Shown in pieces: positions 1 to 64,000 of a stretch of 64,000 nt of DNA. The stretch spans positions 372,001 through 436,000 of the forward strand of contig NZ_CP038452.1 of assembly GCF_004684245.1 (NCBI RefSeq). The letters run 5' to 3'. The position numbers and the translations under genes are program-made. This DNA is from Thermus caldilimi. Its GTDB lineage: Bacteria > Deinococcota > Deinococci > Deinococcales > Thermaceae. Below the pieces are notes generated by a model that was not told the DNA's origin, did no database searches, and worked only from the letters and a program-made list of their open reading frames with translations. Positions within the stretch are counted from its first letter, which is position 1. Each line of letters begins with the position of its first letter.

Positions 1-1032
1 GTAGGCCTTCTTGCCTTGGATTTCCCGCAGGCGCTGGTGGGCCTCCTTAAAGCCCACCAGCTTCCGGCTTTCCTCATCGTAGAGGTGCATGTCAGCGAAG
101 GCGATTTTGAAGGCATCCTTGAGGGTAACCGTGGGGGCCACCTTCACCAGGTCCACCTCCTCCTGCACCTTGGGCAAGAGGTAGTTGGGGATCTTGGGGG
201 CCAGGTGGTGGATGTGGTGGAAGCCGATGTTCCCGGTGAGCCACTGGAGCACCTTGGGGAGCTTCAGGTAGGTGCTTCCCTCCATGGCCGCCTTCAGGAA
301 CTCCCAGCGGGGGTCGTGCTCCCAGTAGACATCCTCAAACTGGTGCTGCACGTAGAAGAGGAAGATGCCGATCATTCCCGCCAGGTACTGGATGGGCAGG
401 TAGACGAAGAGGAGGGTCTTAACCCCGAAAAAGACCACGATCCCCGCCAGCAAGAGGGCCAGGAAGAGGTTGGTTAAGGCCACGGAGTTGCGCACGGAAG
501 GCTTGTCCGAGCCGTAGCCCAGAGGAAGCCGGTAGGAGAGCATGAAGACGTAGATGGGCCCCAGGAAGAACATGATCCAGGGGTTCCGGTAAAGGCGGTA
601 CTTGAGCCTGTCCCAGGGGCTGGCCTTCAGGTACTCTTCCAGGGTCATGGTGTAGATGTCCCCCACCCCCCGCTTGTCCAGGTTGCCGCTGGTGGCGTGG
701 TGCCGGGCGTGGGATAGCTGCCAGTGGTGGTAGGGAACCAGGGTGAGGACCCCGGTGAAGAAGCCTAGAAGATCGTTGGCCCACTTCCTGGGGAAGAAGG
801 AGCCGTGGCCGGCGTCGTGCTGCAGGATGAACAGGCGGACCAGGAACAAGGCGGCTGCGAAGTCCAGAAGGAGGGTCAGGGCCAGGGAAACGGAAAGGGC
901 CTTGTGGGCCAGGTAAAAGAGGAGGAGAAGGGGAAGAAGGGTGTCCGCCACCTGGCGCAGGCTTCTTAGGGTGTCGGGCTTGGCATAGGGTTTGATGAGG
1001 GGGATCCAGTCCTTGGGTTCTACTTTACGCAT
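1..1032 (-). CDS. Membrane fatty acid desaturase, C-terminus cut by window edge
   Basis: The frame is open for 344 codons from an ATG at 1030-1032 to the left edge, so the C-terminus is missing. The three histidine clusters of integral-membrane acyl desaturases are visible: HDAGH at about residues 71-75, HARHH at about 108-112 and HHIHH at about 272-276. They ligate the diiron centre. Hydrophobic stretches near residues 28-45 and 49-68 and later ones fit a multi-pass membrane enzyme that introduces a double bond into lipid acyl chains. A strong Shine-Dalgarno (GGGAGG) precedes the ATG. It is divergent from the c-di-GMP gene. The family is clear from the His boxes; the exact regiospecificity cannot be told. 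Confidence 0.9.
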   Translation of the reverse strand, partial: MRKVEPKDWIPLIKPYAKPDTLRSLRQVADTLLPLLLLFYLAHKALSVSLALTLLLDFAAALFLVRLFILQHDAGHGSFFPRKWANDLLGFFTGVLTLVPYHHWQLSHARHHATSGNLDKRGVGDIYTMTLEEYLKASPWDRLKYRLYRNPWIMFFLGPIYVFMLSYRLPLGYGSDKPSVRNSVALTNLFLALLLAGIVVFFGVKTLLFVYLPIQYLAGMIGIFLFYVQHQFEDVYWEHDPRWEFLKAAMEGSTYLKLPKVLQWLTGNIGFHHIHHLAPKIPNYLLPKVQEEVDLVKVAPTVTLKDAFKIAFADMHLYDEESRKLVGFKEAHQRLREIQGKKAY

Positions 1033-1109
1033 GCTCACTCCTCCCTTTTTTCGGGAGCGGCTTATGGTACCCCCTTGGCGGATGAGGACCGTGAGGAAAG
1101 GGGAGAATT

Positions 1110-4100
1110 TTGTCCCTGATAAATGAAGTAATGTATGGTATGCCCAGGCGAACCCAGGTAACCCTTCAGCTCTCCGGGGTCCTCCTAAAGGAGGCTCCCT
1201 TACAGGCCAGGTTACAGGAGTTCCTCAAGGCCCTCCTGGAGGTACCTTGGCTTGGTTTGCAGGCCAGGGGGGCCATCTTCCTTAAGCAGGGGGAAAGCCT
1301 CCGCCTGGTGGCGGAGTACCGTCTGGACGAACCCTTGAAGACCGCCTGTGCCCTTTTGCCCTTGGGCCGGTGCCTGTGCGGACGGGTGGGGCTTACAGGG
1401 GAGTCGCTTTGGACTCCCGACGTGGATGAGGCTCACGAGATCACCTACCCGGGGATGCCTCCCCATGGCCACGCCATCCTTCCCCTCAAGGTGGGAAAGC
1501 GGGTTCTCGGGGTCTTGAACCTGTACCTGGAGCCAGGGGCAAGACTATCCCCCACCGCCAGGGCCACGTTGGGGATGGCCGCGGGCCTCCTGGCCCTGGC
1601 GGTGCTCAGGGAGCGGGCGGAGAGGGCAGCCAGGGTTTTGCACCGGGCCAGCCAGGTGGCCCTCGAGGCCCAGGACGAGGCCGAGTATTTCCGGCGCCTG
1701 TGCGGTTTGCTGGTGGAGGAGGGATACGCCCTGGCCTGGGTGGGGGAGGCCCTGCCCGACGGTCGGGTGCGCCCTCTGGAGGGGGCTGGGGCGGTGGGGT
1801 ACCTGGAGGGACTGGTGGTGCGCCACGACGAAACCCCCGAGGGGCAGGGTCCCACGGGGAGGGCCATCCGCCTGGGCGAGCCCCAGGTGCTGAGGGATGT
1901 GGGCGAGGACCCAAACTACGGCCCTTGGCGCCTTCGGGCGCGAGCCTATGGCTTCGCCTCCGGTGTTGCCTTGCCCATTTGGTTTGGGCATCGAATCTTT
2001 GGCTCCCTGAACATATACGCCCCCGAGCCCGATGCCTTTGACCCGGAGGAGGTGGTCCTCCTCCAGGACCTGGCTCATTTGGCGGGGAGGGCCCTGGAGC
2101 GCTTCCGTGCCCAAGCCTTGGCCCATTTGCTCTCCCAGGTGGTGGAGCAGGTGCCGGAGGCCATCTTCGTCACGGACCTGGAAGGGCGCATCACCTACAC
2201 CAACCCTGCCTTGCTGGCCCACACGGGCTATACCCTGGATGAGGTCTTGGGGCAGACCCCCCGCATCTTCAAATCAGGAAAGCACCCGGAGGTCTTCTAC
2301 CGGCACCTCTGGGATACCTTGCGGCGGGGCCAGGTATTCCGAAGCCTCTTCTATAACCGCCGGAAAGACGGCCGGCTGGTGGTGGAGGATAAGATCCTAA
2401 CCCCCATACGGGACCTCCGGGGCCAGATGGTGGCCTATGCCTCCACGGGGCGGGACATCACCCGGGAGTGGAGCCTTTACCGCATTCAGCAGGTGCTCAT
2501 CCAGATGCTGGAGCGTTTTTTGCAGGAGGGGATTGGGCGTTCCTTCTTCCAGCACTTTCTCGACAAGGTCCTGGAGGCCATCCCGGGGGCTGAGGCGGGA
2601 AGCCTTCTTTTACGAAACCGGGACGGGAGCGTCTCCTTCGTGGCCCTTACGGGGCATGACCCCGGGCTAAGGGAAGTGCGCCTTGCTCCCGAGGAGGTTT
2701 ACGCCCTAGAGGCCCAGGCTCCGCAGGGCCGGGTGTCTGGGGCGGTGCTTGGGGAGTTCCTCCGGCACCTGCCCCCGGAAAAGGGGGAGGTTCTCGGGCA
2801 AAAGGGGCGCCTTGGGGAGCTTAAAGAAAGCCTTTATGCCCGCCTCGAGGTGGAGGGGGAAGCCATCGGGGCCCTGTACCTGGATGCCTTCCAGGCTCCT
2901 TTCCCTGAGGAGGCCCTGGATCCCTTCCGTTTCCTGGCCCGTTGGCTGGAGATGATTTTCTCCTGGGAGCGGGCCCAGGTGCAGGCCCGGTACCTCCGCT
3001 ACCACGATCCCCTTACCGGCCTGCCCAACCGCGCCTTGTTGGAGGAAGCCTGGCGGGAAGGGGATGAACCCCTTGTGCTGGTGCTGGCAGACCTGGACAG
3101 CTTCGGGGAGTTTAACCAGATACATGGCCGGAAGGTGGGGGATATGCTCCTGGCGGCAGCGGCCCAGGCCTGGGCGGAACTCCTTCCCAAGGGTGGGCAG
3201 CTTTACCGCTTGGGGGATGACGAGTTCCTCTTCGTGCTTCCCCTTGAACCGGGAAAGGTCCTGGGGTTTTATCAGGGCTTGACAAGGGCTTTGCAGGCCA
3301 GCGCCCCAAGCCCCTTGGAAAAGGCCAAGCTGGGGATCTCCGTGGGGGTGGTGGCCTACCCCACCGACGGGCGGAACCTGGGCGAACTCCTCCGGCGAGC
3401 GGACCTCGCCCTGCGGGAGGCCAAGAAGGGCCGGGGGATCGCTTACTTCAACCGCGAGCTGGAGGTCGCCTACATGGAGCGGGTGGAGGTCCTGGCCGCC
3501 CTGGAGGAAGCCTTGCGGGAAGGCCGGTTGGTCCTGTTCGGCCAGCCCATCGTGGATCTTTCCACCCTCGAGGCCGTGGCCACGGAGGTGCTGGTGCGCT
3601 GGCCCAGGGAGGGAGGCTTCTGGCCTGCGGGGGTCTTCATCCCCCTGGCGGAGGAAACCGGGTTGATCCGGGAGCTGGACCTTTACGTGCTCCGCCTGGT
3701 GGAGACCCTGCCCGAGAATAGCCTCTGGCACGTGAACCTTTCCCCGCAAACCCTGCGCGACCCCCGGTTCCTGGAAGCGGCCTCCCGCCTGCGGGGCAAG
3801 GGGGTGCGGTTTGAGATCACCGAGTACGCCCTGGCCCAAGGGGTGGAGGAGGTGCTACAAGAGCTGGTGGAAATGGGGTTCGGGCTGGTCCTGGATGACT
3901 TTGGCCAGGGCTACGCCTCCCTCAACACCTTGATCCAACACCCCTTCTGCATGGTCAAGATGGACCGGGGCTTCACCGCCGGGCTTGGGGAAAATCCCAA
4001 ATCCCATGCGGTCCTGCGGGCCTCCTTGAGCCTGGCCCGGGAGCTGGGGTTGGAACTGGTGGCGGAAGGGGTGGAAACCCAGGCGCAGCGGGCCTGGTTG

Positions 4101-4169
4101 TTGCGCCTTGGGTACCGGTTCGCCCAGGGTTACCTCTTCGGGACTCCCCAGCCCATCAGCGGCTCCTGA
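1110..4169 (+). CDS. GAF-GAF-PAS-GAF-GGDEF-EAL cyclic-di-GMP signalling protein
   Basis: A 1019-residue soluble sensor protein with no signal peptide or membrane span. Order: two GAF-like domains (about 25-165 and 175-330), a PAS domain (about 340-455), a third GAF-like region (460-625), GGDEF (about 633-785) and EAL (about 805-1015). The GGDEF signature reads GDDEF, so the second glycine is lost and cyclase activity is doubtful. The EAL domain keeps its key residues: EVL, the Asn in NLSPQ, the Glu in EITE, the DDFG pair, the Lys in MVKMD and AEGVE. It is therefore probably a phosphodiesterase hydrolysing c-di-GMP, with sensing domains controlling it. The TTG at 1110 is used because GGGGAG lies just upstream; an ATG at 1131 lacks one. 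The 3' end overlaps dtd tail to tail. Confidence 0.9.
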
Positions 4170-4623
4170 ACCTCTCCGCTTTCGCCTCCGAGTCCAATAT
4201 GAGGGTCACGGGGCCATCGTTCACCAGGTGCACCCGCATGTGGGCCCCGTAAACCCCGGTTTCCACGTGCACGCCCTGTTGCAGGAAGGCCTCTATGGCC
4301 GCCTCGTAGAGGCGCTTGCCCAGGTCGGGCGGGGCCGCCCGGACAAAGGAGGGTCGGTTTCCCTTGCGGGTGTCCGCGTAAAGGGTGAACTGGCTCACGA
4401 GGAGCACCTCCCCGCCCACCTCCTTGAGGGACAGGTTCATCTTTCCGGCCTCGTCGGGGAAGATGCGCAGGGCCACGATCTTGCGCGCCAGGTAAAGGGC
4501 GTCCTCCACCGTGTCCCCGTGCCCCACCCCCAGGAGGACCAGAAGCCCGGGGCCGATCCTGCCCACCTCCTCGCCTTCCACCTCCACGAAGGCCTCGGAA
4601 ACCCGTTGCACCACCGCCCGCAT
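4156..4623 (-). CDS. dtd: D-aminoacyl-tRNA deacylase
   Basis: A 155-residue protein, the usual length for bacterial DTD. It hydrolyses D-amino acids (and mischarged glycine) from tRNA in the cytoplasm. The N-terminus [17 protein letters not shown] is typical. The two active-site motifs are present: SQFTLYAD near residue 80 and NDGPVT near residue 137. It starts 3 bp after the upstream DegV stop and is the last gene of a degV-degV-dtd operon. Its end overlaps the convergent GGDEF/EAL gene by 14 bp. Confidence 0.95.
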
Positions 4624-4626
4624 GCC

Positions 4627-5469
4627 TCACCCCCTGGGCCCGGCGAAGAGGGCCACGGTGCCCGGGCCCGCGTGGACGCTCACCGCAGCCCCTGCCCGCA
4701 AGGTGCCCAAGACCTCCACGCCTTCCGCCCTCAGGGCCTCGCCCAAGGTCCTGGCGCCCTCCGAGTTGCCCGCATGGGCCAGGTAGACGGGTCCCCCAGT
4801 CGGGAAGTCCCGGCGGAAGAGCTCCACCAGCCTGCGCAGGCCCTCCTTGAAGCCCCGCACCCGGGGGCCAGCCAGGACCCGGCTCCCCTTGACCTCCAGC
4901 ACCGGAAGGATGCTGAGAAGCCCGCCCATGAACCTCTGCAGGCCGGAGATCCGCCCGGAGCGGTGCAGGTAGATAAGGGTTTCGGGGAGGACATAGCCCC
5001 GCACCCTCTCCCGGTAGGGGGCAAGGGCTTCCTCCAGGTGTTCCCAGGCCACCCCTCTTCCCAGAAGCCGGCGGGCTTCCTCCAGCACCAAGAGGAGGCC
5101 CCCGTTCAGGGACCAGGAATCCAGCACCTTTACCCTTTCCCCGAACTCCCGGGCCACCGCCATGGCGGTGGCCACGGTCCCCGAGAGGTGGCCGGACACG
5201 TGGACGGAAAGCACCCGCTCGTGGGTTTGCAGGAGGGTTTCGTAGGTGGAGCGCAGGTCCTCGAGGGCCACCTGGCTGGTGGAAAGCCGCTCCCCTCGGC
5301 GCAGGAGGTCCAGGACCTCCTCGTCGGTGATGCCCAGCTGGTCGCGGAGGGTTCTATTCCCCCAGATCACCTGCTGGGGCACCACGTGAATACCCTGCTT
5401 TAAGGCCCCTTCCGGGCTCAGGCCTAAGGTGGAGTCGGCCACAAAGGCTACTTTAGAGGCTGTAGGCAT
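4627..5469 (-). CDS. DegV family fatty-acid-binding protein (second copy)
   Basis: A 280-residue DegV/FakB-type protein. The N-terminal VAFVADSTLGLSPE carries the DST lipid-binding signature. The central LSVHVSGHLSGTVATAM matches the second conserved loop of the family. DegV proteins bind one fatty acid; in other bacteria they present it to a kinase (FakA). No FakA is seen here. The ATG at 5467-5469 lies inside the end of the upstream degV, an overlap of 17 bp. The two copies have diverged, so this looks like an old tandem duplication rather than a recent one. Confidence 0.88.
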   Translation of the reverse strand: MPTASKVAFVADSTLGLSPEGALKQGIHVVPQQVIWGNRTLRDQLGITDEEVLDLLRRGERLSTSQVALEDLRSTYETLLQTHERVLSVHVSGHLSGTVATAMAVAREFGERVKVLDSWSLNGGLLLVLEEARRLLGRGVAWEHLEEALAPYRERVRGYVLPETLIYLHRSGRISGLQRFMGGLLSILPVLEVKGSRVLAGPRVRGFKEGLRRLVELFRRDFPTGGPVYLAHAGNSEGARTLGEALRAEGVEVLGTLRAGAAVSVHAGPGTVALFAGPRG

Positions 5470-6295
5470 AGAACCCGTAGGTGCCGGGCCCGGTGTGGCT
5501 GGCGATCACCGCTCCCAGCTCGCTCACCAGGGCTTCCTCCACGGGAAGGCCCGAGGCCAAAACCATCTCCTTAAGCTCCCTTACGGCGTTTTCCTCAGCG
5601 CTATAAAGGAAGAAGGCCCGGATGTGCTCCCGTCCCCTGGCCCAGGCCTGGAAGTCCTTGAGGATCTCCTCTCTGGCTTTCCTTTCCCCCCGGGCCCGGC
5701 CCGCGGCCTCCACCCGCCCCTCCTTCAGGGTCAGGATGGGCTTGATGCCCAGGAGGGTGCCCAACAGGGCCTGGGCTCCGCCGATGCGCCCCCCTCGCTT
5801 CAAGAACTCCAGGGTGGCCACGCTGAAGCGCACGAAGTGATCCTGGCGCATGCGCTCCAGCTCGCGGAGGACCTCCGGCAGGGCCTGGCCCGCTTGCAAG
5901 AGCTCGTGGGCCCGCAGGACCATCATGCCTATCCCCAAGGAAGCGGCCTGGCTGTCAAAGACGGTGATCCGCTCGGGAAAGTTTTGTGCCGCAAGAAGGG
6001 CGGACTGCACCGTTCCCGAGAGCTTGGCCGAGATGTGGATGGAAAGCACGTGGTCGGCCTCCTGCAGGGCCTCCTGGTAGGCCCGCTGGAAATCCTCAGG
6101 GGAAGGCTGGCTGGTGGTGGGAAAGGCCTCCCCCTCCCGCACCTTCTTGAAGATCTCCTCGGGGGTGATCTCCTCCCAGTCCCTGTAGATGCGTCCTCCC
6201 AGGTTCACGTAAAGGGGCACCACCCTTACCCCCAGGCGTTCCCTTAGGGGCCTGGGTAGGTCAGAGGTGGAGTCGGTGATCAAGGCTACCTTCAT
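5453..6295 (-). CDS. DegV family fatty-acid-binding protein (first copy)
   Basis: A 280-residue DegV protein. The start is the ATG at 6293-6295 because AAGGAGG lies directly upstream; a longer in-frame ATG at 6388 gives a non-homologous extension without a ribosome site. MKVALITDSTSDLP holds the DST motif, and LSIHISAKLSGTVQSA is the conserved second lipid-contact loop. It is the first gene of the degV-degV-dtd operon and divergent from serA, about 100 bp away. The function is inferred from the family: acyl chain binding and delivery. Confidence 0.9.
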   Translation of the reverse strand: MKVALITDSTSDLPRPLRERLGVRVVPLYVNLGGRIYRDWEEITPEEIFKKVREGEAFPTTSQPSPEDFQRAYQEALQEADHVLSIHISAKLSGTVQSALLAAQNFPERITVFDSQAASLGIGMMVLRAHELLQAGQALPEVLRELERMRQDHFVRFSVATLEFLKRGGRIGGAQALLGTLLGIKPILTLKEGRVEAAGRARGERKAREEILKDFQAWARGREHIRAFFLYSAEENAVRELKEMVLASGLPVEEALVSELGAVIASHTGPGTYGFYAYSL

Positions 6296-6394
6296 ATCTC
6301 CTCCTTGTGCTCCCGGACAAGATACCACAGGCTTGTGGTGTAGTGTAGCGGGCTTGTTGCTCTTAAAGGGGCTTTCTGCTAGGGTCAAGGGTAT

Positions 6395-7960
6395 ATGTGG
6401 CGGGTCTTGGTGTCCGACGAGATGCGGCTTGGGGATGTGAAGTACCCAGGGGTGCTTTTGGACTACCGGCCGGGGATCGGGCGGGAGGAGCTTTTGGAGA
6501 TCATCCCCGCCTACGATGCCCTCATCACCCGGAGCCGAACCCAGGTGGATGCCGAGCTACTGAAGCGGGGCAAGCGGCTCAAGGTGGTGGGACGGGGCGG
6601 GGTGGGCGTGGACAACGTGGACCTCGAGGCGGCAAGCCGCCTGGGCATCCTGGTGGTCAACGTTCCCGAGGCCAACACCCGCTCGGCGGCGGAGCTGGCC
6701 TTTGGCCTCCTTCTGGCAGCGGCCCGGGGCATCGCCCTTTCCGACCGCAAGATCCGCGCCGGGGAGTGGGACCGGAAGTTCCTGGGCCTGGAGCTTAAGG
6801 GGAAAACCCTGGGCATCGTCGGCCTGGGGAGGATCGGAAGCCAGGTGGCCCGCTTCGCCAAGGGGTTTGAGATGCGGGTCTTGGCCTACGACCCCTACAT
6901 CCCCCGGACCCGGGCGGAGAGCCTGGGGGTGGAGCTCCTGGAGGACCTTTCCGACCTCCTCCGTCAGAGCCACTTCCTCACCGTCCACACCCCCCTCACC
7001 GAGGAAACCCGGGGGATGATCGGGCGGAGGGAACTCTACCTCCTCCCCCGGGGGGCGGTGGTGGTGAACGCCGCCAGAGGGGGCATCGTGGACGAGAAGG
7101 CCCTGTTGGAGGTGTTGGAAGAGGGCCACCTGTTCGCTGCTGGCCTGGACGTGTTTGCCCAGGAGCCGCCCCCCAAGGACCACCCGCTTCTTAACCACCC
7201 GAAGGTGGTCCTCACCGCCCACCTGGGGGCCAACACCTTTGAGGCCCAGGACCGGGTGGGGGAGGCGGTTTTGGAGCGGGTGGTGCGCACCTTGGAGGGG
7301 GATCTTTCCTATGCCCTGAACACCGGGTTTGATCCCGAGGCCCTCGAGGCCCTGAGGGGGTTCCTGCCCCTGGGGGAGGCGTTGGGGAAACTTCTTGCCC
7401 AGATCACCCGGGGCCGGCCCGAGGTGCTGGAGGTAAGCTTCCTGGGCCGGTTTGAAAAGGACCCCGAGCCCGTGGCCAGCGCCGTGGCCAAGGGCTTCCT
7501 CTCCCGGGTGCTGGGGGAGGAGATGGTGAACCTGGTTTCCGCCAGGCCCCTTCTTAAGGACCGGGGCATCCGGCTCGTCACCCGCAGGCAGGAGGAGGCG
7601 GGGGAGTACACCAGGCTTCTGGAGGTGCGCCTTGCCACCGACCAGGAGGAGCGCCGGGCCCGCGGGGTGGTGATGGCGGGGAAACCCCGCTTGGTGGGCA
7701 TCGACGACTATGCCCTCGAGGTGGTGCCGGAAGGGTACATGCTGGTCTGCATCAACTACGACCGCCCGGGGGTGGTGGGCCAGGTGGGAACCCTCCTGGG
7801 CGAGGCCGGGGTGAACATTGCCGGGATGCAACTGGGCCGGGATGTGCCGGGGGGAAGGGCCCTTTTTGTTCTCACCGTGGACGAGAAGCCAAGCCCGGAG
7901 GTCTTGGAGGCCCTTAGGGCCTTGCCGGTGCTGGAGAGGGTGGATCTGGCGGAGCTTTAG
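6395..7960 (+). CDS. serA: D-3-phosphoglycerate dehydrogenase
   Basis: A 521-residue long-form SerA, the first enzyme of serine synthesis (3-phosphoglycerate to 3-phosphohydroxypyruvate, NAD-dependent). The NAD fold is marked by GIVGLGRIGSQVA near residue 147, followed by the acidic YDPYI. The catalytic Arg (NAARGG), Glu (FAQEPP) and His (LTAHLGAN) are all present. An intervening ASB-type domain (about 315-445) and a C-terminal ACT domain (about 450-521, starting near MLVCINYDRPGVVG) indicate the long type, often regulated by serine. It is monocistronic: divergent from degV and followed by about 200 bp of spacer. Confidence 0.97.
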   Translation: MWRVLVSDEMRLGDVKYPGVLLDYRPGIGREELLEIIPAYDALITRSRTQVDAELLKRGKRLKVVGRGGVGVDNVDLEAASRLGILVVNVPEANTRSAAELAFGLLLAAARGIALSDRKIRAGEWDRKFLGLELKGKTLGIVGLGRIGSQVARFAKGFEMRVLAYDPYIPRTRAESLGVELLEDLSDLLRQSHFLTVHTPLTEETRGMIGRRELYLLPRGAVVVNAARGGIVDEKALLEVLEEGHLFAAGLDVFAQEPPPKDHPLLNHPKVVLTAHLGANTFEAQDRVGEAVLERVVRTLEGDLSYALNTGFDPEALEALRGFLPLGEALGKLLAQITRGRPEVLEVSFLGRFEKDPEPVASAVAKGFLSRVLGEEMVNLVSARPLLKDRGIRLVTRRQEEAGEYTRLLEVRLATDQEERRARGVVMAGKPRLVGIDDYALEVVPEGYMLVCINYDRPGVVGQVGTLLGEAGVNIAGMQLGRDVPGGRALFVLTVDEKPSPEVLEALRALPVLERVDLAEL

Positions 7961-8148
7961 GTCTGGAATGGGGAGCTGGTTGGGGATGGGTTTTGGGGAG
8001 ACATTGAGCACATGCGCGTTTAATCGTGAATATAAGCACACAATGCTACCTTCCCGCCGCAAGGAGTCGCCCTCATGCCGGGGCTAAGGGGGATTAGGAG
8101 AGGTGAATCGCTTCTCCGGCGTTTAGCAAAGCCCGGGCCCGGCGCCGA

Positions 8149-8185
8149 GTCTACGGGTTCAGCGCTTCTTCCCGAACCCGTAGAC
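8149..8185. terminator. 12-bp perfect inverted repeat over the end of the 8159-8590 gene
   Basis: GTCTACGGGTTC (8149-8160) and GAACCCGTAGAC (8174-8185) pair perfectly around a 13-nt loop. The right arm lies in the last codons of the minus-strand gene and the left arm just beyond its stop. It could be a terminator that recruits coding sequence, but no T-run follows on either strand, so the role is inferred. The rest of the spacer 7961-8148 shows only a weak G-U-containing stem near 8098-8116 and no gene. Confidence 0.45.
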
Positions 8186-8590
8186 CAGTTCCTCCCCCTT
8201 GCGCACCACCAGGAGGATGGCGGACCGGCCCAGGCTGTCCTTGAGGAGGTAAAGGCTTCGCACCTCCCCGTCTATGGTTTTCTCCTCCTGCCTCTCCACG
8301 AAGTAGCCCGCGGCAGCAAAGCTGGTGAGGACCTGCTGGACGAAAGCAGCGTGGAGCCTGCTGGCGATGCCTTTGGCCACAAAGGCCTCGAGGGCATACC
8401 CCTTGGCCTCGGGAAAGCGAAGGAGGAGGGGTTCAGGGTTTTTGGCCTTGTAGCTTCCCGTGGGCAGGCGCACCGCTGGGTCCAGGCTGGAGGCCAAGGC
8501 CACCACGGCGGTGGCCTCCAGGAGGGTCTGGGCAAAGCCCACGCCGCCCAAAAGCAGGAGAACCAGGAGAACCACCCTGGGCTTTGGCAT
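8159..8590 (-). CDS. Exported protein of unknown function
   Basis: A 143-residue protein with a clear signal peptide: MPKPR, a leucine/valine core, then GFAQ with likely cleavage after about residue 20. The mature part is mixed alpha/beta and shows a repeated pattern of hydrophobic strands near its end (RSLYLLKDS, AILLVVRKG, ELVYGFG). I do not recognise the family. It starts 9 bp after the PucR regulator stop, so both are probably co-transcribed. It is read as a real gene because of the signal peptide, codon use and tight spacing. Confidence 0.75.
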   Translation of the reverse strand: MPKPRVVLLVLLLLGGVGFAQTLLEATAVVALASSLDPAVRLPTGSYKAKNPEPLLLRFPEAKGYALEAFVAKGIASRLHAAFVQQVLTSFAAAGYFVERQEEKTIDGEVRSLYLLKDSLGRSAILLVVRKGEELVYGFGKKR

Positions 8591-8599
8591 ATAGGGATC

Positions 8600-9976
8600 T
8601 TACCCCATCAGGAGGTCTCGGGCCTTGAGGGCCAGGTGGATCTGGGCCAGGACCTCGGGGCGGGACAGGGAACCCAGGGCGGCTTCGATCCGCTTGAGGC
8701 GGTAGCGCAGGGTGTTGGGGTGGATGTGGAGGGAAGAGGCCGCCTCCTCCACATTGCCCGTGGCCATGTACACCTCGAGGGTCTTCAGGAGCTTCGGGGG
8801 CAGGGGTAGGTAGCGCTCCACCAGGGCCTTCAGGTCTTCGGGGGATTGCTGGAGGAGCACAAAGGCCACGGGATCCAGGCCGCTGAAGGAAAGGGCCTCC
8901 TCCGCCCGGGCCGCCTTGAGGGCGATGAGGGCCTCGCGGTAGGCGTTTTGCACCTCCTCGCCAGCGGCGTGGACCGCGGAATACCCCAGCCGGCTCCCCG
9001 GGGGCAGGGCAGAAAGGAGGCTTTGCGCCTCCTTCTTGGGGTTGTGCACCTGCCACATGGCCGCCAGGCGGTTTCCCCGGGTGGTGAGGAGGTAGGGCAC
9101 GCCCAGCCGGTCCAGGAAGGTGCCGGCCCGGCGCCTCAGTTCCAGGGTGGCCTCCCTCCTCTGCTCCTCCGCCAGCCGGTGGCGGCCCGGTACCGCCTTG
9201 GGTTCCACCAGGGCCAGGACCCACTCCACCCCCTCGGTGAAGCCAAAGGCGAAGAGCCGGTCGGGTTCCGCTTCCCCCAGGATGAGGCCCTCCAGGAGCG
9301 CCCCGCCCAGGGATTCCTCCCGCATCCTTTCCAGGGAGCGTTCCAGGGCCCGCACCCGGAGGAGCCGGGTGGCCACCTCGAGAAGGCCCCGGGCCTGCCG
9401 TAGACCCTCCTCCTCCCCGTAGGCCACCAGAACGCCCTCCCCTGCCTCCAGGGAAAGCCATCCCCGACCTTCCCCGGGCTCCTTGGGGTGCTGGGGAGGC
9501 ACGGGGCCGGCAAATCCCAGCACTTCTCCCCAGGGGGCTACCCGGGCCAGGGCCAGGCCTGTGGCCTGGTAGAGGACTTCCAGGAAGGGCCTTTCCGGAA
9601 GCCTCAACAGGAGGTCCAAAAGTCCAGCCATCCCCAGGCCCGAGCCCAGGTGGAAGAGGCGCAGGGCCACCGCCTTGGCCAGTTCCTCCCGCTTCAGCCA
9701 AGGAGGGTAGACCGCTACCCCCAGGCCCTCCTTCCGGGCATACTCCAGGAGTTCCGGGTCCGGGGCCGGAAGGAGGAAGCCGGAAGCGGTGCGGTAGCGC
9801 CAGAGGTTTCCCTCGGGACGGGTGAGGAGAAGGGCCCCCTCCAGGGGCAGGAGGGGTCTCGGCTCCTCCAGGAGGTAGAGGACCGGCCTGTGGGAGGGGA
9901 CCAGGACCTCGAGGCCCAGGTCCTGGGCCAGATGGAGGAAGGTAATGGAGGTTGGGCTAAACTCTGGCGTGGGCAT
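8600..9976 (-). CDS. PucR-family transcriptional regulator
   Basis: A 458-residue regulator with an N-terminal ligand/PucR-like region, a middle GGDEF-like CdaR segment and a C-terminal PucR HTH_30 domain (about residues 385-455). The HTH region includes TGNVEEAASSLHIHPNTLRY, the hallmark helix-turn-helix of CdaR/PucR proteins. The ATG at 9974-9976 is preferred; an upstream TTG at 9991 has no ribosome site. A possible promoter TTGCAC (10011-10016, minus strand)-15-TATATT (9990-9995) would give a nearly leaderless message. It is divergent from the hpa operon and so is the likely local regulator of 4-hydroxyphenylacetate catabolism (inference). Confidence 0.85.
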   Translation of the reverse strand: MPTPEFSPTSITFLHLAQDLGLEVLVPSHRPVLYLLEEPRPLLPLEGALLLTRPEGNLWRYRTASGFLLPAPDPELLEYARKEGLGVAVYPPWLKREELAKAVALRLFHLGSGLGMAGLLDLLLRLPERPFLEVLYQATGLALARVAPWGEVLGFAGPVPPQHPKEPGEGRGWLSLEAGEGVLVAYGEEEGLRQARGLLEVATRLLRVRALERSLERMREESLGGALLEGLILGEAEPDRLFAFGFTEGVEWVLALVEPKAVPGRHRLAEEQRREATLELRRRAGTFLDRLGVPYLLTTRGNRLAAMWQVHNPKKEAQSLLSALPPGSRLGYSAVHAAGEEVQNAYREALIALKAARAEEALSFSGLDPVAFVLLQQSPEDLKALVERYLPLPPKLLKTLEVYMATGNVEEAASSLHIHPNTLRYRLKRIEAALGSLSRPEVLAQIHLALKARDLLMG

Positions 9977-9991
9977 TGTTGTTTCGCACAA
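9976..9991. promoter_or_regulatory. Candidate operator TTGT-N8-ACAA, site 1
   Basis: The sequence TTGT TGTTTCGC ACAA is an inverted repeat spanning the proposed -10 and start codon of the PucR gene. An identical TTGT-N8-ACAA pattern occurs 52 bp away at 10028-10043. Two equally spaced half-site pairs in a divergent regulator/operon gap suggest regulator binding sites. The site would be well placed for autorepression. Confidence 0.5.
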
Positions 9992-10027
9992 TATACCCCG
10001 CTCGACCAGGGTGCAAGGGGGGTAATT

Positions 10028-10043
10028 TTGTATAAAGGAACAA
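10028..10043. promoter_or_regulatory. Candidate operator TTGT-N8-ACAA, site 2
   Basis: TTGT ATAAAGGA ACAA covers a TATAAA (10031-10036) that may be the -10 of the hpa operon, although no good -35 is visible 17 bp upstream. It shares spacing and half-sites with site 1. The 52-bp distance is close to five helical turns, so two bound dimers would lie on the same face. A weaker TTGT-N7-ACAG follows at 10059. Confidence 0.5.
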
Positions 10044-10074
10044 ATAAGGGCGCAATCTTGTGCTCCCTACAGTT

Positions 10075-10095
10075 GCCCTCCCGGGCCGGGAGGGC
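10075..10095 (+). promoter_or_regulatory. Hairpin in the hpa operon leader
   Basis: GCCCTCCC (10075-10082) pairs with GGGAGGGC (10088-10095) around a 5-nt loop, 25 bp before the first ATG of the operon. It ends 15 bp before the AAGGAG ribosome site. No T-run follows, so it is more likely a leader stabiliser or attenuating fold than a terminator. Confidence 0.35.
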
Positions 10096-10120
10096 CATCC
10101 TAAGGGGCGAAAGGAGCAGC

Positions 10121-11011
10121 ATGTTCCGCGGGTCCATTCCTCCCTTACCCACACCCTTTCGGCGGGGCCGGATCGACGAGGAAGCCCTCCGGGGTTTGGT
10201 GGAGCGGGTAATCCAAGGGGGTTCCCATGGCCTTAGCGTGGGGGGCACCACGGGCGAGCCCGGCACCCAGACCCTGGAGGAGCGAAAGCGGGTGATCGAG
10301 ATCGCCCTGGAGCAGGCGGCGGGCCGGGTTCCCGTCATCCCCGGCACCGGGGCCCTCAGGCTTGAGGAAACCCTCGAGCTCACCCGTTTCGCCAGGGAAG
10401 CAGGGGCCCAGGGGGCCATGGTCATCGTCCCCTACTACGTTAAACCCAACCAGGAGGGACTTTACCGCTACTTCGCCGAGGTGGCCCAGGCGGTGCCCGA
10501 CTTTCCCATCCTCATCTACAACATCCCGGGCCGGGCAGGGGTGGAGATCGCCCCCAGGACCGTGGCCCGCCTCAGGCGGGACTTTCCCAACATCGTGGGG
10601 CTCAAGCACTCCTCCAAGGACCTGGAGTACCTCTCCCAGCTCTTCCAGGAGGTGGGCCAGGACTTCCTGGTGTTCTGCGGCTTGGAAAGCCTCACCCTGC
10701 CCATGATGAGCCTGGGAGCGGTGGGGACCATCGCCGCCACCGCCAACTGGCTTCCCAAAGAGGTGGCGAGGCTCACGGAGCTGGCCCTGGCGGGGGATTT
10801 CCAAAGGGCCAGGGAGCTTCATTACCACCTCCTCGAGGCCAACGAGGCCATCTTCTGGGACACGAACCCCATTCCCCTGAAGACGGTGCTCTCCTGGATG
10901 GGCCTTTTGGAGAAGGAGTGGCGCCTCCCCTTGGGTCCCACCACCCCCGAGGTGGAGGAAAGGCTGAGGGCCATGGCCCGGCGCTACCGCCTGATCGGGG
11001 AGGAGGCATGA
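10121..11011 (+). CDS. DHDPS-superfamily aldolase of 4-hydroxyphenylacetate catabolism
   Basis: A 296-residue class I aldolase of the DapA fold. GGTTGEPGTQT is the carboxylate-binding loop, VPYYVKP holds the catalytic Tyr and VGLKHSSKD the Schiff-base Lys. It opens a run of hpaG, hpaE, hpaB, hpaC and hpaD genes, so it is best read as the HpaI-NOT-DHDPS type annotated as 4-hydroxy-2-oxoheptanedioate aldolase (pyruvate plus succinate semialdehyde products). It is not a lysine-pathway DapA. The start is the ATG at 10121 with AAGGAG upstream. The actual substrate is inferred from context. Confidence 0.85.
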   Translation: MFRGSIPPLPTPFRRGRIDEEALRGLVERVIQGGSHGLSVGGTTGEPGTQTLEERKRVIEIALEQAAGRVPVIPGTGALRLEETLELTRFAREAGAQGAMVIVPYYVKPNQEGLYRYFAEVAQAVPDFPILIYNIPGRAGVEIAPRTVARLRRDFPNIVGLKHSSKDLEYLSQLFQEVGQDFLVFCGLESLTLPMMSLGAVGTIAATANWLPKEVARLTELALAGDFQRARELHYHLLEANEAIFWDTNPIPLKTVLSWMGLLEKEWRLPLGPTTPEVEERLRAMARRYRLIGEEA

Positions 11012-11748
11012 AGCTCTGCCGTTTCCTGGCTAAGGGAAGGCTCCATCACGGGGTTTATAGGGAGGGCGTCCTCCTGGACGAAGCTGGGGAGGCCCATGAT
11101 CCCGAGGAGGTCACCTGGCTCCTTCCCTTCACCCCCGGCAAGGTGATCGGGGTGGCCCTGAACTATGCGGACCATGCCGAGGAGCTGGGCCTTTCCCGTC
11201 CCGAGGAGCCCGCGCTTTTTTGGAAGCCAAACAATAGCCTCCTTCCCCACAAGGGCGTGGTGCGTTACCCAAAAGGGGCGGAGTACATGCATTACGAGGT
11301 GGAGCTGGCGGTGGTGGTGGGCCGGCCCATGCGCAGGGTGAAGGCCAAGGAGGCCTTGGACTACGTCCTGGGATACACCATCGCCAACGACCTGGTGGTG
11401 CGGGACTACGTTTCCAACACCTTCCGCCCCCCCATCCGGGCCAAGGGACGGGATACCTTTGGCCCCCTGGGGCCCTTTCTGGTGGTGGGGGAGGTGGAGG
11501 ATCCCCAGAACCTCACCCTAAGGGCCTATGTGAACGGGGAGCTTCGTCAGGAAGGGCACACCTCGAGGATGCTCTACAGCGTGGCGGAGCTTTTGGAGTA
11601 CATATCCGAGTTCATGACCCTGGAGCCCTACGACGTCATTCTCACCGGGACGCCCAAGGGCATAAGCCGGGTGCTTCCCGGGGATGTGATGCGGCTGGAG
11701 ATCCAAGGGCTTGGCGCTTTGGAAAACCCCATAGAGGAGGAGGCATGA
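11008..11748 (+). CDS. hpaG: HpaG-type fumarylacetoacetate hydrolase family isomerase/decarboxylase
   Basis: A 246-residue FAH-fold protein. The metal site typical of the family is visible as YEVELAVVVG (two Glu) and ANDLVVRDY (Asp). KGRDTFGPLGPF and TGTPKGI are further family motifs. In HPA degradation HpaG decarboxylates 5-oxopent-3-ene-1,2,5-tricarboxylate and isomerises the product. The ATG overlaps the upstream stop (ATGA) with GGAGG before it. Only one FAH-type domain is present, unlike the fused two-domain HpaG of Escherichia coli, and a partner may be encoded elsewhere. Confidence 0.88.
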   Translation: MKLCRFLAKGRLHHGVYREGVLLDEAGEAHDPEEVTWLLPFTPGKVIGVALNYADHAEELGLSRPEEPALFWKPNNSLLPHKGVVRYPKGAEYMHYEVELAVVVGRPMRRVKAKEALDYVLGYTIANDLVVRDYVSNTFRPPIRAKGRDTFGPLGPFLVVGEVEDPQNLTLRAYVNGELRQEGHTSRMLYSVAELLEYISEFMTLEPYDVILTGTPKGISRVLPGDVMRLEIQGLGALENPIEEEA

Positions 11749-13295
11749 GGTACCAGGACCAGGTGGCAGGGATTCCCTGGGAAAGGATCGAGGCCATTCG
11801 AAACGCCCTAAAGGGGTGGACGGCCCTCCACTTCATCGGCGGGGAGTTCCGCCCCTCGGAAAGCGGGGAGGTCTTTCCCACCTTGGATCCTTCCACCAAC
11901 GAGGTGCTCTCCCACGCGGCCCGGGGCGGGGAGAGGGAAGTGGACCGGGCGGCCAAGGCGGCCCACGAGGCCTTCCAGCGGTGGAGCCGCACCCCGGCCC
12001 GGGAGAGGAAGCGCTACCTCCTGAGGATCGCTGAGCTTTTGGAAAAGCATGCGGATGAGCTGGCGGTGGTGGAGGCCTTGGATGCTGGGCAGGTGCTGCG
12101 GATTGTCAAGGCCCAGGTGGCCCGCTCCGCGGAGAACTTTGCCTTCTACGCCGAGTACGCCGAGCACGCCATGGAGGACCGCACCTTCCCCGTGGACCAG
12201 GACTGGCTTTACTACAGCCTGAGGGTCCCGGCTGGGCCGGTGGGCATCATCACTCCCTGGAACGCTCCCCTGATGCTTTCCACCTGGCGCATCGCCCCGG
12301 CCCTGGCCTTCGGGGACACGGTGGTGCTGAAGCCCGCGGAGTGGAGCCCCTTAACCGCCAGCAAGCTGGCGGAGATCGTGCAGGAGGCGGACCTTCCCCC
12401 TGGGGTCTTCAACCTGGTCCAGGGCTACGGCGAGGAGGCGGGGGCTGCCCTGGTGGCCCATCCCCTCGTTCCCCTCATCACCCTCACCGGGGAGACGGAA
12501 ACCGGGAAGATCGTGATGCAAAACGCCGCCCGCCACCTTAAGCGGCTTTCCCTGGAGCTTGGCGGGAAAAGCCCGGCCCTGGTCTTTGCCGACGCCGATC
12601 TGGAAAGGGCTTTGGATGCGGTGGTCTTCCAGATCTACTCCTTCAACGGGGAGCGGTGCACAGCGAGCTCCCGCCTCCTGGTGGAGGAGTCCATCTTTGA
12701 AACCTTTGTGGAGAGGGTAGCCGAAAGGGCGCGGGCCATCCGGGTGGGCCATCCCCTGGACCCCGGGACCGAGGTGGGCCCCCTCATCCACCCCGAGCAC
12801 CTGGAGAGGGTTTTGGGGTATGTGGAGGCGGGCCTTAAGGAGGGGGCGAGGCTTCTCGTGGGCGGAAGGAGGGCCACCACGTCCTTCCGCAGGGAGGATC
12901 TTTCCCAGGGGAACTACCTGGAGCCCACCCTCTTCGTGGGGGAAAACCACATGAAAATCGCTCAGGAGGAGATCTTCGGGCCCGTCTTGGTGGCCATTCC
13001 TTTCAAGGACGAGGAGGAAGCCCTTAGGAAGGCCAACGACACCCGGTATGGCCTTGCGGCCTACGTGTTCACCCGGGACTTGGAAAGGGCCCATCGCCTG
13101 GCCTTGGAGCTAGAGGCGGGCCTCGTATACCTGAACAGCCACAACGTGCGCCACCTGCCCACCCCCTTTGGCGGGGTGAAGGCCAGCGGGGAGCGGCGGG
13201 AGGGTGGCCTTTATGCTCTTGAGTTTTACACCGACCTCAAGGCCGTGGGGCTTCCCCTAAGGCCCCCCCACGTGCCCAAGTTCGGAAAGAGGTGA
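11745..13295 (+). CDS. hpaE: 5-carboxymethyl-2-hydroxymuconate semialdehyde dehydrogenase
   Basis: A 516-residue NAD-dependent aldehyde dehydrogenase. The catalytic Cys lies in NGERCTASSR and the general-base Glu in LELGGKSPALVF. ITPWNAPLMLSTWR and the C-terminal NPFGG-like TPFGGVKASG complete the ALDH signature. It oxidises the ring-cleavage product of homoprotocatechuate. An ATGA overlap joins it to hpaG, and hpaB follows after 4 bp. The assignment to HpaE rather than a generic ALDH rests on the operon. Confidence 0.92.
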   Translation: MRYQDQVAGIPWERIEAIRNALKGWTALHFIGGEFRPSESGEVFPTLDPSTNEVLSHAARGGEREVDRAAKAAHEAFQRWSRTPARERKRYLLRIAELLEKHADELAVVEALDAGQVLRIVKAQVARSAENFAFYAEYAEHAMEDRTFPVDQDWLYYSLRVPAGPVGIITPWNAPLMLSTWRIAPALAFGDTVVLKPAEWSPLTASKLAEIVQEADLPPGVFNLVQGYGEEAGAALVAHPLVPLITLTGETETGKIVMQNAARHLKRLSLELGGKSPALVFADADLERALDAVVFQIYSFNGERCTASSRLLVEESIFETFVERVAERARAIRVGHPLDPGTEVGPLIHPEHLERVLGYVEAGLKEGARLLVGGRRATTSFRREDLSQGNYLEPTLFVGENHMKIAQEEIFGPVLVAIPFKDEEEALRKANDTRYGLAAYVFTRDLERAHRLALELEAGLVYLNSHNVRHLPTPFGGVKASGERREGGLYALEFYTDLKAVGLPLRPPHVPKFGKR

Positions 13296-13299
13296 GAGG

Positions 13300-14751
13300 A
13301 TGGCGAGAACAGGAGCGGAGTATCTGGAAGCCTTGAAGGAGCGGCCCCCCAACCTCTGGTACAAGGGGGAAAAGGTAGAGGACCCCACCACTCATCCCGT
13401 CTTCCGGGGCATCGTGCGCACCATGGCGGCCCTCTATGACCTGCAGCACGATCCTCGGTACCGGGAGGCCCTCACCTACGAGGAGGAGGGGAAGCGGCAC
13501 GGGATGAGCTTCCTCATCCCCAAGACCAAGGAGGACCTGAAGCGGCGGGGCCAGGCCTACAAGCTCTGGGCCGACCAGAACCTGGGGATGATGGGCCGTA
13601 GCCCGGACTACCTGAACGCCGTGGTCATGGCCTATGCCGCCAGCGCCGAGTACTTTGGGGAGTTTGCGGACAACGTGCGGGCCTACTACCGCTACCTCCG
13701 CGACCACGACCTGGCCACCACCCACGCCCTCACCAACCCCCAGGTGAACCGGGCCAAGCCCCCCGCGGCCCAGCCCGACCCCTACATCCCCGTGGGGGTG
13801 GTGCGTCAGACGGAAAAGGGCATCGTGGTGCGGGGAGCCCGCATGACCGCCACCTTTCCCCTGGCGGACGAGGTCCTCATCTTCCCTTCCACCCTGCTTA
13901 AGGAGGGGCCGGGCAACGAGAAGTACGCCATTGCCTTCGCCCTGCCCACCTCGACCCCGGGCCTTCACTTCGTCTGCCGCGAGGCCTTGGTGGGAGGGGA
14001 TAGCCCCTTCGACTACCCCCTTAGCAGCCGCCTCGAGGAGATGGACTGCCTGGTGATCTTTGACGATGTATTGGTCCCTTGGGAGCGGGTCTTCATTTTG
14101 GGGAACGTGGAGCTCTGCAACAACGCCTATGCCGCCACGGGGGCCTTGAACCACATGGCCCACCAGGTGGTGGCCTTGAAGACCGCCAAGACCGAGGCCT
14201 TTCTGGGGGTGGCGGCCTTGATGGCCGAGGGGATCGGGGCCGACGCCTACAGCCACGTACAGGAGAAGATCGCCGAGATCATCGTCTACCTGGAGGCCAT
14301 GCGGGCCTTCTGGACCCGGGCGGAGGAGGAGGCCAAGGAGAATGCCTTTGGCCTGCTGGTACCCGACCGGGGGGCCTTGGACGGGGCGAGGAACCTGTAC
14401 CCCAGGCTGTATCCCCGGCTTAGGGAGATCCTGGAGCAGATCGGGGCCAGCGGCCTGATCACCCTGCCCTCGGAGCGGGACTTTAAGGGGCCCCTGGCCC
14501 CCTTGCTGGAGAAGTATCTGCAGGGGGCTACCCTCGAGGCCAAGGAGCGGGTGGCCCTCTTCCGCCTGGGCTGGGACATGACCCTCTCGGGATTCGGAGC
14601 CCGGCAGGAGCTTTACGAGCGCTTCTTCTTCGGGGATCCGGTGCGCATGTACCAGACCCTCTTTAGCGTCTACGATAAAGAGCCCTACAAGGAGCGGATC
14701 CGCGCTTACCTGAAGAGGGCGCTTTCCGTGTTTGCGGAGGTGGAGGCGTGA
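13300..14751 (+). CDS. hpaB: 4-hydroxyphenylacetate 3-monooxygenase, oxygenase component
   Basis: A 483-residue FADH2-dependent hydroxylase of the HpaB family, which converts 4-hydroxyphenylacetate to 3,4-dihydroxyphenylacetate. MARTGAEYLEALKERPPNLW is the typical N-terminus, and the central HALTNPQVNRAKPP and ALPTSTPGLHFVCRE match substrate and flavin regions of the family. It needs reduced flavin from HpaC, which is encoded next with a GTGA overlap. HpaC is frameshifted as sequenced. Confidence 0.95.
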   Translation: MARTGAEYLEALKERPPNLWYKGEKVEDPTTHPVFRGIVRTMAALYDLQHDPRYREALTYEEEGKRHGMSFLIPKTKEDLKRRGQAYKLWADQNLGMMGRSPDYLNAVVMAYAASAEYFGEFADNVRAYYRYLRDHDLATTHALTNPQVNRAKPPAAQPDPYIPVGVVRQTEKGIVVRGARMTATFPLADEVLIFPSTLLKEGPGNEKYAIAFALPTSTPGLHFVCREALVGGDSPFDYPLSSRLEEMDCLVIFDDVLVPWERVFILGNVELCNNAYAATGALNHMAHQVVALKTAKTEAFLGVAALMAEGIGADAYSHVQEKIAEIIVYLEAMRAFWTRAEEEAKENAFGLLVPDRGALDGARNLYPRLYPRLREILEQIGASGLITLPSERDFKGPLAPLLEKYLQGATLEAKERVALFRLGWDMTLSGFGARQELYERFFFGDPVRMYQTLFSVYDKEPYKERIRAYLKRALSVFAEVEA

Positions 14752-15250
14752 CGGGTGCCTTCCCCGAGGGGCCTGCGGGTTTGCCCAAGCCGGACGAGGC
14801 CTTGAGGGAGGCCTTTAAGGAGGCCCTAAGCCGGTTTGCCGCCGGGGTGACCGTGGTGTCCGCCCGGCTGGGGGAGGAGGAGCGGGGCATGACCGCCACC
14901 GCCTTCATGTCCTTGAGCCTCGAGCCTCCCCTGGTGGTCCTGGGCATCCACGAGAAGGCGAGGCTTTTGCCCCTTCTGGAGGCCTCCCGGGCCTTCACCG
15001 TTAGCGTTCTGAGGGAAGGGCAGGAGGCAGTCTCCCAGCACTTTGCCGGCAAACCCCAGGAAGGGGTGGGGTTGGTGGAGGCCAGGGTGCCAGGGGCCTT
15101 GGCGGTGCTGCGCTGCCGCCTGGAGGCGGTCTACCCCGGGGGGACCACCGGCTGGTGGTGGGCCGGGTGGAGGCGGTGGAGCTGGGGGAACCCGGCCTTC
15201 CCTTGGTGTACTTCGGCCGGGGTTACAGGAGGTTGGTATGGCCATCGTGA
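14748..15250 (+). pseudogene. hpaC: 4-hydroxyphenylacetate 3-monooxygenase flavin reductase, frameshifted as sequenced
   Basis: Codons from the GTG at 14748 encode a flavin-reductase domain (FAAGVTVVSAR, GMTATAFMSLSLEPPLVVLG, AVSQHFAGKP). After LEAVYPGG the frame is lost at the G6 run 15138-15143. With one more G the reading becomes DHRLVVGRVEAVELG and ends RRLVWPS-stop at 15250, a normal HpaC C-terminus of 167 residues in total. As given, the frame instead runs on into hpaD sequence to 15521. HpaC supplies FADH2 to HpaB. The restored stop overlaps the hpaD start by 13 bp, as expected in this operon. It may be a sequencing error or a real loss. Confidence 0.88.
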
Positions 15251-16194
15251 GGGTGGGGTTCATAGAGCTTTGGGTGAGGGACCTGGAGAAAAGCCTGGAG
15301 TTCTACGAGGGGCTTTTGGGCTTCCGCCTGGAGCGCAAGGAGGGGAAAAGCGCCTACCTCCGGGGCTACGAGGAGCTGGAGTGGAGCCTGAAGCTCACCC
15401 AGGCGGAACTTCCCGCGGTGCGGAGCCTGGGCTTCAAGGTGGACGAGAAGGGGATGGAAGAGGCCCAGGCTTGGGCGGAACAGGAGGGGCTTCCCCACCG
15501 GTTGGAAACGGACTGGGGTAGGCCCAGGATGCTCCGCGTTCAGGACCCCTTCGGCTATCCCCTGGTCTTCTACGCGGGGGCCGAGAAGCTTCCCCGGGTG
15601 TTGCAGGAGTACCACCTCTACCGGGGGCCGGGGATTTTGCGCATCGACCACTTGAACCTCTTCTCCCCCGAGGTGGAGCGGGCCACCCGCTATTACCAGG
15701 AGAGGCTGGGCTTCCGCCTCACCGAGTACACGGAGGACGATGAGGGGAGGCTTTGGGCCAGCTGGCTCCACCGCAAGGGGAACGTCCACGACGTGGCCTT
15801 CACCAACGGAGAGGGTCCGAGGCTCCACCACTTCGCCTACTGGCTTCCCGACCCCATGGCCATCCTGAAGGCGGCGGACATCCTGGCAGGAGCCCGCAGG
15901 ACGGACCAGATCGAACGGGGGCCCGGGCGGCACGGGATCTCCAACGCCATGTTCCTCTACCTCAAGGACCCGGACGGGCACCGCATCGAGCTTTACACCT
16001 CCGACTACCTCACCGTGGACCCCGACCTGCCCCCGGTGCGCTGGAGCCTGAACGACCCCAGGCGGCAGACCCTCTGGGGGCACAGGACCCCAAAGAGCTG
16101 GTTCCTGGAGGGAAGCGCCCTTGTGGACCTCGAGGGGAAGCCCTTGCCCACGCGGCCCTCGCCCCTTGTCGGCATCCCCGAGCACGTGACCTAG
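15238..16194 (+). CDS. hpaD: 3,4-dihydroxyphenylacetate 2,3-dioxygenase
   Basis: A 318-residue type I extradiol dioxygenase of the two-domain VOC fold. The three metal ligands appear as His in RIDHLNLFS, His in RLHHFAYW and Glu in GHRIELYTSDY. It cleaves the ring of homoprotocatechuate. The ATG at 15238 is used because GGAGG precedes it and the product starts MAIVRVGFIELWVRD. It is the last gene of the hpa operon; the next promoter begins within two bases of its stop. Dedicated hpaF (isomerase) and hpaH (hydratase) genes are not seen in the window. Confidence 0.94.
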   Translation: MAIVRVGFIELWVRDLEKSLEFYEGLLGFRLERKEGKSAYLRGYEELEWSLKLTQAELPAVRSLGFKVDEKGMEEAQAWAEQEGLPHRLETDWGRPRMLRVQDPFGYPLVFYAGAEKLPRVLQEYHLYRGPGILRIDHLNLFSPEVERATRYYQERLGFRLTEYTEDDEGRLWASWLHRKGNVHDVAFTNGEGPRLHHFAYWLPDPMAILKAADILAGARRTDQIERGPGRHGISNAMFLYLKDPDGHRIELYTSDYLTVDPDLPPVRWSLNDPRRQTLWGHRTPKSWFLEGSALVDLEGKPLPTRPSPLVGIPEHVT

Positions 16195-16195
16195 C

Positions 16196-16224
16196 TTGAC
16201 GGGACAGAAGTCCCTGGTTAAACT
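16196..16224 (+). promoter_or_regulatory. Sigma-70-type promoter of the ABC importer/paaK operon
   Basis: TTGACG (16196-16201) is followed by a 17-bp spacer and TAAACT (16219-16224). It begins immediately after the hpaD stop. The predicted start point falls at about 16231, exactly at the palindrome listed next. Confidence 0.7.
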
Positions 16225-16230
16225 GGAAGG

Positions 16231-16244
16231 CAAACGATCGTTAG
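16231..16244 (+). promoter_or_regulatory. PaaR-like operator
   Basis: CAAACGATCGTTAG matches every fixed position of CNAACGNNCGTTNG, the palindrome I recall for the TetR-family repressor PaaR of Thermus thermophilus, whose inducer is phenylacetyl-CoA. It lies just downstream of the -10, where a bound repressor would block initiation. The operon it precedes ends in paaI and paaK, which fits. No paaR gene lies in the window. Confidence 0.7.
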
Positions 16245-16311
16245 TTAGACCCAATCCGGGTCTCGCCCGGTGGGAATAGGCGGTGGGAAAGAGACGAAGG
16301 AGGGGAAGAAG

Positions 16312-17483
16312 ATGAAGCGCTGGTTGGTAGCCCTGTTGGTTTTAGGCCTTTCGGCCATGGCCCAGGAGGCACTCAAGGTGGGTGTGGTGGTTTCGGCCAC
16401 CGGCCCTGCCGCTTCCTTGGGCATTCCCGAGCGGAACACCTTCCTCATGCTCCAGGAGATGCTGGACCGCACGGGGGGCGTGGCTGGGCGCAAGGTGCAG
16501 TTCGTGATCCTGGACGATGCCTCGGATACCACCCAGGCGGTGCGGAATACCCGCCGCCTGGTGGAGGAGGGGTAGTGGCCGTCATCGGCACCACCACCAC
16601 CCCGGCTTCCCTGGGCATGATCCCCGTGGTGGCCGAGGCCAAGGTGCCCATGATCTCGCTGGCGGCCAGCAAGGACATCATCTACCCCGTGGACGCCCAG
16701 CGGCACTGGGTCTTCAAGACCCCCCAGACGGAGGAGCTCATGGCCCGGGCCATCGTGGCGGACATGGTGGCCAGGGGGGTCAAGACCGTGGCCTACATCG
16801 GCTTTAACGATGCCTACGGGGAGGGCTGGGCCCGCTTCTTCGAGGCCGAGGCCAAGGCCAAGGGCCTGCAGGTGGTGGCCAGCGAGCGTTATGCCCGTAC
16901 GGACACTTCCGTGACCGGCCAGGTGCTGCGCATCATCGCCCGGCGGCCCGACGCGGTATTGATCGGGGCCAGCGGTACCCCCGCCGTGCTTCCCCAGCGC
17001 ACCCTGAAGGAGCGGGGCTATGCCGGCCTCATCTACCAAACCCATGGGGTGGCCAACCCCGACTTCCTCCGGGTGGGGGGTAAGGACGTGGAGGGCACCT
17101 TCCTCCCGGCCGGGCCCATCCTGGTGGCGGAGCAGCTTCCCGGCACTTTCCCCAGCAAGCGGGTAGCCCTGGACTACATCCAGCGTTACGAGGCCAAGTA
17201 CGGCATCGGCAGCTACTCCACCTTCGGCGCCCATGCCTGGGATGCCTGGCTGATCCTGAAGCCGGCCCTGGAGCGGGCCTTGAAGCGGGCTGACCCGGCC
17301 AAAGACCTCGCTGCCTTCCGCGCTGCCTTGCGGGACGAGATCGAGGCCACCCGGAACCTGGTGGCCACCCACGGGGTCTTCACCTTCAGCCGGGAGGACC
17401 ACCTGGGCCTGCGCTTTGAGGATGCCGCGGTGATGGTCCGGGTGGAGAACGGCCGCTGGAAGCTGGAACGCATCTTCCGCTAA
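16312..17483 (+). pseudogene. ABC transporter substrate-binding protein (LivJ type), frameshifted as sequenced
   Basis: The ATG at 16312 (GGAGG upstream) begins a signal peptide, then KVGVVVSATGPAASLG, the typical Leu/Ile/Val-type binding-protein start. The frame stops at 16573-16575 after RRLVEEG. The homologous continuation VAVIGTTTTPASLGMIPV starts at once in the next frame and runs to 17483. One extra G in the G4 run 16569-16572 would join both parts into one 390-residue protein. The mature protein would bind the ligand in the periplasm for the LivHMGF-type importer that follows. The paa context suggests an aromatic acid ligand (inference). Confidence 0.87.
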
Positions 17484-17486
17484 GCC

Positions 17487-18464
17487 ATGGACGCCACCAT
17501 CCTCAGCTTCCTCCTTTTGGACGGATTGCAAAACGGGGTGGTCTACGGCCTTCTGGCCCTGTCCCTGGTTCTGGTCTTTGCCGTCACCCGGGTGATCCTG
17601 GTGCCCATCGGGGAACTTTTGATGTTCGCCCCCCTTTCCCTGGTGTGGCTCCTCGAGGGCAAGCTCCCCGGCACCCTGTGGCTGGCCCTGGTCCTGGGAG
17701 GGGCCTGGGCCCTCATGGCCCGGGGCCGGGGAGCCCTTCTGCCCCTTGTGGGCGGGGTGGGGCTTTTCCTCCTCTTCCTTCTGGCTAAAGAGGTTCCTCC
17801 CTTGGCCTATCTGGCGGCGGTGCTCCTCGTGGTGTACCTGGGGGTGGCCACCTACCGGGTCTTCTTCCAGCCCATGCGGGGGGCCACGGTGCTTTCGCTC
17901 CTCATCATGGCCGTGGGCCTTCACGTGGCCTACCAGGGGCTTGGCCTGGTCTTCTTTGGTCCCGAGCAGTTCCGTCCTGCCCCTCTTCTTTCGGGGGAGG
18001 TGGTGGTGGGCCTCTCCTGGCAGGGGGTTCTGGTCCTCCTCTTCGCCGCTTTGAGCCTGATGGCCCTTTACCTCTTCTTCCGTTTCTCCCTTTTCGGAAA
18101 GGCGCTGTTGGCGGCGGCGGAGAACCGGCTTGGGGCCAGGCTCTTGGGGATACGCCCGGAGGAAGCGGGGATGGTGGCCTTCGGCATCGCCAGTCTCTTG
18201 GCGGCTTTTTCCGGGCTTCTCTTGGCCCCCCTCATCAACGCCGCCTACTTCATGGGCTTCATGCTGGGGCTTAAGGGGTTCGTGGCCGCCATCCTGGGGG
18301 GGCTTGCCAGCTACCCGGTGGCCTTTTTGGGAGCCCTCCTTGTGGGCTTCTTTGAGAGCTTCACCAGCTTCTACGCCAGCGCCTACAAGGAGGCCTTGGT
18401 CTTCCTGCTCTTGGTGCCCGCTCTCTTCTACCAGAGCCTGCGGGCGCGAACGGTGGAGGAGTGA
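17487..18464 (+). CDS. Branched-chain-amino-acid-type ABC transporter permease (LivH)
   Basis: A 325-residue inner-membrane permease with about eight hydrophobic segments. GLQNGVVYGLLALSLVLVFAVTRVI is replaced here by a close LivH-like N-terminus, and NRLGARLLGIRPEEAGMVAF followed by LKGFVAAILGGLASYP is the conserved cytoplasmic loop contacting the ATPase. It starts 3 bp after the binding protein. A seven-G run at 18296-18302 is in frame here, unlike the broken runs in neighbouring genes. The likely substrate is an aromatic acid or amino acid, judged by the downstream paaI and paaK genes. Confidence 0.9.
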   Translation: MDATILSFLLLDGLQNGVVYGLLALSLVLVFAVTRVILVPIGELLMFAPLSLVWLLEGKLPGTLWLALVLGGAWALMARGRGALLPLVGGVGLFLLFLLAKEVPPLAYLAAVLLVVYLGVATYRVFFQPMRGATVLSLLIMAVGLHVAYQGLGLVFFGPEQFRPAPLLSGEVVVGLSWQGVLVLLFAALSLMALYLFFRFSLFGKALLAAAENRLGARLLGIRPEEAGMVAFGIASLLAAFSGLLLAPLINAAYFMGFMLGLKGFVAAILGGLASYPVAFLGALLVGFFESFTSFYASAYKEALVFLLLVPALFYQSLRARTVEE

Positions 18465-20218
18465 TGCGCTACCTTTGGTTTTTGTTGCTCCTGTTGCCCC
18501 TGGCCCTGTCCCCCTTTCCCTACTACCTCACCCTCCTGAACTTCTTCGCCCTCTCCGCCATGGTGGCCCTCTCCCTCTACGTGCTCACGGGTCTGGCAGG
18601 GATGACCAGCTTTGCCCAGGCGGCCTTCATGGGCATGGGGGCCTACGCCACCGCCCTCCTCACGGTCAAGGCTGGGCTTTCCCCTTGGCTTGGGCTCGGG
18701 GCCGGGCTCCTTTTCGCCCTTCTGTTGGCTTTGCTCCTGGGTGCCCTGACGGTGCGGCTTAAGGGGCATTTTCTTCCTCTTTCCACCATCGCCTGGCAGG
18801 TGGCCCTGTACATCCTGGCGGGGAACCTGGTGGGGCTTACCGGGGGACACACTGGGCTTACCGATCTGCCCCCGATCCACTTCTTCGGCATCTCCCTGGA
18901 CACCGGCTTCCGCTACGCCTTCCTCACCCTTTTCCTCCTGGTCCTCCTGGTCCTGGCCCTTTACAACCTGCGCCAAAGCCGTATCGGGCGGGCCCTTTTG
19001 GCCCTGAGGGGGGATGCCCTGGCTGCGGCCAGCTTCGGCGTGGACCCGGCAGCCCTCAGGCTCAAGGCCTTTTTGCTCTCGGGGGTCATAGCCGGCCTGG
19101 CGGGTTTCCTGTACGCCCACTTCCTGCGCTTCGTCAACCCCACGCCCTTTTCCCTGGAGGCTTCCATCAAGTACCTGGTGATGGCCGTGGCCGGGGGGGT
19201 GGGGAGCATTCCCGGGGTGATGCTGGGGGCGGCCTTTTTCACCGGCCTCGAGGATTGGTTAAAGGACCTCCTGCCCCTCCTCTTGGGGCAACAGGGCAAC
19301 TACGAAACCATCGGCTATGGCCTCATTCTGGCCCTGATCCTCATCCTGGCCCCCAAGGGCCTCTGGCCCATGGTGGAGCGGTACCTGCCGAGCCGGGACC
19401 CAGGGCTACCCAAGGCGGAACCCCTTTCCCTCAAGAGCCCCGACGGCCCCCGGGGTGAGGTGGTTCTGGAGGTCCAGGGCCTGCAGAAGTCCTTCGGGGG
19501 ACTGATGGCGGTGGCAGGGGTTTCCTTCGACCTGAAGCGGGGGGAGATCCTGGCCTTGATCGGCCCCAACGGGGCGGGGAAGAGCACCACCTTCAACCTG
19601 GTGGCGGGGGCCTTGCTCCCCGACCGGGGCCAGGTCCGTCTCTTCGGTAAGGACATCACGGGACTCCCTCCCTACCGGATCCACTCCCTGGGTCTGGGGC
19701 GCACCTTCCAGCACCCGCACCTTTTCCTGGAGCTCACGGTGCTGGAAAACGCCGCTTTGGGCACGTACAGCCGTACCCGGGCGGGCTTTCTCCAGGCGCT
19801 GCTGGGCCTTTCCCGCAGGGAGGAGGAGCGGGCGTTGGCCACTGCCTACCGGGCCTTAAAGCGGGTGGGGCTGGAGTCCTTGGCCCTGGAAAAGGCGGAG
19901 CGCCTTTCCGTGGGCCAGCAGCGCCTGCTGGAGATTGCCCGGCTCCTGGCCTCGGGGGCCGAGGTGCTCCTCCTGGACGAGCCGGCCGCGGGGCTCAGGG
20001 CCCAGGAGAAGCGGGAGCTTGCCTCCCTCCTCCGCTCCCTGGCCAGGGAGGGCTACACGGTGCTCATCGTGGACCACGACATGGACCTCATCATGGGCCT
20101 GGCAGACCGGGTGGTGGTGATGAACTACGGGGAGAAGATCGCCGAGGGCACGCCCAAGGAGGTCCAGAGGAACCCCTTGGTGCGGGCGGCCTACCTGGGA
20201 GAGGAGGAGGTGGCATGA
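18464..20218 (+). CDS. LivM permease fused to LivG ATPase
   Basis: A single 584-residue chain. Residues about 1-310 form a LivM-type permease with the RGDALAAASFGVDPAALRLK coupling loop. Residues about 335-584 form a LivG-type ATPase with GPNGAGKST (Walker A), LSVGQQRLLEIAR (signature), VLLLDEPAAGL (Walker B) and the H-loop VDHDMD. The linker near residues 310-334 is polar and proline-rich. The ATG at 18464 overlaps the upstream stop; a GTG at 18461 is possible. Separate LivM and LivG are the usual form, and fusions of this kind also exist. Confidence 0.9.
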   Translation: MRYLWFLLLLLPLALSPFPYYLTLLNFFALSAMVALSLYVLTGLAGMTSFAQAAFMGMGAYATALLTVKAGLSPWLGLGAGLLFALLLALLLGALTVRLKGHFLPLSTIAWQVALYILAGNLVGLTGGHTGLTDLPPIHFFGISLDTGFRYAFLTLFLLVLLVLALYNLRQSRIGRALLALRGDALAAASFGVDPAALRLKAFLLSGVIAGLAGFLYAHFLRFVNPTPFSLEASIKYLVMAVAGGVGSIPGVMLGAAFFTGLEDWLKDLLPLLLGQQGNYETIGYGLILALILILAPKGLWPMVERYLPSRDPGLPKAEPLSLKSPDGPRGEVVLEVQGLQKSFGGLMAVAGVSFDLKRGEILALIGPNGAGKSTTFNLVAGALLPDRGQVRLFGKDITGLPPYRIHSLGLGRTFQHPHLFLELTVLENAALGTYSRTRAGFLQALLGLSRREEERALATAYRALKRVGLESLALEKAERLSVGQQRLLEIARLLASGAEVLLLDEPAAGLRAQEKRELASLLRSLAREGYTVLIVDHDMDLIMGLADRVVVMNYGEKIAEGTPKEVQRNPLVRAAYLGEEEVA

Positions 20219-20976
20219 GTCTCCTTTCCGTTCAGGGTCTCACCGTGCGCTACGGGCCCCTCGAGGCGGTGCGGGAGGTGAGTTTCTCCCTAAAGGAGGG
20301 GGAGGCCCTTACCCTCATCGGCCCCAACGGAGCGGGGAAGACCAGTGTCCTGAGGGGGCTCTTGGGCCTGGCCCAGGCGGAGGGGAAGGTCGTCCTGGAC
20401 GGGGAGGAGGTGCGGGGGCGAAGCCCGGAGGCCCTTCTTTCCCGGGGTCTGGTGCTGGTGCCGGAGGGCCGGGCCCTCTTCCCCGGGCTTTCCGTGGAGG
20501 ACAACCTCCTCCTGGGAGGCTTTACCCGTTTTCGCCGCAGGGAGAACCTGAGGCCGGACCTGGAAAGGGTCTACACCCTTTTCCCCAGGCTTTTGGAAAG
20601 GAGGAGGCAGCCCGCCGGCACCCTTTCCGGTGGGGAGCAGCAGATGCTGGCCATCGGCCGCGCCCTTATGGCCAGGCCCCGGCTCCTCCTCCTGGACGAG
20701 CCCTCCCTGGGCCTGGCTCCCCTGATGGTGCAGGAGATCTACCGCATCCTGAGGGAGCTTAAGGGCCAGGGGACCACCCTCCTGGTGGTGGAGCAAAACG
20801 CCAAGGTGGCCTTGGCCTTGGCCGATCGCGGGCTGGTCCTGGAAGCGGGGGAGGTGGTCCTCGAGGGGCCCGCCGAGGCTCTACGGCAGGATCACCGGGT
20901 GGTGGAGGCTTATTTGGGGCTTTCCCAGGAGTCGGACGTGGCGGTTACGCCAAGCGAGCACCTGGAGGAGGGGTAG
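20215..20976 (+). CDS. Branched-chain-amino-acid-type ABC transporter ATPase (LivF)
   Basis: A 253-residue ATPase with GPNGAGKTS (Walker A), TLSGGEQQMLAIGRAL (signature) and LLLLDEPSLGLAP (Walker B). It pairs with the LivG half of the preceding fusion to drive import. An ATGA overlap links them. The last 20 residues are a non-conserved tail. Confidence 0.93.
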   Translation: MSLLSVQGLTVRYGPLEAVREVSFSLKEGEALTLIGPNGAGKTSVLRGLLGLAQAEGKVVLDGEEVRGRSPEALLSRGLVLVPEGRALFPGLSVEDNLLLGGFTRFRRRENLRPDLERVYTLFPRLLERRRQPAGTLSGGEQQMLAIGRALMARPRLLLLDEPSLGLAPLMVQEIYRILRELKGQGTTLLVVEQNAKVALALADRGLVLEAGEVVLEGPAEALRQDHRVVEAYLGLSQESDVAVTPSEHLEEG

Positions 20977-20979
20977 GGA

Positions 20980-21435
20980 ATGGGGCAGGCTGCTTCCCAG
21001 GGCGAACACCAGGAGGATGCCTTCATGCGGACCTTGGGCCTTCAGATTCAGCACCTGGCCCCGGGGGAGGCGGTGGTGGCCGGGGTGGTGGGGGAGGCGC
21101 ACTTAAACCTCCACGGCACCGTGCATGGAGGATTTCTCTACGCCTTGGCGGATAGCGCCTTCGCCCTGGCCTCCAACTCCCGGGGGCCCGCCGTGGCCCT
21201 ATCCTGCCGCATGGATTACTTCCGTCCCCTTTCCGCCGGAGCGCGGGTGGAGGCGAGGGCCCAGGAGGTCAACCTCTCCCGGCGCACCGCCACCTACCGG
21301 GTGGAGGTGGTGTCCGAAGGGAAGCTGGTGGCCTTATTCACGGGAACGGTGTTTCGCCTGGGAGGGGATGCCTTTCCCGGTTCAGGGGAAGGGCTACCTT
21401 CCGGGCAGAACGCTTGGCACAAGGAGGAGGGATGA
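20980..21435 (+). CDS. paaI: PaaI hotdog thioesterase
   Basis: A 151-residue hotdog-fold acyl-CoA thioesterase. HGTVHGGFLYALADSAFALA contains the catalytic Asp and the conserved HGG turn of PaaI. PaaI clears stalled ring-hydroxylated phenylacetyl-CoA intermediates and so protects the CoA pool. It starts 3 bp after livF and overlaps paaK. The start is the ATG at 20980 with GGAGGAGG upstream; an internal ATG at residue 16 is also possible. Confidence 0.92.
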   Translation: MGQAASQGEHQEDAFMRTLGLQIQHLAPGEAVVAGVVGEAHLNLHGTVHGGFLYALADSAFALASNSRGPAVALSCRMDYFRPLSAGARVEARAQEVNLSRRTATYRVEVVSEGKLVALFTGTVFRLGGDAFPGSGEGLPSGQNAWHKEEG

Positions 21436-22772
21436 TGTACCAACCGGAATTGGAAACCCTACCCAGGGAAAAGCTGAGGGCTTTGCAGGAGGAAAGGCTT
21501 AGCAACATCGTGGCCTACGTGTACGAGAGGGTGCCCTTCTACCGGCGGCTTCTGGACGAGGCAGGGGTGGACCCGAAGGGAGTGCGGACCCTCGAGGACC
21601 TCCCTAAGCTCCCCTTTACCAAGAAGGACCACCTCAGGGAAAACTACCCCTTTGGCCTCTTTGCCGTGCCCCGGGAAAGGCTGGCGCGCATCCACGCCAG
21701 CAGCGGCACCACCGGCAAGCCCACCGTGGTGGGCTACACCAAAAACGACCTCCAGGTCTTTGCGGAGGTGGTGGCCCGCTCCCTGGCCGCGGCGGGGGCT
21801 AAGCCGGGGATGATGCTCCACAATGCGTATGGCTACGGGCTTTTCACCGGGGGCTTGGGTCTGCACGGGGGGGCGGAGGCCTTGGGAATGACGGTGGTCC
21901 CCGTTTCCGGCGGCATGACGGAGCGGCAGCTCATGCTCATTCAGGACTTCCGCCCGGAGGTGATCTCCTGCACCCCCTCCTATGCCCAGACCCTGGCGGA
22001 GGAGTTCAGGAAGCGGGGGGTCTCCCCGGAGGAGCTCTCCCTGGAATACGCCGTGCTGGGCGCTGAGCCCTGGACCGAGACCATCAGGAAGCAGGTGGAC
22101 GAGGGGCTTGGGGTGAGGAGCACCAACATCTACGGGCTTTCCGAGATCATCGGTCCCGGGGTTGCCAACGAGTGCGTGGAGGAACGGCAGGGGAGCCACA
22201 TCTGGGAGGATCACTTCCTGCCCGAGGTGGTGGACCCGGATAGCGGCGAGCCCCTTCCCGAGGGCAAGGTGGGGGTTTTGGTCTTCACCACCCTCACCAA
22301 GGAGGCCATGCCCCTCTTGCGGTACTGGACGGGGGACCTCACCTTCCTCACCTACGAGGCCTGCTCCTGCGGCCGCACGCACGTGCGCATGGGCCCCATC
22401 CTGGGCCGCACCGACGACATGCTCATCATCCGCGGGGTCAACGTGTACCCCACGCAGGTGGAGGCGGTGCTTTCGGGCATACCCGAGGTGGAGCCCTACT
22501 ACCAGATCGTGGTGCGGCGGGAGGGTACCCTGGACGAGGCCGAGCTCAAGGTGGAGGTTTCCGAAGCCTTCTTCCAGGAGATCGGGCGCAAAGCCCTTTC
22601 CGATGAGGTCATCGAGGCGGACCACCGCCTCCACGCCCTGAGGGAGAAGGTGGCCCACAAGATCAAGGACAGCACCGGGGTGAGCATGAAGGTGACCCTC
22701 CTGGCCCCGGGGGAGGCCCCGAGGAGCGAGGGGGGGAAGCTGAGGCGGGTTGTGGATCTGAGAAAGAAGTAG
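21435..22772 (+). CDS. paaK: Phenylacetate-CoA ligase
   Basis: A 445-residue AMP-forming ligase that activates phenylacetate to phenylacetyl-CoA. The adenylate motif is [16 protein letters not shown], with [17 protein letters not shown] and YWTGDLTFL further on, and the PaaK-type C-terminal ACT-like domain ([20 protein letters not shown]) follows. Two adjacent ATGs (21432 and 21435) occur; the second sits 7 bp from AAGGAGG. Its product is the known inducer of PaaR, so the operator at 16231 would give a feed-forward loop. The ring-epoxidase genes paaABCDE are absent here. Confidence 0.95.
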
Positions 22773-22774
22773 CC

Positions 22775-23197
22775 ATGCGTCCCATTCCCCCTGGCTTCCA
22801 GGCGGTTTTTGAGACCGTGGTCACCCCCGAGATGACCGTGAACTTCGAGGAGCTCGGCCCGGTCCACCCCGTTTACGCCACCTACTGGATGGCCAAGCAC
22901 ATGGAGCTGGCCGGACGCAAGATCATCCTCCCCTTCCTGGAGGAGGGGGAGGAGGGAATCGGCAGCTATGTGGAGGTGCGCCACCTGGCCTCGGCGCTTC
23001 CGGGAATGCGGGTGAGGATCGTCGCTCGCCACGAGCGCACGGAGGGGAACCGGGTTTACGCCAACATGGAGGCCTACAACGAGCTTGGGGACCTGATTGG
23101 CCGGGGGCGCACGGAACAGGTGATCCTCCCCAAGGAGAAGGTGGAGGCCCTCTTCGCCCGGCTGCGGGAGAGGTGGGAGGCTAGGGGAAGGGTCTAG
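22775..23197 (+). CDS. FlK-like hotdog thioesterase
   Basis: A 140-residue hotdog protein. [20 protein letters not shown] near the N-terminus, [19 protein letters not shown] and the final [11 protein letters not shown] helix match the FlK/fluoroacetyl-CoA thioesterase-like family. It lies 2 bp after paaK and ends the operon before a strong terminator. A role in hydrolysing an aryl- or acyl-CoA intermediate is likely, but the substrate is not known. Confidence 0.8.
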
Positions 23198-23202
23198 CGC
23201 TG

Positions 23203-23230
23203 CCCCACCTTGGCTTTAGCCAAGGTGGGG
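23203..23230. terminator. Bidirectional terminator hairpin between paa operon and cobQU
   Basis: CCCCACCTTGGC (23203-23214) and GCCAAGGTGGGG (23219-23230) form a perfect 12-bp stem with a TTTA loop, in the 51-bp gap between two convergent transcription units. Confidence 0.8.
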
Positions 23231-23248
23231 GCCCCGGCAAAGCCTTTC

Positions 23249-25162
23249 CTAAAGCTTCAGGGGTCTGCCTGCAATAAGCAGGTAGACCTCCTGGGCTGCC
23301 TTCGCCAGCAGGGCGTTCACCTCTCCCAAGAGGTCCCGGTAGCGCCGGGCCAGGGGGTTTGCGGGAACGATCCCCATCCCCACCTCGTTGGAGATGACGA
23401 TGACCCGCTTGCCGCTGGAGGAGACCGCTTCCAGGAACCGCCGGGCTTCCGCCAGGGGATCGCGGTCCCTTTCCAGAAGGTTGGAAACCCAAAGGGTGAC
23501 GCAGTCCACCACCACCGTGGGGTAACGGGCCCTCTTAAGGGCTTCCACCAGGTCCAAGGGTTCTTCCAGGGTTTCCCAGGTGGGGGGGCGTTCCGCCCGG
23601 TGGCGGGCGATCCTCTCCGCCATCTCCCCATCCCGGGCCTCCGCGGTGGCGATGAGGGTGGCCCAGGGGCCAGCAAGCCTTTGGGCGTGGCGGCTTTTCC
23701 CGCTTTTGGCCCCGCCCAAGAGGAGGATGAGACCGGGGGGAGGTGGGGGGTCAAGGGATTCCGCTTTCCCCCTGGGCGCTGGGGAAGGGTTTGGCCTAAG
23801 CCCCAGGTGGCGGTGGAGGTACTCGAGGTCCAGGTGCTCCTCTAAGGCGTCGGCCAGCTGGTCCAGGACTGCCTCCAGGGCCTTGGCCTCCTGGCCGAAG
23901 AGGGCCCGCTGCACCCCAGGATTTTCCAAAAGGCCGTGAAGCCAGGTGGCGAGAAGGGGCCCCTCCTGGTGCACCGAGGGGATCCCCTGGCCGTGGTGGA
24001 TCTCGTAACCCTGGGCCCTCAGGCCGTTCAGCCTGGCCCAGAAGCCGGAAAGCCCCCGGAAGACCACCCCGGCCGGGCGTACCGTTTTCTCCCTGAGCAT
24101 CCGCACCTGGAAGGGAAGAAGGCCTAGGCCTGGAAAAACCCCCTTGGCCTCCACCCCTTCCTCGTCAAGGATGGCCTGGGCCAGCATCTCCGCTCCCCCG
24201 CAGATGGCCAGCACAGGTTTTCCCGCCTCGAGGTGGGCCCGCAGGAGGGGTAGGAAGCCCTGGAGCCAGGCCAGGTCCCTGGCGGGCAGGCGGCTTCCCG
24301 GGAGGATTAGGAGCTCGGCTCCCTGGGCCTCCTCGGGGGTACGGGCGTACACAGGCTGGGCGAGTTCCGAAAGAGGCCAGAACTCGTCCAGGTTGGAGGC
24401 ATGGGGGTAGCGGAGGATGGCCACCTTTGGGCCCAGGCTCTTTCTCGGGTGGTGGCGGAATCCATCCTCCTCGGGCAACTCCAGGGGAAGCATGGGCAGC
24501 GTGCCTAGGACCGGGATTCCCGTCCAGCCCTCCAGGAGGCGGTAGGCGGGTTCCAGCAAGCGGATGTCCCCCCGGAACTTGTTGAGAATAAGGCCAAGGA
24601 GCTTTTCCCGGTGCTCCCCCAGCAGGGCCCAGGTGCCGTAGAGGGCGGCCAGGGACCCTCCCTGGTCCACGTCGGCCACCAGGAGGGCCTGGGCCCCCGC
24701 CCACTCCGCCACCTGAAGGTTGGGGAGGTCCGGCCAAAGGTTCCGCTCCACTGGGCTTCCCGCTCCCTCCAGGACCAGGACGTCGAACTCCTTCCCCAAG
24801 GCCTCCAGGGCTTCCCGTACGGGAGCCTCCAGATGGGGTCTACGCTCCTTCCACGAAAGCCGGGAAAGAAGGGGGTCCACCCGGCCCAGGACCACCACCT
24901 GGCTTCCCTCGAGGCCCATGGGTTTGATGAGGATGGGATTCATGCGGGGATCGGGTTCGGTCCCTGCCGCCACCGCCTGGAGCCACTGGGCGCTGGCCAT
25001 CTCCCCGCCCGCCACCACCCGGGAGTGGTTGGACATGTTCTGGGCCTTAAAGGGAGCTGCCCGGAGGCCCAGGCGCCGGAAGTGCCTGAGGAGTCCAGCG
25101 GTGATGAGGCTTTTCCCCACCCCGCTTCCCGTCCCCCAGATGATGAGCGCCTTAGCCTTCAC
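23249..25162 (-). CDS. Cobyric acid synthase fused to adenosylcobinamide kinase/guanylyltransferase
   Basis: A 637-residue fusion. Residues 1 to about 455 are CobQ: IIWGTGSGVGKS P-loop, PFKAQNMSNHSRV, then a class I amidase domain with the nucleophile in LAICGGAEM and the His in EIHHGQ. Residues about 475-637 are CobU/CobP: LLLGGAKSGKS P-loop, CVTLWVSNLL and SNEVGMGIVPANPLARRYRD. CobQ amidates adenosylcobyrate; CobU phosphorylates and guanylylates cobinamide. The linker is proline-rich (residues about 455-474). The GTG at 25160-25162 has GGAGG six bases upstream, which is itself inside a predicted riboswitch stem. Two homopolymer runs flank the junction, so a false fusion cannot be excluded. 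Confidence 0.9.
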   Translation of the reverse strand: MKAKALIIWGTGSGVGKSLITAGLLRHFRRLGLRAAPFKAQNMSNHSRVVAGGEMASAQWLQAVAAGTEPDPRMNPILIKPMGLEGSQVVVLGRVDPLLSRLSWKERRPHLEAPVREALEALGKEFDVLVLEGAGSPVERNLWPDLPNLQVAEWAGAQALLVADVDQGGSLAALYGTWALLGEHREKLLGLILNKFRGDIRLLEPAYRLLEGWTGIPVLGTLPMLPLELPEEDGFRHHPRKSLGPKVAILRYPHASNLDEFWPLSELAQPVYARTPEEAQGAELLILPGSRLPARDLAWLQGFLPLLRAHLEAGKPVLAICGGAEMLAQAILDEEGVEAKGVFPGLGLLPFQVRMLREKTVRPAGVVFRGLSGFWARLNGLRAQGYEIHHGQGIPSVHQEGPLLATWLHGLLENPGVQRALFGQEAKALEAVLDQLADALEEHLDLEYLHRHLGLRPNPSPAPRGKAESLDPPPPPGLILLLGGAKSGKSRHAQRLAGPWATLIATAEARDGEMAERIARHRAERPPTWETLEEPLDLVEALKRARYPTVVVDCVTLWVSNLLERDRDPLAEARRFLEAVSSSGKRVIVISNEVGMGIVPANPLARRYRDLLGEVNALLAKAAQEVYLLIAGRPLKL

Positions 25163-25168
25163 CCTGAA

Positions 25169-25325
25169 CCTCCGGAACCGGTGCGAAGGAGGTCTTGGCC
25201 AACGTGCAAGCCTTCGCTGTTCCTTCCCAGCCGTTCTCGGCCTTCAGGCTTGGCCCAGTGGGCCGAGGTGCCCTAGGCGAGGGGAACCAGGGCTGTGTTT
25301 TAAGCCATCCCTTTTCCACGCTCAT
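25169..25325 (-). promoter_or_regulatory. Probable cobalamin riboswitch
   Basis: Read on the minus strand, the leader of cobQ-cobU has, in order, AAAAGGGA (25308-25315), a GGCT/AGCC stem, CACTG (25256-25260), GGGAAGG (25222-25228) and GCCAAGACC (25191-25199). These recall the AAxAGGGAA, CCACTG, GGGAAGG and GCCAGGAGACC elements of adenosylcobalamin riboswitches. The last element carries ACCTCC (25188-25193), which pairs perfectly with GGAGGT (25168-25173), the ribosome site of cobQ. That predicts translational repression. The match is partial and made by eye. Confidence 0.5.
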
Positions 25326-25342
25326 CAGGGTTCAATCCTCCA

Positions 25343-26335
25343 TCAGGCCCTCGCGGCCAGGGTCTCGGCGAGGGTTGCCAGGAGGGCCTCTATAGCCTCC
25401 TCCTTCTGGGCAGAAAGCCTTAGCCACTCGGGCAGGCCAAAGCTGGTGGCGTCCCTTACCCGTATGCCCCTTTCCCTTAGCCTCCTGGCCACCTCCGTGG
25501 CCTGCCCCACCCGCACCAGGAGGAAGTTGGCCGGGCTTTCCCGCACCGGTAGGCCTAGCTCCCGTAGGCCGTGGGCCAGGAGACGGCGCAGGCGGATGAG
25601 TTCCCTTTTGCTCTCCTCCAACCACCCCTGGGCCTCCGGGTCCAGGTGGCCTAAGAGGAGGGCCTCCCCGTAGACGGAAACCGGCCAGGAAGGAGCCAGA
25701 TGGCGGAAGGAAGTGAGGTCTATGGGGGCCAAAAGGTACCCGGCCCGTATCCCAGTGAGGCCGTGAGCCTTGTTGGGGCTGTACAGGCGCCAAGCGCCTT
25801 GGGGCAGGGGAAACGGCTTTTCCATAAGGGGGTAGTAGGCCAAATCCAACACCAAGGCCCCCCCGGCCCGTTGTGTGGCCTCCTCCAGGAAGGGGTACAC
25901 CTCCCCCGTGGGGTTGTTGGGCACGCAGAGGAAGGCCAAGGAGCTCTGGGGTAGAAGCCTCAGGAACTCCTCCGGGCTTCCCGCCTCAAAAAGGGGCAGA
26001 TCCAGGGCCCGCGCAGCCCTGGCGTACTCGCTGAAGGTGGGCCTGAGGAGGAGGATAGGGCCCCTGAGGTGGTTCCAGCGGGCCAGGCGGTGGATGAGTT
26101 CGCTGGTGCCCGTGCCCACGGCCACATGGCTTTCCGGAACCCCGTGGGCCTCGGCCAGAAGGCGGTGGGTTCTATGGTAGAGGGGGTCCGGGTAGCGGCT
26201 TGGATCGGCCTGCCTGAGGTACTCCAGGATCACCGGGTTGGGCCCCAGGGCGTTGGCGTTGGTGGAGAAGTCGTAGAGGGGCTCAGGACCCCCATCGGGC
26301 CCGCCGTGGATGGGCCTCAGCGCATCGTCCAGCAT
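25343..26335 (-). CDS. PLP-dependent CobD-like threonine-phosphate decarboxylase / HisC-fold enzyme
   Basis: A 330-residue fold-type I PLP enzyme. CVPNNPTGEVYP is the NPTG substrate loop, and SPNKAHGLTGIRAGYL carries the PLP-binding Lys. The N-terminal DFSTNANALGPNP is typical of the CobC/CobD branch, which is close to histidinol-phosphate aminotransferases. Being upstream of cobQ-cobU supports L-threonine-3-phosphate decarboxylase, which makes the aminopropanol linker of B12. HisC activity is the alternative. It ends 180 bp before the cobQ start, the space taken by the riboswitch. Confidence 0.8.
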   Translation of the reverse strand: MLDDALRPIHGGPDGGPEPLYDFSTNANALGPNPVILEYLRQADPSRYPDPLYHRTHRLLAEAHGVPESHVAVGTGTSELIHRLARWNHLRGPILLLRPTFSEYARAARALDLPLFEAGSPEEFLRLLPQSSLAFLCVPNNPTGEVYPFLEEATQRAGGALVLDLAYYPLMEKPFPLPQGAWRLYSPNKAHGLTGIRAGYLLAPIDLTSFRHLAPSWPVSVYGEALLLGHLDPEAQGWLEESKRELIRLRRLLAHGLRELGLPVRESPANFLLVRVGQATEVARRLRERGIRVRDATSFGLPEWLRLSAQKEEAIEALLATLAETLAARA

Positions 26336-26381
26336 GGCTACATGCTACGCCCCTTTTGCTCCTCCGGAGCGTGGCCTGGCC

Positions 26382-27521
26382 CTAACCCCTGGCCCGCACC
26401 AGCCAGGCGGAAAGGCCCATGAGGCCTGTAAGGAGCAAGAGGGTGGCGGCGAAGGCCAGGCGGTGGTTGGGCAGGACGGCGTAGAAGAAGGCCAGGGAAC
26501 CCCCGGCCAGGGCGCTTCCCAGGGCTTGGCCCAGGGCTCGGGCCACGGACAGGGCACCCGAGGCCAGCCCCTCGAGGCCCCCAGGCGCCAGGGAAAGCAC
26601 CAGGGCGTTGTTGGCTGCTTGAAAAAGGGCCCGTCCTATCCCCAGGAGGAGGAGCCCCAAGGCCGAGCCCCAGAGGGGATGCCAAAGGGGCAAGAGGGCG
26701 AAGCCCACGCCCGCGGCCACCAGGAGGTAGGCCCCGAGGAGGGCCATGCGGTTGTACCCCAGGCGGTCTGCGGTGCGGCCGGCCCAGGCACCCAGGAGGA
26801 GAAGTTGCAAGGGGTTGAGGAGGAGAAGGGTGCCGATGGCGCTGGGGGAGAACCCCTCTGCCCCCAGGTGGAAGGCCAAGGCCACGGTGGTGCCCAGGGT
26901 GTGGAGGAAGTACAGGGAGGTGGCCGCGAGGGCCTGAAGGAACCCAGAGGCCTCGAACAAGCGCCTTAGAGAGCCTTCCTGCCTGGGAAGTTCCGGAAGA
27001 TTGCCTGAGAGGAAGAGGGCGAGAAGCCCCACGGGAAGGGGGAGGAGAAAGACATAGGAAAGGCCCCAGGTGGCGGCCAAGCCCCCAAGGGCAGGGCCCA
27101 AGAGGGTGCCGGTGGCCACGGTGCTGGCCACCATGCCCATGGCGTAACCCCGGGCCTGGGGAAAGGCGCTGGTGGCCAGGCCGGGCACCAGGCCCACCAC
27201 CATGGCGGTGGCCACTCCCTGGGCCAGGCGGAGGAGGATGAGGTAGGGAAGGCTCGAGGCCAGGGCTAGGGCCAAGGCCAAGGCGGCGTGCAGGATCAGG
27301 CCCAGGCGGAAAAGCCGCGCGGCACCCAGGTAGCGGGCCAGCCAGGCCACGGGCAAATAGGCCAAGGCCGCTCCCAAAAGCCCAGCGGAAACCGCCTGCT
27401 GGGCAGTATCCGGACCTACCTCGTAGATCTGGGACAGGAGGGGGAGGGCAGGGGCCAGGCTGCTTTCGCTCACCGTTCCGAGGAGTACGCCGAAGAGGAG
27501 GGCCACGAGCCTCGAGTCCAC
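26382..27521 (-). CDS. Major facilitator superfamily transporter
   Basis: A 379-residue membrane protein with about twelve hydrophobic segments in two six-helix halves. A GRTADRLGYNR loop between helices is an A-motif variant, and LGPALGGLAATWGLSY resembles motif C of drug/sugar antiporters. The GTG at 27519 is used; there is no strong ribosome site. It runs ahead of the cobD-like gene by 46 bp, so co-transcription is likely. The substrate cannot be inferred, although a corrinoid link is conceivable from context. Confidence 0.85.
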   Translation of the reverse strand: MDSRLVALLFGVLLGTVSESSLAPALPLLSQIYEVGPDTAQQAVSAGLLGAALAYLPVAWLARYLGAARLFRLGLILHAALALALALASSLPYLILLRLAQGVATAMVVGLVPGLATSAFPQARGYAMGMVASTVATGTLLGPALGGLAATWGLSYVFLLPLPVGLLALFLSGNLPELPRQEGSLRRLFEASGFLQALAATSLYFLHTLGTTVALAFHLGAEGFSPSAIGTLLLLNPLQLLLLGAWAGRTADRLGYNRMALLGAYLLVAAGVGFALLPLWHPLWGSALGLLLLGIGRALFQAANNALVLSLAPGGLEGLASGALSVARALGQALGSALAGGSLAFFYAVLPNHRLAFAATLLLLTGLMGLSAWLVRARG

Positions 27522-27529
27522 GGGAAAAG

Positions 27530-27559
27530 CCTACCCATAACCGGACCAGGGTGGGTAGG
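27530..27559. promoter_or_regulatory. Inverted repeat between the MFS gene and ppdK
   Basis: CCTACCC (27530-27536) and GGGTAGG (27553-27559) are perfect complements separated by 16 bp in the divergent gap. It may be an operator or a hairpin in the MFS leader. Confidence 0.35.
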
Positions 27560-27629
27560 GCACGAAGCGGTGTAGACCTCCGGACCTTACACCTTTCCAC
27601 GTTTCCATGCGCCGGGGGAAACTGGGGGC

Positions 27630-30236
27630 GTGGGTACGCACACGCAGGTGTATCTCCTTTCCGAGGCCCGGGGCCTTTCCCGGGATCTCTTGGGCGGCAA
27701 GGGGTTTGGGCTGGTGGAGATGGCCCAGGCGGGGCTTCCCGTTCCCCCGGCCCTCATCATCACCACGGAGGCTTGCCGCCGCTTCCTCAGGGAGGGGGCG
27801 GTGCCGGGCCTGTGGGAGGAGGTCCGGGCCAAGCTGGCAGCCCTCGAGGGCCTAGTAGGCAAGCGCTTCGGCAAAGGGGAGGGGAGCACCCCTCCCCTTT
27901 TGGTTTCCGTGCGGAGCGGGGCCCCGGTGTCCATGCCCGGGATGATGGACACCATCCTCAACCTGGGCCTCTCCTCGGAAGGAGTGGAAAGCCTGGCCCG
28001 GGCCACGGGGAATCCCCGCTTCGCCTGGGATGCCTTCAGAAGGCTCCTTTCCATGTACGGGGAGGTGGTCTTGGGGGAGAGGGCGGAGGTCTTTGAGGGC
28101 ATGCTCTCCGCCTTGAAGGAGAAGCGGGGTGTCCAAAGCGACACGGAGCTTTCCCCCGAGGACCTCGAGGCGCTTTCCTTCCAATACCTGCGCCACCTGC
28201 AAGAGCGGGGTACGCCCTTCCCCATGGACCCCTGGCTTCAGCTGCAAGGGGCCATCGAGGCGGTCTTCCGCAGCTGGCTGAATCCCCGGGCCAAAACCTA
28301 CCGCCGCATCTACGGCATCCCGGAGGACCTGGGCACGGCGGTGGTGGTCCAGGCCATGGTCTACGGGAACCTGGGGGAGGACTCGGGGACCGGGGTGGGC
28401 TTTACCCGCAACCCCGCCACCGGGGAGAAGGGCCTCTACGGGGAATACCTGCGGAACGCCCAGGGTGAGGATGTGGTGGCGGGTATCCGCACCCCTGAGC
28501 CCCTTTCCCGCCTCAAGGAGTACGCCCCCGAGCTCTATAGGGAGATCGAGCGGGTGGCCCACCTCTTGGAGCGCCACTTCCGCGACATGCAGGATTTTGA
28601 GTTCACCGTGGAACGGGGGAGGCTCTACCTGCTCCAAACCCGCTCCGGCAAGCGCACCGCCCAGGCCGCGGTACGCATCGCCGTGGAGATGGCGGAGGAG
28701 GGCCTGATCAGCAAGGAGGAGGCCGTGCTCCGGGTGGAGGCCAACGCCCTGCCCGGCCTCCTCAAGCCCACCGTGGACCGGGAGAAGGCTCCCAAACCCA
28801 TTCTGCGGGGCCTTCCCGCAAGCCCAGGGGCGGCGTTCGGCCATGCGGTCTTCAGCAACGAGGCGGCGGAGCGCTACACCGCCCAAGGGCTTCCCACCAT
28901 CCTGGTGCGCCCGGAAACCACTCCCGAGGACATCACCGGCATGTACCTTTCCAAGGGAATCCTCACCGCCCGGGGAGGCTTGACCTCCCATGCGGCGGTG
29001 GTGGCCCGGGGCCTGGGGGTGCCGGCGGTGGTGGGGGCGGAGGCCTTGAGGGTGGTGCCCGAGGAAGGTCGGGCCTGGGTGGACGGCCTGGAGATCCAGG
29101 AGGGGGAGCTGCTCACCCTGGACGGGAGCACCGGGGAGGTTTACCTGGGAGCGGTGCCCCTGGCTGAAGCGGCCGAGGAGGAGCTTTTGCATAAGCTTCT
29201 TTCCTGGGCGGAGCCCCACCGTTCCCTGGGGGTCAGGGCCAATGCCGATACCCCCCTGGACGCCCAAAGGGCCCGGGCTTTCGGCGCCGAGGGGATCGGA
29301 CTTTGCCGTACCGAGCACATGTTTTTCCAGGAGGAACGCCTGCCTTGGGTTCGGCGGTTGATCCTGGCCCGCACCCCGGAGGAGGAAGCCGAGGCCTTGG
29401 AGCGGCTTTTCGTCTTCCAAAAGGAGGACTTCAAGGGCATCCTCAAGGCCATGGATGGCCTCCCGGTAACCGTACGCCTCCTGGATCCTCCCCTCCACGA
29501 GTTCCTGCCCTCCCTCGAGGAACTGAAGGTGCAGGCGGAGGCTGGGGACGAGGAGGCCAAGGCCCTTTGGGAGCGGGCCAAGGCCCTGGCGGAGCAGAAC
29601 CCCATGCTGGGCTTTCGGGGCATCCGGCTTTTGCTCCTCAGGCCGGGCATCTTCCGCATGCAGCTTCGGGCGCTCCTGGAGGCGGCCAAGGAGCTAAGGG
29701 AAGAGGGTTTTGATCCCCGCCCTGAGGTCATGGTTCCCCTGGTGGCAGATCCCAAGGAGGTGGAAAGGGCCAAGGCCCTGGCGGAGGAGCTTTTCCGGGA
29801 GTACGGCCCCATTCCCTTCGGCACCATGATCGAGACTCCAAGGGCGGCCCTTCTGGCTTCGGAGATCGCTCCCCTGGTGGACTTTTTCAGCTTTGGCACC
29901 AACGACCTCACCCAGATGGCCTTTGGTCTTTCCCGGGACGATGCCGGGAAGTTCCTTCCCCAGTACGTGGAGGAAGGGCTTTTCCCCTTCGACCCCACGG
30001 AGCGCCTGGACGAGAAGGGGGTGGGAAGGCTTCTTCGGCTTGCGGTGCAGGAAGGGAAGCGGGCTAACCCCAGGCTTAAGGTAGGGCTGTGCGGGGAACA
30101 TGGGGGCGAGGCTCGCAGCGTGGCCTTTGTGGCCGACCTCCTGGATTACACCTCGGCGAGCCCCTTCAGGGTGCTTACCGCCCGGCTTGCCGCAGCCCAG
30201 GCGGGGCTTCGGGCCTCGAGGTACGCAGGCACCTGA
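27630..30236 (+). CDS. ppdK: Pyruvate, phosphate dikinase
   Basis: An 868-residue PPDK, a standard length. It interconverts pyruvate, ATP and phosphate with phosphoenolpyruvate, AMP and pyrophosphate. N-terminal ATP-grasp signatures include VSVRSGAPVSMPGMMDTILN, and TGVGFTRNPATGEKGLYGEY follows. The phospho-carrier His lies in GGLTSHAAVVARG at about residue 455. The C-terminal PEP/pyruvate barrel has GLCRTEHMF, FGTNDLTQM and GLCGEHGG. The GTG at 27630 is the first start in frame with the family N-terminus. A perfect hairpin terminator follows. Confidence 0.97.
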   Translation: MGTHTQVYLLSEARGLSRDLLGGKGFGLVEMAQAGLPVPPALIITTEACRRFLREGAVPGLWEEVRAKLAALEGLVGKRFGKGEGSTPPLLVSVRSGAPVSMPGMMDTILNLGLSSEGVESLARATGNPRFAWDAFRRLLSMYGEVVLGERAEVFEGMLSALKEKRGVQSDTELSPEDLEALSFQYLRHLQERGTPFPMDPWLQLQGAIEAVFRSWLNPRAKTYRRIYGIPEDLGTAVVVQAMVYGNLGEDSGTGVGFTRNPATGEKGLYGEYLRNAQGEDVVAGIRTPEPLSRLKEYAPELYREIERVAHLLERHFRDMQDFEFTVERGRLYLLQTRSGKRTAQAAVRIAVEMAEEGLISKEEAVLRVEANALPGLLKPTVDREKAPKPILRGLPASPGAAFGHAVFSNEAAERYTAQGLPTILVRPETTPEDITGMYLSKGILTARGGLTSHAAVVARGLGVPAVVGAEALRVVPEEGRAWVDGLEIQEGELLTLDGSTGEVYLGAVPLAEAAEEELLHKLLSWAEPHRSLGVRANADTPLDAQRARAFGAEGIGLCRTEHMFFQEERLPWVRRLILARTPEEEAEALERLFVFQKEDFKGILKAMDGLPVTVRLLDPPLHEFLPSLEELKVQAEAGDEEAKALWERAKALAEQNPMLGFRGIRLLLLRPGIFRMQLRALLEAAKELREEGFDPRPEVMVPLVADPKEVERAKALAEELFREYGPIPFGTMIETPRAALLASEIAPLVDFFSFGTNDLTQMAFGLSRDDAGKFLPQYVEEGLFPFDPTERLDEKGVGRLLRLAVQEGKRANPRLKVGLCGEHGGEARSVAFVADLLDYTSASPFRVLTARLAAAQAGLRASRYAGT

Positions 30237-30250
30237 CCGAGGCCTGAAGG

Positions 30251-30280
30251 AAGCCCAGGGGGGTAAGCCCCCCTGGGCTT
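30251..30280. terminator. Terminator hairpin after ppdK
   Basis: AAGCCCAGGGGGG (30251-30263) and CCCCCCTGGGCTT (30268-30280) form a perfect 13-bp stem with a TAAG loop, 14 bp after the ppdK stop. A short AT-rich stretch follows. Confidence 0.85.
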
Positions 30281-30296
30281 AACGCTTTAAACTGGA

Positions 30297-30405
30297 ATGG
30301 TTTACAGGATTAGCGGACTTAAGAAGAGGGCTATGAGGGAAGTCTACGCCTTTGTGGAGAAAAGGGACCTGGCGATGAGCCGACTGCTTTCTAGAAGGGT
30401 CTCAC
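30297..30405 (+). other. Short low-GC open frame, possible gene remnant
   Basis: The gap between ppdK and pxpA holds an ATG-started frame whose first 36 codons encode a basic, plausible peptide (MVYRISGLKKRAMREVYAF and on). Its third positions are AT-rich compared with every neighbour, and past about 30405 the frame simply runs antisense into pxpA. This may be the truncated start of a lost gene or chance. No ribosome site is clear. Confidence 0.2.
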
Positions 30406-31143
30406 CTCTATCCCTGCTTCCTCCAGCGCCCTGCGCACCGCCAGTGCCACCTCGGGGGCGTTGGGGTTGTCCCCGTGGATGCAAAGGGTTTCCGCCCTGA
30501 CCTCCACCTCCCCGCCATCCAGGGCCTCTATTTTTCCTTCTAGAACCATCCTGAGGGCCCGCCTGGCTGCCTCCTTGGGATCGCTGATCCAGCTTCCCGG
30601 GAGGGAGCGGGGGGCCAGCTGGCCGTTTTTCAGATACGCCCGTTCGGGAAAGGCCTCGAGGACCACCCTTAGCCCTGCCCTCCGGGCCTCCTCCTCGTAC
30701 ACCGTGCCGGGAAGCACCACCAAGGGCACTTCGGGGTCAAAGGCCTTCACCGCCTCGGCGATGGCCCGGGCGGTTTCCCGGTCGCGGCAGGCTCTGAGGT
30801 AGAGGGCCCCGTGGGGCTTCACGTGGTGAAGGCTTAGCCCTTCTGTCTTCAGGAAGGCGTAGAGGGCTCCTATCTGGTAGAGGACGTCCGCATAGACTTC
30901 CTCGGGCCTCAGGGCCATATCCCTGCGACCAAAGCCCACCAGGTCGGGGAAGCCCGGGTGGGCTCCCACCGCCACTCCATGGGCCTTGGCAAGAGTCACC
31001 GCCTCCCTTATGCGGGTGGGGCTTCCCCCATGAAAGCCGCAGGCCAGGTTTACCGAGGTCACCAGGGGGAAGATCTCCCGGTCGTGACCGTAGGTGAAGG
31101 CTCCATAGGACTCCCCAGCGTCGGCGTTGAGGTCTATGAACAT
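30391..31143 (-). CDS. pxpA: 5-oxoprolinase subunit A (LamB/YcsF family)
   Basis: A 250-residue protein. MFIDLNADAGESYG at the N-terminus, NLACGFHGGSP, GVAVGAHPGFPDLVGFGRR, HVKPHGALY and CIHGDNPNA are the conserved blocks of PxpA. With PxpB and PxpC it hydrolyses 5-oxoproline to glutamate using ATP. Those subunits are not in this window, so a stand-alone or split arrangement applies. The start is the ATG at 31141-31143, with AAGGGGG upstream. It is the last gene of a long minus-strand series, right after a TRAP transporter. Confidence 0.93.
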   Translation of the reverse strand: MFIDLNADAGESYGAFTYGHDREIFPLVTSVNLACGFHGGSPTRIREAVTLAKAHGVAVGAHPGFPDLVGFGRRDMALRPEEVYADVLYQIGALYAFLKTEGLSLHHVKPHGALYLRACRDRETARAIAEAVKAFDPEVPLVVLPGTVYEEEARRAGLRVVLEAFPERAYLKNGQLAPRSLPGSWISDPKEAARRALRMVLEGKIEALDGGEVEVRAETLCIHGDNPNAPEVALAVRRALEEAGIEVRPF

Positions 31144-31193
31144 GGCCACCCCCTTACAGGGAAAGCTTAACCCCAAACGGAATGACCTGCATG

Positions 31194-32494
31194 TTATCCC
31201 CCGGTCATGGTTCGGGGTAGCCACGTGGCCAACTCCGGGAACAGCATGAGGAGAACCACCATGAGAAGCAGCACCCCCATGAAGGGAAGGGCATAGCGAG
31301 CGATGTGGAAGAGGTCCTCCCCGGTTAAGGACTGGATGACGAAGAGGTTGAAGCCCACGGGGGGAGTGATCTGGGCCAGTTCCACCATGATCACCAGATA
31401 CACGCCGAACCACAAGGGGTCCACGCCGATGGCCTTCACCACGGGAAGGATCACGCTGATGGTGAGGACCACGATGGAGATCCCATCCAGAAACCAGCCC
31501 AGAACGATGTAAACCAGGCTCAAGAAGAAGATGAGGGCCACGGGGGTGATCCCAGCTTCCACCGCCCAGGTGGCCAAGGCCCTGGGGATACCGGTGAACC
31601 CCATGGCCAGGGTCAGAACCCCGGCTCCTGCCAGGATCAGGCCGATCATGCTGGTGGTGCGTATGGCCCCCATCAAGCTTTCAAAGAACATCCTGGGGGA
31701 TAGCTCCCGGTTTAGCCCCGCCAGGAGGAGGGACCCCGCTACCCCTATGGCCGCCGCCTCCGTGGGGGTGGCTACCCCCAGGTAGATGGAGCCCAGGACC
31801 AGGAGGATGAGGAAAAGCACCGGGAAAACGGATAGAAGGCCGACCAAGCTTTGGCGCAGGGGCTTCCGGGGTTCCCGAGGTAGTTGGTGGCGATAGAGGA
31901 AGGCCAGAAGGGCCACCAGGAGCATGAAGAGCAAGGTTAAAACCGCTCCTGGCACCACTCCAGCCATGAAAAGCCGGGCTACGGAAACCTCGGCCATGAC
32001 CCCGTAGACGATCATGATGACGCTGGGGGGATGAGGAAGCCTAGGGTTCCGGCCCCGGCCAATGAGCCCAGGGCCAGGGGCTTGGGGTAGCCGCGGCGCA
32101 ACAGCTCGGGCAGGGTAAACCGGCCCACGGTGGCGGTGGTGGCAGCGGAGGATCCGATGACGGCGGCGAAGAGGGCGCTGGCCACCACGTTCACATGAAG
32201 GAGTCCCCCAGGAAGGCGGGAGAGAAGGGGGCTAAGCCCCTGGAAGAGCCCCTGGGCCAGCCGGGAGCGGTAGAGAACCTCCCCCATCCAGACGAAAAGG
32301 GGCAGGGCGGCCAGGCTCCAGCCGGAGGTGGCGGACCATAGGGCGGTGGCCAGGTTGGCTCCCGGAGGGGCGGTGGTGAACAAGGCCAGGCCAGCGAGGC
32401 CCACCAGGAGGAGGGCCAGGCCCACGTAGACCCCCAGGGCCAGGAGGAGGAAAAGGAGGCCCACCAGGATAAGGCTTTCCCATAGGAGGCTCAT
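31194..32494 (-). pseudogene. dctM: TRAP transporter large permease (DctM type), frameshifted as sequenced
   Basis: The ATG at 32494 opens a DctM-like membrane protein that reads to GTLGFLIPP and then hits a stop. The homologous continuation, VIMIVYGVMAEVSVARLF, resumes in another frame and ends at 31194. One more C on the coding strand in the run at 32025-32030 (six, seven needed) restores PPSVIMIVYG and one 433-residue protein with about twelve membrane segments. It is the main transport subunit of a sodium-driven TRAP importer, overlapping dctQ by 4 bp. The defect is probably a sequence error, as no other decay is seen. Confidence 0.88.
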
Positions 32495-32976
32495 TCCTTT
32501 CCCTCCTTCCAGGTTTTTAGGCCCGCCTCGAGAAGGGCCAGGGCGAAGATGCTGAGGCCCACCGCCAGGAAGCTTTGGGGTAGCCAGAGGGGAAGGGGGA
32601 GAAGCCCTGGGGCCAGGTCTCCGTAGCGGAAGCTCTCCGCCACCCTAAGCCAGGCTTGAACGGAGGCATAAAGGGTTGTTAGGAATCCGAGCCCCAGGGC
32701 GAAGGTTTCCAGCGGGCGACGGGTCCTGGGGGGAAGCTTTCGCAAGAGAAGCCGCATCTGGATGTGCCCCCCGGCCCTCAGGGTGGGAGCAAGGCCCAGG
32801 AAGATGAGCCCGGCGGTGGCGAAGCCGGCCATCTCTAGGGCGGAGGGCACCACGAAGCCCAGGTACCGCCCTGCCACCTGGGCCAGGATCACCAGGAGGA
32901 TGAAAAGGCCCATGAGGGCCGCCAGGAACTCGGATAGACGGTAGAGGCCCTCGAGGGCCTTCTCCAAGAGGTTCAT
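32491..32976 (-). CDS. dctQ: TRAP transporter small permease (DctQ type)
   Basis: A 161-residue protein with four predicted membrane helices. Conserved small-subunit features are LVILAQVAGRYLGFVVPSAL and the GGHIQMRLLL segment between helices 2 and 3. The ATG at 32974-32976 overlaps the stop of dctP (ATGA); an upstream start is only read-through of dctP. It links DctM to the periplasmic side of the importer. Confidence 0.9.
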   Translation of the reverse strand: MNLLEKALEGLYRLSEFLAALMGLFILLVILAQVAGRYLGFVVPSALEMAGFATAGLIFLGLAPTLRAGGHIQMRLLLRKLPPRTRRPLETFALGLGFLTTLYASVQAWLRVAESFRYGDLAPGLLPLPLWLPQSFLAVGLSIFALALLEAGLKTWKEGKE

Positions 32977-33929
32977 CGTCCAAGGTACTGACGGTAGATC
33001 TTGACCCCCGTGGCTCCCGCCTGCTTTTGCCACTCCAGGATCATGGTTTGCCCCACCTTCTTGAGGTCGGCCAGGAGGGTGGGGGAGGGCTTGACCACCT
33101 GCATGCCCCGGCTCGCCAGGGTTTGCATGGCCTTTTCCTCCTGTTCCTGGCTCAGCCGCCAGCCCCGCTCCTCTGCCCGCTTGGCCGCCTGCAACAGGGC
33201 TTCCCGATCCTGGGGGGAGAGGCTTTCAAAGGCCCGTCGGCCGACGACCACCATGTTCTTGGGGATCCAGGCCTTCACGTCGTAGAAGTAACGGGCGAAG
33301 TCCCAGGCCTGGCTGTCCACCCCGGTGACCGGGGAGGTGATCATGGCCTCCACAATCCCCGTGGCGAAGGCCTGGGGAATGTCTGCGGCCTCCACCTGAA
33401 CTGGGTGCATGCCGAGTAGCTCCGCCAGCCGGGCGGTGGCGGGGTTGTAGGCCCGGAACCGCATGCCCTTTAAATCCGCCCCTGTATTCACGGGCCGCTT
33501 GGTGTAGAGCCCTTGAGGCGGCCAGGGAACGGCGTAGAGAAAGACCACTCCCCTTTGGGCCAGCCACTTTTCCACTTCAGGGCGCTGAGCCTGGTAAAGC
33601 CGACGGGCCTCTTCGTAGCTGGTGGCCACGAAGGGGATGGAGTCCAGGTTGAAGAGGGGGTTTTCGTTGGCGAGAAGGGACATGAGCACCTCCCCCATCT
33701 GCACCTGCCCGTTCCTTACCGCGGGCAGGATCTGGGGATGGGGGAAGAGGGAGCCTCCAGGGTGGACGGTGATCTTGAGCCGGCCTCCCGTGGTTTCCTC
33801 CACTTCCTTTACAAACTGCTGAATGTTTTGCGTGTGGAAGTTGGCCGGAGGATACGGGGTGGCCATGTTCCAGGTCTGGGCTTGGGCTACTAGGGCCAAT
33901 GGGAAAAGCCAGAAAAGGAGCTTACGCAT
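32973..33929 (-). CDS. dctP: TRAP transporter solute-binding protein (DctP type)
   Basis: A 318-residue periplasmic protein with a signal peptide ending VAQAQ. The mature part has TPYPPANFHTQNIQQF and LKGMRFRAYNPATARLAELL, typical of DctP, including the Arg (MRFR) that commonly binds a carboxylate. The ATG at 33929 is favoured because GGAGG lies 9 bp upstream, against 3 bp for the ATG at 33935. The ligand is probably an organic acid; the neighbouring pxpA raises 5-oxoproline as a candidate (inference). Confidence 0.9.
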   Translation of the reverse strand: MRKLLFWLFPLALVAQAQTWNMATPYPPANFHTQNIQQFVKEVEETTGGRLKITVHPGGSLFPHPQILPAVRNGQVQMGEVLMSLLANENPLFNLDSIPFVATSYEEARRLYQAQRPEVEKWLAQRGVVFLYAVPWPPQGLYTKRPVNTGADLKGMRFRAYNPATARLAELLGMHPVQVEAADIPQAFATGIVEAMITSPVTGVDSQAWDFARYFYDVKAWIPKNMVVVGRRAFESLSPQDREALLQAAKRAEERGWRLSQEQEEKAMQTLASRGMQVVKPSPTLLADLKKVGQTMILEWQKQAGATGVKIYRQYLGR

Positions 33930-33953
33930 AACCATGCACCTCCAAGAATTATG

Positions 33954-34943
33954 TTACCGCTTGGGCACCCGGTCCACAAACTCATTGGTGTACGTGCGCT
34001 TGAGATCGATCCGGGCCCGGGCCACGTTGGGGTCAAAGGCGGAAAGCACCGTGAGGGGCCTCAGGGAAGCAGTGTCGCTGAAGCGCCCTGTGGGAGAGAA
34101 GGACTCCAGGGAGTTCCTGAGGACCTTGAGGTACAGGGCCCGGTCGCCTAGGAAGTACTCCTCCGGTAAGACGGCAGCGATTTCCTCAGGGGTTTTGCCC
34201 TGCATCCACCTCAGACCCCGCACCATGGCGTTCACCAGGCGCTGGGCGGTGTCGGGGTTCCGCTCCAACCAGGCCCGGGTGGTATAGAGGACGGCGGCCG
34301 GGTACTCCCCACCCAAAACCTCCCGGGTTCCCTTGGTGGAGCGGGTGTCCGCCAGTACCTTGATGAGGCCCCTTTCCTCCAGAAGGGTGATGGCGGGTTC
34401 CACATTGGAGATGGCGTCCACCTGGCGGTTTTGCACCGCGGCCACCGCTTGGGCCCCCACGGAAACCCCGATCACGGATACATCCGTGGGCTTGAGGCCG
34501 TTTTTCACCAGGAGGTAGTTGAGGAAGAAATGGGTGGAGCTTCCCGGAGCGGTGACCCCCACCTTCCTCCCCTTGAGGTCGGCGATGCTCCGCACCTGGT
34601 CTGCCAGGTCCGAGCGCACTCCCAGCACGATGGCCGGATAGCGCCCCACCTCCACGAAGGCCACGATGTCCCTGCCTTGGGCCTGCATCTGGATGGTGTG
34701 GTCGTAGTAGCCCATCACCACCTCCACGCTTCCCCCCACCAGGGCCTGGAGGGCCCTCGAGCCCGCCTGCAGGTCCTGGATCACCACGTCCAGGCCTTCT
34801 TCCTTGAAGTATCCCAGGCGCTCCACCACGGTGAGGGGCAGGTAGACCACGGCCGTCTTTCCTCCTACCCCCAGCACCACCCGCTTCTGGGCTAAGCCCG
34901 CCGCCAAAAGTAACACCAAAAGCGCTACAACCAGCCTCCTCAT
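33954..34943 (-). CDS. NMT1/SsuA-like ABC transporter substrate-binding protein
   Basis: A 329-residue exported protein with a signal peptide ending AGLAQ. VYLPLTVVERLGYFKEEGLD followed by QAGSRALQALVGGSVEVVMG is the classic NMT1/TauA/SsuA opening. IADLKGRKVGVTAPGSSTHF is the central ligand hinge. It is transcribed after its permease and ATPase genes in the same run. The family carries sulfonates, nitrate, pyrimidine precursors or aromatic acids; the ligand here is unknown. Confidence 0.9.
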   Translation of the reverse strand: MRRLVVALLVLLLAAGLAQKRVVLGVGGKTAVVYLPLTVVERLGYFKEEGLDVVIQDLQAGSRALQALVGGSVEVVMGYYDHTIQMQAQGRDIVAFVEVGRYPAIVLGVRSDLADQVRSIADLKGRKVGVTAPGSSTHFFLNYLLVKNGLKPTDVSVIGVSVGAQAVAAVQNRQVDAISNVEPAITLLEERGLIKVLADTRSTKGTREVLGGEYPAAVLYTTRAWLERNPDTAQRLVNAMVRGLRWMQGKTPEEIAAVLPEEYFLGDRALYLKVLRNSLESFSPTGRFSDTASLRPLTVLSAFDPNVARARIDLKRTYTNEFVDRVPKR

Positions 34944-34968
34944 ATTCCCTCCTTTCCTCTATTGACCG

Positions 34969-35736
34969 CTATTCCCCCTCCATTTTAGGGCGCCAACGGA
35001 CTAAACGCCCTTCCACTTGGCCCACCACGGCATCCAACAGCAACACGAAGACCATGAGCACCACCATGCCGGCGAAGACCCCGGTGGTGTCAAAGACCCC
35101 TTCCGCCTGGGCGATGACGTAACCCAGCCCAGCGGCGCTTCCCAGGTACTCCCCCACCACGGCCCCGATTACCGCGAAGCCGATGGAGGTCCTTAAGCTG
35201 GAGAAGATCCAGCTGGCGGCGGCCGGGAGGTATACATGGCGCAGCAGGTGGCCGGGCCTGGCTCCCAAGAGCCTGGCGTTTTGCAGGACCACAGGGCTTA
35301 CCTCCTTAACCCCCTGGTAGGTGTTGAAGAAGGCCACAAAGAAGACCAGGGTGACCCCTAGGGCTACCTTGGAGAGCACCCCCAGGCCGAACCAGAGGGT
35401 GAAGATGGGAGCCAAGACTACCCGAGGGATGGCGTTTAGGGCCTTGATGTAGGGGTCCAAGACCGCCGCCACGCTGGGGGCCAGGGCCAGCCAAAGCCCC
35501 AGGACCACCCCGAGCAGGGTTCCGAGGAAAAAGGCCAGGAGCATCTCCAGGGTGGTGATGTAAAGGTGCGGGTAGATCTCCCCGGTGCTGAACCAGCGCC
35601 AGACCCTCCCGGCGATCTCGGAGGGTTGGGAGAAGAAGAAGGGGTCCAGGCGGCCGGTCCTCGAGGCCCACTCCCACCAGGCGAGGAAGAGAAGGAGCAA
35701 CCCCACCTGCCAAAGCCGTAGCCTAAGCCCCCGCAT
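34969..35736 (-). CDS. TauC/SsuC-like ABC transporter permease
   Basis: A 255-residue inner-membrane protein with six hydrophobic segments. NARLLGARPGHLLRHVYLPA is the EAA-type loop that docks the ATPase, and FAVIGAVVGEYLGSAAGLGY is typical of the TauC group. It starts inside the end of the ATPase gene (14-bp overlap). Confidence 0.92.
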   Translation of the reverse strand: MRGLRLRLWQVGLLLLFLAWWEWASRTGRLDPFFFSQPSEIAGRVWRWFSTGEIYPHLYITTLEMLLAFFLGTLLGVVLGLWLALAPSVAAVLDPYIKALNAIPRVVLAPIFTLWFGLGVLSKVALGVTLVFFVAFFNTYQGVKEVSPVVLQNARLLGARPGHLLRHVYLPAAASWIFSSLRTSIGFAVIGAVVGEYLGSAAGLGYVIAQAEGVFDTTGVFAGMVVLMVFVLLLDAVVGQVEGRLVRWRPKMEGE

Positions 35737-36496
35737 GGGCCCGCATCACCTCCCCCCTTAGGAGCTCCCAGATCTCCCGGTGCAGGCGCAAGAACTCCGG
35801 GGTGAGCCGGATCTCCGCCACATCCCTGGGCCGGGGGAGGGGGATGGGGAACTCCCCGATGACCCGGGAGCGGGGCCCCGCCGACATGACCACCACCCGG
35901 TCGGAAAGGGCAATGGCTTCCTCCAGGTCGTGGGTGACGAAGAGCACGGTCTTGCGATCCTCCTGCCAGAGCCTGAGGAGCTCGTTTTCCATGAGCTGCC
36001 GCGTCTGCACGTCCAGGGCGGAAAAGGGCTCGTCCATGAGGAGGAGCCGGGGGTTGGCGATGAGTACCTGGGCCAGCCCCACCCGCTTGCGCATCCCCCC
36101 GGAAAGCTGGTGGGGATAGTGGCGGGGAAACCGCCCCAGCCCCACCTTCTCCAGCCAGGCCTGGGCCCTTTCCCGAGCCTCTTTCAAGCCCGCGCCCCGG
36201 AAGACCAAGGGCAGGGCCACGTTGTCCAGGGCGGTCTTCCAGGGCAGGATGGCGTCCTGCTGGAAAAGGTAGCCCGCCACCGGGTTCAACCCCCTAAGGG
36301 GCTTCCCTTCCAGGAGGACCTCCCCCTGGGTGGGGGCCAGAAGGCCTGCCGCCACGTTCAGGAGGGTGCTTTTCCCGCATCCCGTGGGGCCTACCAGGCT
36401 CACAAACTCCCCTGAGGCCAGGCGGAGGCTTACTCCTTCCACGGCCACATAGGAGCCAAAGGCCACGGAGACCTGCTTAAATTCCAGAAAGCTCAT
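35723..36496 (-). CDS. TauB/SsuB-like ABC transporter ATPase
   Basis: A 257-residue ATPase: VGPTGCGKSTLLN (Walker A), LFQQDAILPWKT (Q-loop), HQLSGGMRKRVGLAQVL (signature), LLLMDEPFSALD (Walker B) and VTHDLEEA (H-loop). These are the motifs of the nitrate/sulfonate/taurine subgroup. The 4-bp overlap with the AhpD-like gene upstream suggests they are co-translated. Confidence 0.94.
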   Translation of the reverse strand: MSFLEFKQVSVAFGSYVAVEGVSLRLASGEFVSLVGPTGCGKSTLLNVAAGLLAPTQGEVLLEGKPLRGLNPVAGYLFQQDAILPWKTALDNVALPLVFRGAGLKEARERAQAWLEKVGLGRFPRHYPHQLSGGMRKRVGLAQVLIANPRLLLMDEPFSALDVQTRQLMENELLRLWQEDRKTVLFVTHDLEEAIALSDRVVVMSAGPRSRVIGEFPIPLPRPRDVAEIRLTPEFLRLHREIWELLRGEVMRAHAGA

Positions 36497-37041
36497 GCGT
36501 AGTACTCGAGGTTGGGCTTAATGCCTAAAGCGTTGAGCAGGCGGTTGGTGAAGTTGAACATGGCTGCCACCTCGGCCGCCTCGAGGATGGCCTCATCGCT
36601 GAGACCCGCTTCCCTCAAGGGGGCGAGGTCCTCCTCGGTCATGGCGTGGTGCTGGTGCGTGACCTTGAGGGCAAACTCCACCAGGGCCCGCATCCTTTTA
36701 GGCATCTCCGCGCGGCGGGGGTTGGCGGCCAAAACCTCCGGGAGCACCCCATCCCCGGTGAGGTCCTTGAGGTAGCGCTTGTGGCTGGCCACGCAGTACT
36801 CGCACCGGTTCTCCCCGCTGATGGCCACGGCCATGGCTTCCCGCTCCTCCCGGGAGAGGAGGCCTTCCCCCCGCATAAGGGTGTCGTAGTACCGGAACCA
36901 GAGGAGAAACCTGGGGCTCAGGGCAAAGGCCCGGGCCACATTGGGAACAAAGCCCGTCTTCTCCCGGAACCGGGCGAACAGCTCCTGGACCTCCGGGCTC
37001 AACTCCTCATCCCCAGGGATGCGGAGCCAGGAGATCACCAT
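36493..37041 (-). CDS. AhpD-like peroxidase-related carboxymuconolactone decarboxylase family protein
   Basis: A 182-residue all-helical protein with the redox motif ENRCEYCVASHKRYL (CxxC plus following His) near residue 80, the hallmark of AhpD-type alkylhydroperoxidases. The N-terminal ELSPEVQELFARFREKTGFV and C-terminal NFTNRLLNALGI match the uncharacterised peroxidase-related subgroup. It overlaps the cyclase gene by 7 bp and the ATPase gene by 4 bp, so it is translationally tied to an uptake system. Redox protection or a lactonase-like step are both possible. Confidence 0.88.
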   Translation of the reverse strand: MVISWLRIPGDEELSPEVQELFARFREKTGFVPNVARAFALSPRFLLWFRYYDTLMRGEGLLSREEREAMAVAISGENRCEYCVASHKRYLKDLTGDGVLPEVLAANPRRAEMPKRMRALVEFALKVTHQHHAMTEEDLAPLREAGLSDEAILEAAEVAAMFNFTNRLLNALGIKPNLEYYA

Positions 37042-37844
37042 ACCGCCACCGCCCGCACGGGCCCTCCGGAGGCCCCCCGGTGCTTGGGGGCCCCCACGAA
37101 GATGAGGGTCCCGGCGGGAGGCACCTGGGCCAGGTTGGCCAGGTTTTCCAGGCCGTATTTCCCCGCGCCCAGGAGGGTCACGTGGGCCTTGAAGTCCTTG
37201 GAGGGGCCAAAGTCCAGGGAGAGGGTATCCACCCCTACCCCCACGATCTCCCGCTCCCGCACCAGAAACTCTGCCGCCTCCGGGGAGAAGCCGGGGAAGT
37301 GAAGGGTGCCCGTGGCGTCCTGGTTCAAAAAAGCCTTGGGGTCGCGCCAGCGGGCTTCCCAGCCGGAGTGCATGGCCACCAGGGCTCCTTTGGGCAGGCG
37401 GCCGTGCTGGCGCTCGTAGGCCAGGATGTCGTCTACGGTCACCTGGGCATCCGGGTTGCGGGCGGCCTTCTCGTGGATGTGGATCACGGCCAGGGGAGCG
37501 ATGAGGGTTTCCACGGGCAGTTTTTCCGCGGTGAGCCCCCTTTCCGCGAAGTGGGCGGGGGCGTCCATATGGGTTCCCGAGTGCTCCCAGAAATCGATGC
37601 GGTTGCCGTAGTACCCGTTCTGCCGTACCGTGACCAGCGTGGTGATGCGCATGGGTTCAGCCCCGGGGAAGAGGGGGATCTCCGGGGAGAGCTCGTGGGT
37701 GAGGTCCACCGCCCGGCTAAAGGCCTTGCCCTGTACTTGTGCCTGGGCCACGGCTCGGCTAGCAAGAAGCCCCAGGCCCGCGCCCAACAGGGCCCTGCGG
37801 GAAATCTGCTTGGCCACTTCCTCCATCACCAGAGGGGCACACAT
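37035..37844 (-). CDS. Tat-exported cyclase family (kynurenine-formamidase-like) hydrolase
   Basis: A 269-residue protein with a twin-arginine signal: KQISRRALLGAGLGLLASRA, cleaved near AVAQA. The metal motif HSGTHMDAPAHF is the HxGTHxDxPxH signature of the cyclase/formamidase family. DLTHELSPEIPLFPGAEP and GVGVDTLSLDFGPSKDFKAH also match. It would act in the periplasm on an amide or ester. The ATG at 37844 is chosen for AGGAGG upstream; the longer frame lacks one. It heads the segment that includes the AhpD-like gene and the TauABC-like importer, so its product may be the imported compound (inference). Confidence 0.9.
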   Translation of the reverse strand: MCAPLVMEEVAKQISRRALLGAGLGLLASRAVAQAQVQGKAFSRAVDLTHELSPEIPLFPGAEPMRITTLVTVRQNGYYGNRIDFWEHSGTHMDAPAHFAERGLTAEKLPVETLIAPLAVIHIHEKAARNPDAQVTVDDILAYERQHGRLPKGALVAMHSGWEARWRDPKAFLNQDATGTLHFPGFSPEAAEFLVREREIVGVGVDTLSLDFGPSKDFKAHVTLLGAGKYGLENLANLAQVPPAGTLIFVGAPKHRGASGGPVRAVAVW

Positions 37845-37900
37845 GGTTTCCTCCTTTGTCAGGGGCAAGTTACCACGGGCCTGCAAAGGTATGCAAGCCC

Positions 37901-38697
37901 CTAACGCCGGGGGTCCAGGCGGTCCCGGAGGCCGTCTCCCAGGAGGTTAAAGCCCAAGACGGCCAGGGAAAGGGCCAACCCGGGAACCAGGGCGGGATAG
38001 GGGGAAAGGGGAAGGAAGCTTTGGGCTTCCCGGAGCATCCGGCCGAGGCTTGGGTTTGGGGGCTGGACGCCAAGGCCCAGGTAGGAGAGGGCGGCCTCGG
38101 CCAGGAGGGCGGCGGCGAAGGCCAGGCTGGCCTGGACCAGGAGGGGTCCCAGGAGGTTGGGGAGGAGGTGGCGGCGCATCACCCAGCCCGGAGGGGCTCC
38201 CAGGGCCAAAGCAGCTTCCACAAAGGGGGCGGCCTTAAGGGCCATGGCCCCGGCCCGGGCCACCCGGAAGAAGGCGGGAACCATGGAAAGCCCCACGGCC
38301 AGCATGCTGCTGTAGATCCCGGGGCCCATGAGGGCGGCGAGAAGAAGGGCAAGGAGCAGGCCCGGAAGAGCATAGAGGGCCTCCATGAGGAGGCTTAACG
38401 CCCCGTCCCAGTGCCGGCCCAGGTATCCCGCAAGAAGGCCTGCGGCCACGCCCAGGGTAAAACCCACGGAAACGGCGATGCCCCCCACCAGTAGGGCATT
38501 CCTAGCCCCGTGGAGGAGGCGGGCCAGGAGGTCCCGGCCCAAGGGGTCGGTGCCCAAGGGATGGGTGGGGGAAGGGGGGCGAGGCGGTGGAGGAAGTCGG
38601 GGGCGTTGGGGTCCACGGGGTAGAGGAAGGAGGCTAGGGCCATGAGGAGGAAGAGGCCCACCAGGAGGTTTCCCAGGAGGAGGCTTGGGCTACGCAT
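37901..38697 (-). pseudogene. Dipeptide ABC transporter permease (DppC type), frameshifted as sequenced
   Basis: The ATG at 38697 starts LLLGNLLVGLFLLMALASFL and reads to FLHRLAP, then leaves the family frame. The conserved DppC continuation HPLGTDPLGRDLLARLLHGA lies one frame over and runs to 37901. The coding strand has six C at 38574-38579; seven restore a 265-residue permease reading LAPPSPTHPLGTD. Downstream it has the EAA loop ALALGAPPGWVMRRHLLPNL. It overlaps dppB by 8 bp. Confidence 0.87.
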
Positions 38698-39625
38698 ACG
38701 CCACCCGCGGGTCCAAGAGGCCGTAGAGGAGGTCCACCAGGAGGTTGAAGAGGACGATGAGGGCGGCCATGACCAGCACCAGGCCCTGGAGGAGAGGGTA
38801 GTCGCGGGCCTCGAGGGCCGTCAGGGCCAGGCTTCCCATGCCCGGCAGGGCGAAGACCACCTCCACCACCACCGCCCCGGTAAGGAGGAACCCTCCCTCC
38901 AAGCCCAGCACGGTGATCAGGGGAAGGCTTGCGGGCTTCAGGGCGTGCTTGATGAGCACCCAGGTCTCGGGGACCCCCTTGGCCCGGGCGGTGCGGATGT
39001 AGTCCTGGCCCATCACCTCTAGGAGGCTTCCTCGGGCCATACGGAAGAGGATGGCTGCCCGGGAAAGGGTCAGGGTGAGGGCGGGGAGGGAAAGGTGGCG
39101 GAGGGCTTCCCATGGATGGGAAAACCCTGGGAAGCCGCTGGCGGGGAAAAGGGGCAGGTGCACCGCCAGGGCGTAGAGGAGGACCACCCCCAGAAAGAAG
39201 GTGGGCACGGATTGCAAAAAGGCCATAAGGCCGCTTAGGGCCAGGTCGCAAAGGGGAAACCTAAGGGCTAGAAGGGCCAGGGGTAAGGCCAGGAAAAGGG
39301 CGCCGCCAAGCCCCAGGAAGACGAGGCCCAGGGTGAGGGGGATCCGCTCGCCCAGGAGTTCGCCCACGGGCTTTCCGTAGCGGATGGACTCCCCTAGGTC
39401 TAAGCGGAGGGTGCGGGTGAGCCAGTCCGCATAGCGTTCCCAGGGGGGCCTGTCCAGGCCAAGGGCGCGTTCCAGGGCCTGCCGGGCAGCTGGCGAAGCC
39501 TCTAGGCCCAGGATGGCCTGCACCGGGTCCCCTGGGAGGAGGAGGAGGAAGGCGAAGACCAGGGTGGAGGCCAGCCAAAGGGTGGCTAGGGCCAGGAGGA
39601 CCCGCCTCAGGAGGAAGCTTCGCAT
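38690..39625 (-). CDS. Dipeptide ABC transporter permease (DppB type)
   Basis: A 311-residue permease with six membrane segments. DLGESIRYGKPVGELLGERIPLT is replaced by the equivalent DppB loop after the first helix, and YIRTARAKGVPETWVLIKHA is the EAA coupling motif. DLLYGLLDPRVAY is the typical C-terminus. It starts one base after the binding-protein stop. Confidence 0.92.
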   Translation of the reverse strand: MRSFLLRRVLLALATLWLASTLVFAFLLLLPGDPVQAILGLEASPAARQALERALGLDRPPWERYADWLTRTLRLDLGESIRYGKPVGELLGERIPLTLGLVFLGLGGALFLALPLALLALRFPLCDLALSGLMAFLQSVPTFFLGVVLLYALAVHLPLFPASGFPGFSHPWEALRHLSLPALTLTLSRAAILFRMARGSLLEVMGQDYIRTARAKGVPETWVLIKHALKPASLPLITVLGLEGGFLLTGAVVVEVVFALPGMGSLALTALEARDYPLLQGLVLVMAALIVLFNLLVDLLYGLLDPRVAYA

Positions 39626-41110
39626 CTAGCGGTTCAAGTACACCCGGGTCACGTTGAGGCTCGGGGTGGGCTGGTTCTGCCACCAGCCCATGACCTCCTT
39701 GCGCATGGCGGCGATGTAGGGGGCGTTCATCACCCAGAGGTTCACCGCATCCTGGGCGAGAAGGCGCTGCATCTCCTTCATGATCTCGCAGGCCCGCTTG
39801 GGGTCGGGGGTGCGCAGGTACCTGGTGTAGAGGTCGCGGAAGCGGGGGGAGTCGTAGCGGAAGTAATAATTGGGGTTGGCGTAGATGCCGATGTCGTGAG
39901 GCTCGGAGTGGCCGATGATGGTCATCTGGTAGTCGGCTCCTCGGAAGACCCTGGAAAGCCAGGTGGCCCATTCCACCACCTCCAGCCGCGCTTGGACCCC
40001 GATCTGGGAAAGCTGGGCAGCGATGGCTTCCCCAAGCCGCCTCTCGTAGGGGTAAGGGGCGGCTAGGGTGAAGGTGAAGCGCAAGGGGTTATTGGGTCCG
40101 TAGCCGGCCTCTTGCAAAAGGGCCCGGGCTTTGGCGGGGTCGTAGGGGTAGTAGCCGGAAAGATCCTCGTAGCAACTCTCCCCTGGGGAGCGGTGGCTGC
40201 CGATGGGGGTGCCAAAGCCCAGCATCACCCCCTCCACCAGGGCCTTTTTGTCCACGGCATGCTGGATGGCCCGCCGTACCCGGATGTCGTTGAAGGGGGG
40301 GCGACTGTTGTTCATGCCCACGGTGATCTCCGTGGTGGTAAAGCCCGTGATCACCTTGAAGTTGGGATCCCGCTGGAGCACCAGGGCGTTTTCCGGGCTC
40401 ACCCCGAGGCCGATCACCTGGATGTCCCCCGCCCGCAAGGCGGCAAGCTGGGCGTTTGGATCCGGCAGGAAACGGAAGAAGACCCGGTCCAGATAGGGAA
40501 GGCCGGGCTCATAGTATCCTTCAAACCGCTCCAGCCTCACCCCAACCCCCCGCTCCCAGGCCACGAAGCGGAAGGGTCCGGTTCCAATGGGCTGGGTTTT
40601 CTGTTCCTCCACCCTGCCCTTGGGGCCGATCACGGAATCGGGGCGGGCCAGGTTGAAGAGGAAGTCCTGGTTGGGCTGGCGCAGGCGGAAGACCACGGTG
40701 TAGGGGTCCTTGGCCTCCACGCTCTGGATGTCCTGGTAGTACTCGGGGTGGGTGTGGCCAGACTTGGGATCCCGGGCGCGGTTGAACTTAAAGACCACGT
40801 CCTCGGCGGTGAAGGGGGCACCGTTGTGGAAACGAACCCCCCGGCGCAGGTGGAAGGTCCAGGTGAGGCTGGAAGGGCTTCCTTGCCAGCGCTCGGCCAA
40901 GGCGGGGACGATCTCCCCCTTCTCGTTGAGCTTCACCAGCCCCTGGAGGACGTTGTCGTAGAGCATGCGGGGAATCTCCTGGCTGGTGGAGGCCGTGGGA
41001 TCCAGGACAGGAGGCTCGGCCAGGATCGCCACCCTAAGCTCTCCTCCTTTGGGCTGGGCCAGGGCAAAGCTCAGGCCCAGCAGAAGGAACCACGCCAACC
41101 GCTTCTTCAT
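39626..41110 (-). CDS. Dipeptide/oligopeptide ABC transporter substrate-binding protein
   Basis: A 494-residue SBP_bac_5 protein with a signal peptide ending FALAQ. PPVLDPTASTSQEIPRMLYD, LRRGVRFHNGAPFTAEDVVF and RRAIQHAVDKKALVEGVMLG are family hallmarks. The ATG at 41110 is preceded by GGGAGGGAAG. A long upstream extension of the frame is not coding. It lies between an M20 amidohydrolase and DppB/DppC, so it probably brings in peptides or N-acyl compounds processed by that enzyme. Confidence 0.92.
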   Translation of the reverse strand: MKKRLAWFLLLGLSFALAQPKGGELRVAILAEPPVLDPTASTSQEIPRMLYDNVLQGLVKLNEKGEIVPALAERWQGSPSSLTWTFHLRRGVRFHNGAPFTAEDVVFKFNRARDPKSGHTHPEYYQDIQSVEAKDPYTVVFRLRQPNQDFLFNLARPDSVIGPKGRVEEQKTQPIGTGPFRFVAWERGVGVRLERFEGYYEPGLPYLDRVFFRFLPDPNAQLAALRAGDIQVIGLGVSPENALVLQRDPNFKVITGFTTTEITVGMNNSRPPFNDIRVRRAIQHAVDKKALVEGVMLGFGTPIGSHRSPGESCYEDLSGYYPYDPAKARALLQEAGYGPNNPLRFTFTLAAPYPYERRLGEAIAAQLSQIGVQARLEVVEWATWLSRVFRGADYQMTIIGHSEPHDIGIYANPNYYFRYDSPRFRDLYTRYLRTPDPKRACEIMKEMQRLLAQDAVNLWVMNAPYIAAMRKEVMGWWQNQPTPSLNVTRVYLNR

Positions 41111-41148
41111 GTCTTCCCTCCCTTTCCCCATACTATGCCCAAAGGCAC

Positions 41149-42306
41149 TTACCCCAGATAGAGCACCGCCAAGGCGGCGTAAACCCGGGCTGCCTGGACA
41201 ACTTCCCTCAGGTCCACCCACTCGTCCACCTGGTGGGGCAGGGTTTTCCCCCCAGGGCCCATGACCACCACGGGAAGACCCGCCCATGCCTGGAGGAAGG
41301 TGCCGTCCGTGGCCCCGGGTACCCCGCCGTGGCGCACGGGAAGGCCGAGAAGCCTTAGGGCTTCCTCCGCTGCCTGCACCAAAGGATCCTCCCTGGGGGT
41401 CTCCACGGGGGGGCGGTCCTCCAGGACCTCCACCTGGGTTCCCGCCAGGGCCTGGATCCTGGCCACCAACTCCTCGTGGTCCAACCCCGGCACGGTGCGC
41501 ACGTCCATGGCCACCTCCGCTTCGGCGGGGATAACGTTGAGCTGCCCCTCCCCGGCGGTGGCCAGGATGCGGGTGGGGGTGAGGTAGGGAAGGCCCAGGA
41601 AGGGGTGGGAATGGACTTCCTGAAGCTCCCGTTGGAGGCCTTCCAGCTCGAGGATGAAGCGAGCCGCCTTGGGTATAGGGTTTTCCCCGGCGTAGGGCAT
41701 GGCCCCGTGGGCCATGCGTCCGGGAAAGCGGAGGAATAGGCGCAGGGCTCCCTTCTGCCAGAGGCAGACCTCCATGGCCTCAGGCTCGGCCACCAAGGCA
41801 CCACGGAAGCCTCGCGCCAGCCCTCCTCTCACGAAGGCCTTCACCCCCAGCATCATTCCCTCCTCATCGGCCAAAGCGGCGAGGCGTAGGGGGTACCGGG
41901 GCTGGCCTAGGGCTCGCTTCACCGCCAGCAGGGCTCCTATCAAGGCGGCGAGGCCTCCCTTCATGTCGCAGGCTCCTCGGCCGTACAGCCTGCCTCCCTC
42001 CACCACCCCTTCGTAGGGAGGGTAGCGCCATAGGCTTTCTGGGCCGGGGGTGACCACATCGGTGTGCCCCTCGAGGATCAACCCCCCCTCCCCCTCCCCC
42101 AGGTCCACAACCAGATTGGGCCGGCCCAAAGCTGCTTCCTGCCGGAAGGGGCGGAAACCCCGCTCCCTCAGGTACTCCTCCAGGAAGGCCACCACCCCCT
42201 CTTCCCCGGGTCCGGGATAGTGGCTTGGAATCCGCACCAGGGCTCTTAGGAGCTCCACCACTTCCTTCTCGTCCACCGCTTCCGCCGCCAGGAGGGCCTT
42301 TTCCAT
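41149..42306 (-). CDS. M20 family metallopeptidase/amidohydrolase (ArgE/DapE-like)
   Basis: A 385-residue zinc enzyme. The metal and catalytic residues are in LEGHTDVVTPG (first His, catalytic Asp), YGRGACDMKGG (bridging Asp) and LAALADEEGM (catalytic Glu pair). The dimerisation domain (about 180-290) has MAHGAMPYAGENP. The exact substrate (acetylornithine, succinyl-DAP, carbamoyl or dipeptide) cannot be set. It heads the minus-strand array with a perfect TATAAT -10 upstream, and its neighbour is a peptide ABC importer. Confidence 0.88.
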   Translation of the reverse strand: MEKALLAAEAVDEKEVVELLRALVRIPSHYPGPGEEGVVAFLEEYLRERGFRPFRQEAALGRPNLVVDLGEGEGGLILEGHTDVVTPGPESLWRYPPYEGVVEGGRLYGRGACDMKGGLAALIGALLAVKRALGQPRYPLRLAALADEEGMMLGVKAFVRGGLARGFRGALVAEPEAMEVCLWQKGALRLFLRFPGRMAHGAMPYAGENPIPKAARFILELEGLQRELQEVHSHPFLGLPYLTPTRILATAGEGQLNVIPAEAEVAMDVRTVPGLDHEELVARIQALAGTQVEVLEDRPPVETPREDPLVQAAEEALRLLGLPVRHGGVPGATDGTFLQAWAGLPVVVMGPGGKTLPHQVDEWVDLREVVQAARVYAALAVLYLG

Positions 42307-42324
42307 ATGGAGTTCCCGAGGGGG

Positions 42325-42339
42325 ATTATACCGCGGTAT
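42325..42339. promoter_or_regulatory. 12-bp palindrome over the M20 -10 element
   Basis: ATACCGCGGTAT (42328-42339) is a perfect palindrome in the 59-bp gap between the M20 gene and the SDR gene. On the minus strand TATAAT (42325-42330) is a consensus -10 about 20 bp before the M20 ATG. The palindrome overlaps it, so a dimeric regulator could control both divergent genes. Confidence 0.5.
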
Positions 42340-42365
42340 GCTGGCCTAAACGAAAGGAGGTGGCG

Positions 42366-43157
42366 GTGAACTACCGGCAACTTTTCGACCTAGGAGGGCA
42401 GGTGGCTTTGGTGGTGGGGGCGGCCTCCGGAATCGGGCGGGCCTCCGCGGAGGCCCTGGCGGCCTTTGGGGCTAAGGTGGTCCTGGCGGACCGGGATGAA
42501 AAGGGTCTGGAGGAGGTCCTCGAGGCCATCCGCAGGCAAGGCGGGGTGGCGGAGGCCCACCTCCTCGACCTGGCAGCCAGGGGCCAGGCCGAGGCGTTGG
42601 TGGAGAGGGTGCACCGGGCCCATGGCCGGCTGGATGCCTTGGTTTCCACCCCGGCCATCAACGTGCGCAAGCCCCTTCTGGACTACACCGACGAGGAGAT
42701 CGACCGGGTGGTGGACCTGAACCTGAAGGGAACCTTGCGGCTTTTAAGGGCTGGGGGACGGGTGATGCGGGAGCAAAGGGGGGGAAGCCTCATCGCCTTT
42801 GCCTCCATAAGGGCCCTGGTGGTGGAACCAGGGCAGGGGGTTTATGCGGCCACCAAGGCGGGGATCCTCCAGATCATGCGTACCCTGGCCGCGGAGCTTG
42901 GGCCCTATGGGGTGCGGGCCAACGCCATTGCCCCTGGGCCCATAGAAACTCCCCTCACCGCTCCCATCAAAGCCCATCCCGATTGGTACCGGGCCTATGC
43001 GGAGAAAACCGCCCTCTTGCGCTGGGGAAAGCCCGAGGAAGTGGCCATGGCGGTGGTGTTCCTGGCCTCGCCGGCTTCCAGCTACGTGACCGGCACCCTC
43101 TTCCTGGTGGATGGGGGTTGGACGGCAGTGGACGGGCGGTTTACCCCGCCCCTTTAG
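42366..43157 (+). CDS. Short-chain dehydrogenase/reductase
   Basis: A 263-residue classical SDR. GAASGIGRASAEAL is the NAD(P) loop, with Asp (VLADRDE) suggesting NAD(H). The catalytic Ser (FASIRA), Tyr and Lys (YAATK) are present. The usual NNAG motif reads STPAIN, a clear deviation. The GTG at 42366 has AGGAGG upstream; a longer frame is not supported. The substrate is unknown. Confidence 0.92.
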   Translation: MNYRQLFDLGGQVALVVGAASGIGRASAEALAAFGAKVVLADRDEKGLEEVLEAIRRQGGVAEAHLLDLAARGQAEALVERVHRAHGRLDALVSTPAINVRKPLLDYTDEEIDRVVDLNLKGTLRLLRAGGRVMREQRGGSLIAFASIRALVVEPGQGVYAATKAGILQIMRTLAAELGPYGVRANAIAPGPIETPLTAPIKAHPDWYRAYAEKTALLRWGKPEEVAMAVVFLASPASSYVTGTLFLVDGGWTAVDGRFTPPL

Positions 43158-43165
43158 CCCAGCTG

Positions 43166-43185
43166 GGCCCTAGCCCTTCAGGGCC
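43166..43185. terminator. Possible shared terminator of convergent SDR and methyltransferase genes
   Basis: GGCCCT (43166-43171) pairs with AGGGCC (43180-43185). A palindrome GCCCAGCTGGGC (43157-43168) overlaps it on the left. Both lie over the two stop codons, which are only 12 bp apart. Confidence 0.35.
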
Positions 43186-43940
43186 ACCAGGACCATCCGG
43201 CGCTTGATGAGGGTGCGGTCCCCTGGCCCTTCCCGGACCACCAGGGGGCGGGTCCCGGGGGAAGCCTGGGCCAGAACTTCCTCCACCCGCTTCGCTTCCC
43301 ACCCTTTTGGGTCCAGGGGATAGAGCCACTCAGGCCAGGCGACTTCCTCCTCAAACGCCTCCAGGTGGAGGAGGCTTAAGCCCACCTCCTTAATGAGCCC
43401 CTGCCATTCCTCCACGGTGTACGCCCGCACGTGGGAGTTATCCCGGGCTGCCTCGAGGGCGTTGAAGAGTTGGGCGGCCTCTGGGTTTTCCGGGGCCACC
43501 ATGTCGGCGATTCCCAGACGGCCTCCTGGCTTCAGCACCCTGGCCATCTCGGCTAAGGCTCTGGCGATGCGGGGAAAGTGATGGGCGGCCCTCCGGGTGG
43601 TGACCAGATGGAACTCCCCCTCAGGAAAGGGCAGGGACTCGGCGTCTCTCACCAGGAAGCGGACATTGCGCAAGCCCCGTTCGCGGGCGGCCTGGGCGAA
43701 AGGCATAGCCATTTCTGGGGTCAGGTCGATCCCGATGACTTCCCGCACAAAAGGGGCCAGGGCCAAAGCCGTGTGGCCGGGACCCGTGGCCACATCCAGG
43801 GCTCTTTCCGAGGACCTTGGTTCTAAAAGCTCCAGCAACCTCTTCAGATCGCGGCCTCCGGCGTGGCTGATGCTTTGGGCATACCCCTGGGCGTGGCGGG
43901 AGAAAAAGCTCCGGGCCAGCTCCTTCTGTTTTTTGTCCAC
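43170..43940 (-). CDS. Class I SAM-dependent methyltransferase
   Basis: A 256-residue Methyltransf_11-type protein. ALDVATGPGHTALALAPFV is the SAM-binding motif I, EVIGIDLTPEM motif II and RVLKPGGRLGIAD the post-motif. RRAAHHFPRIARALAEM is reminiscent of UbiE-like enzymes. The GTG at 43938 has GGAGGAAG upstream. It is transcribed alone, divergent from a dipeptide importer. The methyl acceptor is unknown. Confidence 0.88.
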   Translation of the reverse strand: MDKKQKELARSFFSRHAQGYAQSISHAGGRDLKRLLELLEPRSSERALDVATGPGHTALALAPFVREVIGIDLTPEMAMPFAQAARERGLRNVRFLVRDAESLPFPEGEFHLVTTRRAAHHFPRIARALAEMARVLKPGGRLGIADMVAPENPEAAQLFNALEAARDNSHVRAYTVEEWQGLIKEVGLSLLHLEAFEEEVAWPEWLYPLDPKGWEAKRVEEVLAQASPGTRPLVVREGPGDRTLIKRRMVLVALKG

Positions 43941-43973
43941 GGCTTCCTCCGGGTTTCATTTTACGTCCGGATG

Positions 43974-44002
43974 TTGACGAGGGCCTGGTGGCCCCTTAGG
44001 CT
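43974..44002 (+). promoter_or_regulatory. Promoter of the second dipeptide ABC importer
   Basis: TTGACG (43974-43979), 17-bp spacer, TAGGCT (43997-44002), 26 bp before the ATG. The spacer contains an inverted repeat GGGCC-TGGT-GGCCC. Confidence 0.65.
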
Positions 44003-44028
44003 GAAGGTTGAACGGGAAGGAGGAGCGT

Positions 44029-45591
44029 ATGAAGCGATGGGCGGTTTGGTTCTTGGCGTTCCTGGGCTTGGCCGTGGCCCAGGACCGGACCCAGGTGCTG
44101 GTTTACGGCGGGGATTGGACGGACCTGATCACCCTGGATCCCCAGGTGGTCTACGAGTTCAGCGGGGTGATGATCGCCGATAACCTCTATGAAACCCTGG
44201 TGCGCTTTGAGGGGAACGACCTCTCCACCCTGCGCCCAGGGCTGGCGGAAAGCTGGAAGGTGGAGCGGGGCACCAGCGACTGGATCCTCACCTTCAAGCT
44301 TCGCAAGGGGAGCCGGTTCTCCACCGGACGGGAGGTCACAGCCAAGGACGTGGTCTTTAGCTTTGAACGGGCTTTAGCCCTTAAGGGGCCCGGCTCGTTC
44401 CTGTTCACCGAGATCGCCCAGCTCAAGCCGGGGGCGACCAAGGCCCTGGACCCCTACACGGTGGAGGTGCGCATCCCCAAGACCGCTTCGCCACAGTCCT
44501 TCCTCTCCATCCTTACCTTTACCCTGGGGGGCATTGTGGACTCGGAGGAGGCCCAGAAAAACGCTAAGGGGAACGATTACGGCAAGGATTTCCTCACCAA
44601 CAACTCCGCCGGGTCCGGCCCTTACCGCCTGGTGCGCTGGGACCGGGGAAACCAGGTGATCCTCGAGGCCAACCCCTACGCCCGCATCAAGCCCAAGGTC
44701 CAGCGGGTGGTTCTGCGCTACATCCAGGAGCCCGCGGTTCTCCGCACGGCCTTGGAGTCCGGGGAGATCGACATCGCCGAGGGCCTCACCCCGGAGGGTT
44801 TGCGGGCCATCGCCAACAACCCCCGCTTCAAGGTGGTCCGGGCGGAAACCCTGCGCCTTCAGTACCTGGGCATGAACATGAAGCCAGGAAGCCCCTTCGC
44901 TAACCCGAAGGTGCGGGAGGCGGTGCGCTATGCGGTGAACCAGGATGAGCTCATTCAGGGTCTCCTCCAAGGCAATGCCGTGAAGATCCAGACCTTCATC
45001 CCCAAGGGCCTTCTGGGATATAACCCTATCGCTCCCTACACCTATGACCCAGCGCGGGCGAGGAAGCTTCTGGCGGAGGCGGGTTACCCCCAGGGCCTGG
45101 AGTTTGAACTCCTTACCAGCACCGGGATCTGCGGCGGTGGGGTACCTTGCCCGGATGTGGCCGCCAAGCTGCAGGCCGACATGGCCAGGGCAGGCCTGAA
45201 GGCCAGGATCCGCGCCATTGCCAATGCTGAAGTGCTCAACATCTACCGGGCCCAGAACCATCAGATGGTCCTGGCCGGTTGGAGCCCGGACTTCCCCGAT
45301 CCCGACGGCAACGCCACCCCCTGGGCGGACTATGGGGCCCGCTCCTTGGCCTGGCGCAACAGCTACAACGACGAGGTGGCGGCCAAGCTGGCCCGGCAAG
45401 CGGCCCTCGAGGCAGACCCCACCAAGCGCAAGGCCCTGTACAAGGTGCTCACGGAAAAGGTCCTGCGGGAGGGCCCCTACGTGGTCCTCTACCAGCCTGC
45501 CTTGCCCATCGGCCTTTCGGCCAAGGTGGAGGGATTTGTGAAGAACCCCATGATGTCCGTACCCCTCTGGCAGGTGAGCAAGCAACCCTAA
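44029..45591 (+). CDS. Dipeptide/oligopeptide ABC transporter substrate-binding protein (second set)
   Basis: A 520-residue SBP_bac_5 protein with a signal peptide ending AVAQD. LITLDPQVVYEFSGVMIADN, LRKGSRFSTGREVTAKDVVF and REAVRYAVNQDELIQGLLQG are family motifs. A CGGGVPC stretch near residue 375 could hold a disulfide. The ATG at 44029 has AAGGAGG; an upstream start adds seven residues without support. It is the first gene of an SBP-DppB-DppC unit. Confidence 0.93.
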   Translation: MKRWAVWFLAFLGLAVAQDRTQVLVYGGDWTDLITLDPQVVYEFSGVMIADNLYETLVRFEGNDLSTLRPGLAESWKVERGTSDWILTFKLRKGSRFSTGREVTAKDVVFSFERALALKGPGSFLFTEIAQLKPGATKALDPYTVEVRIPKTASPQSFLSILTFTLGGIVDSEEAQKNAKGNDYGKDFLTNNSAGSGPYRLVRWDRGNQVILEANPYARIKPKVQRVVLRYIQEPAVLRTALESGEIDIAEGLTPEGLRAIANNPRFKVVRAETLRLQYLGMNMKPGSPFANPKVREAVRYAVNQDELIQGLLQGNAVKIQTFIPKGLLGYNPIAPYTYDPARARKLLAEAGYPQGLEFELLTSTGICGGGVPCPDVAAKLQADMARAGLKARIRAIANAEVLNIYRAQNHQMVLAGWSPDFPDPDGNATPWADYGARSLAWRNSYNDEVAAKLARQAALEADPTKRKALYKVLTEKVLREGPYVVLYQPALPIGLSAKVEGFVKNPMMSVPLWQVSKQP

Positions 45592-45610
45592 AGGGATGGG
45601 GTATAGTTAG

Positions 45611-45634
45611 GCCCGCAGGCGCTGGCTTGCGGGC
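45611..45634 (+). terminator. Attenuating hairpin between binding protein and permease
   Basis: GCCCGCA (45611-45617) pairs with TGCGGGC (45628-45634) around a 10-nt loop in the 50-bp gap. Such a hairpin often lowers permease expression relative to the abundant binding protein. Confidence 0.5.
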
Positions 45635-45641
45635 TTCTGCT

Positions 45642-46649
45642 ATGGGCGCTTACATCCTGAGGCGGCTTTTCATGGTGGTCTTCGTGGGGGTGGGCATCAC
45701 CTTCATCACCTTCTTCATCGCCCAGGTGATCCCCATAGATCCGGCGGCAGCGGCTTTGGGCGAGAATGCCAGGGAGGAGCAGATCCGTGAGTTCCGGGAG
45801 CGCTACGGCCTGGACAAGCCCCTGCTGGTTCAGTATGGCATCTATCTGCAACGGCTTTTGCAGCTGGACCTAGGGCGCTCCCTGCGCACGGGGCGCCCTG
45901 TGGCCGAGGACCTCCGGGAGTTTTTCCCCGCCACCTTGGAGCTGGCCCTGGCCGCCTTTTGGGTGGCTATCCTCCTGGGTATACCCGCCGGGGTGTGGGC
46001 GGCCTTAAGGCAGAACCGGGTGCCGGACCTCCTGGTACGGCTTATGGCCCTTCTCCTCGGCTCTACCCCCGTTTTTTTCCTGGCCATCCTCCTTCTGGAT
46101 CTCCTGCACCGTAGGCTTGGGGTTTTGCCGGGTCCAGGAAGACTGGATCCCTACCTCATCCCTCCTCCGCCGGTTACGGGCATGGTGACCGTGGACGCCC
46201 TCCTGGCCCGTGACTTCGCAGCCTTTCAGGATGCCCTGGCCCACCTTTTCCTGCCGGCCTTCGTCCTGGGCTCCGCCTCGGCCGCCTTGCTGGCCCGCAT
46301 GGTGCGGGCGGCCATGCTGGAGGTGCTTTCCCAGGACTATGTGCGTACCGCCTGGGCTAAGGGGCTTTCTGAGCGCCAGGTGGTGCTCCGCCACGCCTTG
46401 AAAAACGCTGCCCTGCCCGTTCTCACCCTTCTGGGCGGGCTCATGGGTGGGCTTTTGTCGGGAGCGGTGCTCACGGAAACCATCTTTTCCTGGCCCGGCC
46501 TAGGCCGTTACGTGACCCAGTCGGCCACCAGCCTAGACTTTCCTGCGGTTATGGGGGTGACCCTCCTGGTAGGGGTCATCTACTCGCTGCTGAACCTGGT
46601 GGTGGACCTCCTTTACGCTCTTCTGGACCCGAGGATCCGGTATGCGTAA
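45642..46649 (+). CDS. Dipeptide ABC transporter permease (DppB type, second set)
   Basis: A 335-residue permease with six membrane segments. The ATG at 45642 gives MGAYILRRLFMVVFVGVGIT. RYGLDKPLLVQYGIYLQRLL and DLGRSLRTGRPVAEDLREF are typical periplasmic-loop motifs, YVRTAWAKGLSERQVVLRHA is the EAA loop and DLLYALLDPRIRYA the end. It overlaps the next permease by 8 bp. Confidence 0.93.
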   Translation: MGAYILRRLFMVVFVGVGITFITFFIAQVIPIDPAAAALGENAREEQIREFRERYGLDKPLLVQYGIYLQRLLQLDLGRSLRTGRPVAEDLREFFPATLELALAAFWVAILLGIPAGVWAALRQNRVPDLLVRLMALLLGSTPVFFLAILLLDLLHRRLGVLPGPGRLDPYLIPPPPVTGMVTVDALLARDFAAFQDALAHLFLPAFVLGSASAALLARMVRAAMLEVLSQDYVRTAWAKGLSERQVVLRHALKNAALPVLTLLGGLMGGLLSGAVLTETIFSWPGLGRYVTQSATSLDFPAVMGVTLLVGVIYSLLNLVVDLLYALLDPRIRYA

Positions 46650-47466
46650 GTTCCTGCGCCGGTTTTTCCGCAACCCTGGGGCCGTTTTGGGCCTCGCCTT
46701 GCTGATTCTTCTCATTCTTGTGGCCCTTTTGGGACCCATGGTGGCCGGGGATCCTTTGGAACAGAACCTGCTGGAGCGGTTAAAGCCCCCAGGTCCTGGG
46801 CATCCCCTGGGCACCGACCAGCTTGGGCGGGATGTCTGGGCCCGGGTGGTTCATGGGACCAGGATTAGCCTTGGGGTGGGCTTCGGGGTGGTCCTTCTGG
46901 CCAGTTTTTTGGGCGTGAGCGTGGGCCTCTTGGCGGGCGGGCTTGGCGGGGTGTGGGACAACCTCCTCATGCGCCTCACCGACATCTTCTTTGCCTTTCC
47001 CTCCCTGATTCTGGCCATGGCCATCGCCGCCGCCTTGGGCCCGAACCTGACCAACACCGTCATCGCTGTGGCCCTGGTTACCTGGCCCATCTACGCCAGG
47101 TTGGTGCGGGCCCAGGTGCTGGCCTTGCGGGAGCGGGAGTTCGTGGAGGCAGCCAGGGCCTTGGGGGCAGGCCAAGGCCGGATTCTTTTCCGACACCTCC
47201 TTCCCAATGCCCTTACCCCCGTGCTGGTGCAGGCCAGCTACGAGGTGGGGGCCGCCATTCTGACCGCTGCGGGACTTTCCTTTATCGGCTTTGGCGCCCA
47301 GCCCCCCACCCCGGAGTGGGGGGCCATGGTGGCGGAAACCCGCAACTACATGGCCGAGGCTCCCTGGGCGGCCACAGCCCCGGCGGTGGGGATTCTGCTC
47401 ACGGTTTTGGCCTTTAACCTCCTGGGGGATGGGCTTAGGGATGTGCTGGACCCCAGGGGACACTAG
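46642..47466 (+). CDS. Dipeptide ABC transporter permease (DppC type, second set)
   Basis: A 274-residue permease. HPLGTDQLGRDVWARVVHGT is the DppC signature. FVEAARALGAGQGRILFRHL is the EAA loop. GGDGLRD-like FNLLGDGLRDVLDPR ends it. No ATPase genes follow, so this importer must share DppD/DppF-type ATPases encoded elsewhere. Its end overlaps nagA by 4 bp, tail to tail. Confidence 0.93.
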   Translation: MRKFLRRFFRNPGAVLGLALLILLILVALLGPMVAGDPLEQNLLERLKPPGPGHPLGTDQLGRDVWARVVHGTRISLGVGFGVVLLASFLGVSVGLLAGGLGGVWDNLLMRLTDIFFAFPSLILAMAIAAALGPNLTNTVIAVALVTWPIYARLVRAQVLALREREFVEAARALGAGQGRILFRHLLPNALTPVLVQASYEVGAAILTAAGLSFIGFGAQPPTPEWGAMVAETRNYMAEAPWAATAPAVGILLTVLAFNLLGDGLRDVLDPRGH

Positions 47467-48530
47467 GCCAGCTGTTCCCCTTCCAGGTACACCTCCAGCA
47501 CCCTTAGGGCCTTGTCCAGCACCACGAGATCCGCCCGCTTCCCCAAGGCGATCTCCCCCCGGTCCGAAAGGCCCAGGTACCGGGCCGGGTACAGGGATAG
47601 CCGCTTGGCCGCCTCTTCCAAGGGCACGCCCCAGGCCACCAGGTTCCTTAAGGCCCGGTCCAGGGTAAGGGTGCTCCCCGCCAGGGACTCCCCCAGCCAC
47701 ACCCCCTCCTTTCGCTTCTCCACCCGATGGGCCCCCAGGGGATAGGTGCCCTCCGGCATCCCCGCCGCGGCCACGGCGTCGCTCACAAAGTACAGCCCGG
47801 GAATGGTCTTCAAAGCCAGCCGGATGGCGGCCGGGTGCACATGCAGGCCATCGGGGATGATCTCGGCCCATTCCCCCCGTTCCAGGGCTAGGCCCACCAC
47901 CCCCGGGGCCCGGTGGTGCAGGCCGGTCATGGCGTTATAGAGGTGGGTGAAGCCCACCGCCCCCGCCTCCAGGGCGGATAGGGCCTCCTCGTAGCGGGCT
48001 TCCGTGTGCCCGAGTTGGACCCGGATGCCCTTTTCCGCTAGGAAGCGGATGAGTTCTAGGGCCCCGGGAAGCTCGGGGGCCAGGGTAATGACCCGCACGG
48101 GAGCCAGGGAGAGAAGATGGCTGGCTATTTCCCGGTCCGGGGGAAGGGGGAAACGGGGCTGGGCTCCCAGGCGGTTTGGGCTGATGAAAGGACCCTCCAG
48201 GTGAACGCCCAGAAGGGCCTTTCCCCAAGGGCCTTCCATGGCCGCCTGCGCTCCTTTGAGGGCTCTTTCCAGGTCGGCCAGGGGAGCAGTGACGGTGGTG
48301 GCGAGGAGGCCTGTGGTGCCGTGCTGGAGGTGGAAGCGCAAGGTGGCTTCGACTCCCTCCTGGCCCTCCATCACCTCCCGTCCGCCTCCCCCGTGCACGT
48401 GGAGGTCCAGGAAGCCCGGGAGGATGTAAGGGCCCTCCACGGGAGCCTCCTCTATGGCCTCTATGCGCTCGCCGAAGTGGAGCCTGCCCCGTACGAAGCC
48501 TTGGGGAGTCAGGATGGAGCCTGTTAGCAC
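47463..48530 (-). CDS. nagA: N-acetylglucosamine-6-phosphate deacetylase
   Basis: A 355-residue amidohydrolase. GFLDLHVHGGGG is the HxH metal motif, GVHLEGPFISPNRLGAQ holds the metal-binding Glu, QLGHTEARYEEA and THLYNAMTGLHHRAPG the further ligands and FVSDAVAAAGMPEG the catalytic Asp. It deacetylates GlcNAc-6-phosphate, the product of MurQ. The GTG at 48530 has AAGGAGG immediately upstream, after the anmK stop. An upstream start only reads back into anmK. Confidence 0.94.
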   Translation of the reverse strand: MLTGSILTPQGFVRGRLHFGERIEAIEEAPVEGPYILPGFLDLHVHGGGGREVMEGQEGVEATLRFHLQHGTTGLLATTVTAPLADLERALKGAQAAMEGPWGKALLGVHLEGPFISPNRLGAQPRFPLPPDREIASHLLSLAPVRVITLAPELPGALELIRFLAEKGIRVQLGHTEARYEEALSALEAGAVGFTHLYNAMTGLHHRAPGVVGLALERGEWAEIIPDGLHVHPAAIRLALKTIPGLYFVSDAVAAAGMPEGTYPLGAHRVEKRKEGVWLGESLAGSTLTLDRALRNLVAWGVPLEEAAKRLSLYPARYLGLSDRGEIALGKRADLVVLDKALRVLEVYLEGEQLA

Positions 48531-48540
48531 AACCGCCTCC

Positions 48541-49581
48541 TTATCCGGGTTCCACCCGTTGCCCGGCCCTAAGGTCCCGGCCACCGGTGGCCCGGCCTAG
48601 CACATTCACCTCACCTATGGCGTGGAGGTAGCCCAATAGGGCGAAGGCCAGGGCTTCCCGCACCTTGGGGTTTTCCATCACGGATACGGGGAGATGTTGG
48701 GAAAGAAGCGCCACCAAAACCCGGTTTCTCGCTCCACCCCCGGCCAGGAGGACCTGGTCCACCTGACCCACAAAGCGCCGGTAAGCCTCGAGGATGCTCC
48801 GGGCGGTGAGTTCCAAGAGGCTACGGAGAAGGCGGGCGGGATCCTGGGGCAAGGGCGAGAGGTGCTCAAGCCGCCAGACCTCCCGGCCCGTGGTCTTGGG
48901 TGGGGGAGCCTGGAAGTAGGGATGGGAAAGCCAGGTCTTAAGGGCCTCCTCATCGGGCTTGGCTTTCTCCGCCAGGGCCGTGGCTTCTTCCCAGGTGAGC
49001 CCCAGGATACCAGCAGCCTCATCAAAAAGGCAGACCCCAGGCCCGGTATCAAAGGCCAGCAGGGAGCTGGGATCCTTTCCGTGGAAATAGGTTAGGTTGG
49101 AGATTCCCCCGAGGTTGTGAACGGCCTTGCGCTTTCCCGCCTCCCCGTAAAGAAGGAGGTCCGGATAGGCCACCAGGGGAGCCCCCTGGCCTCCTGCGGC
49201 CAGGTCCATGCTCCGGAAGCCGTAGACCACCGGCACCTCGAGGCCCAGGGCCAGGTGGCTGGGTTCCCCAAGTTGGAAGGTGGCCCTGGGCGGCTCATGC
49301 CAGATGGTCTGGCCCGAAAGGGCCACCAGCTCAGCACTTCCCCTGAAGGGGAACGCAGCCTCCAGATAGAACCGCCCCAGGTCGTGGTGGAGGAGGGCGA
49401 TCTCCCGGGTGTCCGCGTGGCGCATGGCCCGGAGTACCCGCATCCGCAGCTCCTCCGGGTAGGCCACCTCCCGATGGGCCAGGACCCGGTGAGCCACCTC
49501 CGGAGGGGAGCCTGTGAACTCCGCCAGGACCAGGTCCACCCCGTCGGCGCTGGTTCCCGACATAAGGCCCAGTACCCTCAT
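48541..49581 (-). CDS. anmK: Anhydro-N-acetylmuramic acid kinase
   Basis: A 346-residue kinase that opens and phosphorylates 1,6-anhydro-MurNAc to MurNAc-6-phosphate. LGLMSGTSADGVDLVL is the ATP motif. GFRSMDLAAGGQGAPLV contains the catalytic Asp, and NLGGISNLTYF and PKTTGREVWRLEHL are conserved. The usual DTGPGN motif reads DTGPGV, a small change. ATGA overlap with gntR. Its presence shows that anhydro-muropeptides made by lytic transglycosylases are recovered. Confidence 0.94.
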   Translation of the reverse strand: MRVLGLMSGTSADGVDLVLAEFTGSPPEVAHRVLAHREVAYPEELRMRVLRAMRHADTREIALLHHDLGRFYLEAAFPFRGSAELVALSGQTIWHEPPRATFQLGEPSHLALGLEVPVVYGFRSMDLAAGGQGAPLVAYPDLLLYGEAGKRKAVHNLGGISNLTYFHGKDPSSLLAFDTGPGVCLFDEAAGILGLTWEEATALAEKAKPDEEALKTWLSHPYFQAPPPKTTGREVWRLEHLSPLPQDPARLLRSLLELTARSILEAYRRFVGQVDQVLLAGGGARNRVLVALLSQHLPVSVMENPKVREALAFALLGYLHAIGEVNVLGRATGGRDLRAGQRVEPG

Positions 49582-50255
49582 GAGAGCTCCACCAAAAGCT
49601 CGTACCGGTCCGCCCGGTACCAGCTCTTCACCCGTTCTACGGGCCTTCCGTCCTGCAGATAGCTTATCCGCTCCAGGTGAAGGAGGGGGCTTCCCGGCTC
49701 CACCCCAAGCAGCCTGGCCTCTTCCCGGGCGGCCACGGCCCGGAGGCGTTGCAGGGCGCGCACGGGCCTCAAGCCCTTGGCCTCGAGGGCCTGGTAGAGG
49801 GAACCTGGGGGGACCTCATCCAGAGCCCAGGCGGGCAGGGTGGCCCGTTCCAGGGCCATGGGCTCTCCGTCCGCAAGCCTAAGGCGCACTAGGCGGAGCA
49901 CCTCTTCCCCCGGGGAGAGCCCCAGGGCCATGGCCTCCTCTGGGGTGGCAGGGCCTTTCTCCACGCCCAGGATCCTGGTGCTGGGCTTCATACCCAGGGC
50001 CTCCATTTCCTCGCTGAAACCCCTGAGCCGGGTGCGGAAGGTGGCCCTTTTGGCCACAAAGGTGCCGCTTCCTTGCCGGCGGACCACCAAGCCTTCCTCC
50101 TCCAGAAGGTCCAAGGCCTTGCGCACGCTATCCCGGGATACCCCGAAGGCCTCGGACAAGGCCCGTTCCGGGGGGAGGGCGTCCTGGAAGTTGCCCTGAA
50201 GGATGCCCTCCCTGAGCCGTCGGGCCAGTTCCAGGTAAAGGGGGCCGTGGGCCAT
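49578..50255 (-). CDS. GntR/HutC-family transcriptional regulator
   Basis: A 225-residue regulator. The N-terminal winged HTH has LPPERALSEAFGVSRDSVRK and ends GLVVRRQGSGTFVA. The C-terminal UTRA domain (about 85-220) binds a small ligand, often an amino-sugar phosphate. The ATG is at 50253-50255. It is co-transcribed with anmK and nagA and divergent from the recycling operon, so a NagR/DasR-like role sensing GlcNAc-6-P or MurNAc-6-P is likely (inference). A tandem CTACCA repeat lies in the divergent gap. Confidence 0.88.
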   Translation of the reverse strand: MAHGPLYLELARRLREGILQGNFQDALPPERALSEAFGVSRDSVRKALDLLEEEGLVVRRQGSGTFVAKRATFRTRLRGFSEEMEALGMKPSTRILGVEKGPATPEEAMALGLSPGEEVLRLVRLRLADGEPMALERATLPAWALDEVPPGSLYQALEAKGLRPVRALQRLRAVAAREEARLLGVEPGSPLLHLERISYLQDGRPVERVKSWYRADRYELLVELS

Positions 50256-50264
50256 GGCGATATT

Positions 50265-50299
50265 CTACCACTTGCCTACCAATGGCAGGCCGTTATACA
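50265..50299. promoter_or_regulatory. Tandem operator-like repeat and near-leaderless promoter of the recycling operon
   Basis: CTACCA occurs at 50265-50270 and again at 50276-50281, exactly 11 bp apart. TTGCCT (50272-50277) and TATACA (50294-50299), 16 bp apart, would start transcription near 50306, only a few bases before the ATG at 50309. The repeats overlap the -35, which fits repression by the adjacent GntR protein. Confidence 0.5.
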
Positions 50300-50308
50300 C
50301 TTGGGGCC

Positions 50309-51286
50309 ATGCGGGCCAGGGCCCTTTTGGAGGAGGCGGTGGCCAGGGGTGTGGTTCCTGGGGCAGCCCTTGGGATAGTCCATGCGGATGGCCGTAAGGA
50401 GGTCGTCCACCTGGGGTTGGCCCAAAGGATACCCGAACCGGTTCCCCTGGAGGAGGGTTTCTACTTTGACCTGGCGAGCCTTACCAAACCGCTTTTCACC
50501 TTGCGGGAGGTGCTGAGGGCGGTGGAGGAGGGCCTTTTGGATCTGGATGACCCCCTCTCCCAGCACCTCCCCGAGATGCTCTGGCTTCAGGACCATCCCC
50601 TTAAGGGGGTAAGCGTGCGGGCTCTTTTGGCCCATACAGCGGGCCTCCCCGCCTGGGAGGCTTTGTACACCTGGGGGGAAGGGGAGGTTTTAAAGGCCCG
50701 GGTGCTCCAGCACCCCTGGCCCTTGGGCGAACCTCAGTACTCGGATATCGGCTACATTCTCCTGGGCCTTCTCCTGGAACGCCTAAGGGGTAAGCCCCTT
50801 GGGGCGTTCCCTTTACCCCCTGGCCTTAGCTTCTCCCCGCCTCCGGAGCGGAGCGTGGCCACGGAGCTTTGCCCCTGGAGGAAGCGGGTGCTCCGGGGAG
50901 AGGTGCATGATGAAAACGCCTTTGCCCTTGGGGGGGCGGCCGGGCATGCAGGGCTTTTCGGCACCCTGGAGGGCGTTCTGGACCAGCTTGCGGCTATCCT
51001 GGGGGGCACCTGGCTTTCCCGGGCAGCCCTGGAGGAAATGCAGAGGCCCCACGGGGAAAGGCTTTTGGGTTGGGAGAGGAAGAGGCCTGGCTGGCAAGGG
51101 GGGAGCCTGGCTTCGGAAAAGGCTTTCGGCCACACGGGCTTCACCGGGGTGGGGGTGTGGGTGGACCCGGAGCGGGGGTACGCCTGGGCTCTTTTGACCA
51201 ACGCCGTGCACCCGACCCGGCACCGGTCCTCCCTGGCCCCCCTGCGCCGGGCGGTGGGAAATGCCCTGGCTGCGGAGGTGGTATGA
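50309..51286 (+). CDS. Beta-lactamase-fold serine hydrolase
   Basis: A 325-residue protein of the class C beta-lactamase/esterase/PBP group. The nucleophile motif SLTK (SxxK) lies near residue 57, YSD near 150 corresponds to YxN, and HTG (GHTGFTG) near 290 replaces KTG. LLAHTAGLPAW is the typical post-SxxK block. No signal peptide is evident, so it is probably cytoplasmic. It overlaps murQ and opens the recycling operon. It may act on peptide stems or as an esterase. The ATG at 50309 is chosen over 50282 by promoter position. Confidence 0.85.
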   Translation: MRARALLEEAVARGVVPGAALGIVHADGRKEVVHLGLAQRIPEPVPLEEGFYFDLASLTKPLFTLREVLRAVEEGLLDLDDPLSQHLPEMLWLQDHPLKGVSVRALLAHTAGLPAWEALYTWGEGEVLKARVLQHPWPLGEPQYSDIGYILLGLLLERLRGKPLGAFPLPPGLSFSPPPERSVATELCPWRKRVLRGEVHDENAFALGGAAGHAGLFGTLEGVLDQLAAILGGTWLSRAALEEMQRPHGERLLGWERKRPGWQGGSLASEKAFGHTGFTGVGVWVDPERGYAWALLTNAVHPTRHRSSLAPLRRAVGNALAAEVV

Positions 51287-52143
51287 CGGAAGGCGTGGCC
51301 CAGCGCTACCGGGACCTGGACCTCTGGCCCGCAGGGGAGGTTCTCGAGGCCCTTTACGAGGCCCAGCTCCGGGCCGTGGCCGCCCTTAAGGAGGCCCTTC
51401 CTGCCCTGGAGAAAGCCGCCGGGGCCGCGGTGGAGCGTCTACGGGCAGGGGGCTACCTGGCCTACGCCGGGGCAGGGACCAGCGGGCGGCTGGCGGTGCT
51501 GGATGGGGTGGAGCTCCTGCCCACCTTTGGCTTCAGCCGGGTGCGCTTCCTCTTGGCCGGTGGGGAAAGGGCCTTTTCCGAGGCGGTAGAGGGCGCGGAG
51601 GACGACCTCGAGGGGGGGCTAACCCTGGGAAGGAGTGTGGCTCCCCAGGATGTCCTCCTGGCGGTGGCGGCCAGCGGCCAGACTCCCTTTACCCTCGGGG
51701 TACTGCGGGGGGCCAAGGAACAGGGAGCCCTGACCGTGGCCCTGGCCAACAATCCCGGAACTCCCCTCCTTCTGGAGGCGGACCATCCCATCCTTCTCAA
51801 CACCGGGCCCGAGCCCATCGCCGGGAGCACCCGCCTGGGGGCAGGCACGGCCCAGAAGGTGGCCCTAAACCTTTTTTCCACCTTGGTGATGGTGCGTTTG
51901 GGCCGGGTTTATGGGAACCGTATGGCTCGCATGCGGGTGCAAAACGCCAAGCTCCGGACCCGGGCCGCGGAGATGGTGAAGGAAATGGCGGGGGTTTCGG
52001 GGGAGGAAGCGAAGAGGCTTCTGGAAGTCTACCGGGACCCCGCCTTGGCGGCCTTGGTGGCCTTGGGCCTGGGGGCGGAGGAAGCCTTGGCCCTCCTGGA
52101 GGAAAAGGGGGTCAGGGGGGCTTTGGTGGAGGTAAGGAGGTGA
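51283..52143 (+). CDS. murQ: N-acetylmuramic acid 6-phosphate etherase
   Basis: A 286-residue SIS-domain lyase that removes D-lactate from MurNAc-6-phosphate to give GlcNAc-6-phosphate. YAGAGTSGRLAVLDGVELLP is the sugar-phosphate motif with one catalytic Glu, and the second lies in AVEGAEDD. ASGQTPFTLGVLRGA and NRMARMRVQNAKLRTRA complete the family pattern. It is slightly shorter than the 298-residue E. coli protein. ATGA and GTGA overlaps join it to its neighbours. It links anmK output to nagA input. Confidence 0.95.
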   Translation: MTEGVAQRYRDLDLWPAGEVLEALYEAQLRAVAALKEALPALEKAAGAAVERLRAGGYLAYAGAGTSGRLAVLDGVELLPTFGFSRVRFLLAGGERAFSEAVEGAEDDLEGGLTLGRSVAPQDVLLAVAASGQTPFTLGVLRGAKEQGALTVALANNPGTPLLLEADHPILLNTGPEPIAGSTRLGAGTAQKVALNLFSTLVMVRLGRVYGNRMARMRVQNAKLRTRAAEMVKEMAGVSGEEAKRLLEVYRDPALAALVALGLGAEEALALLEEKGVRGALVEVRR

Positions 52144-53654
52144 GGCTTTTGGCCATCCTGGCGGGAATGGGCATGGCGGCGGCCCAGGCGGGAAACTTTC
52201 TCATCGTGAGCTTCAAGGGGGAAGAGGTGCCGGTGGCCCTTCTCAAGGAGATCCGTCCCGCCGGGGTCATCCTTTACCCCTCCAACCTCCGCCGGGATCC
52301 CCAGGGGGTGGTGGCCCGTCTCAGGGCCTTGGATCCCAAGCTTCTTCTCCTGGTGGACCAGGAGGGGGGACCCTTTACGTCCTACCGGGAGGGGGTGGTG
52401 CGCTTCCCCTCGGCCATGGCCCTTTCCGCCAGCGGGGATGAGGGCCTGGTGGAGCGGGTGGGCTGGGCCCTGGGGTGCCAGGTGCGGCGGCTTGGGGCGG
52501 ATGTGAACCTGGCGCCGGTTCTGGACGTGAACACCAACCCCAACAACCCCATCATCGGCCTTCGCTCCTTCGGCGCCGACCCCGAGCGGGTGGCCCGCAT
52601 GGGCCTGGCCTTTGCCCGGGGGGTTTTGCGCTCCGGGGCGAAGCCCGTGGGCAAGCACTTCCCCGGGCATGGGGACACGGGGGTGGACTCCCACCTGGAC
52701 CTGCCCCGGGTGGATAAGCCCAAGGAGGCCCTGGAGGGGGCGGAGCTCCTTCCCTTCCGCCGCTATGTGGCCGCGGGGATGCCGGCCCTCATGACCGCCC
52801 ACATCCTCTTTCCCGCCTTGGATCCCAAATACCCCGCCACCCTTTCGGCCAAAATCCTCACAGGCTTGCTCCGGAGGGAGATGGGCTTTACCGGGGCCAT
52901 CCTTACCGATGACATGGCTATGGGGGCCATCAAGCGCCACTACGGGGCGGGGGAGGCGGCGGTTCTAGCCGTGAAGGCCGGGGCTGATTTGCTCCTGCTG
53001 GAACCCGATGAGGCGGCCATCCGGGAGGTGCACGCCCGGCTCTCCAAGGCCCTGGGCCAGGAGATTCCCCTTTCCCGGGCAGAGGAGGCCAGAAGGCGGG
53101 CTCAGGGCCTTAAGGCAGGCCAGGGGGAATGCCCTTTCACCCCGAAGGAGGAGGAGGAGGCTTTGGCCCTCGAGGCGGCCCGGCGGGGCGTGGTGCACCG
53201 CTTTGGCCCCCTGCCCATACCCGGTCAGGGAACCTTGGTCTTGGGCCTGAGGATCTCCGACCGCTACGGAGCGGAGCCCACCCTGGCGGACCTTGCCCCC
53301 CAGTACCTTCCCGGAAGCCGGGGGCTCATCCTTTCGGAGGATCCCACCCCGGTGGAGATCCAGAAGGCCTTGGCGGAGGCCAGGAAGGCGGAGCGCCTGG
53401 TGGCCTCCACCTACCGCTGGCTTGGCGGTTTCAAGGAGGGGCAAAGGACCTTGGTGAAGGAGCTCCTGGCCCTGGGCAAACCCCTATACCTGGTGGCCTT
53501 GGGCAACCCCGACGACCTTCGCTTCCTTCCAGGGAGGCCCACGGGCTATCTGGCTACCCACGGCTACCGCGCGGTCCAGGTCCGGGCCGCGTTGGAGGCC
53601 CTCGCAGGGGTGTATGCCCCTACGGGGCAATGGGTCTTTGGAGGTGAACCATGA
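52140..53654 (+). CDS. nagZ: Exported family 3 beta-N-acetylhexosaminidase (NagZ-like)
   Basis: A 504-residue GH3 enzyme. Residues 1-18 look like a signal peptide (LLAILAGMGMAAAQAG). The barrel has LLLVDQEGGPF, GKHFPGHGDTGVDSH with the catalytic His/Asp loop, and LTDDMAMGAI with the nucleophile Asp. Residues about 340-504 form an extra C-terminal domain, as in Gram-positive NagZ. It would cut GlcNAc from muropeptides outside the cytoplasm, unlike the cytosolic enterobacterial enzyme. The GTG at 52140 overlaps the murQ stop, with GGAGGTAAGGAG before it. Confidence 0.92.
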   Translation: MRLLAILAGMGMAAAQAGNFLIVSFKGEEVPVALLKEIRPAGVILYPSNLRRDPQGVVARLRALDPKLLLLVDQEGGPFTSYREGVVRFPSAMALSASGDEGLVERVGWALGCQVRRLGADVNLAPVLDVNTNPNNPIIGLRSFGADPERVARMGLAFARGVLRSGAKPVGKHFPGHGDTGVDSHLDLPRVDKPKEALEGAELLPFRRYVAAGMPALMTAHILFPALDPKYPATLSAKILTGLLRREMGFTGAILTDDMAMGAIKRHYGAGEAAVLAVKAGADLLLLEPDEAAIREVHARLSKALGQEIPLSRAEEARRRAQGLKAGQGECPFTPKEEEEALALEAARRGVVHRFGPLPIPGQGTLVLGLRISDRYGAEPTLADLAPQYLPGSRGLILSEDPTPVEIQKALAEARKAERLVASTYRWLGGFKEGQRTLVKELLALGKPLYLVALGNPDDLRFLPGRPTGYLATHGYRAVQVRAALEALAGVYAPTGQWVFGGEP

Positions 53655-54925
53655 GAAGGTGGGTTGTGGCTGTTTTGGCGGTGCTCCTAGGGCTTGCTTC
53701 TGCCCAGAAGCTGGTCCTGGCCAGCTGGGGGAGCCAGGAGGAGATCAAGGCATACCAGGAGGTGCTTAAGGTCTTCCAGGAGAGGAACCCGGGTATCCAG
53801 GTGGAGTACATCAACATCCCCTCCGGGGAGTACCTGGCCAAGATCACCGCCATGATGGCGGCCGGTACCCCGCCGGATGTCTTCTTCCTCAACAACATAG
53901 ACTTCCCGGGGATGGCCTCGAGAGGCGTGCTGGCTCCCCTGGACGCCTTTATCCAGCGGGACAAGTACCCCACCGCCGATATCTTCCCGGGCATCCTCAA
54001 GGCCTTCCAGTGGGAGGGGAAGCAATATGGCCTGCCCCGGGATGTGTCCAACCTGGTGGTCTTCTATAACCGCACCCTCCTCCGGAAGGCGGGCCTGCCC
54101 GATCCCAAGCCCGACTGGACCTGGGAGGATTTCCTCCGCTACGCCAAGGCCCTCACCGTGGAAAAGGATGGCAAAAGGGTCCAGTGGGGGGTTTCCTTCC
54201 AGACCTTCTACCTCTTCTGGGAACCCTGGGTCTGGAGTGCGGGCGGGCGGTTTTATGCCCCTGACCACAGCCGGTTCCTGCTGAATAGCCCGGCGTCCCT
54301 GGAGGGCTTGCAGTTTTATCTGGACCTCCGCTACAAGCACCACGTGGCCCCCACTCCCGAGGAGGCCCAGGACCGCGGGGCCTTCACCATGTTCCTGAAC
54401 GGACAGACGGGGATGATCGTGGACGGGCGCTGGCGGGTACCCACCCTTAAGGCCCGGGCCAAGTTCGACTTCGACGTGGTGCCCTTTCCCCGGGGCAAGG
54501 CAGGAAGCATCGTGGACATAGACGGCTCCGGCTGGGTGATGGCGGCCGGTTCCAGGAACCCGGAGGCCGCTTGGAAGCTCCTTTCCTTCCTGGCTGGCCC
54601 TGAGGCCAGCCGCATCTTCACCAGGACCGGGCTCATCATCCCCGCCCGGGGGGTAGATGTGAAGAATGTGGACCGCAGCATCCAAAGCCTCAAGGACTTC
54701 TTCGTGCCCCCGCCTCCCAAGAACCAGCAATACTTCCTCACGGTAAACCGCACGGCAAGGCCCACGGAAACCTTCGAGCGCTGGAACGAGGCCCTGCAAC
54801 TCATCAACAAGGCCTTGGAACCCGTGTGGCAGGGTAAGGCGGAGCTGAAGGCGGCCCTGGACGGCGTGGCCCCCCAGGTGCAGAAGATTCTGGACGAGGT
54901 CCAGGCGGAGCGCAAGAAGCGCTAG
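53651..54925 (+). CDS. Sugar ABC transporter substrate-binding protein
   Basis: A 424-residue MalE/UgpB-type protein with a signal peptide ending ASAQ. QVEYINIPSGEYLAKITAMMAAG, then TPPDVFFLNNIDFPGMASRG, are typical of family 1 sugar binders. ATGA overlap with nagZ. The context indicates that it captures amino sugars or small muropeptide saccharides released by NagZ. The ATPase is not encoded here, so a shared MsmK/MalK-type subunit is expected. Confidence 0.92.
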   Translation: MRRWVVAVLAVLLGLASAQKLVLASWGSQEEIKAYQEVLKVFQERNPGIQVEYINIPSGEYLAKITAMMAAGTPPDVFFLNNIDFPGMASRGVLAPLDAFIQRDKYPTADIFPGILKAFQWEGKQYGLPRDVSNLVVFYNRTLLRKAGLPDPKPDWTWEDFLRYAKALTVEKDGKRVQWGVSFQTFYLFWEPWVWSAGGRFYAPDHSRFLLNSPASLEGLQFYLDLRYKHHVAPTPEEAQDRGAFTMFLNGQTGMIVDGRWRVPTLKARAKFDFDVVPFPRGKAGSIVDIDGSGWVMAAGSRNPEAAWKLLSFLAGPEASRIFTRTGLIIPARGVDVKNVDRSIQSLKDFFVPPPPKNQQYFLTVNRTARPTETFERWNEALQLINKALEPVWQGKAELKAALDGVAPQVQKILDEVQAERKKR

Positions 54926-54947
54926 ACCCTAAGGCCAGGAGGCCCCC

Positions 54948-55910
54948 ATGCGTGTCTACTACCGATTCCCCCTCCTCTTCCTCCTGCCCTCCTTGGTGGG
55001 CTTCCTGGCCTTCAACCTGGGGCCCATCCTCACCAGCCTCCTCCTTTCCTTCGTCGCCTACGATGGGTTAAGACCCCTTGGCCTGGCCACCTTCCGGGAG
55101 AGCTGGGTGGGCTTGGAGAACTACCGCCAGCTCCTCGAGGACCCCGTCTTCCACAAGGCTTTCTTCAACACCCTTTTCTACGTGGCGGTGGCGGTGCCCT
55201 TGGAGATCGTGTTGGCCTTGCTCCTGGCTTTGGGCTTGAACCGCCCTTGGCCCGGGGTGCGGTTCATCCGCACCCTCTACCTCCTGCCCACGGTGACCAG
55301 CGTGGTGGCGGTGGGCCTCCTTTGGCGCTGGATCCTGAACCCCACCGTGGGGCCAGTGAACCTCTTCCTGCGCTGGGCGGGGGAGAGGATGGAGGGTGTC
55401 TATGGCCTTTTGGGGTTAACCCCTCCCTCGTGGGTGGCGTGGCTGGCCCGGGAGGGACCCGGATGGCTTTCCGATCCAGCCTGGGCCATGTGGGGGGTGA
55501 TCCTGGCCTCGGTGTGGGCGGGGGTAGGGTTAAGGATGCTGATCTTCCTGGCGGGACTGCAGAACATCAACAAGGAATACCTGGAGGCGGCCAGCCTGGA
55601 CGGGGCCAACAACCTGCAGCGCTTCTTCTACGTGGTTTTGCCCCTCCTTTCCCCCACGGTGTTTCTGAACACCCTTCTCGCCATGATCGGCGGTTTCCAG
55701 GTGTTCGGCCTGGTGTACACCATGACCGGGGGAGGGCCCTTGGATTCCACCAACGTGCTGATGCTTTACCTGTACCGCAAGGCCTTCGGCGTCTTTCCCT
55801 TCGAGATGGGGTATGCTTCGGCCATCGCCTGGGTCCTCTTCCTCATCCTGTTTGCCCTCACCTACCTGCAGTGGACCCTGCGCAAGCGGTGGGTGGTGGA
55901 GGAAGCATGA
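54948..55910 (+). CDS. Sugar ABC transporter permease (MalF type)
   Basis: A 320-residue permease with about six membrane segments. EYLEAASLDGANNLQRFFYV is the EAA motif, and FQVFGLVYTMTGGGPLDSTN is the conserved region before the last helix. An ATG 22 bp after the binding protein has GGAGG upstream. An insertion at about 135-185 between helices is longer than in most MalF relatives. Confidence 0.93.
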   Translation: MRVYYRFPLLFLLPSLVGFLAFNLGPILTSLLLSFVAYDGLRPLGLATFRESWVGLENYRQLLEDPVFHKAFFNTLFYVAVAVPLEIVLALLLALGLNRPWPGVRFIRTLYLLPTVTSVVAVGLLWRWILNPTVGPVNLFLRWAGERMEGVYGLLGLTPPSWVAWLAREGPGWLSDPAWAMWGVILASVWAGVGLRMLIFLAGLQNINKEYLEAASLDGANNLQRFFYVVLPLLSPTVFLNTLLAMIGGFQVFGLVYTMTGGGPLDSTNVLMLYLYRKAFGVFPFEMGYASAIAWVLFLILFALTYLQWTLRKRWVVEEA

Positions 55911-56734
55911 GGCTTTTGGGGAAGCTCTGGGATTCCCTCGTCTACCTGGTCCTCCTGGTCGGGGGGGTGAGCATGCTGGTGCCCTTCTTCTGGATGATCT
56001 CCACCAGCCTGAAGGCGCCGGGGGCGGTCTTTGACCTCCCTGTGGAGGTCTGGCCCAAGGAGCTCCACTGGGAAAACTACCAGCGGGTCCTCACCAGCGT
56101 GCCCTTCGGCCGCTGGTACCTGAACTCCTTGGTGGTGGCCTTGGGCCTCACTTTCCTGAACCTGACCAGCGGGGCCATGGCGGGTTATGCCTTCGCCCGC
56201 TTCCGTTTTAGGGGACAGGGGGCCTTGTTCCTCCTCTTCCTCGCCACCCTGATGATCCCTGTGCACGTGCTCATCATCCCCCTTTTCATCCTCATGCGGA
56301 ACCTGGGCTGGGTGGACACCTACTACGCCCTTATTCTTCCCGGCCTCTTCGATGCCTTCGCCATCTTCCTCATGCGTCAACACTTCCTGCACCTGCCCAG
56401 GGAGCTGGAGGAGGCGGCCATCATGGACGGGGCTACTCCCTGGCAGGTGTACTGGAAGGTGGCCCTGCCCCTGGCAGCCCCCGCCTTGGCCACCTTGGGT
56501 ACCTTCACCTTTTTGGCGGGCTGGAACAGCTTCCTCTGGCCCCTTATCGTCACCAACTCCTTGGAGATGCGCCCCCTAACCGTGGGCTTGGCGGTCTTCC
56601 AGGGGCAGTTTTCCACGGAGTGGACGGTACTCATGGCCGGGCTTACCCTGGGCACCATTCCGCCCATCCTGGTCTTTCTCCTGGCCCAGCGCTACTTCAT
56701 CCAGGGCCTTACCCTGGGAAGCCTGAAGGGGTAG
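55907..56734 (+). CDS. Sugar ABC transporter permease (MalG type)
   Basis: A 275-residue permease. FFWMISTSLKAPGAVF and LEEAAIMDGATPWQVYWKVA (EAA loop) are typical, as is the ending AQRYFIQGLTLGSLKG. The ATG at 55907 overlaps the previous stop. The longer frame upstream is read-through of the MalF-type gene and is not coding. Confidence 0.94.
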   Translation: MRLLGKLWDSLVYLVLLVGGVSMLVPFFWMISTSLKAPGAVFDLPVEVWPKELHWENYQRVLTSVPFGRWYLNSLVVALGLTFLNLTSGAMAGYAFARFRFRGQGALFLLFLATLMIPVHVLIIPLFILMRNLGWVDTYYALILPGLFDAFAIFLMRQHFLHLPRELEEAAIMDGATPWQVYWKVALPLAAPALATLGTFTFLAGWNSFLWPLIVTNSLEMRPLTVGLAVFQGQFSTEWTVLMAGLTLGTIPPILVFLLAQRYFIQGLTLGSLKG

Positions 56735-56735
56735 C

Positions 56736-57899
56736 ATGCTGGATCCAACCTTTCAAAGAGCCTTGCTGGAAGCCCTGGATCGGTATCCCACGCCCTTTTA
56801 CGCCTACGACTGGGGGCGGGTCCGGGCCCAGCTGGCGCGCCTGAGGGAGGCCTTCCCCTTTGCCCGTTTTTTCTACGCACTGAAGGCCAACCCCCGTCTT
56901 GGGCTTCTTCGGCGCCTCAGGGCCCTTGGCCTCGGGGCCGAGGCGGTTTCCCTGGGGGAGGTGCTCCGGGCCTACCGGTCGGGCTTTGGCCCGGACCAGG
57001 TGGTGTGGAACGGCCCGGTTAAGACCCCGGAGGCCCTTACCACCCTGAAGGGGCGGGAACCCCTTGTGGTCCTGGACTCCGAAGGGGATGTGGGGCGGGT
57101 GGCCCGGTACCTTCCCGGGGCCAGGGTGTTGTTGCGGGTGAACCCGGACCTCCCGGTGAACACCCACGGGCACCTGGCCACGGGCAGGGGGGAAAGCCAG
57201 TTTGGGGTGTTGCCGGAGGCGGTGCCGGGGCTGGTGAGAACTATCCGGGAAAAGGGGTTAACCTTTTTGGGCCTCCATCTGCACCTGGGTTCGGCCTTGA
57301 GCCGGGTGGAGGATTTCCTGGAAGGCTACGGGGTCCTCGATGCTCTTTATCCCCAGGTGGGGCCGGTGGCGGTCTTGAACCTGGGAGGGGGCTTCGGCTT
57401 GGACCTCCCCCTGGAGGCTCTCCAAGAACCCCTGAAGAGCCTGGCCCGGCTTTATGGGGCCCAGGTCTGGCTGGAGCCGGGAAGGTACCTGGTGGCCGAG
57501 GCAGGGGTCCTGGTGTCCAGGGTGGTGGGCCTGAAGGAAACCCGCAGGCGGTATGTGCTCCTGGATGCCGGGATGACCAGTCTCATCCGGCCTGCCCTTT
57601 ATGGGGCCCGCCACCCCATCCTGCCCCTTTACCCTCGAGAAGGCCGGGAGGAAGGGATTTTTGACCTGGCGGGTCCCGCCTGCGAGGCAGGCGACATCCT
57701 GGCCCGGGAGGTGCGCCTGCCCGTGCCCCAGGAGGGGGAAGCCTTGGCTATCCTCGAGGCTGGAGCCTACGGGGCCAGCATGAGCCTTACCTACCTGGAC
57801 ACTCCAAGGCCCTTGGAGCTCCTTTGGACCGGGGCGGGGTGGGAGGTGCTTCGGACACGGGAGCCCTGGGAGCGGCTTTTGGAGGGGGAGGAGGCTTAG
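56736..57899 (+). CDS. LysA-like PLP-dependent (diaminopimelate) decarboxylase
   Basis: A 387-residue fold-type III decarboxylase. The PLP Lys is K50 (FYALKANP), HLHLGS lies at 181-186, GGGFG at 217-221, LEPGRYLVAEAG near 247 and the active-site CEAGD at 316-320. DAGMTSLIRPALYGARHP is a strong LysA match. It starts 1 bp after the sugar permease stop, so it belongs to the recycling operon. Thermus makes lysine by the aminoadipate route and has ornithine in its peptidoglycan, so a role other than lysine synthesis is likely, perhaps on a diamino acid from recycled stems (inference). Confidence 0.85.
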   Translation: MLDPTFQRALLEALDRYPTPFYAYDWGRVRAQLARLREAFPFARFFYALKANPRLGLLRRLRALGLGAEAVSLGEVLRAYRSGFGPDQVVWNGPVKTPEALTTLKGREPLVVLDSEGDVGRVARYLPGARVLLRVNPDLPVNTHGHLATGRGESQFGVLPEAVPGLVRTIREKGLTFLGLHLHLGSALSRVEDFLEGYGVLDALYPQVGPVAVLNLGGGFGLDLPLEALQEPLKSLARLYGAQVWLEPGRYLVAEAGVLVSRVVGLKETRRRYVLLDAGMTSLIRPALYGARHPILPLYPREGREEGIFDLAGPACEAGDILAREVRLPVPQEGEALAILEAGAYGASMSLTYLDTPRPLELLWTGAGWEVLRTREPWERLLEGEEA

Positions 57900-57904
57900 C
57901 CCGT

Positions 57905-58468
57905 TCACCCCAGCCGCCGAATCAACTTTCCTGTTTTGCCCTCCAGGGCTAAAAGCCACCATCCCTCCTGCGGAGGGCGGGGGAGGCTGAGGCCCTTGGG
58001 CACCGCTTGCCAGGTTCCTTGCTGGTACCGGGCCACCAGCGAGGCCTGTCCGCTGTACCCGGGCAGAACCCGCCAGAGTACTCCGCCCTCCCCCCACCAG
58101 GCCCGCACCGGTCCCTGGCCCAGGCCCACCAGGTCTCCAGGACCCTGGTAGTAGGCCCAGGTGGCCGGGCTCAACACGGCGAGGCCTTCCGGGCCCACCT
58201 CCACCACCATGCCAGGAGCCAAGTAGGGGAGAAGGGGGGTGCGCACCCGCAGGGCCCGGCCGCCAACCCATAGGGTGTCCTCCTCAACCCCCTCCACCTG
58301 GCCGTAGTAACGGAGGGCGGGCCGGTTCTCCTCCTTGGCCTCGTCCCTACGCTTTTTCCCCTCCTCGCCCTTCTTTTTCTCCCCTTCCTTCTCCTCTTCT
58401 CCCCACGCCGGGGCCAAGAAGGCCACGGCCAGGAGGAGGAGCTTAACGAGAAAGGTTCGCCGCTTCAC
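57905..58468 (-). CDS. Exported DUF5666-like protein
   Basis: A 187-residue protein with a signal peptide (RRTFLVKLLLLAVAFLAPAW), a highly charged Glu/Lys linker (about 25-50) and a beta-rich domain. RYYGQVEGVEEDTLWVGGRA followed by GMVVEVGPEG resembles one DUF5666 OB-like unit of the lipoprotein at 62245-63681. The GTG at 58468 lies inside the histidine kinase gene (26-bp overlap). It is the last gene of the YceI operon. The function is unknown. Confidence 0.75.
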   Translation of the reverse strand: MKRRTFLVKLLLLAVAFLAPAWGEEEKEGEKKKGEEGKKRRDEAKEENRPALRYYGQVEGVEEDTLWVGGRALRVRTPLLPYLAPGMVVEVGPEGLAVLSPATWAYYQGPGDLVGLGQGPVRAWWGEGGVLWRVLPGYSGQASLVARYQQGTWQAVPKGLSLPRPPQEGWWLLALEGKTGKLIRRLG

Positions 58469-59744
58469 CGCGCCACCTCGGAAGCCTCAAGCGTACCCGT
58501 AAGCCCGGGCGGGCATTTTCCAGTTCCAGCTTCCCGCCCAGCCGCTTCACCCCTTGCTCCACCAAGGCCAAGCCCAGGCCCAGCCCTTCGCGCTCTTTAC
58601 GCTCCCGGAAAAAGGGCCGGGTCAGGTGGGGCAGGGCTTCTTCCGTGACTCCGGGCCCATGATCCCTCACCTCTATGACCACCTCCTCCTTTCCCCCACC
58701 AAGCCCGATCTCCACCGGGGGTGCCCCGTGGCGAAGGGCGTTTTCCAAGAGGTTATCCAGCATCCTTTCCAGCAGAAGGGGATGGGCTAGAATCCAGGCT
58801 TGCTCGGCAGGTCCTGGGTCCATCTGGCCTGGCGCTGGGCCGCCTTCCTTGGAGGGAAGGCGCCGAAACCGCACTCCCGCCTGACCTTTCAGGTAGTCCC
58901 TCAGGAACCCCGTAAGCTCCAGGGGAAGCAGGTCCACCTCCAGGTCCCCCTCCGCCCGGCTCAAGGCCAGGAGTCCCTCGAGGGTCCTTTCCATGCGGGC
59001 CAAGGCGCCTTCCAGGTGGGGCAGGACCTGTTCCAGGGGAAGAAGGCCTCCCTTGAGTGCCTCCACCTGGCTCCGGAGCACCGCCAGGGGGCTGCGGAGC
59101 TCGTGGGATGCGTAGCGGGTGAGGAGCCTTTCCCGTTCCAGCGCTCCCCGCACCGCTTCCACCAGGCGGTTGAAGCTATGGATGACCCGGGCGAGTTCCC
59201 GCTCCCGGACCGGGGCCAGGGGCTTGGGAAAGCGCAGGGCAGAGAGGCTTTCCACCGCTTGGGCCAGCTCCTGGAGAGGCCTGGAAAGAACCCCGGCGAA
59301 GTAGGACCCGAGGAGGGCGGCTAGGAGCAGCAGGGGCAAGAGGAGGCTCAGGCTTGCCCTGAGATAGGTGCCAAGGGCTCGCCGGTACTCCTCAACCCGG
59401 AGGTGGACCTCCAGCACGTACTCCTTCCAGGGGACCTTGGCCGTGCGCCAGGCCTCTCCTTCCTTGGGGGCGAAACCTCCTTCCAGAACGGGCACTCCAT
59501 CCCGGGAAAGACGGAAGCCGAAGACGTAGTGGGTTCCCAGGAAGACATCCCCCTGCCTGAGCCTGGGGCCTGTTTCGGTGATTTCCAAGGCTTTCAGGAC
59601 CCGCCCCGTGACCTCCGAGAGATCCAAGGCGATGTCCCGCTCCACCAGGTTGCGGAAGACCAGGTACCCCAGCAGGAGGGAGAGGAGGCCGATGGCGGCG
59701 GCCAGAAGGAAGAAGGCATAGGCTAAGCGCGCCCTAAGGCTCAT
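58443..59744 (-). CDS. Membrane sensor histidine kinase
   Basis: A 433-residue two-component sensor. Two membrane segments (about 8-30 and 131-152) flank an extracytoplasmic sensor domain of about 100 residues. A HAMP-like region follows. The H-box is YASHELRSPLAVLRSQ, the N-box LLENALRHG, G1 DHGPGV and G2 EGLGLGLALV. It would phosphorylate the response regulator encoded 4 bp upstream. Position in an operon with a cytochrome suggests a redox or periplasmic cue (inference). Confidence 0.94.
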   Translation of the reverse strand: MSLRARLAYAFFLLAAAIGLLSLLLGYLVFRNLVERDIALDLSEVTGRVLKALEITETGPRLRQGDVFLGTHYVFGFRLSRDGVPVLEGGFAPKEGEAWRTAKVPWKEYVLEVHLRVEEYRRALGTYLRASLSLLLPLLLLAALLGSYFAGVLSRPLQELAQAVESLSALRFPKPLAPVRERELARVIHSFNRLVEAVRGALERERLLTRYASHELRSPLAVLRSQVEALKGGLLPLEQVLPHLEGALARMERTLEGLLALSRAEGDLEVDLLPLELTGFLRDYLKGQAGVRFRRLPSKEGGPAPGQMDPGPAEQAWILAHPLLLERMLDNLLENALRHGAPPVEIGLGGGKEEVVIEVRDHGPGVTEEALPHLTRPFFRERKEREGLGLGLALVEQGVKRLGGKLELENARPGLRVRLRLPRWRGEAANLSR

Positions 59745-60397
59745 GGCTTCCCCAGGCGGTAGCCCCCGGGTACCCGTTCCACCACCCAGGGGGCGAGGCT
59801 TTGACGGAGCTTTTGCACGTACACCCGGAGCACCGCATCCGTTTCGGCTCCCGGGAAGAGGCGCTCGAGGAGTTCCTCGCGGCTAAAAGTTCTGTCGGGG
59901 TGTTGCGCCAGAAGCTCCAGGAGGGCGAAGGCCTTGGGGGAAAGGGCCACCTCCCTCCCACCCAGGATCACCCGCCTGGCCACCAGGTCCACCTCGAGGG
60001 AACCCCTTCGCAGGATACGCCCCTTGAAGTCGGCATGCCTTCGGGCGAGGGCCTTGATTCGGGCCAGGAGCTCCTCCAGGTGGAAGGGTTTTACCAGGTA
60101 GTCGTCCCCGCCCAATTCTAGGCCATGGATTCGGTCCTCGAGGGCATCCCTGGCGGTGAGGAATAGGATGCCCCCGCGGAAGCCCCCTTGGCGCAGGGCC
60201 TCGGCGAAGCGGAAGCCCGCGTCCTCCCCCTCGGGCAGCATGATGTCCAGGATGAGGACATCGGGTTCCCCCTCGGCCAAGAGGCTCCAGGCTTCCTCCA
60301 GGTTCCTGGCCCCGAGGGCCTCGTACCGCTCCCGCCGCAAGAGGGCCAGGATGGGCTCCAGAATGCCTGGCTCGTCTTCCACCACCAAGATCCTCAT
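59741..60397 (-). CDS. OmpR/PhoB-family response regulator
   Basis: A 218-residue regulator. The receiver has EDEPG, the phospho-accepting Asp in VLILDIMLPEG, FLTARD and YLVKPF. The C-terminal winged helix (about 125-215) includes LSPKAFALLELLAQHPDRTF and the wing VERVPGGYRLGKP. The ATG at 60397 gives the standard MRILVVEDEPG; a longer frame is unsupported. OmpR-type proteins bind tandem repeats about 10-11 bp apart, which is exactly what lies upstream of two genes here (62187 and 63715). Confidence 0.95.
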   Translation of the reverse strand: MRILVVEDEPGILEPILALLRRERYEALGARNLEEAWSLLAEGEPDVLILDIMLPEGEDAGFRFAEALRQGGFRGGILFLTARDALEDRIHGLELGGDDYLVKPFHLEELLARIKALARRHADFKGRILRRGSLEVDLVARRVILGGREVALSPKAFALLELLAQHPDRTFSREELLERLFPGAETDAVLRVYVQKLRQSLAPWVVERVPGGYRLGKP

Positions 60398-60834
60398 GGC
60401 TTCCGGGCATGAAGGGCTAAGGCTCCAAGAAGCCCAAGCCCACTCAAGGCTAGGGGGGCTAGGGGTGGGGGAGAGCCTTCCTTTTCCCCTTCCCTCAAAG
60501 GCCCGGGGTAGGCGGGATATTCCCACCCCTCCTCGTCCACCAGCCGGACCACGGAGGGGGAAGAGGCCTCCAGGGCTTCCTGCATGTGCTCTACCAGGCC
60601 CAAAAGCCCCATGCCCCCCACCAGGAGGAGAAGCCCCGTGGCCCAAACCCTTCCTCTTGGGAACCCGAGGCCGAGGAGGATGGCCCCTGCTCCCAGCCCG
60701 GCGGCCAAGGGTGCCAGGATGCGGATACCCTCCCTGTGGTCCATCAGAACCAGCTCCGCTAAGACGGTGAGGAAACCCAAGCCGGTGAAAAGGGCCACCA
60801 TATCGGGAAATCGCTTTTGCAGCACTTCGCCCAT
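60394..60834 (-). CDS. Small multi-pass membrane protein of unknown function
   Basis: A 146-residue protein with four predicted membrane helices (about 14-31, 38-57, 65-83 and 126-142) and one hydrophilic stretch (about 85-125) between helices 3 and 4. I do not recognise the family. ATGA overlap with the response regulator and 11 bp from the cytochrome gene. It may anchor or accept electrons from the cytochrome, but no haem motif is seen. Confidence 0.8.
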   Translation of the reverse strand: MGEVLQKRFPDMVALFTGLGFLTVLAELVLMDHREGIRILAPLAAGLGAGAILLGLGFPRGRVWATGLLLLVGGMGLLGLVEHMQEALEASSPSVVRLVDEEGWEYPAYPGPLREGEKEGSPPPLAPLALSGLGLLGALALHARKP

Positions 60835-60845
60835 GACCTTCCTCC

Positions 60846-61637
60846 CTAGTCTCGCTTGCCCCAGGCTTTTCCGTCCAGCCCGTGGCAGTAGGCGCAGAAG
60901 TTGGGGGGCAGGGTGACGTTAAAGGCCTTTTCGTCCTCCGGGTTTTGGATCAGGGCCAGCTGGGCCCGCTGGAAGGCCTGGACCTTCAGGGCCTCTTGGG
61001 ACGAAAGGCTTGAAGCTCCCCGGTGGCAGGTGGCACACTCCCTGGCCCCTTCTTCCTCGGCCCACTCTCCGTGGCTTGAGGTGAAGTCCCGGCCGTGGCT
61101 TTTGGGAGCGTGGCACTGGGAGCAGGAGGCGTCGGCCTTGCGGCCCCATGCGGTGAAGATGGGGTCCTTAAGGGAGCTTTGGCTTCCCCGTATGGCGACG
61201 GGCTGGGTCTTACCGTCGTGGCAGGTGGCGCAGAACCGCCCTAGGGAGGTAGCCCCGTGGGGCTCGAGGGCTGGGACCTGGGCCCTGCTCTTCCATACCT
61301 TGTTCTCGTCCAGGACGGTGTGGCAGGTTTCGCAGGTGCTTCCCTTGGCCCCCAGGGCCGCGAAGTGGCGTTCGTGGCTGAAGACCACGCGGCCCACCTC
61401 CCGGGGCAGGTAGACCTTGACCAGGTCCTGGGGTGGCTGCCACTGCCTCTTGGGCTTGATCCGTCCATGCTCCAGCTCCACGTACTGTCCAGGCACCACC
61501 GCAAGGCCAGGGGGAAGGGGAGAGCCATCGGAGAGGAAGGCCTGGCCCCTCTCCGCGTCCCAGCGCACATAGAGGTAGCGCTCTCCCTCGCTGGCCAGGG
61601 CCAAGCCCAAAAGGAGAAGGAGCCAGAGCCGCTTCAC
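60846..61637 (-). CDS. Exported pentaheme c-type cytochrome
   Basis: A 263-residue protein with a signal peptide (LLLLLGLALASEG) and five CxxCH haem sites at residues 102-106, 136-140, 172-176, 201-205 and 248-252. Extra His residues (SHERH, SSHGEW, PHGAT) could be distal ligands, as in c7/c3-like multihaem proteins. Its N-terminal 95 residues have no haem motif. It sits between a YceI protein and a two-component system. An electron-transfer role at the cell surface or periplasm is likely, with unknown partner. Confidence 0.92.
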   Translation of the reverse strand: MKRLWLLLLLGLALASEGERYLYVRWDAERGQAFLSDGSPLPPGLAVVPGQYVELEHGRIKPKRQWQPPQDLVKVYLPREVGRVVFSHERHFAALGAKGSTCETCHTVLDENKVWKSRAQVPALEPHGATSLGRFCATCHDGKTQPVAIRGSQSSLKDPIFTAWGRKADASCSQCHAPKSHGRDFTSSHGEWAEEEGARECATCHRGASSLSSQEALKVQAFQRAQLALIQNPEDEKAFNVTLPPNFCAYCHGLDGKAWGKRD

Positions 61638-62152
61638 CTTGCCACCCCCTGGCCCTTGACCCGCACCACCACCCGGTCCTGAACCCGCATGCCCATGAAG
61701 CTGGGGGCCTTGAGCCCATAGTCGCTGAGGAGGAGCTCAAACTCGGCCTCAAAGCGCAGGGTTTGCCCCCCTTGTTCCAAAGTGTAGCGGACGGGAACCG
61801 CTACCTTGCGCTCCACGCCGTGAAGGCTCAGGGTACCCTGGACCAGGCTCTGACCAGGATCAAAGCCCTGAATGTTCAGGCAGGCCCGGGGGTACCGGTC
61901 CACCTGGAACATCTCCCGGGTATGCCGATCCCTCAAGGGTTCTTTGGAATCCCAGGCGGAAAGATCCAGGCAGACCCGTCCCTGTAGGAATCCTTTGGTA
62001 GGCTCAAAAACCACCTGCCCCTCGAGGGTAGGGTTGACCCCACGGAAAGCCCCCAGGGGAGCCCGGGCCTCGTAGAGGGTCTCCCCGCTCACCTGGTAGG
62101 TGGCGGCCGCGGCCCATCCCAGGAGGAAAAGAAGCGCTATTCCCCGCAACAT
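61634..62152 (-). CDS. YceI family lipid/isoprenoid-binding protein
   Basis: A 172-residue exported protein. A signal peptide (MLRGIALLFLLGWAAA) is followed by a YceI lipocalin-like barrel: FRGVNPTLEGQVVFEP, DRHTREMFQVDRYPRA, VQGTLSLHGVERKVAVPV and LLLSDYGLKAPSFMG. The family binds long isoprenoid chains such as quinones. The ATG at 62152 has GGAGGTAAGG. It is the first gene of the operon with the cytochrome and two-component system. A quinone shuttle to the cytochrome is an attractive inference. Confidence 0.93.
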   Translation of the reverse strand: MLRGIALLFLLGWAAAATYQVSGETLYEARAPLGAFRGVNPTLEGQVVFEPTKGFLQGRVCLDLSAWDSKEPLRDRHTREMFQVDRYPRACLNIQGFDPGQSLVQGTLSLHGVERKVAVPVRYTLEQGGQTLRFEAEFELLLSDYGLKAPSFMGMRVQDRVVVRVKGQGVAR

Positions 62153-62171
62153 TGCCTTACCTCCCACCTCG

Positions 62172-62202
62172 AGGTTAGAAGGAAAGCGTAAACGGGTCGT
62201 AA
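62172..62202 (-). promoter_or_regulatory. Response-regulator promoter of the YceI/cytochrome operon
   Basis: On the minus strand TTACG-type repeats lie at 62202-62198 and 62191-62187 (period 11 bp; the second is TTTACG at 62192-62187), followed by 9 bp and a -10-like TAACCT (62177-62172). There is no proper -35. The same layout recurs upstream of the DUF5666 lipoprotein gene. The repeats occupy the -35 region, as in OmpR/PhoB-activated promoters. Confidence 0.65.
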
Positions 62203-62206
62203 GCAA

Positions 62207-62231
62207 GGGGCGGGGCCTTGAGCCCCGCCCC
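62207..62231. terminator. Terminator hairpin after the DUF5666 lipoprotein gene
   Basis: GGGGCGGGGC (62207-62216) and GCCCCGCCCC (62222-62231) form a perfect 10-bp stem with a 5-nt loop, 13 bp after the stop, followed on the minus strand by TTGCTT. Confidence 0.75.
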
Positions 62232-62244
62232 CAGGTCCTTATGC

Positions 62245-63681
62245 CTAGCGGCCCTTAAGCTCCACCTTCTCTGCGGCGATGGTGGTTCCGGAAAGAGTCC
62301 CTTTTACCTCCACGCGGTCTCCGTTCTGCAAGAGGGTGAAGAAGTCCGCCCGGCTATAGGTTTGGTTGCGCCACTCAAAGCGGGTAGCCTCTGTGGTGGT
62401 CACGGTGTATCCCAGTAGCTGGAAGGTGTAACTGGTGGCATCCAGGTGGGAAACTGGGCCCTCCCACTCCTCCATCCCCTCGCCGTCCTGGTTGGTTTTC
62501 ACCTCCACCTTGACGGCATAGTAGCGCATGTCGGCATTGGTCCGGGTGGGGTCGTACTGCACCTCCACGTAGTCCCCCACCTGGATGTCGGCGAAGGCGA
62601 TGGGGCCGTCGGGGTCATCGCGTTTGAGGACGGTGGTGGCGTCCACGTAGAAGCCAAGGCTCCCCAGGGAGAAGGTATTGCCCTGGTGATCTATGGCGCT
62701 TACCGTTCCCTTGGCCTCCGCCCTGGCCGGGTAGCTCTTGGGGTACTTTACCTTCACCAGCTGGGCGTGGAAGAGGGTAGGGTCGTTGGCATCCACCTGG
62801 CCCTTGGCCTCCACGTAGGCCCCGTCAACCAAGGTGCCCACTACGTTGGCGGCGCTATAGTCCACGGTGTAGCCAAGGAGCTGGAAGGTTTTTTGGGTGG
62901 GATCCAGCCCGAGGATGGGTCCTTCCAGCTCCACCCGCCTCGAGGCTCCGAACTGGTTGTTCCCCGAGGTCTTGAACACCACCTTTGTAGCCTGAATGAG
63001 GGTACCGGAAAGGGTTCCCTTCACCTCCACCCACACCCCCTCCCTGGGGGTTCCCACCACATGGGCTTGGCCGTAGTCCACCGTGTAGCCGTTCAGGGTG
63101 AAGTGCTTGGCCGGCTCATCCAGGTTGGTGGCCCGGCCTTCCAGCTCCACCTCGTTGTTTCCCCTGGGGTGGCGTTCAATATAAGTGGCGAGGATGCCGC
63201 TTTCTGTAGCGGTTCCCTGGACCTCCACCACATCTCCTATTGCGAGATCGGAAAGGAGCAGGGTGCGGTAGGAACCCCCCACCTTTTCATAAATCCGGGT
63301 GTTGGCATCGGTGAGGACCTGTTGGCCAAGGACCGTGAGGGTTCCGGCGTTCACGTCCAGGGCAGCGATGGGGCCTTTGAGTTCTACCTGCACCTCGAGG
63401 CTCTGGAGGCGGAGGGTGTTTCCCTGGTCAGTGCCCTGAGCCACCACCACCATACCCGGCAGGACCGAGCCGCCATAGGGTTCCCCCTCCTTGGTCAGGG
63501 ATGTTCCTTGCAGGTCCAAGGGCTTGCCCAGAAGGGTGGGCTTGGTTTCCGTGCCCCCCACCACCCCCGCCACCTGGACTGCCTGGGGAATGGACCCCGA
63601 GGGGTTCATCTGGCAGGACGCCAGGATGGCTAGGCCCAGCGCCAGCCAGACCAGCCGCGAAAAGCGCACCTCCTTAGCCAT
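62245..63681 (-). CDS. Lipoprotein with repeated DUF5666 domains
   Basis: A 478-residue protein. The signal peptide ends in a lipobox LASC near residue 23, so the mature protein is a lipid-anchored surface or periplasmic protein. About five repeats of an OB-like beta unit follow: each has a xVELEGP-type strand, a xTFQLLGYTVDY strand and a GxxVEVKGTLSG turn (clearest near 180-235, 250-305, 320-380 and 410-470). These match DUF5666. It may bind a metal or small ligand; no enzyme motif is seen. The ATG at 63681 has GGAGGTGA. Confidence 0.85.
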   Translation of the reverse strand: MAKEVRFSRLVWLALGLAILASCQMNPSGSIPQAVQVAGVVGGTETKPTLLGKPLDLQGTSLTKEGEPYGGSVLPGMVVVAQGTDQGNTLRLQSLEVQVELKGPIAALDVNAGTLTVLGQQVLTDANTRIYEKVGGSYRTLLLSDLAIGDVVEVQGTATESGILATYIERHPRGNNEVELEGRATNLDEPAKHFTLNGYTVDYGQAHVVGTPREGVWVEVKGTLSGTLIQATKVVFKTSGNNQFGASRRVELEGPILGLDPTQKTFQLLGYTVDYSAANVVGTLVDGAYVEAKGQVDANDPTLFHAQLVKVKYPKSYPARAEAKGTVSAIDHQGNTFSLGSLGFYVDATTVLKRDDPDGPIAFADIQVGDYVEVQYDPTRTNADMRYYAVKVEVKTNQDGEGMEEWEGPVSHLDATSYTFQLLGYTVTTTEATRFEWRNQTYSRADFFTLLQNGDRVEVKGTLSGTTIAAEKVELKGR

Positions 63682-63699
63682 GGTTCACCTCCGGTAGCC

Positions 63700-63731
63700 A
63701 CCCTAACCCATCCCCGTAAACGGAGCGTAAA
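63700..63731 (-). promoter_or_regulatory. Response-regulator promoter of the DUF5666 lipoprotein gene
   Basis: On the minus strand, perfect TTTACG repeats (63731-63726 and 63720-63715, period 11 bp) are followed by 9 bp and a -10-like TAGGGT (63705-63700). Both repeats belong to CGTAAACGGAGCGTAAACG read on the plus strand. The layout equals that at 62172-62202 position for position. Confidence 0.7.
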
Positions 63732-63756
63732 CGCCCGGTACCCCACCCACCTGGGC

Positions 63757-64000
63757 CTAGACCTTCAGAAGGCCAAAAAGAGGCCAGTGCTCCTTGATTA
63801 GCTCCGGGTGCCACTGGACCCCCAGGAAAAGGGGATGCCCATCCAGGGCTACCGCCTCCACCAGGCCGTCCGGGGCCAGGGCGATGGGCTTTAAGCCCTC
63901 TCCCAGGTCCTTGATCCCCTGGTGGTGGTAGGAGTTCACCCGGAAGCTAGGGGGGAAGAGGCGGGCGAGGGGGCTTTCGGCCACCAGCTTCATCCCGTGG
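63757..64000 (-). CDS. Class I glutamine amidotransferase (peptidase C26, PuuD-like), N-terminus cut by window edge
   Basis: The frame is open from the right edge to a stop at 63757. SFRVNSYHHQGIKDLGEGL carries the catalytic-His region and FLGVQWHPE the His-Glu of the triad, as in gamma-glutamyl-GABA hydrolases and related C26 enzymes. The nucleophile Cys lies beyond the window. The ATG at 63993 is internal (it follows HG in frame, as in the family pattern), so it is not the start. Confidence 0.85.
   Translation of the reverse strand, partial: HGMKLVAESPLARLFPPSFRVNSYHHQGIKDLGEGLKPIALAPDGLVEAVALDGHPLFLGVQWHPELIKEHWPLFGLLKV

Follow-up and report, generated by a model that had tools for sequence, protein, structure and literature searches.

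The usual diaminopimelate (DAP) decarboxylase and several systems of cell-wall recycling resemble, each in a different respect, the lysA-like locus of Thermus analysed here. First, the enzyme known as DapDC or LysA (EC 4.1.1.20, TIGR01048) shares with the present protein its fold, its catalytic residues, the arginines and glutamate at the DAP-distal site, and its clade. In contrast to the usual situation, dapB and dapF are missing here, wall-sugar salvage genes and a peptidase C26 gene adjoin lysA instead of DAP-pathway genes, and the protein bears E69 and L354, both specific to its clade, and has lost a short stretch at Y219 of the T. maritima enzyme. Second, a table published by Nishida and Nishiyama in 2012 (PMC3356886) already contains these orphan lysA genes: T. 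scotoductus, Meiothermus, Oceanithermus, Deinococcus and Truepera are listed with DapDC but with neither dapB nor dapL, and T. thermophilus has no DapDC gene. Their study gives no role, gene context or tree; the clade of vertical descent and the partner gene C26 described below are new. Third, the murQ-murR-murP-amiE-nagZ-ybbC cluster of B. subtilis (PMC5061867), like the locus studied here, groups MurQ, NagZ, a candidate beta-lactamase-like amidase and an uptake system, whereas in Thermus an ABC transporter stands for the PTS MurP, a GntR regulator for MurR, and lysA lies at the end. Finally, MpaA of E. coli and YkfABC of B. subtilis (PMC2954226) would share with our locus the logic of splitting an imported stem peptide to free DAP, MpaA and YkfC being the enzymes that release it from the murein tripeptide. 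MpaA is a metallocarboxypeptidase and YkfC an NlpC/P60 protein, whereas the candidate here belongs to C26 and is unrelated to both; moreover, the DAP is proposed to be converted further to lysine, in a cell without the DAP pathway.

Orphan lysA is widespread in Deinococcota and has no stated role in the open-licence literature searched; likewise, a search for a role of DapDC in peptidoglycan recycling returned nothing on point among open-licence papers. We propose, with a probability of roughly 0.6, that this LysA is a meso-DAP decarboxylase that salvages meso-DAP from foreign murein to L-lysine.

The lysA gene and its operon

The protein family, its active site and distal-site residues, its clade, the order of genes, the partner gene and the lack of dapB and dapF were all read directly from sequence, starting with the window, the whole 64,000-nucleotide stretch analysed here (Table 1). 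The lysA frame runs from an ATG at 56736 to a TAG at 57899 and encodes 387 amino acids without internal stop. As the preliminary description had stated, the decarboxylase is intact: K50, HLHLGS, CEAGD and DAGMTSLIRP are all found, and the catalytic residues are K50, H183, S186, E247, C316 and Y345, that is, the Lys, His, Ser, Cys and Tyr of fold-III PLP decarboxylases on the fold of that group. The protein matches PF02784 and PF00278 and scores 308.7 bits against the NCBIfam lysA equivalog TIGR01048, a narrow margin over the cut-off of 297.9, which four of its relatives also exceed. Its AlphaFold model (mean pLDDT 92.1) best matches DapDC of H. pylori, followed by those of A. aeolicus and other organisms, with D-ornithine/D-lysine decarboxylase, lysine decarboxylase and ODC lower in the list. 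lysA is a gene under purifying selection and not a chance open reading frame: where pairwise omega between Thermus sequences was computable it came to approximately 0.05-0.2, and 18 of the 27 Thermus genomes have an orthologue, in one case split in two frames.

Other identities were rejected. NspC (TIGR01047) gave 25.2 bits against a cut-off of 409 and the D-ornithine/D-lysine decarboxylase DokD (NF052544) 83.4 against 700, residues and tree also speaking against both; the score of LysA with the SpeA model was far under cut-off.

Table 1. Features of the lysA region, by position in the window
Feature	Position	Strand	Basis
Dpp/Opp-type peptide ABC solute-binding protein	44029..45591	+	homologue and BLAST
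Peptide ABC transporter permease, DppB type	45642..46649	+	homologue and BLAST
Peptide ABC transporter permease, DppC type	46642..47466	+	homologue and BLAST
NagA, GlcNAc-6-phosphate deacetylase	47463..48530	-	homologue and BLAST
AnmK, anhydro-MurNAc kinase family	48541..49581	-	homologue in L037 and BLAST
GntR/UTRA regulator, divergent from operon	49578..50255	-	profiles
Serine beta-lactamase-family hydrolase (PF00144), weakly PBP4B-like	50282..51286	+	profiles
MurQ, N-acetylmuramic acid 6-phosphate etherase	51280..52143	+	NF003915, 300 bits, cut-off 168
NagZ-like GH3 beta-N-acetylhexosaminidase, signal-like N-terminus	52140..53654	+	profiles
Sugar ABC transporter solute-binding protein	53651..54925	+	profiles
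Sugar ABC transporter permease 1	54948..55910	+	profiles
Sugar ABC transporter permease 2	55907..56734	+	profiles
LysA, meso-DAP decarboxylase orthologue	56736..57899	+	profile, tree, alignment, AlphaFold model
Peptidase C26 / PuuD-like gamma-glutamyl hydrolase, C-terminal part	63757..64000	-	usual lysA neighbour

lysA closes a run of seven plus-strand genes with overlaps, or gaps of no more than 22 bases, between neighbours; a single base separates the stop of the second permease from the lysA ATG. The hydrolase that opens this operon may be an amidase with an AmiE-like role, by analogy with the amiE-nagZ-murQ cluster of B. subtilis. Upstream, a peptide ABC transporter (44029-47466) precedes the divergent GntR/UTRA-AnmK-NagA set, and its binding protein is 88% identical to the counterpart that adjoins lysA in L040. 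The C26 gene continues past the end of the window (G000:C1:435757-436437). Between the lysA region and C26, positions 62245-63681 encode a secreted-looking protein of 478 amino acids with repeated similar units of about 75 residues. A small membrane-like protein is encoded at 60394-60834, and a relative in L040 sits between lysA and C26.

Substrate site, phylogeny and host background

In the DapDC of T. maritima, docking and mutagenesis of E315 assigned the distal carboxylate of DAP to R249 and R285 and the distal amino group to E315, a position held by Asp in ODCs (PMC8277567). The aligned residues of LysA, R250, R285 and E317, are invariant in our alignment, both in Deinococcota (43/43) and in the other DapDCs (31/31). 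LysA does not show the ODC pattern, in which the E317 site is Asp and the R285 site is not Arg. The two ODC-like sequences in the tree and alignment, both taken from Deinococcota genomes, do differ there, with E in place of R285 and D in place of E317. In a quick maximum-likelihood tree, with SH-aLRT as its sole support measure and few non-DapDC rows, the 43 Deinococcota sequences form a single clade (SH-aLRT 97) among DapDCs of other phyla, and the ODC-like and NspC sequences fall outside the DapDCs. On these grounds, meso-DAP is very probably the substrate of LysA.

Trueperaceae are the first to branch within the Deinococcota clade, as vertical descent predicts. The single clade suggests that, in contrast to the rest of the pathway, lysA dates back to an early stage of the phylum, and vertical inheritance without retention of the rest of the DAP pathway is the likely account. 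The genome G059 (L049/L062) bears the name of a different genus in the family, yet its lysA groups inside Thermus, which reflects either transfer or a label problem.

The preliminary description had suggested as substrate a diamino acid released from recycled stem peptides of the host's wall, for example ornithine, which would give putrescine and thereby tie wall turnover to polyamines, and had named phylogeny against DapDC, ODC and NspC as a check. The tree and the invariant distal residues both tell against ornithine: DapDCs act on a D-centre, whereas the ornithine of the wall is L, and ornithine has no distal carboxylate, so that the arginines would have nothing to hold. SpeA is also present in the genome, and Thermus makes spermidine through aminopropylagmatine, a route that bypasses putrescine (PMC7857480). 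The association with MurQ and NagZ, the ornithine-type wall, the membership of gamma-glutamyl-polyamine hydrolases in the C26 family and the slight activity of wild-type T. maritima DapDC on D-ornithine (26.6 versus 675 mU/mg on meso-DAP; PMC8277567) would favour such a reaction, which we nevertheless consider very improbable.

The enzyme also differs from other DapDCs near the active site. D65 of T. maritima is replaced by E69 in 43/43 Deinococcota and N352 by L354 in 37/37 Deinococcota outside Trueperaceae, Y219 is lost by a short deletion, and D193 is a further clade-wide change at a conserved position. Given E69, L354 and the lost Y219, a modest shift of substrate may have occurred. These changes, D193 included, and the orphan state of lysA through most of the phylum would suit a DapDC-derived enzyme acting on another compound with a D-centre and a distal amino-carboxylate, such as a DAP derivative or meso-lanthionine. 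However, every catalytic and DAP-binding residue is kept and the equivalog cut-off is exceeded, which makes this reading improbable.

Neither dapB nor dapF had a match in this genome or in any Thermus searched, with positive control genomes, and LysA is therefore without these partners in its usual role as the last step of DAP biosynthesis. LysX of the alpha-aminoadipate (AAA) pathway is present, MurE has EEDHR in place of the DAP-type motif DNPR in all 27 Thermus, and the peptidoglycan of T. thermophilus contains L-Orn (PMC10836841). Taken together, these findings indicate a host that does not make DAP and, to current knowledge, does not build it into its wall. The premises of the preliminary description, namely lysine synthesis through alpha-aminoadipate with no DAP pathway expected and an ornithine-type wall, are thus borne out; so is its view that the role is probably not de novo lysine synthesis, as there is no DAP pathway and the operon contains wall-sugar genes. 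An unrecognised DAP route to lysine ending in LysA could draw on the few Deinococcota that carry dapB or dapF, and on the transferred DAP cluster of D. proteolyticus (PMC3356886). We give it hardly any credence in view of the searches just described, of LysX, and of the loss of lysA several times within Thermus. The locus also cautions against taking lysA alone as evidence of a DAP lysine pathway.

Gene neighbourhoods and the C26 partner

MurQ occurs in 9 of the 27 Thermus genomes, one copy being fragmentary, and its operon houses lysA in 6 of the 18 Thermus orthologues (the window, L033, L036, L037, L038 and L042). At L034 and L035 the MurQ operon is mostly gone and lysA is left, under purifying selection; ten Thermus genomes have lysA without a detected MurQ. 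With only six orthologues inside the MurQ operon and two beside its remains, we rejected the idea that this operon is what characterises the setting of lysA. Accordingly, the link to muropeptide genes drawn in the preliminary description stands for the wall-sugar operon of the window, but MurQ linkage is confined to some Thermus and the constant partner is C26.

Elsewhere in Thermus, lysA lies next to nagA (in several genomes) or to a peptide ABC transporter, or has the two of them beside it, and genes of both kinds also flank the locus of the window. In Meiothermus-type genomes C26 is the sole constant neighbour of lysA. Among the 50 Thermaceae and Marinithermaceae genomes with lysA, C26 is adjacent in 40 and lies on the same contig within 25 kb in 48. 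Cys109, His211 and Glu213 of the C26 protein are conserved; its best curated match is the gamma-Glu-GABA hydrolase PuuD, far below cut-off, and its nearest solved structures are of PuuD/SpuA type.

In another family, at L079, an aldehyde dehydrogenase gene adjoins lysA, and NagA, a sugar ABC transporter and a NagB-II-like isomerase are encoded nearby; this is a second, independent link of lysA to amino-sugar genes.

Such patterns bear on whether LysA might be a nutritional DapDC that uses free meso-DAP or DAP peptides with no tie to wall sugars, the shared operon being an accident of rearrangement. The restriction of the MurQ link to a subset of Thermus, the ten genomes without detected MurQ and the constancy of C26 alone in Meiothermus-type genomes are in line with this possibility. 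Yet nagA, peptide ABC or NagB-II/sugar ABC genes recur beside lysA in various arrangements, L079 included, and we hold an accidental association to be unlikely.

Proposed foreign-wall salvage and joint losses

The salvage reading proposed at the outset accommodates these observations as follows. Muropeptides of other bacteria, with meso-DAP in their stem peptides, would be degraded and imported through the products of the NagZ, amidase and sugar ABC genes and through the peptide ABC transporter encoded close by. Hydrolases of the cytoplasm, perhaps with the C26 gamma-glutamyl hydrolase among them, would release meso-DAP, and LysA would decarboxylate its D-centre to yield L-lysine and CO2; the wall sugars would be led through MurQ or AnmK and NagA to glucosamine-6-phosphate. 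We infer the substrate, the foreign source of DAP, the role of C26 and the direction of flow; we favour foreign DAP because it agrees with the substrate-site residues, the lack of a DAP pathway, the ornithine-type wall, the transporters and the pattern of loss. As lysine is already supplied by the AAA pathway, the gain from such salvage would be nutritional only.

Cleavage of the gamma-D-Glu-DAP bond would be required, and gene order and family chemistry make C26 the candidate hydrolase. If so, it might represent, after MpaA and YkfC, a third type of gamma-D-glutamyl-DAP hydrolase unrelated to the other two, forming with LysA and the peptide transporter a dedicated pathway from foreign wall to lysine in organisms with an ornithine wall, a tentative extension that we regard as possible rather than probable. 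Several points count against salvage: no S66 LD-carboxypeptidase was found in the genome, its two MR_MLE proteins are an OSB-synthase (L201) and an Ala-Glu epimerase candidate under cut-off (L202), and the active-site changes extend throughout the clade. Should DAP salvage be true, a cell of one wall chemistry would feed on another, and the C26 hydrolase that travels with lysA would gain a testable function.

LysA and C26 agree in presence or absence in 25 of the 27 Thermus genomes (17 with both, 8 with neither, and one discordant case of each kind; Fisher p 3.5e-5, a value that ignores kinship). On the MurE gene tree lysA changes seven times and C26 six times; about four independent pairs of changes agree in direction and none disagrees, which is not enough to reach 0.05. 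The two genes thus tend to be lost jointly in Thermus, a recurrent pattern in keeping with a dispensable role in nutrition.

Individual genomes display likely traces of decay. In G010 (C24:67918-69022; L020, L024) lysA lies in two frames and in G071 (C39:400063-400791) it is interrupted by stops; both are likely decaying copies, with assembly error as the alternative for G010, since G011, nearly identical there, has an open frame. In G001, a Thermus without lysA, C26 adjoins MurQ (C11:10610-12159); the NagZ-to-lysA block was likely deleted, because the sister genome G002 keeps these genes between MurQ and C26.
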